Assembly: GCA_903837595.1 (NCBI GenBank)
Contig: CAILVI010000317.1
Span: 1 to 45,849 of the forward strand
Source of the DNA: an uncultured Thiodictyon sp.
Lineage (GTDB): Bacteria > Pseudomonadota > Gammaproteobacteria > Chromatiales > Chromatiaceae
Length of the DNA: 45,849 nt
Direction of reading: 5' to 3'
The notes beneath the pieces are model-generated. The model worked only from the letters and a program-made list of their open reading frames with translations. It did not search any database and was not told where the DNA came from. Each line of letters starts with the position of its first letter. Position 1 is the first letter of the stretch. Below, piece after piece: positions 1-45,849 of this stretch. A program made the translations under genes and the position numbers.

Positions 1-524
1 GTATAACTGCATTAGCTTGCGGACTTCACAAAATAATTGAGTCGTTGGGAACTGAGTTTAGAATTGAATTTGCGAAATAGATTGCGAAGCCAGGTGCTCT
101 ACAAACGTTTCCGTTGAGGTACTTATCTGCCGTTATAATGACTAAGCACTTAGGTTCATGCGCGCCGCACTGATCTCCGTGCGTGGTACGTCTGTTCCTG
201 GTCAAACAGAAAATCCAGCGTCAGACGCGGTGGTCGATACTTTCGTTCAACGATTTGGTCATGGCCCTGCGCCGTCTGCTACCCCGTCGCCGGCTCACCG
301 CCGAAGACTCGGCGGAGATCATCACCAGGCGCCAGAGGCGGCGGAAGCAGGACAACGATTCTCACGCCCGCAGGACTGCTGCGGCCTTGGAATGAATCTG
401 CCAAGTACAATCAAAATCGCGCAAAGATTCCGCACTCTTGATTATCCGCTTCCGCGCATCGTATTCAAGCGAAACATGCCAGGCGCTTCCGGCAGACCTG
501 GGTAGTGACGTCGAAATCATCATC
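1..524. other. Left-edge stretch without a supported gene
   Basis: The first 150 bases are visibly richer in A and T than the rest of the window. Two short overlapping open frames on the plus strand (158-505 and 183-395) have no recognisable family and no convincing ribosome binding site. The basic 183-395 frame could be a relic of a mobile gene, but I cannot name a family. The stretch lies downstream of the minus-strand operon that ends at 525. I see no clear terminator hairpin. Confidence 0.4.
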
Positions 525-1196
525 TCAGCCATTATCGAGGAGGTACATTACGCGCCCTTTGGCCGGATTGCCAACTAGAAGTGATCCAGCCTCGACGTCG
601 TGAGTTACAGTAGACCCAGCAGCGACACGACACCGCGTGCCGATCCTGACACCTGGATTCACACCAACATGAGTTCCCAGAAAGACCTCTTCCTCAAGCA
701 CCACGCAGCCAGTGATCGCGGAGTATGGGCACAAGGTTGAGAAGGCCCCAATATGCGCGTCATGACCACAGGACGCGTATACATTGAGCGTCACATGGTT
801 TCCAAGGCTGGAGTCTATTCCGGTCAGGGAAAATGGGGCCATCACAATTCCGGCGCAAAGCGAGGCTGAGGACGCAACGTAGGCTGTCGGGTGAATGACG
901 TTCGTCCAATGCGTTACACCGGAGAGGAGCGCGACAGATCTCCGCTTCTCAGCAGGATTTCCGATACCCGTCACATAGGCGAATTCGGATCGAGGCTTGT
1001 GACTTTCGAGTGCGTCAACAAAGTCGATATTGAGATTGAATGCACTGATATGGTCGCCCGGTTTCTGACCTAAGTCGATGAAGCCCGCAACTCGGTCAAA
1101 GCTGGCTTGACGGCCATCCGCCAACTGATCCAGCGCATACGCATACACCTCACGGCCCATCGGGCCTGCACCGACGATGACCAGGCTTCTACCCAT
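525..1196 (-). CDS. NeuD-family sugar/acyl O- or N-acetyltransferase
   Basis: A 223-residue protein with the two-part NeuD/PglD layout. The N-terminus is Rossmann-like with a glycine-rich loop (VIVGAGPMGREVY, residues about 6-18). A left-handed beta-helix of hexapeptide repeats follows (about residues 100-215), with turns such as LGTHVGVNPGVRIG and an ending of the GNPAK type. Family members move an acetyl group from acetyl-CoA to an amino or hydroxyl group of a sugar, often during nonulosonate or bacillosamine-type synthesis. It is the last gene of the minus-strand operon, about 55 bases beyond the decayed acpS-like gene. It may cap or decorate the operon's product, but the substrate is unknown. 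The family is well supported; the acceptor cannot be read from sequence. Confidence 0.82.
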   Translation of the reverse strand: MGRSLVIVGAGPMGREVYAYALDQLADGRQASFDRVAGFIDLGQKPGDHISAFNLNIDFVDALESHKPRSEFAYVTGIGNPAEKRRSVALLSGVTHWTNVIHPTAYVASSASLCAGIVMAPFSLTGIDSSLGNHVTLNVYASCGHDAHIGAFSTLCPYSAITGCVVLEEEVFLGTHVGVNPGVRIGTRCRVAAGSTVTHDVEAGSLLVGNPAKGRVMYLLDNG

Positions 1197-1250
1197 GCTG
1201 GACTCCTCATAGCTTTAATCAAACTGTACTATTGAAAATTTATGGCCTTA

Positions 1251-1655
1251 TCAGGGCATCGCCCCGCCTATCAATGTCGCCCTAAGGATTTCCTCTGCTC
1301 CCAACCGAGGCCGATTTCCATCAATAGCCATAGCAATGGCAAGCGCCCCACGGTGTGCGATTGACACATCCACTACCACCCAACACTCACTCACCAAGCC
1401 TGAGGCACTTATTAGGGGGCGGCCGGAGGACCCTGTCCCTATCTCAATCTCGAGCAATGACAGCCGCAGGCTCTTGGAGCAGGCCTTGGCCGCCGCCTTG
1501 AGTCACCAACGCCTAGCACGACTCTCCGACGAAGGGGCTTAGCTGTCACAATGCGCGGTGTCCTTGACAGAGAGTAGCCGCAGATCGCCCTGCGCAAACC
1601 TAGTTACCACATCAATGTCGACTCCCACTCCCGGAGTCTGGTCAAGATCGCTCAA
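1251..1655 (-). pseudogene. Decayed holo-ACP synthase (AcpS-like) remnant
   Basis: Two frames carry pieces of an AcpS-type phosphopantetheinyl transferase. The upstream piece (about 1655-1545) contains GVGVDIDVVTRF, matching the AcpS N-terminal G-G-D metal-binding motif, and then stops. The downstream piece contains LKAAAKACSKSL, resembling the KEA..KAL helix. It is preceded by an in-frame TGA at 1503-1505 and followed by SGRPLI and VVDVSIAHRGALAIAMA, resembling the GRP and VSLSH segments. A frameshift plus the stop makes an intact enzyme impossible. It lies directly after the LuxC-type gene, in an operon that contains an acyl carrier protein, which is where a dedicated transferase would be expected. 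The glutamate of the KEA motif also appears to be alanine. The start position is approximate. Confidence 0.68.
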
Positions 1656-1693
1656 GAGGTTCGAGAATTGCTCAATATCAAGGAATAAGCCAT

Positions 1694-2983
1694 TCACCCC
1701 AGTGCCCCCCTTACAGAGATCGTAACTTTGCGAGTCAGCTCTGTAAGTAGGTCGTAGCCGTCCCAGAACCGACTAAACCGCAGAGCCTGCCCGAACGGAA
1801 CAATGCGGTCGATTCCTCGCCCGCGAAGATCGCTGACCAGCTTTGTGATCTCTTGCTCAGGAATCCCGAAGGTTGTGAGTGTCTGATCGGCACGTCTAAC
1901 GTGACTCACAATCTCGTTCAACTGCGAAACGTGGAGCTGATAGAAAAGCCCCGCTCCACAGAACTCCCCGCGCACGTCGGGGAACGACGACATGTCGAGA
2001 ACGGTCAATGTGTTGTCCTGCGCACTGTAGCCAGAGACTTCGGCGTCGATCATTGTGCTATAGGACTGCCCAAGTTTGGCGATGGCGGTTGAAGTATCCA
2101 CTGAGTAGGCCTTCGCATGCGCTACCCCGCGAACACGGCTGAAGAAGTCATTAGCGGACGGCCCCGGGTCCCGCTTGCCGACCCACAGAAGCAACCGCGG
2201 CGAAGAGCAACCTAGCTGGTCAAACCAGTAAGCGTCATTGAAGAACAAATCCGCGAGCCGTCCGCGCTCCCGTGTGTCAAGTGACTGATAGGCTTCGATC
2301 CCAATCGCTGCCATCGAAAAACGATCGGCGAACACCACTTCGGTAGCGTGCGGAGGAATCGGGATTGACCGAATCCTATTGACAGTAACATCGCCACCCC
2401 AGATGACTCGAGTGTCGGAAACGGCAGAGATCGCCGCAGTCACAGAATCATCGTGCCCGTAAGTGACCATGACCGACGAGTCGGCGACGGTCCGGTGATT
2501 GACTAGGGCTTCACAGATCGTCTCGATTATCAGGTTAGACTGCTCCGTTGCGCGCGAAGAGAGTCTGACGATGTTGCGGTTTCCAACCAACGTGGAGAGC
2601 ACCCAAGAGTATACGAATAGAGTATCTACATTAGACGGCGGAATGTGGAACACTGTGCCCCGGGGCATCAGAACGAAACCCTCGGACTCGAGTTTCGAAA
2701 ACGCTACGTTCATGCGATGGATTTCTGCCTTCCTCATCCAGTAGGCCAGCGCCTGCGTTTCCGCAAGACCGCGGCCCGCCCGTGCCAGCCTGCGGGACAG
2801 GTCGGCAATGAACTCCGTGCGCGACTGATCGAATGGAGTGACTACCGGCGCCTGATTCAGGCGATCCAGAATTTCGCTCAGGTCTACCGACCGCTGCGCC
2901 GGGAGAACCTCCTGCACATGAAGTGGGCGCTTCGTGCGGGGTATATCGCACAATTGGCTTTCTTCTTGACCCAGCGTAGTCAT
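1694..2983 (-). CDS. LuxC-type acyl-CoA/acyl-protein reductase
   Basis: A 429-residue member of the LuxC aldehyde-dehydrogenase-like family, which reduces an acyl thioester to the free aldehyde with NADPH. Supporting segments are MPRGTVFHIPPSNVDTLF, the nucleotide-fold region VGNRNIVRLSSRATEQS, VIWGGDVTVNRIR, and the catalytic cysteine in FDQLGCSSPR (about residue 259 from the chosen start). I chose the ATG at 2983 because it overlaps the stop of the upstream LuxE-type gene as ATGA, like other junctions in this operon. An upstream ATG at 3022 would add 13 residues with no support. Together with the LuxE-type and ligase genes it should form an acid-to-aldehyde module. No luxAB is present, so the aldehyde probably feeds biosynthesis rather than light emission. 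Confidence 0.88.
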   Translation of the reverse strand: MTTLGQEESQLCDIPRTKRPLHVQEVLPAQRSVDLSEILDRLNQAPVVTPFDQSRTEFIADLSRRLARAGRGLAETQALAYWMRKAEIHRMNVAFSKLESEGFVLMPRGTVFHIPPSNVDTLFVYSWVLSTLVGNRNIVRLSSRATEQSNLIIETICEALVNHRTVADSSVMVTYGHDDSVTAAISAVSDTRVIWGGDVTVNRIRSIPIPPHATEVVFADRFSMAAIGIEAYQSLDTRERGRLADLFFNDAYWFDQLGCSSPRLLLWVGKRDPGPSANDFFSRVRGVAHAKAYSVDTSTAIAKLGQSYSTMIDAEVSGYSAQDNTLTVLDMSSFPDVRGEFCGAGLFYQLHVSQLNEIVSHVRRADQTLTTFGIPEQEITKLVSDLRGRGIDRIVPFGQALRFSRFWDGYDLLTELTRKVTISVRGALG

Positions 2984-4131
2984 CGTCTGCCTGCTCGATC
3001 CGAGGCATGGGTGTCCGAACAACCTCTGAGCTCAGACCTGGGCACGCGACCGAGTATTTGTAGCCGCTTCCCGGCCCAACCACTCGTTGGGTCTCCGGTT
3101 CCATGCACAACCCCAAGGTCTTCTGTCAGCAAAACGTGTCCGGGATAGGAGCGCGGGAGAACCGAAAGCACCTCGACGACTCCCGGCGTTCCGTCTGGAG
3201 CCGGTTCCCACGTCTGCGGATCTCGGATAATCACTTCCGCGAAATTCGGCGGGTATAGGAAGTTGTCGTCGCCTTCGAGGAATACCGAGCCGACCTGCTC
3301 GACCATGCCGTAGAAGTTGTGGACACGACCAAGCCCGGTTGCCTCCTTGAGCGCAGACTTGAACTCTACGTTGCCAACGGCCTCTTCGGCCAGTGCCTTC
3401 CAACCCCCGGAATGAATAAGTGTCCCGTTTGACAAATTCGGAAAGGCGCCGGCGCTGGTCAGCGCCCGCAGGAAGTACTGCCAAACCATAAAGGTGAAGC
3501 CGAAGAGCAGTATCGGCTCCTCGGCATGGCGCGCGAGAAACGCTTCGAGTCCCGGTAGGTCGAGCTCCATCTCATCATTCAGAGCATAAAAGTGGCGGCG
3601 ACCAAAAGGTAACATCCCCAGGACCCCTGCCCCACGGGCCGAGAACCTCTTGCGGTCTTTCACCACATTGGGAGTGTCGATGATGACCATCGGATGCCTT
3701 TGGTTACCCAGGACACGCGCCATCACCGCCGCAAGCGCCTTAGACTGCAGGTCAGCCGTCGTCCGGTCCAGAATGACCTGCGAGACAGCTTGGCCGGTCG
3801 TGCCCGAAGACGTCATCACCTTGAAGACCTGATCTTCGGGAACGCTAGACAGGCGGTGCGTCTTGAACAATGAGACGGGAAGATAGGGCAGTGCCTCAAG
3901 GGACGTATAGCCTGATTGGGGCGCGCCCAAGGCGTCCATAATCTTTCGGTACGGTTCGCATGCGATCCTATGCTGCGAGGTCATCCGCTCAAACTCCGAA
4001 AGAAGCAGTTGCTGCTTCTCATCCTGCGGGATCGAGAACTGGGGCCTGGTGAAGAGCTCGCTGAGCCCGGCCGATATCAGGGTACCTGCCGCCTTCGAAT
4101 CCGCTGCGGCCCCCGGCCTCGTCGCAGTCAT
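2980..4131 (-). CDS. LuxE-type acyl-protein synthetase
   Basis: A 383-residue protein of the LuxE/acyl-protein synthetase family, related to AMP-forming ligases. The phosphate-loop-like motif MTSSGTTGQAVSQV is present (about residues 106-119). A family segment VHNFYGMVEQVGSVFLE lies near residue 280, where AMP-forming enzymes carry their second adenylate motif. In the lux system LuxE activates a fatty acid as acyl-AMP and hands it to LuxC. Here a full-length AMP ligase and an ACP are encoded next door, so this protein might instead act in acyl transfer to the reductase. Start and stop each overlap neighbouring genes by four bases (ATGA), implying translational coupling. Confidence 0.86.
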   Translation of the reverse strand: MTATRPGAAADSKAAGTLISAGLSELFTRPQFSIPQDEKQQLLLSEFERMTSQHRIACEPYRKIMDALGAPQSGYTSLEALPYLPVSLFKTHRLSSVPEDQVFKVMTSSGTTGQAVSQVILDRTTADLQSKALAAVMARVLGNQRHPMVIIDTPNVVKDRKRFSARGAGVLGMLPFGRRHFYALNDEMELDLPGLEAFLARHAEEPILLFGFTFMVWQYFLRALTSAGAFPNLSNGTLIHSGGWKALAEEAVGNVEFKSALKEATGLGRVHNFYGMVEQVGSVFLEGDDNFLYPPNFAEVIIRDPQTWEPAPDGTPGVVEVLSVLPRSYPGHVLLTEDLGVVHGTGDPTSGWAGKRLQILGRVPRSELRGCSDTHASDRAGRR

Positions 4132-5567
4132 ATGCGATCAGCTCTTGCGCCGGCTGATCGCGCCAAGCCGGTGTAGTCGGGTTTGCCGCTGGGCAGTAAC
4201 GGGATCGCCGCTATGGTGCGCACCTCAATAAGCATGGGCGGGACCCGAAGCTGAGCCGCAAGCCCCTTCCTCAAATCGGACGCCTCAGCAGGGTCGATTC
4301 CCGTTGCGAACAACACCACCTTTTCGTCGTCGCAGCTCACAGCGATAATCTCCCTAGGAACGACGGACAAGCCGCCCGCAATCTGTTCGATCTCGTCTAG
4401 GGAGACGCGAGAACCCGCAAGTTTGCAGATGCGCTTGGACCGGCCGGTCAAGTAGAGAAACCCCTCATCGTCCAAGTAGCCAAGATCTCCCGTTACCAGG
4501 ACCCGACCATGGGTTGCCCCCAGGGTCAGATCATCCCGGCCCTCGGCATAGCCCATCATCACGTTTGGACCGCAGTAGACAACCTCACCGACCTGCCCGG
4601 TGGCCAATTCCTCCCCTCCTGGGCTACAGACCACGAACTCACTACCTCTCATCGCCAGCCCGACCGAGCCAAGCTTCGTCGGAAGATTAGTCGAGGGCAT
4701 ACACGACATCCTGGGTGAGGCCTCTGTCTGGCCGTACATCACGATAAACTGTCCACCTCGGCGCGCCATCACATCGTGGAAGAAACCTATGAGCGTCGGC
4801 GCAAGCCGCCCACCGGCTTGAATGAGCGCCCGAAGCTTGGGAAGCTCGCGCGACTCGAAACCCAGCCGCTTCAGCATAGTGTAGGTAGTGGGCACTCCGG
4901 GCAGGAAGGTCACTCCATGCCTGTGAAGACTGGACCAGAAGGCCTCCTCAATGACGCTCGACGAGGTGACTAGCACCGATGATCCTGCCAACGCATGGGA
5001 AGTGATCACGGACATGCCGAAGGAGTAGAAAAGGGGAAGCACCGTCACGGCCCTATCCGTCTCAATAATGCCGAGAGAGTGAACGATCTGTTCGGCGTTC
5101 GCCCGGATGTTCGCTGATGAAAGACGCACGAACTTTGGGCTACCCGTCGATCCGGAAGTGGTCAGTAGAACCGCAAGATCCCCATGTAGCTCAGGTCCGA
5201 ACTCGGAGGCGAGCCAGACCGACTGCTCAATGATCCGCCCGCTCGGCCCAAGCGGCGAGGCGAGATGTTCGCCCAAGTGCCTACCGGCAGGATCGATTAT
5301 CATGTCAGGCCGGTACCGGTCTATAAGACGAGCTACTGTGGGCCATTCGCTGCCAGCGTCGATCAAGGCAACCGGAAATCGTGCTTCCAAGAGCGCGAGG
5401 AACCAGAATGCAGCGTCCATTGTGCCGTCCGCAAGGAGGAAAGCAAGCCCTCGGGGCATCTCCCCTATCGGCTCACCCCGATCACGAATCGCCCCAACCG
5501 TTACTACATTACCCGAGGACGCCTCAATAAGCACCTCGTGGTCACTATCAAGGTGGTCCAGGAGCAT
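4128..5567 (-). CDS. AMP-forming acyl-CoA/acyl-ACP ligase
   Basis: A 479-residue ANL-superfamily enzyme. It has the P-loop LLTTSGSTGSPKFVRL (about residues 134-149), the adenylate motif MYGQTEASPRMS, the hinge region TGDLGYLDDEGFLYLTGR and the C-terminal lysine motif LPSGKPDYTGL. It should activate a carboxylic acid as acyl-AMP and load it on a thiol, either CoA or the adjacent carrier protein. It starts three bases after the acyl carrier protein stop and overlaps the LuxE-type gene by four bases, which favours loading of that carrier. It is somewhat shorter than many acyl-CoA synthetases of about 500-550 residues, but all core motifs are present. Chain length and acid type cannot be read from sequence. 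Confidence 0.88.
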   Translation of the reverse strand: MLLDHLDSDHEVLIEASSGNVVTVGAIRDRGEPIGEMPRGLAFLLADGTMDAAFWFLALLEARFPVALIDAGSEWPTVARLIDRYRPDMIIDPAGRHLGEHLASPLGPSGRIIEQSVWLASEFGPELHGDLAVLLTTSGSTGSPKFVRLSSANIRANAEQIVHSLGIIETDRAVTVLPLFYSFGMSVITSHALAGSSVLVTSSSVIEEAFWSSLHRHGVTFLPGVPTTYTMLKRLGFESRELPKLRALIQAGGRLAPTLIGFFHDVMARRGGQFIVMYGQTEASPRMSCMPSTNLPTKLGSVGLAMRGSEFVVCSPGGEELATGQVGEVVYCGPNVMMGYAEGRDDLTLGATHGRVLVTGDLGYLDDEGFLYLTGRSKRICKLAGSRVSLDEIEQIAGGLSVVPREIIAVSCDDEKVVLFATGIDPAEASDLRKGLAAQLRVPPMLIEVRTIAAIPLLPSGKPDYTGLARSAGARADRI

Positions 5568-5570
5568 AGT

Positions 5571-5816
5571 TTACGAGAAGCTGACGCCGTAATTGGTGAG
5601 GATCTCCTTGGTTATCTCGAAGCTCGACATACCGATTACGTCTTTGATCTCCAGCATAATATCGAATGCATCTTCGATTTGAGCAACCACCTGCATGTGT
5701 GCAACCGAATCCCATTGGGGGATGCTTCGATAGGCCAGTACTGCCCAATCCACGTCATCTCCGTCTATGCCCAAGCCCTCGATGAATGCCTGCTTGAGAG
5801 TGTCTTCAGCTGTCAC
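5571..5816 (-). CDS. Acyl carrier protein
   Basis: An 81-residue acidic four-helix carrier protein. The phosphopantetheine attachment serine lies in QWDSVAHMQVVAQIEDAFDI (serine about residue 37), matching the DS(L/V) motif of carrier proteins, with the usual acidic helix after it. It is encoded between the transketolase C-subunit and the acyl ligase and probably carries the substrate of the ligase and LuxC/LuxE steps. The AcpS-like gene downstream is broken, so activation of this carrier must rely on another phosphopantetheinyl transferase in the cell. Confidence 0.85.
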   Translation of the reverse strand: MTAEDTLKQAFIEGLGIDGDDVDWAVLAYRSIPQWDSVAHMQVVAQIEDAFDIMLEIKDVIGMSSFEITKEILTNYGVSFS

Positions 5817-5861
5817 TTAACTCTTTTCCCATTATTGATCAGATGAGTGCAAAACCAGTCG

Positions 5862-6830
5862 TTACGCCGCACCACGAACCCATCGCTCGACGGCCGTGGC
5901 GATAACGTTGTCAACTAAACCGCATTGCTCAAGAGCGTACTCATATGAGCCTACCTTGGGAAACGCATCACAGACGCCGAGCCGAAGCAGCGGAGGTGCC
6001 GCCATAACGGCGGCCACGACTTCGGCGACCGCGCTACCCAGCCCGCCGATCACCGAGTGTTCCTCGATTGTCACGAGCGCAGCCGTCTGTCCGACAAGAC
6101 CATTGAGCACCAACTCGTCGATCGGTTTCAGGGTGTGCATGTTCACGACGCCTACCGATAGCCCTCGCGCCGTCAACTGGTTGGCAGCGCGGACGGCTAC
6201 AGATACCATGCTGCCAGTACCAATGAAGGTGACGTCTGTGCCAGATCGGAGCACCCGTGCCTCCCCGAGGTTGAAACTTGTCCCCTCTTGGTCGACGCAA
6301 GGCATCGAAGGCACCCCGCTCAGCCGTAAGTAGGTTGGGGCGAAAGACGCAGCGATTGCGTAGACTGCCGCGTAAACCTCACTGCAATCCGCAGGACTGA
6401 CGATCGTAAGATTCGGGATCGACCGGAGTACGCCAACGTCCTCCAAGGAGTAGTGGGTGTTACCGAACTGCCCCATGGCGAACCCAGCCCCGATTCCGAC
6501 AATCTTCACATTCTGCTGCATGTAACCGAGGTGATGTCGAACGAACTCGCAACTTCGCATCGCAGCGAAGTTCGCGAAGGTCGTGGCGAAGGGAATCCAG
6601 CCGTCGTCAGCAAGACCTGCGGCGATGCCCACCAGGTTCTGCTCAGCTATCCCGACGTTGAAGAATCGTTCAGGCATCTGGACCCTGAACCGCTCCATGC
6701 CTGACGTAATGGCTAGGTCCGCGGTAAGGCCGACGATGCGGTCGCTCTCTTTGGCGGCATCGAGAAGGGCCATTCCGAAAGTGCCCCTAGGACCGAGCCG
6801 CGAGAGCCCCCTACCGGATGGGATCTTCAT
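5862..6830 (-). CDS. Transketolase-like C-terminal subunit
   Basis: A 322-residue protein covering the pyrimidine-binding and C-terminal domains of transketolase as a separate subunit. Family segments include TFGMALLDAAKESDRIVGL, the glutamate motif FFNVGIAEQNLVGIAAGLA that activates thiamine diphosphate, PFATTFANFAAMRSCE, and a C-terminal Rossmann domain with EEHSVIGGLGSAVAEVV. It overlaps the N-subunit gene by four bases, so the two should assemble into one thiamine enzyme that moves a two-carbon ketol unit. Stand-alone split transketolases inside biosynthetic operons often serve special products rather than the pentose phosphate pathway. Here the likely acceptor is the aldehyde made by the LuxC-type reductase, which is an inference. 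Confidence 0.87.
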   Translation of the reverse strand: MKIPSGRGLSRLGPRGTFGMALLDAAKESDRIVGLTADLAITSGMERFRVQMPERFFNVGIAEQNLVGIAAGLADDGWIPFATTFANFAAMRSCEFVRHHLGYMQQNVKIVGIGAGFAMGQFGNTHYSLEDVGVLRSIPNLTIVSPADCSEVYAAVYAIAASFAPTYLRLSGVPSMPCVDQEGTSFNLGEARVLRSGTDVTFIGTGSMVSVAVRAANQLTARGLSVGVVNMHTLKPIDELVLNGLVGQTAALVTIEEHSVIGGLGSAVAEVVAAVMAAPPLLRLGVCDAFPKVGSYEYALEQCGLVDNVIATAVERWVRGAA

Positions 6831-7666
6831 GGCGCCGATGCCCGACGACCGACATCGCCGCAGGCGGTCTCAAACTGTCCCTCGGTCATAAGCCCGTGGT
6901 GCCACTCCGCGGCATCTTCCATAAACGATACGCCCTTGCCCTTCACCGTACTTGCCAAGATACAGCGCGGTCTCGTAGAGATTGGAGTCTGAAGGGCTAC
7001 GCGTAGCCCCGGGATCGAATGACCGTCGAGCGCGATTACGTCCCACCCGAAGCCTTCCCACATCCCACGGAGACTGCACGACATAATCTCCGCGGTACGG
7101 CCATCAGACTGTAGTCTATTGACGTCAACGATAGCGATCAACCGTGACAGACCGAAGTGGGCTGCAGACATGGCGGCTTCCCAGACTGAACCCTCGTTGG
7201 TTTCGCCGTCGCCCATCAGCACGTACACCCCTCTCTCACTCTTCATCATGCGAGCAGATAGCGCCAGTCCAACACCGAAGGACAACCCCATGCCGAGGGT
7301 GCCGCTGGAGAACTCGATACCGAGTTCCCGGTTTCTGACCGGCTGCCCCGGCAGGAGTGTTCCGTCCCTTTCGGCGGAGACCAGAAGCTCCTGATCTATG
7401 TAGCCGAATTCGTGCAGTGCGGCATATAACGCCAGACTACCGTGGCCTTTACTCAAGATCACGCGGTCACGCTCGCTGTTTAAGCGCTGATCTGGGGACT
7501 GCCTGACGCCGACACCGTACAAGACAGTCATGATCTCCACAAGGGACAGCGCAGGCCCGAAGTGCGCGCCATAGCCACCAGCGTTATGTCCGATGCTCAC
7601 AATCCACTTTCGGCAACGACCGGCTATCGCGGCCAATGCCTCGTCGGTTAAGCCTTCTGCACTCAC
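6827..7666 (-). CDS. Transketolase-like N-terminal (thiamine diphosphate) subunit
   Basis: A 279-residue protein equal to the diphosphate-binding half of transketolase. The thiamine diphosphate/magnesium motif GDGETNEGSVWEA continues to VDVNRLQ (GDG...N spacing of the family). Other family segments are GYGAHFGPALSLVEIM and VILSKGHGSLALYAAL. It has four-base ATGA overlaps with the dehydrogenase gene upstream and the C-subunit gene downstream, showing tight coupling. The pair has the size of split transketolases seen in special-purpose clusters. The donor is probably a ketose phosphate, and the acceptor is unknown. Confidence 0.87.
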   Translation of the reverse strand: MSAEGLTDEALAAIAGRCRKWIVSIGHNAGGYGAHFGPALSLVEIMTVLYGVGVRQSPDQRLNSERDRVILSKGHGSLALYAALHEFGYIDQELLVSAERDGTLLPGQPVRNRELGIEFSSGTLGMGLSFGVGLALSARMMKSERGVYVLMGDGETNEGSVWEAAMSAAHFGLSRLIAIVDVNRLQSDGRTAEIMSCSLRGMWEGFGWDVIALDGHSIPGLRVALQTPISTRPRCILASTVKGKGVSFMEDAAEWHHGLMTEGQFETACGDVGRRASAP

Positions 7667-8418
7667 GCCCGCATCCCGCCGTCCACCCGCAGGACCTGAC
7701 CACTGACGTAGGACGCCAATGGCGAGAGCAGAAAACAGATTGCCTCGGCAATCTCACTGGGCTGTCCGCGTCGGCCGAGGTCCGTGTTTCTCTCAACACC
7801 CGTAATGACTTCATCGGTCATACTCGCCAGCATTTCAGTGTCGGTCATGCCGGGAGCTATGCCGTTCACGCGGATTCCGAACGGGCCTAGCTCGCGCCCG
7901 GCGGCCCTGGTCAGCGTGCTTAGTGCGGCCTTGGATGGGCCATAGACCGACCGACCCGGATTGCCGTCGATTGCGGCGGTTGACGATATGTTCACAATGC
8001 TTCCGTTGCGATGCCGAGCCATCAGCCGCGCACAACCCTGCATCACGCTAAACGGCCCGAAAAAGTTGGTTTCAAATACCTCGCGCGCGGTATCGATCTC
8101 TGACATCTGAAACAGAGCGTTGTAGGTCACGCCCGCATTGTTGACCAACCCGGTAAGCGGTCTTTCGAGTTTCCGCACAAATAACATCATTTCCCTGATG
8201 GATTCGCCGTCTGTCAGGTCGAGGCTCACAGCAGATGCCACGACGCCGCACGCATCAGCCAGCGCCTGGAGTCGAACGGAGAACTCGTCGCCGCCACTAC
8301 GTGAAGCAGCGATCACATAAGCCCCATTGGCAGCAAGCGACTGGCACGTGGCCCAGCCTATGCCGCGGTTAGCGCCGGTAACGAGGATCGTCTGCCCCTT
8401 TAGAATGCGGTCACTCAT
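7663..8418 (-). CDS. Short-chain dehydrogenase/reductase (FabG-like), second of two
   Basis: A 251-residue classical short-chain dehydrogenase. The cofactor loop VTGANRGIGWA, the NNAGVTYNALF motif, the catalytic serine region VNISSTAAI and the YGPSKAALS tyrosine-lysine pair are all present, and the C-terminus (SGQVLRVDGGM) is FabG-like. I chose the ATG at 8418, which overlaps the upstream stop as TGATG; a start at 8478 would intrude 60 bases into the neighbour. It likely reduces a keto group, possibly a ketol formed by the split transketolase or a carrier-bound 3-keto acyl group. Confidence 0.87.
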   Translation of the reverse strand: MSDRILKGQTILVTGANRGIGWATCQSLAANGAYVIAASRSGGDEFSVRLQALADACGVVASAVSLDLTDGESIREMMLFVRKLERPLTGLVNNAGVTYNALFQMSEIDTAREVFETNFFGPFSVMQGCARLMARHRNGSIVNISSTAAIDGNPGRSVYGPSKAALSTLTRAAGRELGPFGIRVNGIAPGMTDTEMLASMTDEVITGVERNTDLGRRGQPSEIAEAICFLLSPLASYVSGQVLRVDGGMRA

Positions 8419-9185
8419 CACATGCACCCGTCTATCCGCAAGGTCTGTCCGGTCACGAATGATGCCGCGGGCGAACACAGCCAGAGAATAACCGAAGCAA
8501 CCTCCTCAGGCTTGCCGATCCTTCCCATGGCCACGCGATCAAGCAGGCGCTCTCTCGCGGCCCCGTCCATGCGCCTGTTCATCTCCGTGTCGATTACGCC
8601 AGGAGCCACTGCGTTCACCCGGATGCCCTTTGACGCTAACTCCATGGAGAATATGCGGGTGGCGTTCAGCATCCCGGCCTTCGACGCCCCATACGCAAGC
8701 TGACCGGGATTCCCGTCGATCGCAGTTACGCTCGAAACGTTGACCACAGATCCCCCGCCAGTGCGCATCATCAGCCTGGTTAAGTACTGCGTGATCTGAA
8801 TGTGACCTTCGAGGTTGATTTGCATGTGACGTCGAAAAGACTCCGCCGTGACCATGTGAACGAGTGCGTCTTCGGCTATCCCGGCAACATTCACCAACGC
8901 TGCGATATCACGCGAGATCGAGCGTATTTCGCCCAAACCCTCGGAAACCGAGCCCGGGACCGTGAAATCCATGGCAACTGCTGAATGCACCGAGCCAGCG
9001 ACTGGAACGGGTAGTAAGTCCGCGATCTCGCTGGCATCACGAAGCGTTCTGTCGATAGCGATAACGTTAGCTCCGACATCCGCAAAGGCCCGCGCCGTGG
9101 CTTGTCCAATTCCACCGTGTGCGCCCGTGACGACGACATGTCGCCCACAAAAGTATTCACGATGCTGGGTCCAACTCTTGGCCAT
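8418..9185 (-). CDS. Short-chain dehydrogenase/reductase (FabG-like), first gene of operon
   Basis: A 255-residue classical short-chain dehydrogenase with VTGAHGGIGQA (cofactor loop), NVAGIAEDALVH, the serine region VNVSSVTAI and the YGASKAGML tyrosine-lysine pair. It ends TGQTLRIDGCM. It resembles the next gene in length and motif order, suggesting an old tandem duplication with divergence. It is the first gene after the promoter at 9392-9421, with an untranslated leader of about 200 bases. In context it should reduce a carbonyl in the operon's product. The substrate is unknown. Confidence 0.87.
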   Translation of the reverse strand: MAKSWTQHREYFCGRHVVVTGAHGGIGQATARAFADVGANVIAIDRTLRDASEIADLLPVPVAGSVHSAVAMDFTVPGSVSEGLGEIRSISRDIAALVNVAGIAEDALVHMVTAESFRRHMQINLEGHIQITQYLTRLMMRTGGGSVVNVSSVTAIDGNPGQLAYGASKAGMLNATRIFSMELASKGIRVNAVAPGVIDTEMNRRMDGAARERLLDRVAMGRIGKPEEVASVILWLCSPAASFVTGQTLRIDGCM

Positions 9186-9391
9186 CTTCTTATTACCCTA
9201 CTTGGACGCTGCATCAGGAGCTACTGGCCACATCATAGCGTAGCGAGGACTGGAAGTGCCCTGGCGGCATTGGCGCCAGCGTCTCGCCGGGGTGCCGATA
9301 GACCCGAAGCCGTGCAGGCAACATGGTAAAGGCAGCACCCATCGGCAGCGGTCTAACCGGCCCAGAATCAAAAAAATACAAGTATGTTCGA

Positions 9392-9421
9392 ATTCTACAA
9401 GAGATAAAATATCTAGGTCAA
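9392..9421 (-). promoter_or_regulatory. Sigma-70-type promoter of the SDR-transketolase-LuxCE operon
   Basis: On the minus strand TTGACC (9421-9416) is followed after 18 bases by TAGAAT (9397-9392), close to the sigma-70 consensus and in an A/T-rich patch. Transcription would start near 9385, about 200 bases before the first gene at 9185. I saw no JUMPstart/ops element in the leader. Confidence 0.6.
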
Positions 9422-9548
9422 GGGTTTATGCCCTATTATCCCAGCTGCCCCCGTTGGCGCCTAACTGATAGTCCTGCTTCCCAAGTCTGGGCTCTCCACT
9501 TAGCCGAAGTGAACTGAGGCGGCGAATAACCCCCATGCGGGCATCCAT

Positions 9549-10345
9549 TATCCTCACTCGGCAGGCAAGTTTCAGGCGTGTTTCGGAACCGATGGGGACC
9601 GTCTAGACGACCTGAAATGGCTCCGGTGGCCTGTGGGCTTTGGCTGTCCGGCCTTCGGCCACGATGGCGGCTGGGGCCTGGGCGATGGTCTATATCATGC
9701 GCGTCGGGCACACTGGTCAGACGTCGACGACCGCCGGCACGATCTTCGAACGAACGCGACGCCATTGACGGTGGTTCACCGGCTGCTGGCACTTTGCCGC
9801 CGGCAAAGACCGGGCCTCGGCGTCGAGCCGGCAACGGACGCTCGCGATCGACTCCTGACAGACCGCATGGGCCATGCTCCATCAACTGCACGGCAGGGTG
9901 GATGTCGACGAGACCCTCATAGGCGGGAAAAAGGAGGGGCTGCCCGGCGGACACGCCCATGGCAAGAGCGTCCTAACCGACATCGCCGCGGAAACGCTTG
10001 AACCGAAAGGGTTCGGCCGATGCCGAATGCGGCCGATCACCGATGCCGCGACGACCTCGCTGCATCCCTGTGGTGACAGACGTCGTTGCTCGGGTGGCGA
10101 CGGCAATCACCGACGGCTGGCAGGCACTGCGGACTGGATCAGCACAACTAACTCCATCACTCGCATAGCCAGCGGGCCGCGGGCGCCTGCGGGGTGGATG
10201 CCGCGCAGAGCCTTCCCGGGGCACATCGAGTCGCTTCGCTGGCCGAGCGGTGGTACTGGGTACCCACCAAGGGGCAGTGGATAGGGCGTATCTGACCAGA
10301 TCCCAAATCAACGTATTTCGCGTTGCATGCGACGGAGGTATTGTG
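9549..10345 (+). mobile_element. Degraded IS1595-family transposase remnant
   Basis: Pieces of one transposase follow each other in order but in different frames. The N-terminal part FQACFGTDGDRLDDLKWL is followed by PVGFGCPAFGHDGGW, equal to the zinc-ribbon start of IS1595 transposases with two cysteines lost. GQTSTTAGTIFERTR and TPLTVV come next, then QTAWAMLHQLHGRVDVDETL and IGGKKEG (the first catalytic aspartate), and AAETLEPKGFGRCRM. The end has RVASLAERW and LGTHQGAV. Several frameshifts and stops show that it is dead. I did not find convincing terminal inverted repeats, so element ends are approximate. It sits just upstream of the operon promoter and may mark how this accessory region was assembled. 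Confidence 0.75.
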
Positions 10346-10725
10346 AACCGATAAGACGACCCGCTCATAAGAATATGATTTATGTTTATCACCCTCTTGT
10401 GTAATGGATTTTTTACCAAAAAAGCGAAGGCATTACTTGCTCCAAAGAGACAAGATTAATCTATGCACGGAAAAACGTAAGACTTTATTATTGCTATTCT
10501 ATTTTCCACTTCTGGGTTTGCCACTTAACCGGAGCAAGCTGGCACGATGGCTCAGCTTAACGCCAGGATCATTGTCTTGGTCCGGGGCGGAGTTTTAGGC
10601 TCAGTCCAGAAGTGATGCTGACTGTTTGGGCAGGCCAACGGGTTTCGGCCGAGCTACCGACCCCAGAGGTGAAGCCCCCCGAAATGGCCAGCGCCGAGTC
10701 CTAGACAGCGTCTACGACCAGCGAT
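10346..10725. other. A/T-rich stretch without a gene
   Basis: Between the transposase remnant and the end of the methyltransferase gene the sequence is unusually A/T-rich for this window (10360-10520). No supported gene, RNA or clear terminator is visible. It is consistent with insertion debris. Confidence 0.4.
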
Positions 10726-11493
10726 CTACATCCGTTGAAATAGAAAAAACGGCTCTCGGGCATTGATTCCGTACTGGCAGGCATCTATACCCGACAGCAG
10801 TTCCGAATGATCGCTCATCCGCGAGACCAGACCGAAGGTCGCGAAGCGCTGACAGATGTCCCGACCAAACAGCCGAACATGATCCTCTTGGCCAAAAGCC
10901 TGAAGGCGCGCCGCGTCGGTATCAACGCCAGGGTCTGACCACGTATTCGTGAGCACGGCGCTAAACGGAGTCTGCAACACGGCATAGCCGCCCGGTTTCA
11001 AGACCCGTGCGATCTCGCGGATCGCGGCCTGATCATCGGCTACATGCTCCAGCACATGGTTTGCGATGACGAGATCGAAGGTCCTATCCGGGTAGGGCAT
11101 GGCAAGCATATCTACCCGCTCGACATTCGGCACGCTGGGATAGAGGTCACACTGAATATAGCGCCGTGGCTTCTGCCTTGCAAACACGATGGATAGCCGC
11201 CGCTCCGGTGCGAAATGCAGCACCTCGCGGACCGCCAGGTCGGCGAGAAAGCCGGAGGCACGGAAATACAGGAACAGGTGGCGCTCGCGATCGGTTGCCC
11301 CACACCATGGACACGCGAAACGGTCGGGGTCGCTTCCGATCACATCCAGCGCACGCATCAGGGGTGGCGCCGCCCGCCACCCCCCCCGATACGGTAGGAA
11401 ATAGCCGAACCGTCGCCCACACAGGATACACAGATGCCGCCGGCGCGGTGACGCCCGGGAGAGAAGTGTTTTACCAATCCGGAGAAGATTCAT
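10726..11493 (-). CDS. SAM-dependent class I methyltransferase with zinc-ribbon-like N-terminus
   Basis: About 255 residues. The C-terminal half carries a methyltransferase-11-type core: VIANHVLEHVADDQAAIREI, then ARVLKPGGYAVLQTPF. The N-terminal half has four cysteines in two pairs, CILCGRRF and CPWCGATDRERH, resembling a small metal-binding knuckle. Such proteins sit in O-antigen and exopolysaccharide loci and probably methylate a sugar or the glycan end. I chose the ATG at 11493, 19 bases after the glycosyltransferase stop; an ATG at 11553 would overlap that gene by about 40 bases. The acceptor is unknown. Confidence 0.8.
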   Translation of the reverse strand: MNLLRIGKTLLSRASPRRRHLCILCGRRFGYFLPYRGGWRAAPPLMRALDVIGSDPDRFACPWCGATDRERHLFLYFRASGFLADLAVREVLHFAPERRLSIVFARQKPRRYIQCDLYPSVPNVERVDMLAMPYPDRTFDLVIANHVLEHVADDQAAIREIARVLKPGGYAVLQTPFSAVLTNTWSDPGVDTDAARLQAFGQEDHVRLFGRDICQRFATFGLVSRMSDHSELLSGIDACQYGINAREPFFLFQRM

Positions 11494-11512
11494 AGCGATG
11501 CCAGGGTTGATC

Positions 11513-12472
11513 CTATGGTCGTCGGTAGAGAACGTACGGGGCATTGCCCCCAACCCGCTGACACACGCCGACCAGGATCCGTCGCACGCCCGCCCTGGCG
11601 ATCACAGCGGTAATGAGCCAGGCCATACGAATACCGCCAACCGGACTACTCCGAAATACGATCGGAAGCCATTTCCGGACCAACACCAAACTCCGAAGGC
11701 GCACTGCCGCAAATGCCGCGCTCCGGGCAAAGTCGGCCATGCCGCGCGCACGATCGATCGCGGGTACAGATCCGGCCGGCACATCTAACAACGCATCCCA
11801 ATACAGTTGTCGTACTTGGTCACCAGCATTCATCACCATCGAACTGGTCGATCCTACCCGATAGCCCACCAGCGCACGGTTCAAATATCCGACTGCCCCG
11901 CTACGGGCAAATCTGAGATGCATACGATAGTCGATAAATGGCGCTGGCAATGCCAGTACCACCTCACGAAGGACGGCGCGGTAGAGCACAGAACTCTGGT
12001 TAAGAAAGTTGCCATGTCGCACTAGATCGGCAATGCCGAAGCGCGCCGGTTGAAAATTATTGAATACCCCAAGTGGGCAGCCATCGTCCGCGATAGTAAA
12101 CGTGTTCGAGTAAACCGCCGGGCAGTCGGGATGGTTCTCCATGAATGCGATTTGGGCGCTAAGCTTACCCGGAAGCCAGAAATCATCGCCATCGCAATGT
12201 GCGATGTACCGACCACGCGCCTGCTGGACCAGGGACTGATAGTTGGCGGCGGCACCGAGCTGCGGCTGATGGCATCGGTAAAAGATAACATCGGGAAAGC
12301 GATTGGCGACAGCGGTTACGACTTCCTTGGTTGCGTCCCCGGAGTTATCATCTCCCACAAGAATCTCCAGCGTACCAGGAACCTCTTGAGCGATGATACT
12401 CATCAGACAATCACTGATGTAGCGCTCGTGATTGAAAGTGGCAACACAGACCGATATTAGTGGCTGTTTCAT
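11513..12472 (-). CDS. Family 2 glycosyltransferase
   Basis: A 319-residue GT-A fold enzyme. It opens with ISVCVATFNHERYISDCL, carries the nucleotide-sugar aspartates in LVGDDNSGDAT, and has the metal-binding motif AHCDGDDFWLPGKL near residue 95. The C-terminal third is hydrophobic and basic and may associate with the membrane. It begins three bases after the stop of the Wzx-like flippase gene. It should add one sugar to the lipid-linked repeat unit before export. Donor and acceptor are not predictable here. Confidence 0.86.
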   Translation of the reverse strand: MKQPLISVCVATFNHERYISDCLMSIIAQEVPGTLEILVGDDNSGDATKEVVTAVANRFPDVIFYRCHQPQLGAAANYQSLVQQARGRYIAHCDGDDFWLPGKLSAQIAFMENHPDCPAVYSNTFTIADDGCPLGVFNNFQPARFGIADLVRHGNFLNQSSVLYRAVLREVVLALPAPFIDYRMHLRFARSGAVGYLNRALVGYRVGSTSSMVMNAGDQVRQLYWDALLDVPAGSVPAIDRARGMADFARSAAFAAVRLRSLVLVRKWLPIVFRSSPVGGIRMAWLITAVIARAGVRRILVGVCQRVGGNAPYVLYRRP

Positions 12473-12475
12473 AGA

Positions 12476-13960
12476 CTACCTCCTCACTGCTCCAAGTGGG
12501 TCACCCACTCTGCCTCCGCCTGCCAGAAATCCGACGAGTAGCGCGGCACCGAGCACCAGCGCGACGACCAGCAGGGTTTCGATGGGACTGGCGAACGACG
12601 GTAAGATTCTGGACACCAACGTCAGCCAGGCGATGATCGGCAGTGCGACCAAGAGGACGTCGCGAAACGGCCAAACCCAGACCAGAGTGGGCATCAGACG
12701 TCGATGCGCCAAGGGGACCCAGAGGAAGAGAAAAAGTACATTGCCACAGAGCAGCGTTATACCAGCGCCGACACCGCCAAAATGGGCGGAAGCATACATC
12801 AGCGTGGGCAGCAACGTCATCGCAACGAGCAGGTTACCGACGACGTGAAGGCGCAGGTAGCCGAAACCGAACTGGAGCATGAAGGGTAACGTCAGCACGC
12901 CGATCGGGGTATAGGCAAGCGCGTACCAGAACAGGATCGGTGAGGCTGCCTCCACTGCATCGGGGCTACCGACCCACATCCGCACAAGAGGCTCCGAAAA
13001 AAGCGCCAAGGTTCCGCCTATAGCGACGAATACTGCGGTCACGCGCCGCGTCGACAGACGATACAACTCGCGCAAGGCATCGACCCGCCCCGCCGCTACA
13101 AGGATAGTCAGCCGCGGTTGCAGCACCTGGTTGAGTGGCGGCACCAGGATTAAAACCCCGCCCGCCAGCGCCGCCGCCAGGGTAAAGTAGCCGAATGATT
13201 GGAGCGACAGGCATTTGGAAAGGATCAACTTATCGATCTGGGTGAGGAAAATCCACATGCCGGACATAAAGGCCATGGCACCGGCGATAGGCAACATGGA
13301 CCGCATGCCTGACCAATCCGGCTTCGTTATTCCGGGCAAGCTTGGCAAGTATCGATACAGTAACCAGGCATGAGTCAAACATTCGATAAGACCGACAATG
13401 GCTTGGTAAGCGAAAAACGTAATTGCAGCTGCCGACCAAAAATTCAAAAGCGCAATCACGCCAAGAAACCGTAGCGTTGCAAAAGCGAAGCCGGCAGCGT
13501 TGACAGCGCTCTGCTTTTCCAATCCTATCAACCCGGAACGATAAAGCCCCATCACCCAGCGTAGGCAGGCGGCATACGCCATCGCAATAATTGATAAACG
13601 AACCTGTCCGACCTCCAGCGAGGAAAAAGAAAGCCAATCTCGGGCGATCCAGTCGCTGGACATGGTCAGACTCAGAACAGCCAGCAACGCCAGTGTGCCG
13701 ATGACCCACTCCAAACAGCGCAGGCGTGCGCGAGCAGTGGCGAGGCTCAAGGTCCCGGCCCGGTGCAGCGACAGCTCACGTGAGAGGGTGGGAGAGAGCC
13801 CGAGATCGAGGATCTGCATCCCTGCCTGCAGGATTGCGAAAAAGCCTACCAGCCCGAATGCCTCAGCCCCCATGAGGCGTAGACATATGGGCATCAGAGC
13901 GATAGCCAATAGCGCGATGTAGCCTTGGATCAGAGCACTCAGGAGTAATTGCGGTGCCAC
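12476..13960 (-). CDS. Wzx-like polysaccharide flippase
   Basis: About 494 residues with roughly 12-14 hydrophobic helices and the opening LLLSALIQGYIALLAIALMP typical of MATE-like Wzx/RfbX proteins, which flip undecaprenyl-linked repeat units across the inner membrane. Other family-like features are LRLMGAEAFGLVGFFAI near the start and polar segments between paired helices. I chose the GTG at 13960. Extending to 14116 would add 52 arginine-, proline- and glycine-rich residues that are the out-of-frame reading of the decayed acetyltransferase. No Wzy-like polymerase is visible in the window. Confidence 0.83.
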   Translation of the reverse strand: MAPQLLLSALIQGYIALLAIALMPICLRLMGAEAFGLVGFFAILQAGMQILDLGLSPTLSRELSLHRAGTLSLATARARLRCLEWVIGTLALLAVLSLTMSSDWIARDWLSFSSLEVGQVRLSIIAMAYAACLRWVMGLYRSGLIGLEKQSAVNAAGFAFATLRFLGVIALLNFWSAAAITFFAYQAIVGLIECLTHAWLLYRYLPSLPGITKPDWSGMRSMLPIAGAMAFMSGMWIFLTQIDKLILSKCLSLQSFGYFTLAAALAGGVLILVPPLNQVLQPRLTILVAAGRVDALRELYRLSTRRVTAVFVAIGGTLALFSEPLVRMWVGSPDAVEAASPILFWYALAYTPIGVLTLPFMLQFGFGYLRLHVVGNLLVAMTLLPTLMYASAHFGGVGAGITLLCGNVLFLFLWVPLAHRRLMPTLVWVWPFRDVLLVALPIIAWLTLVSRILPSFASPIETLLVVALVLGAALLVGFLAGGGRVGDPLGAVRR

Positions 13961-13965
13961 CAGAC

Positions 13966-14546
13966 TCAGCCCGCACCAAGACGTTGGCGCAGTTGCAAAT
14001 CCAGGGTCAGTAGGTCGCGCTGGCGCTCCGCCGTGCGGCGGGCCGGAATCTCGGCATCGACACGGAAACCCGAGTAGCACCCGAGGATCGGGCGCAATCC
14101 CCCAACGCCACCCCATTTGTCAATCGTGACACCGGGAAGCATCACGCTGCGACGCCCGAAAATTGCATGCCAGGCAATAACGGCTCGCCGGCGATCCACG
14201 CCGCTCAGGTCTTCGCGGACGGTGGGATGCGTCGGGTAGCTAGCCAAATGGTAATCACTGCTGGAAGATACGGATACGCGGAAAGACATTGTTGAAAAGT
14301 TATCCATGGCGATTCGCTCATAGCCGATCAGCTAGGCATGGCTAGCGAGGTGAATAAAGTTACTCAAATTAGGTCCGGCGCTATCCGCCGAGAGGATACC
14401 GACGTCGTCGCTCCGGGCATCGCATCGTGGCCGCAGATTCGCGGCCCCATAAATGGCTGAGGAGCGTGATATACGAACACGCTCGCCGCCGTCGGCGGAC
14501 CCCAGTCACGAAGATCGGGATCGGAATAGGCGCCCATCTCAAACAT
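13966..14546 (-). pseudogene. Frameshifted hexapeptide acetyltransferase (partner of the sugar aminotransferase)
   Basis: The ATG at 14546 overlaps the end of the aminotransferase gene and opens MFEMGAYSDPDLRDWGPP, like the M.AY.....L...G start of dTDP-amino-sugar acetyltransferases of the VioB/FdtC type. This frame stops after about 60 residues. A second frame resumes with SSSSDYHLASYPTHPTVRED, like the family's SDDYSG..LTNPTVP segment, then IFGRRSVMLPGVTI, and ends EIPARRTAERQRDLLTLDLQ, like G.PAKR...RSRDLL. The middle beta-helix repeats are scrambled by frameshifts. The gene is therefore dead, although its partner aminotransferase is intact. Confidence 0.65.
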
Positions 14547-15645
14547 CCGCGATGATTTCCGCGATACGCGCGACCTGGGGTTCGGTTAGTTCAGGATAGA
14601 TGGGCAGACAGAGTATCTTGCCGGCGATTGCCATGGCGACTGGAAGCCGTTCCGGCCGCGCGCTCGGCCGACCGCGATACATTGGAAAGTCTGTTATCAA
14701 GGGATAGAAATAGCGGCGCGCAAAAATGTTGCTATTCTTGAGTCTGTCATAGAGTGCATCGCGGCCGATAGGGTATTCAGGTTCCACCATAATCGGAAAA
14801 TATGAATAATTATGGCGCTTGGATTCCGGCAGCGACAAACAGCGTATGCCGGTCAGGCTGGACAATGCGGCACGATAGCGGCAATCGATCTCGGCCCGTT
14901 GCTTAAGCGCGTCGTCGATATATTTGAGCTGAAGAAGGCCCAGGGCGGCCTGAAACTCGTTCATTTTTCCGTTGATGCCGGGAGCCACGACGGTGACCTC
15001 GTCGGCAAATCCGAAATTCTTCAGGAAATCGATCCGCTGTTTGGTCTTGGCGTCCGGACTAACAATGGCGCCGCCCTCGAAGGTGGTGAAGACTTTGGTG
15101 GCGTGAAAGCTAAGGATGGAAAGATCGCCGTGACGCAGTACACTGCCGCCCTGGTCTTGGACCGCGAAGCAATGGGCCGCGTCGTAGATTACCTTGAGGC
15201 CATAGATATCTGCAATTTGCTGGATCTTAGCGGTATCGCACGGGCGACCATAGACATGTACAGGCAGAATAGCGCTGGTCTGGGGGGTGATGGCCTCTTC
15301 GATCTTCGCGGGGTCGAGATTCAGTGACTCGGGATCGATGTCCACGAATACCGGCTGGATGCCGTTCCATAGCAATGAATGCGCAGTGGCGACAAAGCTG
15401 TAGGACGTAGTGATCACCTCGCCGGCAATACGCAGCGCCTGCAGGGCAGTAACCAGGGCGAGGGTACCGTTGGCGAAGAGTGAGATATGGTCCACGCCCA
15501 GGTAATTGCACAACGCCTGTTCCAATTGCTCATGGAAAGGACCGGCATTGGTGAGCTGGCGGTTCTTCCAGATCTGCTCTAGGTAAGGCTGCAATTCCCT
15601 TAGTGGCGGCAGAAATGGCTGGGTGACATAAATGGGCTCACTCAT
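14539..15645 (-). CDS. DegT/DnrJ/EryC1-family sugar aminotransferase
   Basis: A 368-residue PLP enzyme of the sugar aminotransferase family. The substrate-recognition start LTNAGPFHEQLEQAL, the cofactor-site segment FANGTLALVTALQAL, DAAHCF (PLP-contacting aspartate) and the catalytic lysine in LSFHATKVFTTFEGG (about residue 185) are all present. It is close in layout to the VioA/FdtB group that makes dTDP-4-amino- or 3-amino-6-deoxy sugars. No dTDP-glucose synthase or dehydratase is in the window, so the keto-sugar must come from elsewhere. The acetyltransferase expected to acylate its product is broken downstream. Confidence 0.88.
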   Translation of the reverse strand: MSEPIYVTQPFLPPLRELQPYLEQIWKNRQLTNAGPFHEQLEQALCNYLGVDHISLFANGTLALVTALQALRIAGEVITTSYSFVATAHSLLWNGIQPVFVDIDPESLNLDPAKIEEAITPQTSAILPVHVYGRPCDTAKIQQIADIYGLKVIYDAAHCFAVQDQGGSVLRHGDLSILSFHATKVFTTFEGGAIVSPDAKTKQRIDFLKNFGFADEVTVVAPGINGKMNEFQAALGLLQLKYIDDALKQRAEIDCRYRAALSSLTGIRCLSLPESKRHNYSYFPIMVEPEYPIGRDALYDRLKNSNIFARRYFYPLITDFPMYRGRPSARPERLPVAMAIAGKILCLPIYPELTEPQVARIAEIIADV

Positions 15646-16112
15646 CGTGCGAGGCTCGCACCTGACATCGGGCAGGTCTGCTCGCTCGGCTAGGGCACGA
15701 TATCATCTTGCAGGTTTTCATCGATCTCTTTCTGGTGGCTTGCTGGCCGTGGCGCCGCGACAGATCGCCGACGTCGGCATCTTGCGGAGTCAGCTGGAAA
15801 CTTGCAAGCCGCCGATTTCGTTCAGCCCCTGCGTGCGGGCCGGCATCCAAATTTGCCGGTTCGATCGCGCCAAGGAAGGGCTGCTCTGGGTGAGGCGAAC
15901 CCCCGCGTTGCGCGGGCGGCACAGCGGCACGGGTGCATCGCGAACACGTAGCGAGCCCCCGCACTAGACGCGAATCTTCACGCAACGCGCGCAGGGGTAT
16001 CAGGCAACGGTAACGCAACGCTCGCACCAAAGCGCGGCTAGTTAGCATCAGACCGCCGCCAAGCATGCCGGCACACCGCCTTGGCAGGCAGCGTTTCTGC
16101 CAGTCGAGCGCC
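15646..16112. other. Gap between glycosyltransferase and aminotransferase genes
   Basis: An arginine-rich minus-strand frame spans much of this stretch (within 15638-16195) but overlaps the coding end of the glycosyltransferase. It has no recognisable motif and looks like chance coding in GC-rich DNA or decayed sequence. No RNA gene is visible. Confidence 0.4.
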
Positions 16113-17000
16113 TTAGGGCATTGGAGCACGTGGCTTTTCTGGCGCGTTGATCGGCCGATACATGAGCTGAGTAATCTGCTCCGAAACCAGTCCAATCAAG
16201 AATACGACGACCGCCGTGGTGAGCATGAAAACGGTCATAATAGAAAGCCGCAGGGCCAGGGTGTAGGTGTAAACCCAATATCCGACCCCCAACAGAAAGA
16301 AGAGTAACGAGACCGGTACAAAAATCTTCAGCGGCGAGTACAGCGTCCCAATCTTGAAGATGATGAGCAGGAAGCGCACGCCGTCCTGCAAGGGCCGCAG
16401 GTGACTCTTGCCGGTGCGCTGCCCGGCGGTAATTGGGACATAGCTGACATCATACCCGGCGCGAAAAAAGGCCATGGTGCTGGTGGTCGGGTAGGAAAAG
16501 CCGTTTGGCAGCAGGTAGAGGAACTCCAGAAACCGCTCGGCACGGGCGGCGCGGAAGCCGGAGGTGAGGTCCAACACCGGCTGCCCCGTCATGTAGGTCG
16601 CGAGCTGATTGTAGATACGGTTGGCGAGACCCCGGGCAACCGTGGCCTGGGAGGCCGAGCGGCGGGCGCCGACCACCATGTCGAACCCTTGGTGGAGTCG
16701 CTCCAGCAGACGGGGGATGTCGGCGGGATCGTGTTGGCCGTCGGCGTCCATGAAGACCAGGATATCGCCCGTGGCCGCGCGGACGCCGGACTTGATGGCG
16801 GCGCCGTTGCCTTTTTGGTAAGGATGGTGGATTAGCCGCACAGCCGCCGCGGTACAGACCGCCGCCGAGGCGTCCGTGGAGGCATCATCCACCACCAAGA
16901 CCTCCGCCTCGGGCAGGACCTGGCGGATGCGCGCGAGCAGCCCTTGCAGCGGCACCGCCTCGTTGCGGCAAGGGAGGATGATGCTGATCTTGGAAGGCAC
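16113..17000 (-). CDS. Polyprenyl-phosphate glycosyltransferase with C-terminal membrane anchor
   Basis: About 295 residues. The N-terminal GT-A domain has ISIILPCRNEAVPLQGLL, VLVVDDASTDASAA and the metal motif VFMDADGQHDPADIPRL, as in dolichol-phosphate mannosyltransferase-like GT2 enzymes. Two hydrophobic helices near the C-terminus (about residues 215-280) anchor it in the inner membrane. These enzymes move a sugar to undecaprenyl phosphate for later use outside the cell. I chose the GTG at 17000 because it directly precedes the first strand and has GGAG six bases upstream; ATGs at 17087 and 17117 would add unstructured residues. Confidence 0.83.
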   Translation of the reverse strand: MPSKISIILPCRNEAVPLQGLLARIRQVLPEAEVLVVDDASTDASAAVCTAAAVRLIHHPYQKGNGAAIKSGVRAATGDILVFMDADGQHDPADIPRLLERLHQGFDMVVGARRSASQATVARGLANRIYNQLATYMTGQPVLDLTSGFRAARAERFLEFLYLLPNGFSYPTTSTMAFFRAGYDVSYVPITAGQRTGKSHLRPLQDGVRFLLIIFKIGTLYSPLKIFVPVSLLFFLLGVGYWVYTYTLALRLSIMTVFMLTTAVVVFLIGLVSEQITQLMYRPINAPEKPRAPMP

Positions 17001-17424
17001 GCAGGCTCCGTCGATGTTACGTGTACAGGGCAGTGGACCGGACGATCCGTGCGATGACGACCCGTCCCGCCCGCACCGGTCAATCATGCCGATACTGGCC
17101 GGGAGGACAGACGCCATCCTGGCCCTGGGTTCAGGTATCCTACCGCAATAAGCGAAGCCGTTTTACCCCCGACTGTCGGGGCACAGCATACTCGAACTGT
17201 CGGTTGCCGCCACAGCGCTCATCGACGATGCAACGCCACGGTTGCGGTGGATGCGCCCGCGCGAGCCCTGCCGATCAACCTGAATCCGGGCACCGTCCAC
17301 GCCACAACGCCCACAACAACAACGGCACTCCGTATTCCCACATCTATCCGCGGGCTGCATGCACGCCGCGGGTAGCGCGCGGTATTCCCTTAGCGATTTT
17401 GCGTGAGGACGGCACCGTTTCGGC
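17001..17424. other. Gap between the glycan locus and the sensor pseudogene
   Basis: Apart from the 3' tail frame of the broken EAL domain, no gene or RNA is supported. The minus-strand frame continuing to 17163 after the EAL frameshift is arginine- and cysteine-rich and is an artefact of reading the wrong frame. Confidence 0.4.
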
Positions 17425-20400
17425 TCATGTCGGCGGCGGCGCAGCGGCGAGCGCGTCCCGCAGCAGACCGGGAATCCGCGCGCAGACCTCCGGGAAGGCC
17501 TCGATCGGCACCGGCCGCGAGAAATAATGGCCTTGGGCGTAGCAACAGCCCAGCGCGTGCAACAGCCGCACATGTCCGCCGCTTCCACCCCTTCGGCGAT
17601 GACATCAATCCGCAGACTGCGCGCGATGGCCACCACGGCCTCCACCAAGGCACGGTCATTCACATCCTTGGTCATGTCGCGCACGAAGCTGCGGTCGATC
17701 TTGATGCAATCGACCGGAAAATGCTTTAGATAAGAAAAGGATGAATAGCCGGTACCGAAATCGTCCAGATACACGCGCACCCCCAGTTCACGCACGGCCG
17801 TCAGCCAGTTCCGGGCATTGTCGAAATTATTCAACAGGATCCCCTCGGTGATCTCAAGGGCCAGCGCGGCCGGGGCGAAGCCGTGACAGGTCACCGTCTG
17901 GTGCAACACCAGCGGCGGCAGGCCATCCGGAATTTGGCGTCCGGAGACATTCACCGACAGATACAACGCTTCGCCCTGCGCCCGCTAGTGCGCGAGTTGG
18001 CCACCGGCCGCCTCCAGCACCCACCGCCCGATCTCGTCGATCAGGCCCGATTCGTCGGCCAACGGGATGAACTCGTCCGGCAGGACCAGGCCACGTTCGG
18101 GATGGCGCCTGCGGATCAGTGCTTCGGCGCCCGCCAGCCGGCCTTCCCGCAGATCGACAATGGGCTGAAAGAAGAGGACCAACTGGCCTCGCGCAATGGC
18201 CTGGCGCAGATCGCTCTCCAGACGGTGCCGCCGATCCGCCGCCGCCGCCAGCACCGGGTCGAAAAAGTATAGGCCGTTGCTGCCCCCCGCCTTGACCTGG
18301 GCCAGCGCCAGGTCGGCATCCAGCAACAAGACCGAGAGATCCCCCCTGGCGTCCGCAGGATAAGCGGTGATGCCCAGGCTGACGCTCAGCGTCATGGGTG
18401 TACCAGCGACAAAATAGAGTTTGGACAGTGCCCGCAGGATCCGCTCCGCCAAGTGCCGCGCCTCCGGGCCGCGTTGCAGCATCGACACCACCAGCGCGAA
18501 GCGATCCGCTTCGAGCCGGGCAAGCAGGACGCTGCTTTTCAGGTGGGCGGCCAACCGACCGGTCGTGTCCTTTAGGATCGCGTCCCCCGCCGCCCAGCCA
18601 AAGACATGATTGACCCGCTTGAAATCGCCGAAATCAATCAGGATCAGCACGAAGGCATCGCGCGGATCGCGGTCGCAGCGGTCGGCAAAGTCCCGCAGTC
18701 GCTGCTCGAAGCCGAGCCGATTGGCCATCCCGGTCAGACGATCGGTCACGGCCTGCCGTCGGGCCAGGGCCGCGGCCTCTTTGTGGTGGCCGAGCCGGAC
18801 GTTTTCGATCGAAACCGCCAACTGTCCGCAGAGCATGGAGACCGTCTCCACCCGTGCGGATGTAAACGCCGCGCGCAGCAACCGGTTCGCCAGCGCCAGG
18901 AAGGCGCTGACCCGCCCCTGCGCGATCACCGGTACCGCCAACAGCGAACACAACGCCAGACCAGCGAAGTGGGGATCACCCTGGAAGCGGCTGTCGATGA
19001 CCGCATCATCCGATACCAGGGGCAACTGGGTGCTCAACCCCAACCGCAGCACACTGGCGGCGACCAGCCCCCCGTCCTGCGCCGCCGCCAGGCTCATGCG
19101 CCCCAGCGTCTCGGCCCCGCGGATGCCGCCTTCCAGGCACCAGCCCCCCGTCTCGTCCATGACCAGTAGCCACGCATCGGTCGCACCGCTCAATTGGCCG
19201 ACCAGCGCCAGGAAGCGCTCCACCAAGCGGGGCAACGAGGTCTCAAAGGCCAGCGCCGGGGAGGCATGCCGCAGCGCCTCATGGTCCAGCGCATCCCCCT
19301 GACTGTCGCCCGTATGACGCACCGGCAGTGCGCCCAAGAACGGGAGCTCCGCGTACATCGCCCGCGCCTTGCCGGCCGCGCCCCAGTCCAGATAGAGATC
19401 ATAGGCGCGCGCCAGCAATGCGCGTCCGGCGTATTCCTGACCGTGACGTAGATGAAACCGGCCAGCCCGCTCGGTACTCAGCGCATGGTGCCAGGGGCGT
19501 TGGTACGCCTGGGATTTGCGCATCGCCTGCTCGAACCGCTCAAGCGCCTCCCAGGGCTGCCCCAAGGCATCCAACCGCTCGGCGTCGACCAGGTCGTGGA
19601 GATGGCCGAAATGCATCGGTGCGTCGGCAGCGCGGGCACGCAGCCAGTCCTGGTTGTCGGCTAAGGTCGCGAGCAGCGGGGGCCGCTCACCGTCGGACGC
19701 AGCCCGGATCAGGGCAATGAGCGCCAGTGAGTGCAGCAGGTTGGCCAGCACGGTGGGATAGAAGCAGGCAATGTGCGCGGTGAGCGCGACGCCCGCTGGC
19801 GCATGGCAGATCAGCGCCGCCTCGTCGTCGAACAGCGCCGCCGACAGCGCCCGGTAGATGTGGAAATAACACTGTGCCATCGCGCTGTTGCGGATCGTGA
19901 CCGCATGTTTGGGCTCGTCGAACTCGGCGTCATCGAAGCTCCCCCATGCCACCGTCGCACCTTGCAGCGCGCGCACCAGTTGCCGGAAACTCAGGTAGCA
20001 CTGCTCGGCGTGGCGATTCCCGGTCTTGCGGGCGAAACCGAGCGCGGCGGCCGGCTCCGCGTCCGTCTCGGCAAGCTGGGCGCAGGTATCCAACAGGGCC
20101 GGTTGCGTGGCGAAAAAGGTAAAACAGCCGATCTCCAGATCGTCGCCGCGCACGACCCCATCAAAGGCAGCGCGGGCATAGGCCACATCCTCACTCAGCG
20201 GGTTGAACCAGTGGCTACTGAGTAACGCGAATTCATATTGAACACGCGCGGTTTCGATCCCGCGCTCACGGGCCAGGCCGGCCGCCAACGCCATACCGGC
20301 CGCGCGGTAGCCCGTCGCGTAGTCGCCACGAAACCCCACCGTGCCGACGATGACCGAACTGGCGGAGTACAACATGGCCGCACAGAATCCGTTCTCAATC

Positions 20401-22829
20401 GACAGGCGCAGTACCCGCAGCGCGATCCATAATGCCAGCCTGGGCTCCTTAAAGGATGGGACTGGCTGTAGAGAACCATGTGCAGTTCGGCATGGAGACT
20501 GAACGCGGCATCGGCATCCTCACCGTTCCAACCCTGGGTCAGCAGGTCAATACCCAGACGCAACAAGCGCTCCGCCGTCGCAAACGCACCGGACCGGCGG
20601 GCCTGGACCGCGGCGTTAAGAAACAACCGACACGCCACCGCCCGCTCAGCGCGATCAATGTGCAAGGGGGCGGCCGCCGCATAGTGTTCCGCGGCACTGA
20701 AGCGATAGGCGGCATTGAAATCATAAGCCGGGTTGCCCCCGGCCTGGACGAACCGGCGGGCCATCGCCAGATGGAGCCGTTGGCGCCAGGCGTCGTCGCG
20801 CAGCTGGTACACCGCTTGCTGCATCCGATCAGAAGCGCAGTGTCACGCCAGGTTCGGCCTGATGAAACGCGACGGCGTCGGGCGTGACAAGAATCCCACG
20901 CTCTAGGGCCGGCAGGAGCCGGTCGATCAGTTCAACCGGCGGCGCGCCGGTCGCCAGCGCCAGCACGCCCAGGGTGCAGGCGTTACCCAAGCAGGCGGCG
21001 GCGACCAGCACCTCGGCCGTCGGCAGCGCCCATTCAGACAGGCGTTGCGTGAGGAAATCCACCACATTGGCGCTCACGGGGTAGGCGGCAATCGCGGCCG
21101 CGTCCCACCGCCACCCCGTGAGCTCCGGGTCAGGACAAAGCACGCCTTCGCGATGCAGCGTATTGAGTAAATCGATGGTAAAAAATGGGTTACCATTGCT
21201 CTTCGCGTAGAGGGCGGCAGCCAGGGGGCGTGCCTCACGGCGGGAGATACGCAGCATGTCGGCGAGCAGTGCATCGAGGTCCTCCACCGTCAGACTGGAC
21301 AGCGACAGCACCGGCGGTGGCGCCCCCGTCGCGGTTGGGCGGCGCAACCGCCGCCGCAGCGGATGGGCGGTGTCAACCTCGTTGTCGCGGTAGGCACCGA
21401 TCAGCAGCAGGCCATTGAGCGCCGGCTCATCCAGCAGGGCGCCGATAAAGTCCAACGACGGCGCATCGACCCATTGCAGGTCGTCGAGAAACAGCACCAA
21501 TGGATGGGCGGGCGCGGCAACCTGACGCACCAAGGCGACCAACAGGGTGCGTAATCGGACCTGGGCTTCGATGGGACCAAGTTCCGACACCGGCGGCTGC
21601 GCGCCGAGCAGCCCCTCCAGTTGCGGGACGACATCAAACAGCGCACCCGCGTCCGGACCAACGCCTGCCAAGATCCGCGCGCGCCAATGCGCGAGCTCCA
21701 CTGCGGGTGCCACCAGCAGCAGCTGGCACAGTTGACACAGCCCCTGGGCGGGGGCCAAAAAGGGGCGGTCGCGGCTATACTGCTCAAACTTGCCGGTGAT
21801 GAACAGTCCCTGCGCCAGGGTCACCGGTCGGTGAATTTCGGCAATCAGCGAGGTCTTGCCGACCCCGGAGTAACCGGCGACGAACAGGCTCCGGAAGCCC
21901 CCCTGGGTCACGCTCGCAAAGGCCGCCAGCAGCGTCGCCAGTTCCGCGTCACGCCCGTACAGACGACGCGGTGAGCGCGGCGCAAGGGGCAAATCGCGTT
22001 CCCGCAGACGCACACCAGCCAATGGCCGCCCATCAGTTAGCGCCTGCCCCAATTGCTGGAGATCGTAAGCCAGGCCCGCCGCGCTCTGATAGCGGTCATC
22101 CGGTTCCTTGGCCAGCAGCATCAGCATCAACTCTGACAGGCGCGGCGGTAACCATGAAGCCTGTTCGTGGGGTGGTTGCGGGGCGCGGGCCAGGTGGGCA
22201 TGGAGCAAACGCAGCGGGTCAGTCTCCGCGAACGGTGGCACGCCAGTCGCCAGCGCATACAGGGTCGCACCCAGTGAATAGAGATCGGTACGGTAATCGA
22301 CCGGCCGATTCATGCGCCCGGTCTGCTCGGGGGAAAGATAGGCCAAGGTACCCAGCGACCGACTGGAATGACCAAACTCCGGATGCTCCTCGGCAAAGGT
22401 AGTGGCCAGATCGAAGTCGATGATCTGTACGCGCAGATCGTCGCGGCGTACCAGGATATTCGCCGGGTTGAGGTCCTTGTGGATGACGCCGCACCCATGG
22501 ATCAACGCGAGCTGGTGCGCCAGGGCCGCGGACAGAACGAGGAAACCCGCCAGGTCGATGGCACCCAACAGGCCAGAGGCGTGCAGGGTGAGGCCGCCGA
22601 AATCATCGACGACCAAGTCCCGCTGAGCCGAATCACCACGCACCAGTCGCGGACAGTCGGCCAGACCCTGCAAGCGCTCCAGGATGCGCCGCTCGTTGTT
22701 TAGCGCGGTGCGGGCGGCCGCGCCATCACGGTCATCCAGGACCCGCTTGACGATCAGCGCCCCGGCCAGCGGATCGAGGACCCGCAGCACCCGATGGTAG
22801 CGCCCCCGGTGGATCTCGGTCTCGCTCAC
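17425..22829 (-). pseudogene. Broken giant sensor: Ser/Thr kinase-AAA-TPR-GAF-GGDEF-EAL
   Basis: Reads as one ancestral gene starting GTG at 22829. An intact-looking first part (22829-20829, 666 residues) has a kinase-like domain (HKDLNPANI, IIDFDLAT) and an AAA-type ATPase (GYSGVGKTSLI, LVLFLDDLQWVD). Next to the paralogue at 39578, five bases are missing near 20827, giving a premature TGA. A second lesion near 20450 drops roughly 150 residues of the TPR-like region and shifts frame. The next frame (20375-17985) carries a GAF-like domain and a GGDEF-type domain (VTDRLTGMANRLGFEQRL) whose active-site loop reads VFGWAAGDA, not GGDEF. It then starts an EAL domain that meets an in-frame TAG at 17985-17987. 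The EAL domain continues in frame (LYLSVNVSGRQIP, YLDDFGTGYSSFSYLKHFP, VIAEGVEAAD) to a one-base shift near 17570. The original stop was near 17425. Shorter fragments may still be translated. Confidence 0.85.
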
Positions 22830-24441
22830 ATGAAGGTCCGACTTAGTGACAACGGCAGCCCGGTCGCGGCGACGATTCCCCGTTGCGCGGCCTCGTCCGC
22901 CGTCATGCGCCCCAATGGCTCCCCTGGCTGGCTCGCGTCCAGGAAAGGCCAGGCGTCGCGCATCGCGCGCGCCTTACCCAGTGCCCCCCAGTGCCGATAG
23001 AGGGCATGCGCGTGCGCCAGCAGGGCCCGGCCAGCGTCTTCCAGTCCGCGCCGCAGGTAGCAGTATCCGGCCCGCTGGGTGATCAGTGCCTGGTGCCAGG
23101 GGCGCCGCTGCGCCCCTGCCCTGCGCAGCGCCCGCTCAAAGGTCTGGAGTGCGTCCCAGGGTTGGTCCAGGGCGTCGAACCGCTCGGCCTCCACCAGGTC
23201 ATAGAGATGACCGAAGTTCATCGGTGCGCGGGCGCGTACCCGTTCGGCGGTCTCGACGATCAGCGGCGCGGCGAGCGCATAGTGTTCGGCAGCGCGCAAG
23301 GAATGCCCCGGAGCGGCACCGGCCTGGGCCAGGCGCCGAGCCATCGCCAGATGCAGCCGCCCGCGCCAGGCGTCAGCGCGCAGTTGGTACACCGCCTGCT
23401 GCATCCGGTCGTGGCAGAACGCCAGCGCGGCACCCCGGTCGGCCTGATGGATCGCCAGCGCGTTGGGAGTGACCAGAATCCCACGTTCCAACGCGGGTCC
23501 GAGCCGGTCGGCAAGTGCCCCCGGGTCCTTGCCGGTGGCGAGCGCCAGGAACCCCAGGGTGCAGGCGTTGCCCAGACAAGCGGCGGCGACCAAGGCGTCG
23601 GCGGTCGGAGGCGCCAGCTCGCGCAGTCCGGTGGCGAGGAAATCGACCACGTTGGCGCTGGCGGGGTGGGCGGCAATGGCGGCGAGGTCCCAGTGCCAAC
23701 GGCCCCGTTGCGGATCGGCTCGCAGCGCGTCTTCCCGGTGCAATGCCTGAAGGTATGCGATCGTGCAGAAGGGGTTGCCGCTGGTCTTGGCGTACAGGGC
23801 GGCGGCCAGCGGCGACACGCCGTCCGGCGGCCGGTGCAGCATGTCCGCCAGCAACTCGGTCACATCGCCCGCCGTCAGGCTGGCCAGGGTCAGGACCGGG
23901 ACCGGGACCGGGGCGCCCATGGACGTCGGTTGGCACAGCAAACGCCGCAACGGGTGGGCCGCGTCGACCTCGTGGTCGCGGAAGGCGCCGATCAACAAGC
24001 GACCACGCAACGCCCTGTCCTCCAAGGGGTGAGCGGCAGGTCGCGTTCCCTTAGCCGGACCGCGCCGAGCGGCTGATGCATGGTCAGCGCGGTGCGCAAC
24101 CGATGCAGGTCATGGGCCAGTCCCGCCGCACTCTGATAGCGGTCGTCCGGTTCCTTGGCGAGCAGGGTCAGGATCAGTTCCGCCACGCGGGGCGGCAACC
24201 AGGGCGCCCGCTCTCCCGGCGGCGCCGGCGTGCGGGCCAGATGGGCATGGATAAGGCTCAGCGTATCGCTGTCCGTGAAGGGTGGCCCGCCGGTCGCCAG
24301 GGCATAGAGGGTGGCGCCGAGCGAATAGAGGTCGGTGCGGTAGTCGACCGGCCGATTCATCCGTCCCGTCTGCTCGGCGACCGGATCGACCACGCGTAGC
24401 ACCCGGTGGTAGCGCCCCCGGTGGATTTCGGTCTCGCTGAC
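22826..24441 (-). pseudogene. Deletion-scarred third copy of the kinase/AAA/GAF sensor
   Basis: Compared with the intact paralogue, this copy is a string of conserved islands joined across deletions. It opens SETEIHRGRYHRVLRVVDPV, but its first codon is GTC where the paralogue has GTG. It then jumps to EQTGRMNRPVDYRTDLYSLG, losing about 145 residues with the kinase catalytic core. From LPLTP it jumps, out of frame, to LEDRALRGRLLIGAFRD, losing both Walker motifs. From TAERVRAR it jumps to APMNFGHLYDLVEAERFDAL, losing about 475 residues. It then skips to GEPLGRMTADEAAQRG inside the GAF domain and ends SLSRTFM. That stop overlaps the GTG start of the next copy at 22829. No catalytic function can remain. 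Confidence 0.85.
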
Positions 24442-24638
24442 ATCAATGCCCAGAACGTGTACTTAGGATGTCATGGGTTGCGCTCGCAGTGCCTTTGAAA
24501 CCCCAGTCACCGGTCTTGGCTTGACCGCCATCGTCGTTACGGCTCACTCAGGGCAGGGGGATAGGTCTACCGGTATCCTAACGCAGGTTCCTATTATTAA
24601 CTGAAACTTAACCGAGCCGGGAAGCCCGCTACGACACC

Positions 24639-25511
24639 ATGAGCGGGCCATTGGCCGTGGGTTCCACGCCAACGCCGCGCCGGACCACCGAGGAGGGCCA
24701 GCAAGGCCGTGCTACACTTCGGCGTAAACTCGGTAGCCGGCGCAGAACTCAGGTGTCAATACAGAACCTCAGGCGGATGACCTTGGCGGCGATGGCGCTG
24801 CTGGTGTGCCTATTTTTCGTTTGGGCCTTTTGGAGTTGGTTCTCGCCGCCCTGGACCATGCGCCTGGCAACTGGGCTGCTGGCCGTGGGGGTCTTTGCCC
24901 TGTGGCCGCTCTATTTCGCCCGCGCGCTACCCCCCGCCCCGGACGGCGACACCTTCGCGGCGGCCGGCCAGGACGAATCCCAGCAGGTAGCCGCCTTGCT
25001 GCGCGAGCTCGGGTCACTGGGATTCACCGAGGGCGCCGAACAACTGGAGATGCTCGGGGAGAAATACCGCAACCTGGCGGACGTCCTGGGCCGCCGGCTC
25101 GACGCCGGCGAGGTGACCTACGGTCGCTATCTGGGCATGGCCGAGCGGGTCTATCTGGCGGCGGTCGAAAACCTGCAAGACGTCGCCATCGGGCTTCGCA
25201 GCATCAGCACCATTGATCCCGCGGCGCTGGCCCTGCGCCTGGAGGACCTGCGCCAGCGCACCGACTTCCCAGTCCCCGAGGCCATTCGGGCGGTGGAGGA
25301 GCGGCGCACCCTTTACCAGTCGCAGCGCCAGCGCATCGGCACACTGCTCTCCCAGACCGAGGCGGCGATGACCGCACTGGACCACACCTGTGCCGCACTC
25401 GCCGGGGTGCGCTCGGCCCGGGGGCTGACCGACGCCTCGATTGAGGAGGCCATGAAAGACCTGGCCGAACTGGCGGATCGCACCGGGCGCTATGCCGCCC
25501 GGACCACCTGA
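24639..25511 (+). CDS. XpaC-like membrane protein upstream of TelA homologue
   Basis: A 290-residue protein with a basic N-terminus and two adjacent hydrophobic helices (about residues 48-67 and 74-92). A long helical cytoplasmic part follows, including EQLEMLGEKYRNLADVLGRR and AMTALDHTCAALAGVRSARG. The layout and position directly before a TelA-type gene match the XpaC family that pairs with TelA/YceH in many bacteria. Biochemistry is unknown; roles in tellurite or envelope stress have been proposed for the pair. The start is uncertain: in-frame alternatives lie near 24753 (GTG) and 24777 (ATG), and no strong ribosome site precedes 24639. Confidence 0.65.
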   Translation: MSGPLAVGSTPTPRRTTEEGQQGRATLRRKLGSRRRTQVSIQNLRRMTLAAMALLVCLFFVWAFWSWFSPPWTMRLATGLLAVGVFALWPLYFARALPPAPDGDTFAAAGQDESQQVAALLRELGSLGFTEGAEQLEMLGEKYRNLADVLGRRLDAGEVTYGRYLGMAERVYLAAVENLQDVAIGLRSISTIDPAALALRLEDLRQRTDFPVPEAIRAVEERRTLYQSQRQRIGTLLSQTEAAMTALDHTCAALAGVRSARGLTDASIEEAMKDLAELADRTGRYAARTT

Positions 25512-25549
25512 TGCAGCGCAAACCCCGTGACCGCTGGAGATGCTAACCG

Positions 25550-26755
25550 ATGAATGACTCGCCCACGCCAACGTCCCGCGCAACCGACATTATGCTTAGC
25601 CTGGATTTGGTCCCCGACACGCCGGCCCCGAGTCAGGAGGTCGCCCCGACGCCTGAGCCGGTGGACGAGGCACTGCGGGCACAGGCGCGCACCCTGGCAC
25701 AGGGACTGGTCGCACTCCCGGCAGCGGACGCGGACGCGGCGCGGACCGCCGTCGAGTCGATGGGGCGCTCACTGCAAAGCGAGTCGGCGCGGCGCAGCAC
25801 CATGCTACAGCAGCCGCTGCGGACCCTGGCCAGGAACGGCGAGGACGGTGGTCCGGTGGCCAAGTCGTTGCTGGAACTGCGCGAGCGGGTCGAGTCACTC
25901 GACCCGTCCCGGTTCAACTTCACGCCGGGCTGGTTCGGCCGGGTAGTGGGTGCGGTGCCCGGGGTGGGCGGCCCGATCCGACGCTATTTCGGCCAATTCG
26001 AATCGGCCCAGACGGCCATCGACGCCACCGTGGCGGCGCTGGAGCGCGGCCGCGATCAGCTCAAGCGCGACAACATCACGCTCGGGGAGGACCAGCGCGC
26101 CATGCACGAGCTCAGCGGTCGGCTGCAGCGCCAAGTTCAGCTCGGCGAACTGGTGGATGTTCAGCTCCAATATCTCCTGGACCGTGAAGTCCCGGCGGGC
26201 GACCCGCGGCGGGCCTTTATCGAACAGGACCTGCTGTTCCCGCTGCGCCAGCGCATCATCGACCTCCAGACGCAGCTCGCGGTGAACCGCCAGGGGGCGA
26301 TCGCCATCGCCTTGATCGTGCAGAACAACCAGGAACTGGTCCGCGGTGTCAACCGGGCGCTGGACACCACGCTGTCGGCGCTCCAGGTCGCGGTGGTGGT
26401 GGCCCTGGCCCTGACCAACCAGCGGCTGGTGCTGGATCAGGTGGCCGCACTTAACCAGACGACCACGAACCTGATTGGCGAGACCGCCAAGCGCCTGCGT
26501 GACCAGGGCGCGGCGATCCACCGGCAGGCGACCAGCGCGACCCTGGATATCGGGACCCTGAAACAGGCCTTTGCCGATGTCGCCACGGCACTCGACGACA
26601 TCACGCGCTATCGCCAGGAGGCCCTGCCGCAGATGGCCAAGACCATCCTGGAGTTCGACGCGCTGGCCAGGGACGCCGCCCAACGCATCGCCCGCGCGCA
26701 GAGCGCCGAGCAGGCGGCACCGCGGCTCACCCTCGACCTGGAGTCGACGCCTTGA
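25550..26755 (+). CDS. TelA-family protein (toxic anion resistance family)
   Basis: A 401-residue, almost wholly helical protein matching the TelA/KlaA family. Diagnostic segments include AVPGVGGPIRRYFGQFESAQ, LERGRDQLKRDNITLGEDQR, then LQYLLDREVPAGDPRRAF and QLAVNRQGAIAIALIVQNNQ, and near the end ATALDDITRYRQEALPQMAK. A GGAG lies about 12 bases before the ATG. It is a cytoplasmic coiled-coil-like protein whose molecular task is unknown; the family was named from tellurite-resistance plasmids. It lies 38 bases after the XpaC-like gene and is followed by a VWA lipoprotein, so the three probably act together. Confidence 0.87.
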   Translation: MNDSPTPTSRATDIMLSLDLVPDTPAPSQEVAPTPEPVDEALRAQARTLAQGLVALPAADADAARTAVESMGRSLQSESARRSTMLQQPLRTLARNGEDGGPVAKSLLELRERVESLDPSRFNFTPGWFGRVVGAVPGVGGPIRRYFGQFESAQTAIDATVAALERGRDQLKRDNITLGEDQRAMHELSGRLQRQVQLGELVDVQLQYLLDREVPAGDPRRAFIEQDLLFPLRQRIIDLQTQLAVNRQGAIAIALIVQNNQELVRGVNRALDTTLSALQVAVVVALALTNQRLVLDQVAALNQTTTNLIGETAKRLRDQGAAIHRQATSATLDIGTLKQAFADVATALDDITRYRQEALPQMAKTILEFDALARDAAQRIARAQSAEQAAPRLTLDLESTP

Positions 26756-26812
26756 CCGGCTGACGGGTCTTAACATCGGCACCTGACACCAATCACACGC
26801 TGCGAGGACACC

Positions 26813-28522
26813 ATGAGGTCTAAGAATCCAATCGGCATCGGCCCGCGGTCGTGGTGGCTGTGCGCCGTCATCGCCCTCCTCACCCTGGCCGGGGGATGCG
26901 GTCCATCGCCCTCCTCCCCCCTTACCTACGACCAAGCCAAACAGAAGCTTGCGCAACTGCGCGGCAACATTGCCGTCACCAACGCCCCCCCGGGTCAGGT
27001 GGATGTGACGATGGCGGGCGCCGCGAATGCCGCCGACACTCTCCCCGACATCGCCACCTTTGCGCTGCCCGTCAATCCGACCCGCGATGAGCGCAGCGTG
27101 GTGGCGGAGGTCTTTGTCTCAGTCGACAAGTCGGGGACCGGGCGCGACGGCTGGATGGTCGAGGTCGGCCAACAGTTCAACGCCACCCGCCAGACGCTCG
27201 CGAGCGGCAAGACGGCGCAGATTGCGGTGCGCTGGATGCCGTCGGGGACCGGCTATGAGTACATCGCCTCCGGCAAATACCGGCCCGCGGGCTACAGCCC
27301 TTCCAGTACCATCTGGGCGGATATGGCACGCGCCCAGGGCGCACAGATCGATGTCGTCGCTGAGCGCCTGGTGGGAGACGTGCCGGGGGTGGTGATGAAG
27401 AGCGCGGTGGCCGAGCGGCTCAAGGCCGGCAAGCCAGCCATCGACATCACCGATATCGTCAATGCCACGATCCAGGGCAAGCTGCAACTCGGCTATACCA
27501 ACCCATTCGCCTCGGCCAGCGGACTCACCTTCCTCCTGACCGTGCTCCAGACCTTCGCCCACGGCGATGAGTCGGCCATGCTCTCCCCGGCGGTGGCCAG
27601 TGCGCTGGAACAATTCCAGAAGAGCGTACCGTTCGTGGCGATGACCACCCCGCAATTGCGCGACTCGGTGGAACAGGACGGCTCACTGGAGGCCTTTGTA
27701 CTCGGCTACTCGATCTATGCACAAACCCCGAGCCTGAGCTCGGGCTATGTCTTCGTCCCCTTCGGCCAGCGCCACGATAACCCGCTCTTTGCGGTGGGTC
27801 CGCTGAGCCCCGAGCAACGGGAGGTCCTGGAGCGCTTCGCCCGGTTTGCCGCCGGTCCCGGGCCCCAGGCGCTGGCGACGCGTTATGGCTTCAACCCTAC
27901 GCTCGACTGGACCCCACCCTATAAGGACCCCTCCGGCAAGACGGCGATCGAGGCCCAGCGGCTGTGGAAACAGAAAAAGAACGCTGGTCGACCGATCGCC
28001 GCCGTCTTTCTGGCGGATGTCAGCGGCTCCATGGGCGGGACCAAGATCGCACAATTGCGCCGGGCACTGATCGACGGCGGCGGCTTCATTGCCCCCAGCA
28101 ACGCGATCGGGCTCGCGAGTTTTTCATCGAACGTGACGATCCAGCTCCCGATCCGGCCCTTTCAACTCCTGCAGAAGGCGGCCTACCAAACGGCCGCCGG
28201 GCGACTGGCCGCGGACGGGGGAACGGCCATGTATAACGGCATCGTTGTCGCCCTCCAGATGCTCGAGGACTATCGCCAGGCGAACCCCGATGTGCGCCCG
28301 ATGCTGTTCGTGCTAACCGATGGACAGACCAATGAAGGGCTCAACTTCGGCGAGGTGCAGGCGGTTATCCATACGCTGGGTATACCGGTCTATACCATCG
28401 GGTTCGATGCCGATATCAAAGAGCTGGCGCGGCTGTCCGCACTGGTGGAGGCGGCCAGCTTCAACGCCACGGAAGCGGACCTGCGTTACAAGTTGAGCGC
28501 CCTGCTCAATGCCCAGATGTAG
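26813..28522 (+). CDS. Lipoprotein with solute-binding-like and von Willebrand factor A domains
   Basis: A 569-residue protein. A hydrophobic signal (residues 12-27) ends LAGGC, with cysteine 29 as the probable lipid site, although the lipobox is atypical. Residues about 60-330 resemble a periplasmic solute-binding fold. The C-terminal part is a von Willebrand A domain with a full metal-ion site: DVSGSMGG (about residue 402), a threonine in GGTAMYNG and LTDGQTNEG. Such domains bind protein partners through a metal ion. A clear GAGG lies before the ATG at 26813. It follows the TelA-type gene in the same direction. The ligand is unknown. Confidence 0.82.
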   Translation: MRSKNPIGIGPRSWWLCAVIALLTLAGGCGPSPSSPLTYDQAKQKLAQLRGNIAVTNAPPGQVDVTMAGAANAADTLPDIATFALPVNPTRDERSVVAEVFVSVDKSGTGRDGWMVEVGQQFNATRQTLASGKTAQIAVRWMPSGTGYEYIASGKYRPAGYSPSSTIWADMARAQGAQIDVVAERLVGDVPGVVMKSAVAERLKAGKPAIDITDIVNATIQGKLQLGYTNPFASASGLTFLLTVLQTFAHGDESAMLSPAVASALEQFQKSVPFVAMTTPQLRDSVEQDGSLEAFVLGYSIYAQTPSLSSGYVFVPFGQRHDNPLFAVGPLSPEQREVLERFARFAAGPGPQALATRYGFNPTLDWTPPYKDPSGKTAIEAQRLWKQKKNAGRPIAAVFLADVSGSMGGTKIAQLRRALIDGGGFIAPSNAIGLASFSSNVTIQLPIRPFQLLQKAAYQTAAGRLAADGGTAMYNGIVVALQMLEDYRQANPDVRPMLFVLTDGQTNEGLNFGEVQAVIHTLGIPVYTIGFDADIKELARLSALVEAASFNATEADLRYKLSALLNAQM

Positions 28523-28543
28523 GCAGCGCAGGCGTACCGACTC

Positions 28544-28954
28544 ATGAGCGCCTTCAGCAAATGGCTGGTCCTGGCCTGTGGTCTATTTGGACTCACGGCC
28601 GGGGCCTACCACGCCTACCTGCTCGCCTCGCCCAAGAAGGTGCTGGTGGTCGTGGACAGTTCCTATCCCATGGGCCGGGTCTGGGACCGGGTCCCCCCAG
28701 TGCTCCAGTCATTGAGTGGGAGGCGTTACAGCGTCTTTGCACTGGCGACTGACAAGGGTTTGATTCACGGGTGGCAGCCCACCCTGGACCTGGGCCCCGC
28801 CAGCCCCTATGCCCCCAGGCAACTCACCGACCTGTGGCAGCGTCTGCCGGTGGACGAACGCAGGGAGGCCCAGGAGGTCGACCTCATCACCAATGCCACG
28901 CCGGGCGAGCTGCCGAGCGGAGGAGGCTGGACGGTGCTGCGACTGGCGCCTTAG
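28544..28954 (+). CDS. Small membrane-anchored protein with VWA-like first strand
   Basis: A 136-residue protein with one N-terminal hydrophobic helix (residues about 7-27). It then has VLVVVDSSYPMGRVWDRVP, which resembles the first strand and metal loop of a VWA domain although the DxSxS motif is incomplete (DSSYPM). I do not recognise a named family. It starts 21 bases after the VWA lipoprotein stop and is probably the last gene of the XpaC-TelA-VWA operon. It may be a periplasm-facing partner of the lipoprotein. Confidence 0.65.
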   Translation: MSAFSKWLVLACGLFGLTAGAYHAYLLASPKKVLVVVDSSYPMGRVWDRVPPVLQSLSGRRYSVFALATDKGLIHGWQPTLDLGPASPYAPRQLTDLWQRLPVDERREAQEVDLITNATPGELPSGGGWTVLRLAP

Positions 28955-29120
28955 CCCAGTCTTCAGGTGGCCCTCATGACTAGCGCAGCAGGGCGCAAAT
29001 TCCGAGACCGCTTCCGGCGGTTATCGTTGTCGTAATCGAGCGGCAGGAGCGTTGTGATCCGAGACCACGTCGACAACGACAACGATTTGGAGATGGCCTC
29101 GAAATCTCTGCTTCGTTGCA

Positions 29121-29684
29121 CTAGTCGTTACCCGGCTCACGCCGCCCGCTGCGGGTGCGCGACTGATAGGGGAAGCGCACCTGACCGAAACGAACCATCA
29201 ACACCGCACCGGCCAGGATCAGGACGGCGAATGCCGAGGCGGCGATCCCTAACTCGGTGAGCTCCTTCATGTCCAAGATGATGTGACGCGCCAAGGCGAC
29301 CATGGCGATGTAGAGCGGGATACGCACCGGCAAGGCGCCGGAGTCCAGATAGACCGCCACCATCGAAAGCACTTCGAGATAAATGAACAGCAACAGCAGA
29401 TCGGCCAGGGCGACCTGCCCCCGACCGACCATCGCGACGACCTCCTGAGCGCTGGCGATCACGGTGGCAATGCTGATCACCGCCAGAAAAACCAATTCGA
29501 AATGGCCGAGCATACGGCCGCCCAGGTCCAGGATGCGCGGGCTGTAGCCGGTCGCCGTTGTGGACGGGCTCTCGCCAGGGGCTGTCGGGCCAAGCGCACC
29601 CCCGGACGCGCCGGCGGCGTGCAGATTGGGCCGCCGCGCGGCGCGATCGGCGGGAAGTGCGTTTTCTACTGTATTCGGACCCAT
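29121..29684 (-). CDS. PsiE-family (phosphate-starvation-inducible) membrane protein
   Basis: A 187-residue protein with about 50 disordered residues followed by four hydrophobic helices. Segments HFELVFLAVISIATVIASAQ, LLLLFIYLEVLSMVAVYLDS, ALPVRIPLYIAMVALARHII and DMKELTELGIAAS fit the PsiE family. E. coli PsiE is about 136 residues, so this protein has an extra N-terminal tail. GAGGAG lies nine bases before the ATG at 29684. The family's role is not established beyond phosphate-responsive expression in E. coli. It faces away from gvpA, so 29685-30320 serves as a shared divergent upstream region. Confidence 0.85.
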   Translation of the reverse strand: MGPNTVENALPADRAARRPNLHAAGASGGALGPTAPGESPSTTATGYSPRILDLGGRMLGHFELVFLAVISIATVIASAQEVVAMVGRGQVALADLLLLFIYLEVLSMVAVYLDSGALPVRIPLYIAMVALARHIILDMKELTELGIAASAFAVLILAGAVLMVRFGQVRFPYQSRTRSGRREPGND

Positions 29685-30104
29685 GGGTCTTTACTCCTCT
29701 CAAAGATGGTTTGCCATCAAGCGCCGGTGGCGAGCGGCACGGCGCCGCGGACAGGTATCAGGATGGCAGGCCGGCGTTGAGGATTCGCTGACAACGCGGA
29801 TCAGAGTGCATTCAGGTGGAAGTCGTGCGGCGCGACTTGAGACGCGGACCCGGGCGGTGCGGGCGAGACGCGACACGGCTACGGGCGTGGCGAGCACCTG
29901 AGACGCCAGGCGATCCCGCCCGGGCAGCGGCAGGATCCGTCGGCCGCTGGCCTGCTGCGCTAGGGTGTCGGCGCCAGACGTATGGAACCCATTCCATAGC
30001 CCAGAATGCCGAGTCCCTCGCAAGGCCGGCCACAGAGTGGACCGAAAAACTGCATGCCACTGTTTTATATGAAGGTCGCAATCACGGTGGCGGCAACACT
30101 TTTC
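29685..30104. other. Upstream region of the psiE-like and gvpA genes
   Basis: No supported gene. Long open frames here on both strands have no family resemblance and cross into gvpA in antisense. The stretch probably holds regulatory sequence for the two divergent genes. Confidence 0.4.
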
Positions 30105-30119
30105 TGGCACGTCCGATGC
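30105..30119 (+). promoter_or_regulatory. Candidate sigma-54 promoter for gvpA
   Basis: CTGGCACGTCCGATGC has GG and GC separated by exactly 10 bases and the full TGGCAC half of the -24/-12 consensus. The -12 half reads ATGC instead of TTGC. Transcription would begin about 190 bases before gvpA. Gas-vesicle control by an NtrC-like activator is known in Serratia (GvrA). I did not identify activator sites here. Confidence 0.42.
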
Positions 30120-30320
30120 CCTATCTCTGGCAAGCAACCGAGCCGGCAGGACGCCACACCGCAAGACCCTGAGCCCTCCACTGCGTAACTGGAGTCGGTC
30201 CAGGAGAGGCGATCGGCGCGGCGGGTGCACATCGACACACGATGCCACCGCAAGGCCCGGTAGGTTCGCTGACAGCGCACAGTATGTGCATTTCGTTCCG
30301 ACGTTCAGAGGGTAAATAAA

Positions 30321-30539
30321 ATGGCAAAAGTCGCCAACTCCACCGATTCCTCCAGCTTGGCCGAAGTCGTTGACCGCATCCTGGACAAGGGCATCGTGAT
30401 CGACGCGTGGTTGAAGGTCTCCCTGGTCGGTATCGAGCTGCTCGCCGTCGAAGCCCGCGTGGTCATCGCCTCCGTCGAGACCTACCTGAAGTATGCCGAA
30501 GCGATCGGCCTCACCGCCCCGGCGGCGGCCCCGGCCTGA
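30321..30539 (+). CDS. gvpA: Gas vesicle structural protein GvpA
   Basis: A 72-residue protein with the strongly conserved GvpA core [20 protein letters not shown], then [18 protein letters not shown] and [15 protein letters not shown]. GvpA polymerises into the ribbed hydrophobic shell of gas vesicles, giving buoyancy. GAGGG lies about ten bases before the ATG. No gvpF, gvpG, gvpJ, gvpK, gvpL or gvpN gene is in the window, so assembly factors must be encoded elsewhere. The next gene is a probable gvpC, separated by a strong hairpin. Confidence 0.97.
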
Positions 30540-30574
30540 TCGAGGGCTTGAGCGAGCTTCATTAGCTCCAAGAG

Positions 30575-30619
30575 GGATGCCGCCCCGCTGCCCGCCAGCA
30601 GCGGCCCACGGCGGCATCC
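30575..30619 (+). promoter_or_regulatory. Strong intercistronic hairpin between gvpA and gvpC-like gene
   Basis: GGATGCCGCC (30575-30584) pairs with GGCGGCATCC (30610-30619), and the inner CCGCTG (30585-30590) pairs with CAGCGG (30599-30604). No T-run follows, so it is probably a partial terminator or an RNA-stability element rather than a simple terminator. It would let gvpA be made in large excess over the downstream gene. Confidence 0.65.
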
Positions 30620-30725
30620 TGCGCCGGGTCACGTGGCCAACCGCGCCGCCCCCGGCAGTGGCGACGGTCCGCGGACTGGCCTGACTCCCGGTGCGATTTT
30701 CGCAACGAGATATGAGGTACAGACA

Positions 30726-31160
30726 ATGGGCCGTTTTGCCGAAGACATGGGACGACTGCGCGACGAGATCGAGTCCGAGCGTATCGCCCGCCAAACACTG
30801 ATCGCCGACACGCGCCAGGAAATCACCGACGCCGCACAGGCCTTCATCAGTGACCTGAAAACCACCGTAGAAACCTTGCAGGCCGATTTCCGTGAGGCCC
30901 ATGCCGACATGGCCGAAGCCGCACGGGCTGATCGCAACGCCTTCCTCGCCCAACTCGGCAGCAGCGTCGCTGACCTCCAGCGCCAGACGGTCGCACTGGT
31001 CACCGAACTGGCCGAGGAGCGCAGCGCAGGCGCTCAGGCCTGGCGGGGGACCGCCGCGTCCCCGGCCCAGGCCAAGGCTGCACACAAGACCCCGCACAAG
31101 ACTGCCGGCCAACAGAAGCCGCCGGTAAAGGGCGCCGCGGGCGCGGCGAAGCACGGGTGA
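30726..31160 (+). CDS. gvpC: GvpC-like gas vesicle reinforcing protein
   Basis: A 144-residue, mainly helical, charged protein. AFISDLKTTVETLQ (from residue 39) recurs as AFLAQLGSSVADLQ exactly 33 residues later, and a weaker unit precedes it. A 33-residue period is the hallmark of GvpC, which clips to the outside of the GvpA shell and strengthens it. A lysine-, alanine- and proline-rich tail (about residues 105-144) follows the repeats. I chose the ATG at 30726, with GAGG nearby, over an in-frame upstream start at 30633. Position after gvpA supports the call. Sequence identity to cyanobacterial GvpC is low, so this is a structural inference. Confidence 0.7.
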   Translation: MGRFAEDMGRLRDEIESERIARQTLIADTRQEITDAAQAFISDLKTTVETLQADFREAHADMAEAARADRNAFLAQLGSSVADLQRQTVALVTELAEERSAGAQAWRGTAASPAQAKAAHKTPHKTAGQQKPPVKGAAGAAKHG

Positions 31161-31430
31161 CGGGTCCCACCGCAGCGCCGGCAATAACCGCGCCGTTGCA
31201 CCCTAGAAGACGGTACACTTGATCCGCCCGGACTTGCTGAGACTGCGGTGCAGTTACGGCAGGTCACGGGCGGCAACTGCGCTTCGAAACATCAAGGTCA
31301 AGCGCTCGAAGAGCAAGCTTGGCTGTACGCGGCCGCCGCCTCGTCGACCCGGTCTTGCGTCGCTCGCCGCACCGCCCCTGAGCCGATCTTGATTTGCGCA
31401 CTCCGCACTTTCGTTTGGACCGAATTTCTG

Positions 31431-31477
31431 TATACTTGCGCGTTTACTGCGGGGCCGGCTCCGCACCGTGTTTTTTT
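31431..31477 (+). promoter_or_regulatory. rpsP promoter -10 element and terminator-like hairpin
   Basis: TGTATACT at 31429-31436 looks like a good -10 element; a -35 match is weak. Just after it, TGCGGGG/CTCCGCA (31448-31465) forms a short hairpin followed by seven T residues (31471-31477). This is either the terminator of upstream gas-vesicle transcription or an attenuator in the ribosomal leader. Confidence 0.45.
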
Positions 31478-31499
31478 CGCGCCCCCCGACTGAACAGGG

Positions 31500-31537
31500 C
31501 CTGAACGGCAGCCAATGGGTTGCGTTGCGTGTTCAGG
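31500..31537 (+). promoter_or_regulatory. rpsP leader hairpin
   Basis: CCTGAAC (31500-31506) pairs with GTTCAGG (31531-31537), with an inner GCAGCC/GGTTGC stem. It lies about 30 bases before the rpsP start and may control translation of the ribosomal operon. Confidence 0.45.
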
Positions 31538-31566
31538 GGGCTATTCGTCTCTAGCTAGGACAGACC

Positions 31567-31839
31567 ATGGTCACGATCCGTTTGACTCGCGGCGGTGCTA
31601 AGAAGCACCCTTTCTACCAGATTGTCGTTACCGACATCCGCTCGCCCCGTGATGGGCGCTACATTGAGCGTATCGGTTTCTTCAACCCCACCGCCCGCGG
31701 CGGTGAGGTGCCGTTGCGGGTAGACCGCGCCCGCGCGGACCACTGGATCAAGAACGGCGCCCAGCCGACGGACCGCGTCCGTCAGCTGCTGCGTCAGGCG
31801 GCCCGCGAAGCCGCGGCAGCGATCCCTGCGGCGGCCTAG
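31567..31839 (+). CDS. rpsP: 30S ribosomal protein S16
   Basis: A 90-residue protein with the S16 signature [20 protein letters not shown] followed by [20 protein letters not shown] and [19 protein letters not shown]16 binds 16S rRNA early in 30S assembly. It is the first gene of the conserved rpsP-rimM-trmD-rplS operon, preceded by a leader hairpin. The C-terminal tail is alanine-rich, as in many gammaproteobacteria. Confidence 0.98.
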
Positions 31840-31937
31840 CGCGCGACCCCCGGTTGCGACCCAGCCCACCCACCTAAAAGCACGACCGGACGTTCAGCCC
31901 GGGCGTCCGACCAGTCCTTTACCCGAGCGCACCGACC

Positions 31938-32465
31938 ATGCCTGATAGCGGCCCCGATGGGCAGTGTCCCGCGGTCAAGCGCCTGGTTCTCGGGCACATC
32001 GACGGCGTCTACGGGGTGCGCGGCTGGGTCAAGGTCTTTTCCGAGACCATGCCGCGCGAAGGCATTCTTCGCTATTCGCCCTGGCTGCTCGGCAACTCCG
32101 ATCAGCCCCGCCGGGTAGCGGAGGGACGGGCGCACAGTAAGGGCGTGGTGGTGCGGCTGGAGGGCTGCGACGATCGCGATCAGGCGCAAGCCTTGGTGGG
32201 CCAGGAAATCGCGGTCACCCGCGACCGCCTGCCCCCGGCCAAGGCGGACGAATTTTACTGGATCGACTTGGAGGGACTCGCCGTCGAGACCCTGGACGGC
32301 GTGGCCTTGGGACAGGTGAGCCACCTGTTCTCGACCGGAGCCAATGACGTGCTGGTGGTGGTCGGTGAGCGCGAGCGCCTGCTGCCCTTCACCTGGGACG
32401 CGGTGGTCCGATCAGTGGATTTCGAGCGGCGGTTGATTCAAGTGGACTGGGACCCGGATTTCTAG
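31938..32465 (+). CDS. rimM: 16S rRNA processing protein RimM
   Basis: A 175-residue two-domain protein. The N-terminal domain has LVLGHIDGVYGVRGWVKVFS and the C-terminal PRC-barrel part has EFYWIDLEGLAVETLDGVAL and GANDVLVVVG. RimM helps mature the 30S head together with S19. It lies between rpsP and trmD as in most gammaproteobacteria. The short hydrophilic N-terminal extension is not unusual. Confidence 0.97.
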   Translation: MPDSGPDGQCPAVKRLVLGHIDGVYGVRGWVKVFSETMPREGILRYSPWLLGNSDQPRRVAEGRAHSKGVVVRLEGCDDRDQAQALVGQEIAVTRDRLPPAKADEFYWIDLEGLAVETLDGVALGQVSHLFSTGANDVLVVVGERERLLPFTWDAVVRSVDFERRLIQVDWDPDF

Positions 32466-32513
32466 TGCCGGCACCGTTGGTGTCTGGCGCCGGTCGACCT
32501 GGGCACTGAGCGG

Positions 32514-33266
32514 ATGACCCCCATGCGTTTCGATGTGGTGACCCTGCTCCCGGATCTCTTCCGGATGCTGCTGGATCAGGGGGTGACCGGTCGCGCCCTG
32601 ACCCGCGGAATCGCCGCGCTGCACCTCTGGAACCCGCGGGATTACACCCGCGACGTGCATCGTACCGTCGATGACCGCCCCTACGGCGGCGGGCCCGGGA
32701 TGGTTATGAAGGTGGAGCCGTTGCGGGACGCGATCGGCGCGGCCCGCGCCCAGGCCCCCAACAGTCGGGTGGCCTACCTGTCGCCCCAGGGGCGCCTGCT
32801 CGATCAGGCGGCGATGGGCGAGATTGCGCAGGCCGACGGCTGGATTTTGGTCGCCGGACGCTATGAAGGGATCGATGAGCGGTTGCTCGAGCGCGAGGTG
32901 GACGAGGAGTGGTCCATCGGCGACTACGTACTGAGCGGCGGTGAACTGGCGGCCATGGTGGTCATGGACGCGGTGATCCGGCTGCTGCCGGGGGCACTGG
33001 GTCACGCGCAGTCCGCGGCGCAGGACTCGCATACTGACGGACTGCTCGATTGCCCCCACTACACCCGCCCGGAGCAGGTGGAGGGGCGGTCGGTACCGGC
33101 GGTCCTGATCGGCGGCGACCACGCGGCGATTGCGCGGTGGCGCCGCCGTGAGGCACTCGGCCGGACCTGGCTCAAGCGGCCCGAATTGTTGGCGCGACGG
33201 GGTCTGAACCCAGTGGATCAGGCGCTGCTCGATGAATTTATCCAGGCCCGCCACACGGCCGGGTGA
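32514..33266 (+). CDS. trmD: tRNA (guanine-37-N1)-methyltransferase
   Basis: A 250-residue SPOUT-class enzyme that methylates G37 next to the anticodon to prevent frameshifting. Motifs seen are [24 protein letters not shown], the knot segments [13 protein letters not shown] and [15 protein letters not shown], and [11 protein letters not shown]. An in-frame ATG at 32523 is also possible and would remove three residues; alignment to the family cannot decide. It is third in its operon. Confidence 0.97.
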
Positions 33267-33290
33267 GCGAGAACAGGAGCTTAGGAAATA

Positions 33291-33635
33291 ATGAGCAATA
33301 TCATACAAGCGCTCGATGCCGAGCAGATGAACCGTCAGGTTCCGGATTTCGCCGCGGGCGACACCGTGGTCGTCCAGATCAAGGTGAAGGAAGGCGAACG
33401 CGAGCGCCTTCAGGCCTTCGAGGGCGTCGTCATCGCCAAGCGCAACCGTGGCCTCAACTCGGCCTTTACCGTGCGCAAGATCTCCCACGGCGAGGGGGTG
33501 GAGCGCGTGTTCCAGACCTACAGCCCGATCATCGCCGAGATCCAGGTCAAGCGCCGGGGCGACGTGCGTCGCGCCAAGCTCTACTACCTGCGCGGGCTCA
33601 CCGGCAAGGCCGCCCGCATCAAGGAAAAGCTGTAG
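33291..33635 (+). CDS. rplS: 50S ribosomal protein L19
   Basis: A 114-residue protein with [20 protein letters not shown], then [20 protein letters not shown] and [16 protein letters not shown], the L19 signature. L19 sits at the 30S-50S interface. AGGA lies eight bases before the ATG. It ends its operon and is followed by a stem-loop at 33639-33693. Confidence 0.98.
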
Positions 33636-33638
33636 GCA

Positions 33639-33693
33639 GGGTCCGCCGCGCGAGGGTGCGGCATGTGCCGGGGCTATGAGGAGCGGCGGACCC
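33639..33693 (+). terminator. Stem-loop after the rplS operon
   Basis: GGGTCCGCCGC (33639-33649) pairs with GCGGCGGACCC (33683-33693) across a 33-base loop. No strong T-run follows, so it may act in RNA stability as much as in termination. Confidence 0.5.
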
Positions 33694-33802
33694 TTGGTCT
33701 GCCTCACTTTGTTTCCGGCGCAGACCGCAGCCTCCCCACAGCGACAGATTCTCGGATAGCACCCTGACCGACCGTCCTCAAAGCGCCACCAGCTGAGGTC
33801 TT

Positions 33803-35245
33803 ATGACCGCGAGCTTTTACTGGCACGACTATGAGACCTGGGGCGCCGATCCGCGGCGGGATCGCCCCTGCCAGTTCGCCGGGCTGCGCACCGACGCCGA
33901 CCTCAACCCGGTCGGCGAGCCCTTGGTGCTCTATTGCCGGCCCGCCCTAGACCTGCTACCCCAGCCTGAAGCCTGCCTGATTACCGGCATCACGCCCCAG
34001 CTTGCCAATGAAAAGGGCGTGATCGAGGCCGAATTCACCGCCGCCATCGCGGACGCGCTGGCTGTCCCAGACACCTGCGGGACCGGCTACAACAGCATCC
34101 GTTTCGACGACGAGGTGACCCGCCACCTTTTCTACCGCAACCTGCGCGACCCCTATGCCCGGGAGTGGCAGAACGGCAATTCGCGCTGGGACCTCATCGA
34201 CACCCTGCGCCTGGCCCAGGCCCTGCGCCCGGAAGGCATCACTTGGCCGCTGCGCGAGGACGGCACCACCTCCTTTCGCCTGACGGACCTGACCAACGCC
34301 AACGCCATCCCGCACACCGGCGCCCATGACGCCCTGGCCGACGTACAGGCGACCATCGCCGTCGCCCGACTGCTGCGCGGCGCCCAGCCCCGGCTCTATG
34401 ACTACGCCCTGACCCTGCGCGACAAGCGTCTGGTGCGCACCCTATTGGAGAAAGGCGACCCCCTGCTGCACGCCTCCGCCCGCTTCCCGGCTGCGCTGGG
34501 GTGCATCGCCCCGGTGGTGGCGGTAGCCCCGCACCCAACCAACAACAACGGCGTGATCTGCCTGGATCTGCGGACCGATCCGCAGCTGCTGCTGGACCTT
34601 ACGGTGGAAGAATTGCGCATGCGGCTTTTCACGCCCAGCGCGCAGTTGCCGGCCGGGGTCGAGCGCATCCCACTCAAGACCGTCAAGGTCAATCACTCCC
34701 CCGTGCTGGCCCCGCTGAAGACACTCCCCTCGGCCGCAGCCGGGCGCTGGTCGATCGACCCGGACCAGGTGGTCCGGCGGGCATCCTTCGTCAGGGAACA
34801 CGCCGCCGCCATCCGCAGCCGCGTCCAGGCCGTGCATCAGGCACCACCGGACGCCCAGACGGACACCGACCCGGACCTGATGCTTTACTGCGGCGGATTC
34901 CTGTCGGATGCCGATCGCCGGACCCTGGAGCGTATCCGGCAGCGGCCCCCAACGGAGCTCGCCGACGCCACACCGCGCTTCGCCGATCCGCGTCTGCCGG
35001 AGATGGTCTTTCGCTATCGCGCCCGTAACTGGCCCGAGATCCTAACGCCGGATGAGCGCGAAGCGTGGGACGCCTGGCGCCTCACCCGGCTCACCGACCC
35101 CCAGGGCGGCGGCAGCATCCAGCTGGATCAGTACGAAGCGCAAATCGCCGCGCTCGGTGAGACTCATGCCGCCGACCCGGCGAAGCTGAAGATTATCGAT
35201 GCGTTGACCGCCTGGGCCGAGACACTGATGGACGCCGGGGACTGA
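33803..35245 (+). CDS. sbcB: Exodeoxyribonuclease I
   Basis: A 480-residue protein, close to the 475 of E. coli ExoI. The DnaQ-type exonuclease domain begins FYWHDYETWG, with catalytic aspartate 9 and glutamate 11. It continues through GTGYNSIRFDDEVTRHLFYR and the DEDDh motif HTGAHDALADVQATIAVARL. The C-terminal SH3-like and helical extension of ExoI is present. It digests single-stranded DNA 3' to 5' in recombination and mismatch repair. It stands alone after the rplS operon and is convergent with the next gene, with a palindrome between. Confidence 0.95.
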   Translation: MTASFYWHDYETWGADPRRDRPCQFAGLRTDADLNPVGEPLVLYCRPALDLLPQPEACLITGITPQLANEKGVIEAEFTAAIADALAVPDTCGTGYNSIRFDDEVTRHLFYRNLRDPYAREWQNGNSRWDLIDTLRLAQALRPEGITWPLREDGTTSFRLTDLTNANAIPHTGAHDALADVQATIAVARLLRGAQPRLYDYALTLRDKRLVRTLLEKGDPLLHASARFPAALGCIAPVVAVAPHPTNNNGVICLDLRTDPQLLLDLTVEELRMRLFTPSAQLPAGVERIPLKTVKVNHSPVLAPLKTLPSAAAGRWSIDPDQVVRRASFVREHAAAIRSRVQAVHQAPPDAQTDTDPDLMLYCGGFLSDADRRTLERIRQRPPTELADATPRFADPRLPEMVFRYRARNWPEILTPDEREAWDAWRLTRLTDPQGGGSIQLDQYEAQIAALGETHAADPAKLKIIDALTAWAETLMDAGD

Positions 35246-35293
35246 CGACAGGGATAGCCATTCGCCCCGGCCATCCGATCGGGACTCGCCGTA

Positions 35294-35322
35294 GTAGGGG
35301 CGGGTTTGAAACCCGCCCCTAC
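35294..35322. repeat. REP-like perfect palindrome
   Basis: GTAGGGGCGGGTTT and its near-exact complement AAACCCGCCCCTAC meet around a single G, giving a 29-base palindrome in the gap between convergent genes. This form is typical of dispersed REP elements and may also act as a bidirectional terminator. Confidence 0.75.
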
Positions 35323-35361
35323 GCCCGCAGACCAAACCCGGTCCGCAGGACATTCACCGCT

Positions 35362-36285
35362 TCAGTTCCTCAGGTAGCCCAGGGTCTCCGGTGCGAATCG
35401 CCGCGGCGTGATCCCCAGTCGCGCAAATCCGTCGTCCCCGGTACAAACATTTCCCTCCAGCAGCATCTCGATCTGTCCACGGGTGATGGGGAACCAGGGG
35501 TAGCGTTCCAATAGGGCCGCCGCCGCCTTCACCACGCCGGCGGGCGCCGGCAACATCCATTTGGACCGACCGCAGGCGGCGGCGATGGCGGTGAGGATGG
35601 CCTTCCAACTCAGGCGATCCGGCCCGCACAGGCTGTAGGTCTGCGACTCCGTAGCCGGGTCGGTCAGGGCCAGGGCAAAGGCCGCCGCCACATCCGTGAC
35701 CGCCACTGGGGCCAGTTCGAACTGGCCGGCCTTCAGCGGCAGCAGCCCCGGGAAGAACAGGGGGGCGGGCAGCGGACTCAAGATGATGTCGCGCTTGAGC
35801 TGATCACAGAATTCCATGCGCCCACGCGGGTCGCCAAAGATCACCGAGGGGCGAAAGATGGTCCAGCGCAGGCCCGACGCCTTCAGCGCCTCCTCGGCCT
35901 GGAACTTGGTGCGCTGATAGGCGCTGCCGTCGGCACGAATCCCGTTGGCGCTCATCAGGATGAAGCGCGTGACACCCGCTTGGCGGGCCGCCGTCAGGGT
36001 ATCGATCACACCCTGGTGCTGCAGCGCCTCGAAGGTGATGCCGCGGGCCGGAAACTCGCGCAGGATGCCGATCAGATAGATCACGGCCACCGTCCCTTGG
36101 AGACACTCCCGCAGCGCCCGCGCATCATTCACCTCGCCCGCGACCCGCTCGCAGCCGTCCGACCGCTCGACCTTGGACTCGCTACCGGGCCGAACCAATA
36201 GCCGGGGAGTGTGACCGTCCTGGAGCAGACGCTCGACCAGGTAAGACCCTACGAACCCGGTCCCACCGATGATTGCAACCTTCAT
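35362..36285 (-). CDS. NDUFA9-like NAD(P)-binding oxidoreductase (atypical SDR)
   Basis: A 307-residue atypical short-chain dehydrogenase. It opens MKVAIIGGTGFVGSYLVERL with the Rossmann glycine loop, then VEVNDARAL-like and AVIYLIGILREFP segments, and FILMSANGIRADGSAYQRTK with a YxxxK pair. The C-terminal region (AVTDVAAAFALAL) resembles the complex I NDUFA9/YcfI group. These proteins often act in quinone or chlorophyll-related metabolism, but the substrate is unknown. I chose the ATG at 36285 because GGAG lies eight bases upstream; a start at 36312 lacks support. Confidence 0.83.
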   Translation of the reverse strand: MKVAIIGGTGFVGSYLVERLLQDGHTPRLLVRPGSESKVERSDGCERVAGEVNDARALRECLQGTVAVIYLIGILREFPARGITFEALQHQGVIDTLTAARQAGVTRFILMSANGIRADGSAYQRTKFQAEEALKASGLRWTIFRPSVIFGDPRGRMEFCDQLKRDIILSPLPAPLFFPGLLPLKAGQFELAPVAVTDVAAAFALALTDPATESQTYSLCGPDRLSWKAILTAIAAACGRSKWMLPAPAGVVKAAAALLERYPWFPITRGQIEMLLEGNVCTGDDGFARLGITPRRFAPETLGYLRN

Positions 36286-36464
36286 GTCGTTGTCTCCGCA
36301 ACCTAAAACCAATGTCCTTAAATTGGTGGCAGGCGCTCGATTCTCAACCTGAGGTGCTTACCCGTGAACAGCGAGGGACTCAGACATCCCACAGTCAATT
36401 TCCCCAGCGCCTCGGCAGTGGCGCCGATGTCCACACGCGTCGCGGCCGGGAGCCCGAGTCGACC

Positions 36465-36493
36465 AAAAAAAACCCCGACACTAGGTCGGGGTT
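36465..36493 (-). terminator. Rho-independent terminator of the Bax-inhibitor-1 gene
   Basis: On the minus strand AACCCCGAC and GTCGGGGTT (36493-36471) form a nine-pair stem with a five-base loop, followed by a run of eight T residues. It lies 43 bases after the stop at 36536. Confidence 0.9.
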
Positions 36494-36535
36494 CGTCTTA
36501 CCGTCAATCCGGACAGAAAGCCCGCGGGTTCAGAG

Positions 36536-37204
36536 TTAATCGTCACCCCACAGGCCGAGCAACTGCAACAGGCTGATAAACAGGTTGAAGATGCTCAGAT
36601 AGATGCTGTAGGTCGCCATGATGTAGTTGGTCTCTTCACCACGGGCGATGCGGCTGGTGTCGAAGAGGATCAGGGCGCTCATCAGCAGGATCACCGCGCT
36701 GGAAATGGCCAGCGCCAAGGCGGGCATGGCAAAGAAGATATTCGCGATACTCGCGACCAGCACCACCATCATACCGGCGAAGACAAACCCGCCCAGGAAG
36801 CTGAAGTCACGCTTGGAGGTCAGGGCGTAGCCCGAGAGTCCCAGAAAGATCAGCGCCGTGCCGCCGAAGGCCGTGGCGACGATCCCGGGACCGTTGGGCA
36901 TGGCCAGATAGACGCTGAGGATGGACCCCAGTCCGAAGCCCAAGAGCCCGGTGATCAGGAAAATGACGCCGATGCCGGAAGCGGAGTTCGCCGTCCGGGG
37001 CAGCACGAAGATCCCGAGCACCATGGAGATCAGCACCGCCCCCATGTAAACCATCGGCGGCATGTGCAGGGCCATGGACAGCATGGCGGTCAGGGCGCTG
37101 AAGCCCAGGGTAGCGGCGAGCAGCAGGTAGGTGTTCTTTAGCACCTTGTTCGCCGCGACGGCGTCTTGGGCGCCGCGGATCAGGGTGTAGTCGGGGTAGG
37201 CCAT
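36536..37204 (-). CDS. Bax inhibitor-1/YccA family membrane protein
   Basis: A 222-residue protein with about seven hydrophobic helices, for example TYLLLAATLGFSALTAMLSM and GVIFLITGLLGFGLGSILSV, and a C-terminal segment MATYSIYLSIFNLFISLLQL. It matches the bacterial YccA branch of the Bax inhibitor-1 family. E. coli YccA modulates the FtsH protease; homologues can leak calcium. It stands alone, with its own terminator. Confidence 0.93.
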   Translation of the reverse strand: MAYPDYTLIRGAQDAVAANKVLKNTYLLLAATLGFSALTAMLSMALHMPPMVYMGAVLISMVLGIFVLPRTANSASGIGVIFLITGLLGFGLGSILSVYLAMPNGPGIVATAFGGTALIFLGLSGYALTSKRDFSFLGGFVFAGMMVVLVASIANIFFAMPALALAISSAVILLMSALILFDTSRIARGEETNYIMATYSIYLSIFNLFISLLQLLGLWGDD

Positions 37205-37434
37205 GGTGGTCTCAACTCCTGGTAAAGATTGCGTTGTGACGGTACCGTCGAAGGCGACGAGCGACGCGTCAGACCCGGGCGCGAAGGCCGAGTTGCGTTA
37301 AGGATACCGGACCCCAGGCCGCAGGCAAAGCCATGAGTGCTTGGGTGTCCGCGCGGATTCGGTTATCCTTGGCAGCCCAACAGGTAGGGTCCTTTGCGCC
37401 GAGTACAAGGCGGGCGCCCTCCCCTGTCGCATCT

Positions 37435-37522
37435 GGAGAGGTGGCTGAGCGGCTTAAAGCGGCGGTCTTGAAAACCGTTGAGGAGTAATCCTCCGGGGGT
37501 TCGAATCCCTCCCTCTCCGCCA
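37435..37522 (+). tRNA. tRNA-Ser (anticodon UGA)
   Basis: An 88-base cloverleaf including an encoded CCA (37520-37522). Acceptor GGAGAGG (37435-37441) pairs with CCTCTCC (37512-37518). The anticodon loop CTTGAAA carries TGA at 37469-37471. A long variable arm (GAGGAGTAATCCTC) and the T-loop GTTCGAATC identify a serine tRNA. Confidence 0.97.
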
Positions 37523-38082
37523 ATCTCTGAAAAAACCCTTTCCCGTTAGCCGCTTAGCACGCCCCGCCTGAGAGAACTCCCGCCTGCCCCGCTTTCTAAG
37601 ATCTGCATAGCCCTGTTTTCGCTTCAACCAGCCGACGAACGGTAGTCCGTACGCCTGCCGCGGGATGGTCGCCCGTTGTCACTGTGACGCACCGCCACCC
37701 GACGGCAGTGCCTGAACATGGGCAGGATCAATGGCCACTCGGCCGACTCGCCGCCGTCCTCGTCGCACCAGAAATGATTTCACATGGACATGACTTTCAT
37801 GATATTCACGAGTTTTTTGCGCATCAGAACAGGGGTTTATAGATACAGCCTTGCCTATTGGCATTTCTTTTGGCCCGCGATCACCAAGCCCCGCCAATCC
37901 GGAGCCCTGACTGGACGGGGCCCGCGCCGAGTGGGTGAACTTCTCAGGACCCCGAGGCCGAGCGGTTCAGGCGTTTGCGCGGTCCGTCTTTGCGCCTGAC
38001 GGACCCTTGCCCAGGCCAGCGGCCCGCGGGAGCACCGACCGTCGGCCGGCAAGGACGCTCAGCGGCCGGGCCGGACCAGCGC
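37523..38082. other. Gene-free stretch with an A/T-rich patch
   Basis: No supported gene. A distinctly A/T-rich patch lies at about 37780-37870 in otherwise GC-rich DNA, just before the DnaA-box-like cluster. Small open frames here show no family resemblance. Confidence 0.4.
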
Positions 38083-38299
38083 CGGTCACAACGTGATCAA
38101 CGGTCACAATGACCAGGTTCGCCAGTCCCTTGCGCCCCGGTTTCACAGCCTATCCACAGCGCTGACCACAGGGGCTGTGGAGCGTTCGTCGCGCCCCTGA
38201 GCAAAGACTGACCGCTCGCCACCTTATCCTTATCCACCCGCGTGTTGCGGCCAGGGCACACAGGTTATCCACAGAAGCGGCCACAGCGCTTGTGGACGC
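38083..38299 (+). other. Cluster of DnaA-box-like sites and an 18-base direct repeat
   Basis: One exact DnaA box TTATCCACA (38265-38273) and two one-mismatch boxes, CTATCCACA (38150-38158) and TTATCCACC (38230-38238), lie on the same strand within about 125 bases. A weaker inverted box is at 38291-38299. CGGTCACAA occurs twice, at 38083-38091 and 38101-38109, with an 18-base period. The cluster could be a replication origin, a DnaA-titrating locus, or chance. Confidence 0.45.
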
Positions 38300-38457
38300 A
38301 ATGCCACGGTCGGGCCGGGGTGGCCGGAATAGTCATCCGGGCCAGGCCGCCGCCAGTTCACCAGGCTCCCGGTTGCCACTTGAACGTGGCATCATCCTCT
38401 CCCCAAGGTATCTTCGCCCATGCAACACTTGGCCTCTCAGCCCAGGGGATAGGCATC

Positions 38458-39528
38458 ATGCCCAACAACCGATTACATCAACGACTGGGCGGCGGCGCCC
38501 TCGCCCTGACCGTGGCGCTCACGCCGATCCCCACGGCCGACGCCTGCACTCGGGCCGTCTACCTGGGCCCCGACGACACCATCATCACCGTGCGCAGCAT
38601 GGACTGGAAATCCGATCTGGGGTCGAACCTCTGGTCATTCCCGCGCGGCATGGCGCGTGATGGCGCTGCCGGACCGACGGCGATTCGCTGGACCTCGAAA
38701 TACGGCAGCGTCATCACCACGGCATTCGATGCCGCCACTGCCGACGGCATGAACGAGCGGGGCCTGGTCGCGAACCTGCTTTATCTGAGCGAAGCAGACT
38801 ATGTGCAACCGGCACCCGGCGATCCGCGCCTGCCGCTCTCGATTTCCGCCTGGGTACAATACCTCCTCGACAACTACGCCACGGTCGCCGAGGCGGTGGC
38901 GGCGCTGCGCGCCGAGCCATTCTATGTCGTACCCGTGGCCTCGCCGGATGGCGTAGCGGGCAACGTGCATGTGTCGATCTCGGACGCGGCGGGCGACTCG
39001 GCCGTCTTTGAATATATCGGCGGCAAACTGGTGATTCACCATGGCCGTCAATACCAGGTGATGACCAACTCGCCGATCTACCAGCACCAACTGGCGCTCG
39101 ACGCTTACTGGCAGCAGATCGGCGGTACGATCATGCTGCCGGGCACCAATCGCGCGGCCGACCGCTTCGTGCGCGCCTCCTTCTATATCAACGCCATCCC
39201 CCAGACGACCGATAACGCGGAGGCGGTAGCCAGTGCCTTCTCGGTGATCCGCAATGTGTCGGTGCCACTGGGCATCTCCACCCCGGGTCAGCCCAACATC
39301 TCATCGACCCTGTGGCGCACGGTCGCGGACCACAAGAACCGGCGCTATTATTTCGAATCGACCCGCACGCCGAATGTCTTCTGGGTCAACCTGGCAGAGC
39401 TCGATTTTACCCCGGGAACGGCGGCCGGAAAACTCACACTCACCGGCGGCGCCATCTACGCCGGTAACGTCGCCGCGCAATTCACACCCCAAGCGCCCTT
39501 TGAATTTCTCGCCGTGCCGGTCAACTAA
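38458..39528 (+). CDS. Secreted Ntn-hydrolase (choloylglycine hydrolase/penicillin V acylase family)
   Basis: A 356-residue protein. A signal peptide (residues 1-29) ends TADA, placing cysteine 30 (ACTRAVYLGPDDT) at the mature N-terminus, where it serves as the nucleophile of this Ntn family. Other family segments are ITVRSMDWKSDLGSNLW, DGMNERGLVANLLYL, and later MTNSPIYQHQLALDAYWQQI. The family cleaves linear amides such as bile-salt conjugates, penicillin V and, in some members, acyl-homoserine lactones. The export signal implies a periplasmic or extracellular substrate. I chose the ATG at 38458, which has an AGGGGATAGG stretch upstream; the frame opens from 38242 without support. Confidence 0.86.
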   Translation: MPNNRLHQRLGGGALALTVALTPIPTADACTRAVYLGPDDTIITVRSMDWKSDLGSNLWSFPRGMARDGAAGPTAIRWTSKYGSVITTAFDAATADGMNERGLVANLLYLSEADYVQPAPGDPRLPLSISAWVQYLLDNYATVAEAVAALRAEPFYVVPVASPDGVAGNVHVSISDAAGDSAVFEYIGGKLVIHHGRQYQVMTNSPIYQHQLALDAYWQQIGGTIMLPGTNRAADRFVRASFYINAIPQTTDNAEAVASAFSVIRNVSVPLGISTPGQPNISSTLWRTVADHKNRRYYFESTRTPNVFWVNLAELDFTPGTAAGKLTLTGGAIYAGNVAAQFTPQAPFEFLAVPVN

Positions 39529-39577
39529 GCGCTGCTTACCATAGCGTGACGTCCTGCGTATCGCCGTCGGAGTAAAT

Positions 39578-42500
39578 GTGATCGAAACTGAAATTCACCG
39601 GGGGCAACACCATCGGGTGTTCCGCGTGGTTGATCCCGTGGCAGGACCGCTGATCATCAAGCGGGGAACGGACAACGACAATGCGCTCACGGCCCAGTCC
39701 GCGCTACACAATGAACAGCGCATCCTGAAGCAATTGCGGGGCCTCGCCGACTGTCCGCGCCTGGTGCACTACGACCCAACCGTCCCGGAGCTGGCGATGG
39801 TGGACTTCGGCGGCGTACCGTTGAGCGACGCGGGCCTCTTGGGGCAACCCGACCTGGAGTGCTTCCTCACCCTGGCCACGGCCCTGGCGCACCAGGTGGC
39901 CGAGATCCACGGGCGCGGCGTGATCCACAAGGATCTGAACCCCGCCAATATCGTGGTACGACTGGACGACCGGCGAGTGCAGATCATCGACTTCGATCTG
40001 GCCACCACCTTTGCCGAAGAACACCCGGGGTTCGACCCCTTGAGTCGCCTGCCGGGTACCCCGGCCTACCTGTCGCCCGAGCAGACCGGGCGAATGAATC
40101 GACCGGTGGATTGCCGCACCGATCTGTATTCGCTGGGCGCCACGCTCTACGCCCTGGCGACCGGCGCCCCCCCCTTTGGGGAGACCGACACGCTGCCCCT
40201 GATCCATGCCCATTTGGCCCGCGCCCCGCGGCCACCGGGGGAGCTAGCCACCTGGTTGCCCTCCCGGTTATCCGAGTTGATCCTGGCGCTACTGGCCAAG
40301 GAACCGGACGAGCGCTACCGAAGCGCCGCAGGGCTAGCCCATGACCTGCGGGCATTACGCCAAGCGCTCGCGGAACAGGCACCGCTCACGCGGGTGCAGT
40401 TGCAGGCGCGCGACCTGCCACTGCGGCCCCGCCCGCCCCATGCCCTGTATGGACGCAGCCAGGAACTGGCGGCACTGCGAGCGGCCTTTGCGAGCGTCAC
40501 CCGCACTGACGATCAAGGGGGCGGCACTCAGGCACTGTTTATCGCCGGTTATTCGGGGGTCGGCAAGACGGCACTGATCCACGAACTGGACCGCCCGGTC
40601 ACACTCGGCGACGGTCTGTTCATCAGCGGCAAGTTCGAGCAGTTTCAACGGGATCGCCCCTTTCTGGCGCCCGCACAAAGCCTGCGTCAATTGTGCCAGT
40701 TGCTGTTGGCCGAACCCGAGACGGCAGTCATACGGCGGCGCGAGCGGATGCTGGCGGGCCTGGGCCCGGACGCCGGCGCACTGTTCGAGGTGATACCGGA
40801 ACTGGAGGCGCTGCTCGGCGCGCAAACGCCGCCGCCGCCGCTCGGACCGCTGGAATCGCAGGTGCGCCTGCGGGCCCTGCTGGTCGCCCTGCTGCGCCAG
40901 ATCGCCACACCCGAACATCCGTTGGTGTTGTTTCTCGACGACCTGCAATGGGCCGATCAGCCGTCTCTGGACTTCATCGGGGCGCTGCTGGAGGACCCCG
41001 GACTCCATGGCCTGCTGCTGATCGGCGCCTACCGTGACAACGAAACCGCGCAAGGCCATCCGCTCCTGCGGCTGCTGCACCGGCCAACCGCTAACGGGAG
41101 TCCTGCCCCGGTGCTGACGCTGACCAGCCTGACGGTGAGCGATCTCAACGCACTACTCGCCGACATGCTGCAAACGCCAGCCGCCGCGTTGCCCCTGCTC
41201 ACCGGGGCCCTGTTCGCCAAAACCCACGGCAACCCATTTTTTACCATTGCATTCTTAGATGCCCTCTACCGGCAGGGCGCATTGCGTCCCGACCCGGAGC
41301 AGGGGCGATGGCACTGGGACATCGCGACCATCCTGGCCCACCGGGCCAGTGACAATGTGGTTGACTTCCTCGCCGCAGGGTTGGGCGAATTCGCCACTGA
41401 GACCGCGGAGTCGCTGGTCGCCGCCGCCTGCCTGGGCAACGAATGCACACTGGCGTTGCTGGCGCTCGCCACCGCGCAGACACCGGACACGCTCACCAGG
41501 CGACTCCTGCCAGCCTTGGAGCGCGGGGTTCTCATCACGCCCAATGCGCTTGCGTTTCATCAGGCCGATCGAGGCGTTACGCTGCGATTCTGTCACGACC
41601 GGATGCAGCAGGCGGCCTACGGGCTACGCGACGACGCGTGGCGGCATCGCCTCCATCTGGCCATGGCCAGAAGGTTCGCCCAGCCCGGCGGCGACCCAAG
41701 CCTGCGCATGCACACCGCCCGCCACTATGCCGCCGCGGCCCCCTTGATTATTGCAACGACCGAACGGGCACTCGCCCGCGACCTGTTTCTCACCGCCGCC
41801 GTCCGGGCCCGCCGGGCCGGCGACTTTACCACCGCCGAACGCTTCGTGCGCTTGAGTCTGGACCTGTTGCCGACGGACGCCTGGCACAGCGAACACCAGA
41901 CCGCTTTCGATCTGCATGCCGAGTTGCACCTCACGCTCCACAGCCAGGCACGCCAAGGCGAGGCGGACGCCGTCTATGCACAACTCCTGGCGAACAGCGC
42001 AGGCCCCGAACTGCTGGTTGACCCCACGTGCATACAAATTGCAAATCTAGTCAATCGCAACCGCTACCGAGAGGCCATCGCGCTGGGATGCGAACGCGTC
42101 GCCCGACACGGCCTGACGATCCCGCTGGACGACCTCGATCGCAGCCTCAAGACGTTATTCGCAGAGTTTTCCGACGTCTTTGTGCTGCATGGTATGGCGA
42201 ACCGGGAAACCACTGCATCCATCCAGCCGGAGACCGCCCTGGGACAAGAACTGGGGGCCTTCTATCGTCATGTCGCAGTTGGCGCGCTTGAACACCTGGG
42301 GGAGCGTGCGGAGCTGACTGACCCACGCCTAGCGGGTGCCGCCAAACTCATGAACAACATGCTGCTCGCGGCCAACGCCTGTCATCCGATCCTCTCGGCT
42401 TGGTTGGTGCTGCGCCTGGGTCGACTTTGGATCGAAGAAGGCTATTGTGCGGCAGCCCTCTTTCCAATGGCCTGCGTGGGCTCGCCCCTGATTGGAATGT

Positions 42501-44716
42501 GCCGCGATTTCGCCACCGCAGAACGCTTGGCACGGATCGTACTCGCTGTGGGCCGGGTACGGGAACACAGCCGCGAGACCGCGCATGCCCTGTTCTTTTA
42601 TGCCAATTATATCAGTCATTGGCTGCACCCGCTTGAGGAGGATGTCGCTCATGCGCGCCAGGCGTTCCGTGAATTATTGCGTGCCGGCGACGAGGAATTT
42701 GCCTCTTTCGTCTTCTACCCAACGCAGGCCGCCCTACTGGATACCTGCGCCCGGCTTACCGACATACAAGCAGAGAACGCGTCCGCACTCAGCTTTGCGC
42801 ACAAGGTCGGGAATTTGCATGCCGAGCAGTCGTACTTGCCTTATCGACAATTGATCCGCTCACTGGAAGGTAAGACCGCCGGGCCGGGAAGTTTCACCGA
42901 CGCCGACTTCGACGAATCGACGTATCAGCTTGCCGCCCGGGAGAATCCGAAGGCGCTGTGCTACTTCCACCTCTACCGTGCGCTGGCGGCCTGTCTGTTT
43001 CACGATGAACAGGCGCTGGCCTGCCATGTCGAGCCGGCCGTAAAGCTCAGTCTAGCGATCCACGGTCATTACGCAACGGCATTGATCAGCGTGCTGCAGT
43101 CACTGGTGCTCATCGCGCAAATCCGCGTCACACCGCAAGCCAGCCGCACCGCGCTCGGGGAACGACTCGCCATCCACCAAACCTGGCTTGGGGACCGCGC
43201 CGCAGCGGCGCCCATGAACTTTGGTCATCTCGCCACCTTGGTGGAGGCGCAGCGGCTGGACGCCCTGGGCCAATCCGCTGACGCATTCCAGGCGTTCGAG
43301 CAGGCCATGCGCCAGGCGCAGGCGCGGCCCTGGCACCAGGCGCTGATCACCGAACGCGCCGGACACTGCTTCATGCGGCACGGGTTGGAGCACGCCGGTC
43401 GCGCGCTGCTGACCAGGGCGCATGCACTCTATCGGCAGTGGGGCGCGACGGGCAAGGCGCGAGCGATGCGCATGAGTCTACCGTTTCTGGACTCGGGCGA
43501 GTATGGCAGCAGCGGCAGTATGGGTGCCGATGCCCTCGACCAGGTGGCCCTGCTGCGCGCATCCCAGGCACTGGCGTCTGAACGGTCGCTGCCGCGACTG
43601 GTCGAGCGGGTGGTGGAACTGCTGAGCCAACTGACCGGCGCCACCGATGTGCGAATACTGATGGCCGATGAGGCGGGGCGCTGGCACCTGGAAGGTGGGC
43701 TACACCACGGGGAATCGTTGGGGCGCATGGCGGTAGAGGAGGCCGCGCAACGCGCAATCATCTCCGCCAAAGGGCTGCGGTTGGCACTGACAACGCTCAC
43801 CTCCGTGGTCTCCGACGATGCGGTGATCGACCGCCGCTTTGCCGGTGATCCACACTTCGCTGATCTGCCACTATGCTCACTGCTGGGCCTGCCGGTCTTC
43901 GGCCATGGGCGGCTCACGGCTTTTCTGGTCCTGGAGAATCGGCTGTTTCGCGCCGCCTTCACCGCCGCACGCATTGAGGCCGTATCCATGCTGTGCGGAC
44001 AGCTGGCGATTTCAATCGAAAACGCCCGACTCTACGGGTCACTCGAACGCCAGGTTGCGGATCGCGAACAGGCACTGCGCCACGCCTATGAGCAACTCAC
44101 CGCCATTGAGGTCGAACGTTCGCGCACGGACGAACGCGAACGGCTGTTGCAGGACATGCACGACGGCTTTGGTTCCCAACTGGCCAGCGCCCGGCTGCGC
44201 ATTGCGCACAGTGAGCTCACCCAAGCCCAAATCCAGGTCTTGTTGCACGAATGCCTCGACGACCTCTATCTGGTCGTCGACACCATGAGCAATGAGGAGA
44301 AAAGCCTGCGCGACGCCATCGTCGATTATCGCTATCGCTGCGCGAACCGGTTGTCCGAGCAACCGGTCCGGGTCGACTGGCACATCGTATTGGATGCCTG
44401 CCCGCCGATCGATCAGCGGCTGATCCTGCAAATCCTGCGCATCGTGCAGGAGGCCCTGAACAACGCACTCAAACATGCCCAGGCCAGCCAGATCGACTTA
44501 CACGCGATCTATCAGGCGGACGGGCAATTGCACATCACCGTGGCGGACGACGGCATCGGTATCCCGGAAGCGGTCGAGCAAGGACGCGGCATGGGCAATA
44601 TGCAACACCGCGCACGGGACATTGGCGCCCGACTCCACTTCAGCCGTCGTGCACCGGGCACCTGTATCTCCCTGAGCCTATCCTTTGACCAGGAGCCCGT
44701 GCTCCCGGGCCCGTGA
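39578..44716 (+). CDS. Trifunctional Ser/Thr kinase/AAA ATPase/sensor histidine kinase
   Basis: A 1712-residue protein starting GTG with GGAG nearby. Residues 1-270 are a kinase-like domain with HKDLNPANI and IIDFDLATTF, in place of the usual HRDLKP and DFG. Residues about 290-650 form an AAA-type ATPase with Walker A GYSGVGKTALI (about 323-333) and Walker B LVLFLDDLQWAD (about 447-458). A long helical TPR-like region follows to about 1300. A GAF domain spans about 1335-1490. The C-terminus is a NarX-type histidine kinase with phospho-acceptor His1528 in LLQDMHDGFGSQL, N-box VQEALNNALKHA and GIGIPEA. No transmembrane helix is seen, so it is a cytoplasmic sensor. The facing NarL-type regulator is the likely partner. 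It is the intact paralogue of the two wrecked copies at 17.4-24.4 kb. Confidence 0.92.
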   Translation: MIETEIHRGQHHRVFRVVDPVAGPLIIKRGTDNDNALTAQSALHNEQRILKQLRGLADCPRLVHYDPTVPELAMVDFGGVPLSDAGLLGQPDLECFLTLATALAHQVAEIHGRGVIHKDLNPANIVVRLDDRRVQIIDFDLATTFAEEHPGFDPLSRLPGTPAYLSPEQTGRMNRPVDCRTDLYSLGATLYALATGAPPFGETDTLPLIHAHLARAPRPPGELATWLPSRLSELILALLAKEPDERYRSAAGLAHDLRALRQALAEQAPLTRVQLQARDLPLRPRPPHALYGRSQELAALRAAFASVTRTDDQGGGTQALFIAGYSGVGKTALIHELDRPVTLGDGLFISGKFEQFQRDRPFLAPAQSLRQLCQLLLAEPETAVIRRRERMLAGLGPDAGALFEVIPELEALLGAQTPPPPLGPLESQVRLRALLVALLRQIATPEHPLVLFLDDLQWADQPSLDFIGALLEDPGLHGLLLIGAYRDNETAQGHPLLRLLHRPTANGSPAPVLTLTSLTVSDLNALLADMLQTPAAALPLLTGALFAKTHGNPFFTIAFLDALYRQGALRPDPEQGRWHWDIATILAHRASDNVVDFLAAGLGEFATETAESLVAAACLGNECTLALLALATAQTPDTLTRRLLPALERGVLITPNALAFHQADRGVTLRFCHDRMQQAAYGLRDDAWRHRLHLAMARRFAQPGGDPSLRMHTARHYAAAAPLIIATTERALARDLFLTAAVRARRAGDFTTAERFVRLSLDLLPTDAWHSEHQTAFDLHAELHLTLHSQARQGEADAVYAQLLANSAGPELLVDPTCIQIANLVNRNRYREAIALGCERVARHGLTIPLDDLDRSLKTLFAEFSDVFVLHGMANRETTASIQPETALGQELGAFYRHVAVGALEHLGERAELTDPRLAGAAKLMNNMLLAANACHPILSAWLVLRLGRLWIEEGYCAAALFPMACVGSPLIGMCRDFATAERLARIVLAVGRVREHSRETAHALFFYANYISHWLHPLEEDVAHARQAFRELLRAGDEEFASFVFYPTQAALLDTCARLTDIQAENASALSFAHKVGNLHAEQSYLPYRQLIRSLEGKTAGPGSFTDADFDESTYQLAARENPKALCYFHLYRALAACLFHDEQALACHVEPAVKLSLAIHGHYATALISVLQSLVLIAQIRVTPQASRTALGERLAIHQTWLGDRAAAAPMNFGHLATLVEAQRLDALGQSADAFQAFEQAMRQAQARPWHQALITERAGHCFMRHGLEHAGRALLTRAHALYRQWGATGKARAMRMSLPFLDSGEYGSSGSMGADALDQVALLRASQALASERSLPRLVERVVELLSQLTGATDVRILMADEAGRWHLEGGLHHGESLGRMAVEEAAQRAIISAKGLRLALTTLTSVVSDDAVIDRRFAGDPHFADLPLCSLLGLPVFGHGRLTAFLVLENRLFRAAFTAARIEAVSMLCGQLAISIENARLYGSLERQVADREQALRHAYEQLTAIEVERSRTDERERLLQDMHDGFGSQLASARLRIAHSELTQAQIQVLLHECLDDLYLVVDTMSNEEKSLRDAIVDYRYRCANRLSEQPVRVDWHIVLDACPPIDQRLILQILRIVQEALNNALKHAQASQIDLHAIYQADGQLHITVADDGIGIPEAVEQGRGMGNMQHRARDIGARLHFSRRAPGTCISLSLSFDQEPVLPGP

Positions 44717-45355
44717 CACGGCCTGCGTCTGGGAGTGGACATCGAGCTTGCGATAGAGATTGCGGATATAGGACTGGACGGTTGACAGCGCCACGCCCAT
44801 CGCCTCCCCAGCCTGACCGTATGACTTTCCGCTGGCCAGATGTTGCAGTAGCTCGGCCTCCTTGCTCGTCAGCCGGGGCAGCTCGGGAACGCCCGCCGCC
44901 GGCCCACGCCCGGCCAGTTTAAATAGATAGCGCGCCAACTTCGGACTGATCGGATAGTTACCCTGCATGATTTGCTCGATCGCGCGCGTCATCGAAATAC
45001 TCGAATCGCCCTTCAAGATATAGCCCAGCGCGCCCGCGCGAATGGCCGCCAGCACCCGTGTTTCAGTGGAAACGACCGAAATCACCAGGATCGGCACCGC
45101 GGGGAAACGGTCATGGATGGCGCGGATGACCTCAATACCGTCGAGATCCGGCAGCCCGAGATCAACCAGGGCCAAATCCAGACACGCGGCGGGATCGTTA
45201 CAGCAGGCCAGGGCCTCAGCCCCGGTCTTAAAGCCATGCACCAGCCACTGGTTCCCCAATTGAATCACTGCCTCTGCGATGGAGCGCTGAAATGAAGGAT
45301 CGTCCTCGACGACCAACACCTGTCGCACCGCGGGGAGGGACACAGTTGACACCAT
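44678..45355 (-). CDS. NarL/FixJ-family response regulator
   Basis: A 225-residue regulator. The receiver domain has VLVVEDDPSFQ (acidic pocket), the phospho-acceptor aspartate 65 in LALVDLGLPDLDG, and conserved serine and lysine in ISVV and ILKGD. The C-terminal LuxR-type helix-turn-helix reads LTSKEAELLQHLASGKSYGQ, then TVQSYIRNLYRKLDVHSQTQ. It should bind DNA after phosphorylation by the neighbouring histidine kinase. Its 3' end overlaps that of the kinase gene by 39 bases, tail to tail. Confidence 0.93.
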   Translation of the reverse strand: MVSTVSLPAVRQVLVVEDDPSFQRSIAEAVIQLGNQWLVHGFKTGAEALACCNDPAACLDLALVDLGLPDLDGIEVIRAIHDRFPAVPILVISVVSTETRVLAAIRAGALGYILKGDSSISMTRAIEQIMQGNYPISPKLARYLFKLAGRGPAAGVPELPRLTSKEAELLQHLASGKSYGQAGEAMGVALSTVQSYIRNLYRKLDVHSQTQAVSRAREHGLLVKG

Positions 45356-45849
45356 GGTTACTTGCTCACCAGATACTGTCTCGATGGCCCCTGGAGGCGG
45401 GTTTTCTCCTCATCAGGGGTGGCGTTTCCGCCGCGGGAATCATAGGGCGACGGTGATCGCCCTGGCAAGCGCCTTGCTTTTGCCGTGAAAGTCGCGCCGG
45501 GAGCGCGCTCCAATTCTCCCTCCCCTATTGGGGGAGGGCCGGGGAGGGGAACGGCCAAGACGCCCGCCACTTTCATCTTCCGGGGTGGCGCGGGCGCCAT
45601 GGCCGTTACCGGCCTCACCCATCACTTTTCCTTAAGCGCTGGTTGACGGGTGCCGCCCCCCATGAATATGCGATTTACAGGCGTCGGGAACTCAAGGAAA
45701 CTGTTTACCTAGTGCCTGACAGGAAACTCGCATTTTCCAGCACCGTCTATTCGTGACGGCCGGGAAATCCTTGGTCGAGCCGTCCCGGACGACGCGCGTA
45801 TCTGCAATTAATACCAAACGCGTCTGCCAAGTGAGAGCGACTCGTATTA
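45356..45849. other. Right-edge stretch without a supported gene
   Basis: Upstream of the response regulator. It holds the repeat at 45516-45550 and probably the regulator's promoter. A minus-strand frame through the repeat (45358-45618) is proline-rich low-complexity coding and is not supported. Confidence 0.4.
45516..45550. repeat. REP-like C/G-rich inverted repeat
   Basis: CCCTCCCC (45518-45525) and GGGGAGGG (45531-45538) pair around a short TATTG loop, and a second GGGGAGGGG copy follows (45541-45549). This form is common among dispersed repeats of GC-rich proteobacteria. Confidence 0.65.

Follow-up and report, generated by a model that had tools for sequence, protein, structure and literature searches.

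What would a bacterium make with an operon that joins LuxE- and LuxC-type genes, which should yield an aldehyde, to a split transketolase (TK)? This question is raised by a 45,849-nt stretch of DNA from an uncultured Thiodictyon sp. (contig CAILVI010000317.1), which was analysed as a whole and is called the window below. Eight intact, co-directional open reading frames run along its minus strand from position 9185 to 1694 and encode, in order, two short-chain dehydrogenases (SDRs), the N- and C-terminal TK subunits, an acyl carrier protein (ACP), an AMP-forming ligase, LuxE and LuxC. The analysis confirmed the eight-gene operon at these coordinates.

Gene content and active-site residues

The operon genes and the relevant genes around them are as follows.

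8418..9185, minus strand: SDR1, FabG-like short-chain dehydrogenase, 255 aa (PF13561, adh_short_C2, 186 bits)
7663..8418, minus strand: SDR2, FabG-like short-chain dehydrogenase, 251 aa from the ATG at 8418 (PF13561, adh_short_C2, 198 bits)
6827..7666, minus strand: TKN, N-terminal ThDP-binding subunit of the split TK (PF00456, Transketolase_N, 118.2 bits)
5862..6830, minus strand: TKC, C-terminal subunit of the split TK (PF02779/PF02780, Transket_pyr/Transketolase_C, 115.3/97.7 bits)
5571..5816, minus strand: ACP, phosphopantetheine serine in WDSVAHM (alignment of 23; PF00550)
4128..5567, minus strand: LIG, AMP-forming acid ligase (PF00501, AMP-binding, 144.8 bits)
2980..4131, minus strand: LuxE-type acyl-protein synthetase (PF04443, 174.8 bits)
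1694..2983, minus strand: LuxC-type acyl reductase, ATG start at 2983 (PF05893, 99.6 bits)
525..1196, minus strand: NeuD/PglD-like hexapeptide acyltransferase (PF00132; TIGR03570, 136.5 bits, cut-off 160.8)
11513..12472, minus strand: context, family 2 glycosyltransferase (PF00535, 81.5 bits)
14539..15645, minus strand: context, DegT-type sugar aminotransferase (PF01041, 342 bits)
16113..17117, minus strand: context, family 2 glycosyltransferase (PF00535, 110 bits)

The original prediction described eight intact genes with mostly four-base overlaps, and five of the seven junctions do overlap: SDR2/TKN, TKN/TKC, ligase/LuxE and LuxE/LuxC by 4 bases, and SDR1/SDR2 by 1 base (ATG start) or 4 bases (GTG start). 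The remaining gaps are 45 bases between TKC and the ACP gene and 3 bases between the ACP and ligase genes. Promoter- and terminator-like sites showed no excess over shuffled sequences. The predicted lack of luciferase also held, as neither luxAB nor the thioesterase gene luxD was found among the Pfam-scanned window proteins, a set that leaves out some small open reading frames. A possible remnant of a carrier-protein synthase between LuxC and the NeuD-like gene (about 1254-1680, minus strand) was dropped, since neither piece yielded a useful Pfam match.

The residues expected for catalysis were conserved. The window ACP alone was marginal for PF00550 (17.6 bits against a cut-off of 20.8); 16 of 23 aligned cassette ACPs matched this family (E ≤ 0.01), and all 23 share the WDS serine. 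The A10-type lysine of the ligase, Lys462, was invariant in 13/13 sequences, as was LuxC C259 in 14/14. R286 is a further conserved arginine of the ligase. In LuxE, Cys371 was invariant in 7/7 sequences and aligned with Cys364 of the LuxE structure 7xc6. LuxE also retains SSGTTG, an AMP-forming motif of its own, and thus need not merely relay an acyl group from ACP; the original prediction, whose family assignment stood, had given it the role of acyl transfer. The normal substrates of LuxE are free fatty acids, not ACP-bound ones, a point against the ACP-based scheme proposed below. The operon resembles the LuxCDE fatty acid reductase in having both families with their conserved cysteines. However, it contains neither LuxD nor luciferase, and its proteins score far under the equivalog cut-offs (LuxC 35.8 against 750, LuxE 71 against 550).

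The core cassette and its glycan setting

We scored gene presence around LuxE by tblastn in 90 loci, namely the best 80 of at least 557 LuxE relatives, a set rich in Amycolatopsis, and 10 loci from the order of the window, some with a distant LuxE. LuxC was found nearby in 87/90, ACP in 85/90, ligase in 85/90 and SDR in 80/90. Among the 80 closest relatives the counts were 80 for LuxC, 80 for ligase, 78 for ACP and 75 for SDR; among the other 10 they were 7 for LuxC, 7 for ACP, 5 for ligase and 5 for SDR. These co-occurrence counts indicate that the grouping is not due to chance, and the core cassette ACP-SDR-ligase-LuxE-LuxC is widespread. The form without TK is the common one (85/90). No ligase was found on the 15.7-kb contig L013. 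In a picked sample of 24, comprising one gene from locus L072 and 23 out of 47 seen by the gene finder, the gene following LuxC varied between loci. Rhizobium-type loci additionally carry a GMC oxidase and FabZ, which lie outside the reach of the scheme proposed below, and phage records gave one weak LuxE with 23% identity.

PMC7874193 and PMC4875605 had already described this core, without assigning it a function, from islands for flagellin glycosylation in Aeromonas and in Enterobacteriaceae. These papers report the LuxC/LuxE cassette from 98 strains of Aeromonas and from about 70 of enterobacteria, and guess its product to be a lipid, or "liposugar"; in Aeromonas, orf1-5 lie directly downstream of pseH (PMC7874193). 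The window has the same five families (ACP, FabG, ligase, LuxE and LuxC) together on one strand, as in the Aeromonas group II islands (orf1-orf3, luxE, luxC; PMC7874193) and the FAS-like genes of the enterobacterial islands (PMC4875605), each set within one glycan locus. Unlike the window, these cassettes have no TK, and the word transketolase does not occur in either paper. The window also differs from them in that two SDRs, displaced from the core, precede the TK pair, and in that no pse genes were found among its scanned proteins, where only the DegT-type and NeuD-like proteins were seen. In most loci compared, SDR2 was nearer than SDR1 to the cassette SDR. The LuxC/LuxE/ACP/ligase module is already known from these two papers, and the new part of the operon is the TK. 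We found no paper in open-licence PMC that links a transketolase to LuxE/LuxC or pseudaminic acid in such a setting.

The neighbours of the cassette support the glycan setting of the original prediction. The gene next upstream of ACP encoded a hexapeptide protein in 32/54 loci and a GNAT in 5/54, giving an acyltransferase in about 37/54 if no protein matches both; the 54 are those of the 90 loci with a gene-finder gene upstream of ACP, and many are Amycolatopsis near-copies. In 9/10 Bacillota loci examined, the cassette lay next to a PseH-type gene inside an island for pseudaminic acid, and the GNATs flanking it in pse islands passed the PseH cut-off in 6/6 tested cases, two of them narrowly. 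In the window, the NeuD-like gene, which was not part of the original prediction, lies about 500 bases from LuxC; it probably belongs to the operon unit, and its product is the probable acceptor-side enzyme of the pathway. The DegT-type aminotransferase possibly makes the amino sugar. As the product, the PseH/NeuD-type acyltransferases next door favour an N-acyl group carried by an amino sugar over a free ketol or a lipid, although they could alternatively be plain acetyl-CoA users.

A transketolase clade beside LuxE and LuxC

The nearest solved chain to TKN was 6yak, the N-component of a split transketolase (E 1e-55), and TKC matched chain 6yaj with E 3e-67. The window TK shares the two-subunit layout and cofactor motifs with this Carboxydothermus enzyme, and its ThDP motifs and catalytic Glu366 are present. 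However, 6yaj/6yak keeps the equivalents of His416, Asp424 and Arg474 (human TKT numbering), whereas the window enzyme lacks all three: His416 and Arg474, which we take to be sugar-phosphate ligands, are both replaced by glycine. Arg318 is retained. Only Arg474 proved diagnostic, because most control TKs also lack the other two (His in 5/48, Asp in 5/48), and the loss of His416/Asp424 was rejected as a marker. Arg474, like His416, was absent in 12/12 lux-type TKC rows, which include two close-copy pairs (L101/L178 and L104/L192), and position 474 held R or K in 48/48 control rows, 46 of them distinct.

The lux-linked TKCs formed one clade (12 rows against 49, SH-aLRT 100), which was recovered in a smaller tree with support of 99/94 (9 rows against 42). 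In this sample, the clade was found only beside LuxE/LuxC. All four TKCs from outside the search profile that scored 446-531 bits adjoined LuxC-LuxE-LIG-ACP, one being near-identical to a profile row. Of 20 lower-scoring TK loci (263-333 bits) taken out of many, 19 had no LuxE within the fetched stretch, which was shorter than 15 kb in three cases (L183, L215 and L217). A TK of another type lay about 8.8 kb from LuxE in one locus (G426/L212). The TK pair was within 1.6 kb of ACP in 11/12 loci, the distance in L085 being 7.1 kb. The clade spans Bacillota and Pseudomonadota in differing gene orders. On the LuxE tree, TK-bearing loci were dispersed, with at least 7 changes, 4 of them forced by starred branches, and somewhat clustered, the 7 changes comparing with a shuffled mean of 8.7 and 22/500 shuffles being as low.

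These results lend support to the prediction that aldehyde formation and ketol transfer are coupled. They also make it less likely that the TK serves pentose phosphates only, the outcome named beforehand as refuting, since the phosphate-site arginine is lost; a separate full-length TK is present in the genome. The proposed analogy to azinomycin (AziC2-C6) and vazabitide A likewise found support. There, according to PMC9570651, a protected or carrier-bound glutamate is converted to the semialdehyde by a kinase and an ArgC-type reductase, using an N-acetyl group or an amino-group carrier protein, and is then extended by a transketolase (AziC5/C6). In the window, LuxE/LuxC would take over activation and reduction, and the carrier is a PF00550-like phosphopantetheine ACP instead of a LysW-like protein with ArgB/ArgC-type enzymes.

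Proposed pathway, alternatives and predicted masses

We give about even chances to the reading that the product of the operon is an uncommon acyl group destined for an amino sugar in a surface glycan. The chemistry and product are inferred, the roles of LIG, LuxE and LuxC from their gene families and those of LuxE and LuxC also from conserved active-site residues. LIG would load an acid onto ACP; LuxE would activate a carboxyl group and pass it to LuxC, which would reduce it to an aldehyde. The split TK would then transfer a two-carbon ketol unit from a ketose donor to this aldehyde, a step suggested by its genetic link to LuxE/LuxC and by the lost Arg474. One or both SDRs may reduce the resulting ketone or, in TK-less versions, the aldehyde, and the completed acyl group would then pass from ACP to the amino sugar through the NeuD-like acyltransferase, or through PseH where the cassette lies in a pseudaminic-acid island. 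As LIG and LuxE both activate carboxylates, the simplest version starts from a dicarboxylic acid with one end on ACP and the other reduced.

A rather unlikely alternative, close to the original prediction, is that LuxE/LuxC release a free aldehyde from which the TK makes a free deoxyketose-like ketol, the SDRs then reducing it and a glycosyltransferase attaching the polyol or ketose, while ACP and ligase only supply or modify the acid. The TK-LuxE/LuxC link, the nearby glycosyltransferases and the action of LuxE on free acids agree with it, but the closeness of ACP to the TK pair, the acyltransferases before ACP and the PseH-type GNATs flanking the cassette in pse islands speak against it, and the Pfam scan of the operon showed neither a kinase nor a nucleotidyltransferase that could serve a new sugar. 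The LuxC, LuxE and FabG-like families, together with FabZ in the Rhizobium loci, would suit a long-chain fatty aldehyde or lipid placed on the glycan (the "liposugar"), with the TK making a long-chain ketol. We regard this as improbable, because PseH-type acyltransferases accept small acyl groups, the reported extra masses of 102 and +60 Da are small and no ketosynthase was detected by Pfam among the operon proteins.

It appears equally improbable that the TK only forms or cleaves a ketose for some other glycan sugar, its place beside the cassette reflecting no more than a polysaccharide that both serve. Split TKs do exist where there is no LuxE/LuxC, and the cassette is commonest without TK, but a single clade that always adjoins LuxE/LuxC in the sample, across two phyla and varied gene orders, and has lost the phosphate-site arginine argues against simple co-location. 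Finally, NapB/NapD form glycolyl-ACP from the two-carbon unit of a ketose, and the TK near ACP could similarly load an oxidised two-carbon unit for the rest of the operon to elaborate. This is very unlikely, as the operon proteins show no lipoyl domain in Pfam, the ligase would be superfluous and the dependence on LuxE/LuxC would be left unexplained.

From the PseH/NeuD-type link and the lux-only TK clade of this sample, the preferred reading, in which an ACP-bound acyl group is extended and passed to an amino sugar, derives a chemical hypothesis that specifies exact masses. It predicts an N-acyl group 60.021 Da heavier in TK-positive than in TK-negative sister strains, such as Lysinibacillus fusiformis (L101, TK-positive) and L. 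capsici (L099, TK-negative); for an acid C4H6O3 the nonulosonic acid residue would weigh 436.169 and 376.148 Da, respectively. A more specific version is possible but doubtful: LIG would load malate or another four-carbon dicarboxylic acid, whose far end LuxE/LuxC would reduce to an α-hydroxyaldehyde tethered to ACP, and the TK would add C2H4O2. Reduction by an SDR would then lead to a tetrahydroxyhexanoyl (2-deoxyhexonoyl) group, to be placed on an amino sugar, nonulosonic or not, and the TK-less cassette would give 3,4-dihydroxybutanoyl (102.03 Da). The finding of this TK in our searches only beside aldehyde-making genes suggests an unreported way to lengthen acid groups on flagellar or surface sugars. 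If true, carbon-chain extension by transketolase, possibly on a phosphopantetheine carrier, would be added to glycan biosynthesis, which would also account for a glycan unit to which the Aeromonas studies gave no identity.

PMC7874193 gives a 376.14 Da linking sugar, called putative by its authors, and an unexplained 102 Da moiety. Pse5Ac7Ac with one acetyl replaced by C4H6O3 (102.032) has a mass of 376.148, a formula-level match that is also the mass predicted for the TK-less pseudaminic acid residue; the malate-type version, if true, would identify both of these units, 376 and 102 Da, in the flagellar glycan of Aeromonas. A figure legend in PMC4691044 also marks ions of a "376 Da sugar", for strain AH-1, which seemingly lacks the cassette.

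The operon and its five-gene core

The original prediction described eight intact, mostly four-base-overlapping genes that join LuxE and LuxC to a split transketolase (TK, with N- and C-subunits TKN and TKC), an acyl carrier protein (ACP), an AMP-forming acid ligase (LIG) and two FabG-like short-chain dehydrogenases (SDRs). All eight were found to be open and consecutive on the minus strand. The overlaps held for five of the seven junctions. Four of these share 4 bases, and the SDR1/SDR2 junction shares 1 or 4 according to which start is used, whereas gaps of 45 and 3 bases separate TKC from ACP and ACP from LIG, respectively.

9185-1694, minus strand, operon of eight open genes in the order SDR1, SDR2, TKN, TKC, ACP, LIG, LuxE, LuxC
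1196-525, minus strand, NeuD-like hexapeptide acyltransferase, downstream of LuxC

A methyltransferase, two family 2 glycosyltransferases and a DegT aminotransferase lie upstream on the same strand. The source genome (7.79 Mb, 576 contigs) contains one match to the window LuxE and encodes a full-length transketolase separately. Between LuxC and the NeuD-like gene, positions 1254-1680 (minus) hold reading-frame pieces broken by stops; these gave the impression by eye of a remnant carrier-protein synthase, for which Pfam returned nothing useful. The ~1.5 kb between the operon and the methyltransferase (9186-10725) contain only short overlapping ORFs, and the two glycosyltransferases flank a 546-aa protein without a Pfam match (12476-14116, minus). 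A GGDEF-EAL protein (17163-20375, minus) is apparently split in two, the first ORF stopping inside EAL (profile positions 3-76) and the next holding positions 87-215.

We compared 90 loci found through LuxE, comprising 80 from genome contigs (the best 80 of at least 557 LuxE relatives) and 10 from the window's order. LuxC was present near LuxE in 87, ACP in 85, LIG in 85, SDR in 80, NeuD in 10 and both TK halves in 5. The best 80 were nearly complete (LuxC 80, LIG 80, ACP 78, SDR 75), and the 10 loci of the window's order were less so (LuxC 7, LIG 5, ACP 7, SDR 5), with a distant LuxE alone in three of them. The most frequent order was ACP-SDR-LIG-LuxE-LuxC. The same five genes, named orf1-orf3, luxE and luxC, lie directly 3' of pseH in group II Aeromonas flagellin glycosylation islands (PMC7874193), and are described as fatty-acid-type genes in enterobacterial islands (PMC4875605). 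The relevant passages of both papers propose a sugar carrying a lipid part, and neither passage assigns the chemistry. As a set of genes the five-gene core has been described before; as a pathway it has not.

Transketolases beside LuxE and LuxC

The TKCs adjacent to LuxE/LuxC (lux-type) formed one clade with a support of 99/94 (9 rows vs 42 controls), and with an SH-aLRT of 100 in a quick tree that included the new finds (12 rows vs 49). The window TKC lies on a long branch, and its position within the clade is unsure. Whole genomes were searched with a profile built from seven lux-type TKCs. In the 204 genomes searched from the window's order, only the three profile members exceeded 500 bits, and the next score was 287. 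Searches of 151, 245, 150, 360 and 269 genomes, overlapping sets that each held a profile member, revealed four TKCs outside the profile at 446-531 bits (genomes G698, G636, G1251 and G1281) and no listed TKC score between 333 and 446 bits. All four adjoin LuxC, LuxE, LIG and ACP, and that of G698 is nearly identical to profile row L101. Among 20 lower-scoring TK loci fetched (263-333 bits), 19 had no LuxE within the fetched stretch; in the exception (L212, genome G426), a split TK of a different type, with Lys at the diagnostic Arg474 position, lies ~8.8 kb from the LuxE of a complete ACP-SDR-LIG-LuxE-LuxC cassette. On plasmids, ten Rhizobium records have this LuxE, and they are the ten top-scoring Rhizobium TKC rows among 40 listed of 357, with the TKC a few kb from LuxE; two of the records were read with their annotation.

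Arg474, His416, Arg318 and Ser345 of human TKT are sugar-phosphate binding residues. By this numbering, Glu366 and Arg318 were kept in all 12 lux-type rows, and the Arg474 position was G, S or A in 12/12, as opposed to R (41) or K (7) in 48/48 control rows. His416 and Asp424 were gone from the lux-type rows and also absent in most controls. The Arg474 loss fits a substrate, either acceptor or donor, that lacks the usual terminal phosphate.

In a quick tree built from 99 LuxE rows, of which 96 were counted, the nine TK-positive rows needed at least 7 changes, 4 of them forced by starred branches. The label was mildly clustered (7 changes vs a shuffled mean of 8.7; 22/500 shuffles as low). The 15.7-kb contig of L013 carries no LIG, and the profile search found no lux-type TK in the genome (G190) of the L013 sister, L015. 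The cassette often works without TK, and a lux-type TK without the cassette was not seen in the sample searched. The simplest reason is that TK uses the LuxE/LuxC product, an aldehyde; TK likely acts on an aldehyde acceptor.

Gene order varied among the TK-positive loci, being SDR-TK-TK-ACP-LIG-LuxE-LuxC in the window and L177, ACP-SDR-TK-TK-LIG-LuxE-LuxC in L101, and ACP-SDR-SDR-TK-TK-LIG-LuxE-LuxC with NeuD upstream in L211. An acyltransferase stands between the TK pair and ACP in Rhizobium and L016, and the corresponding gap in L210 is of acyltransferase-gene size. The TK pair lies within 1.6 kb of ACP in 11/12 loci, the exception being L085 (7.1 kb). A second TK-bearing variant (L016, L085, L210 and the Rhizobium plasmids L104 and L192) adds a GMC oxidoreductase and an SDR, together with FabZ where annotated, in Rhizobium; L192 also has a DegT aminotransferase, with siderophore-uptake genes nearby. 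The GMC oxidoreductase/FabZ variant is not accounted for by the pathway proposed here.

Proposed pathway and acyltransferase neighbours

The observations behind the proposal are which genes are present and how they are conserved, the TK clade with its residue changes, and the PseH/NeuD-type neighbours. LIG would load an acid onto ACP, LuxE and LuxC would convert the acid to an aldehyde, TK would add a ketol, and SDR would reduce the extended product before an acyltransferase delivers the acyl group. LuxE has the SSGTTG motif and a Cys371 that aligns with Cys364 of the solved LuxE 7xc6, and Cys259 of LuxC is invariant (14/14). The two carboxylate-activating enzymes suggest a dicarboxylic acid that is attached to ACP at one end while its far end is reduced. 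LIG matches in PDB and NCBIfam include oxalate, malonate, succinylbenzoate and 2-oxoglutaryl-ACP ligases; they lend this weak support, since the best-scoring model is an exosortase-linked ligase and other acyl-CoA ligases score similarly. An α-hydroxyaldehyde, e.g., malyl semialdehyde, would naturally suit TK as an acceptor; malate as the acid is a guess. A carrier-bound form of the extension is plausible. The analogy with azinomycin first drawn for this operon is supported for the proposed ketol-extension chemistry, AziC5/C6 extending glutamate semialdehyde in the pathway as outlined in PMC9570651, whereas the activating enzymes and the carrier differ.

In a scan of all 54 genes that the gene finder put next 5' of ACP, ~37 were acyltransferases (hexapeptide family 32, GNAT family 5); the other 17 included sugar transferases, glycosyltransferases, one TKC and one LuxC. 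Relatives of PseC, PseF, PseG and PseI accompany the cassette in nine of ten Bacillota loci examined (L037, L043, L055, L087, L096, L099, L101, L177 and L178, not L072). A GNAT directly flanks the cassette in those nine, before ACP or after LuxC, and 6/6 tested passed the curated PseH cut-off, two narrowly. L101 additionally carries an MptE/PseD-related gene and FliD. This location of PseH-type GNATs in pseudaminic-acid (pse) islands suggests that PseH uses the cassette acyl-ACP instead of acetyl-CoA, a donor change that we infer.

Dihydroxybutanoyl groups occur on nonulosonic acids. If C4H6O3 takes the place of one acetyl in a di-N-acetylpseudaminic acid residue (316.127), the result is 376.148; the computed mass of C4H6O3 is 102.032, and C5H10O2 (102.068) is likewise 102 Da. 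For the cassette-bearing A. piscicola AH-3, a linking sugar of 376.14 Da and an unknown 102 Da unit are reported (PMC7874193). The agreement holds at the level of formulae, for sugars that are themselves described as putative. A. hydrophila AH-1, which PMC7874193 cites to illustrate the small-island type, has a 403 Da glycan (PMC4691044). As counterpoints, the figure 5 legend of the latter study labels ions of a "376 Da sugar", and its authors explain the 403 Da otherwise, through methyl groups together with waters and an unknown 25 Da.

The cassette was also common across the actinomycete loci fetched (Amycolatopsis, Nonomuraea and others), and in one of them, L077, it adjoins an LpxA-like hexapeptide acyltransferase and an LPG_synthase_TM-type membrane protein.
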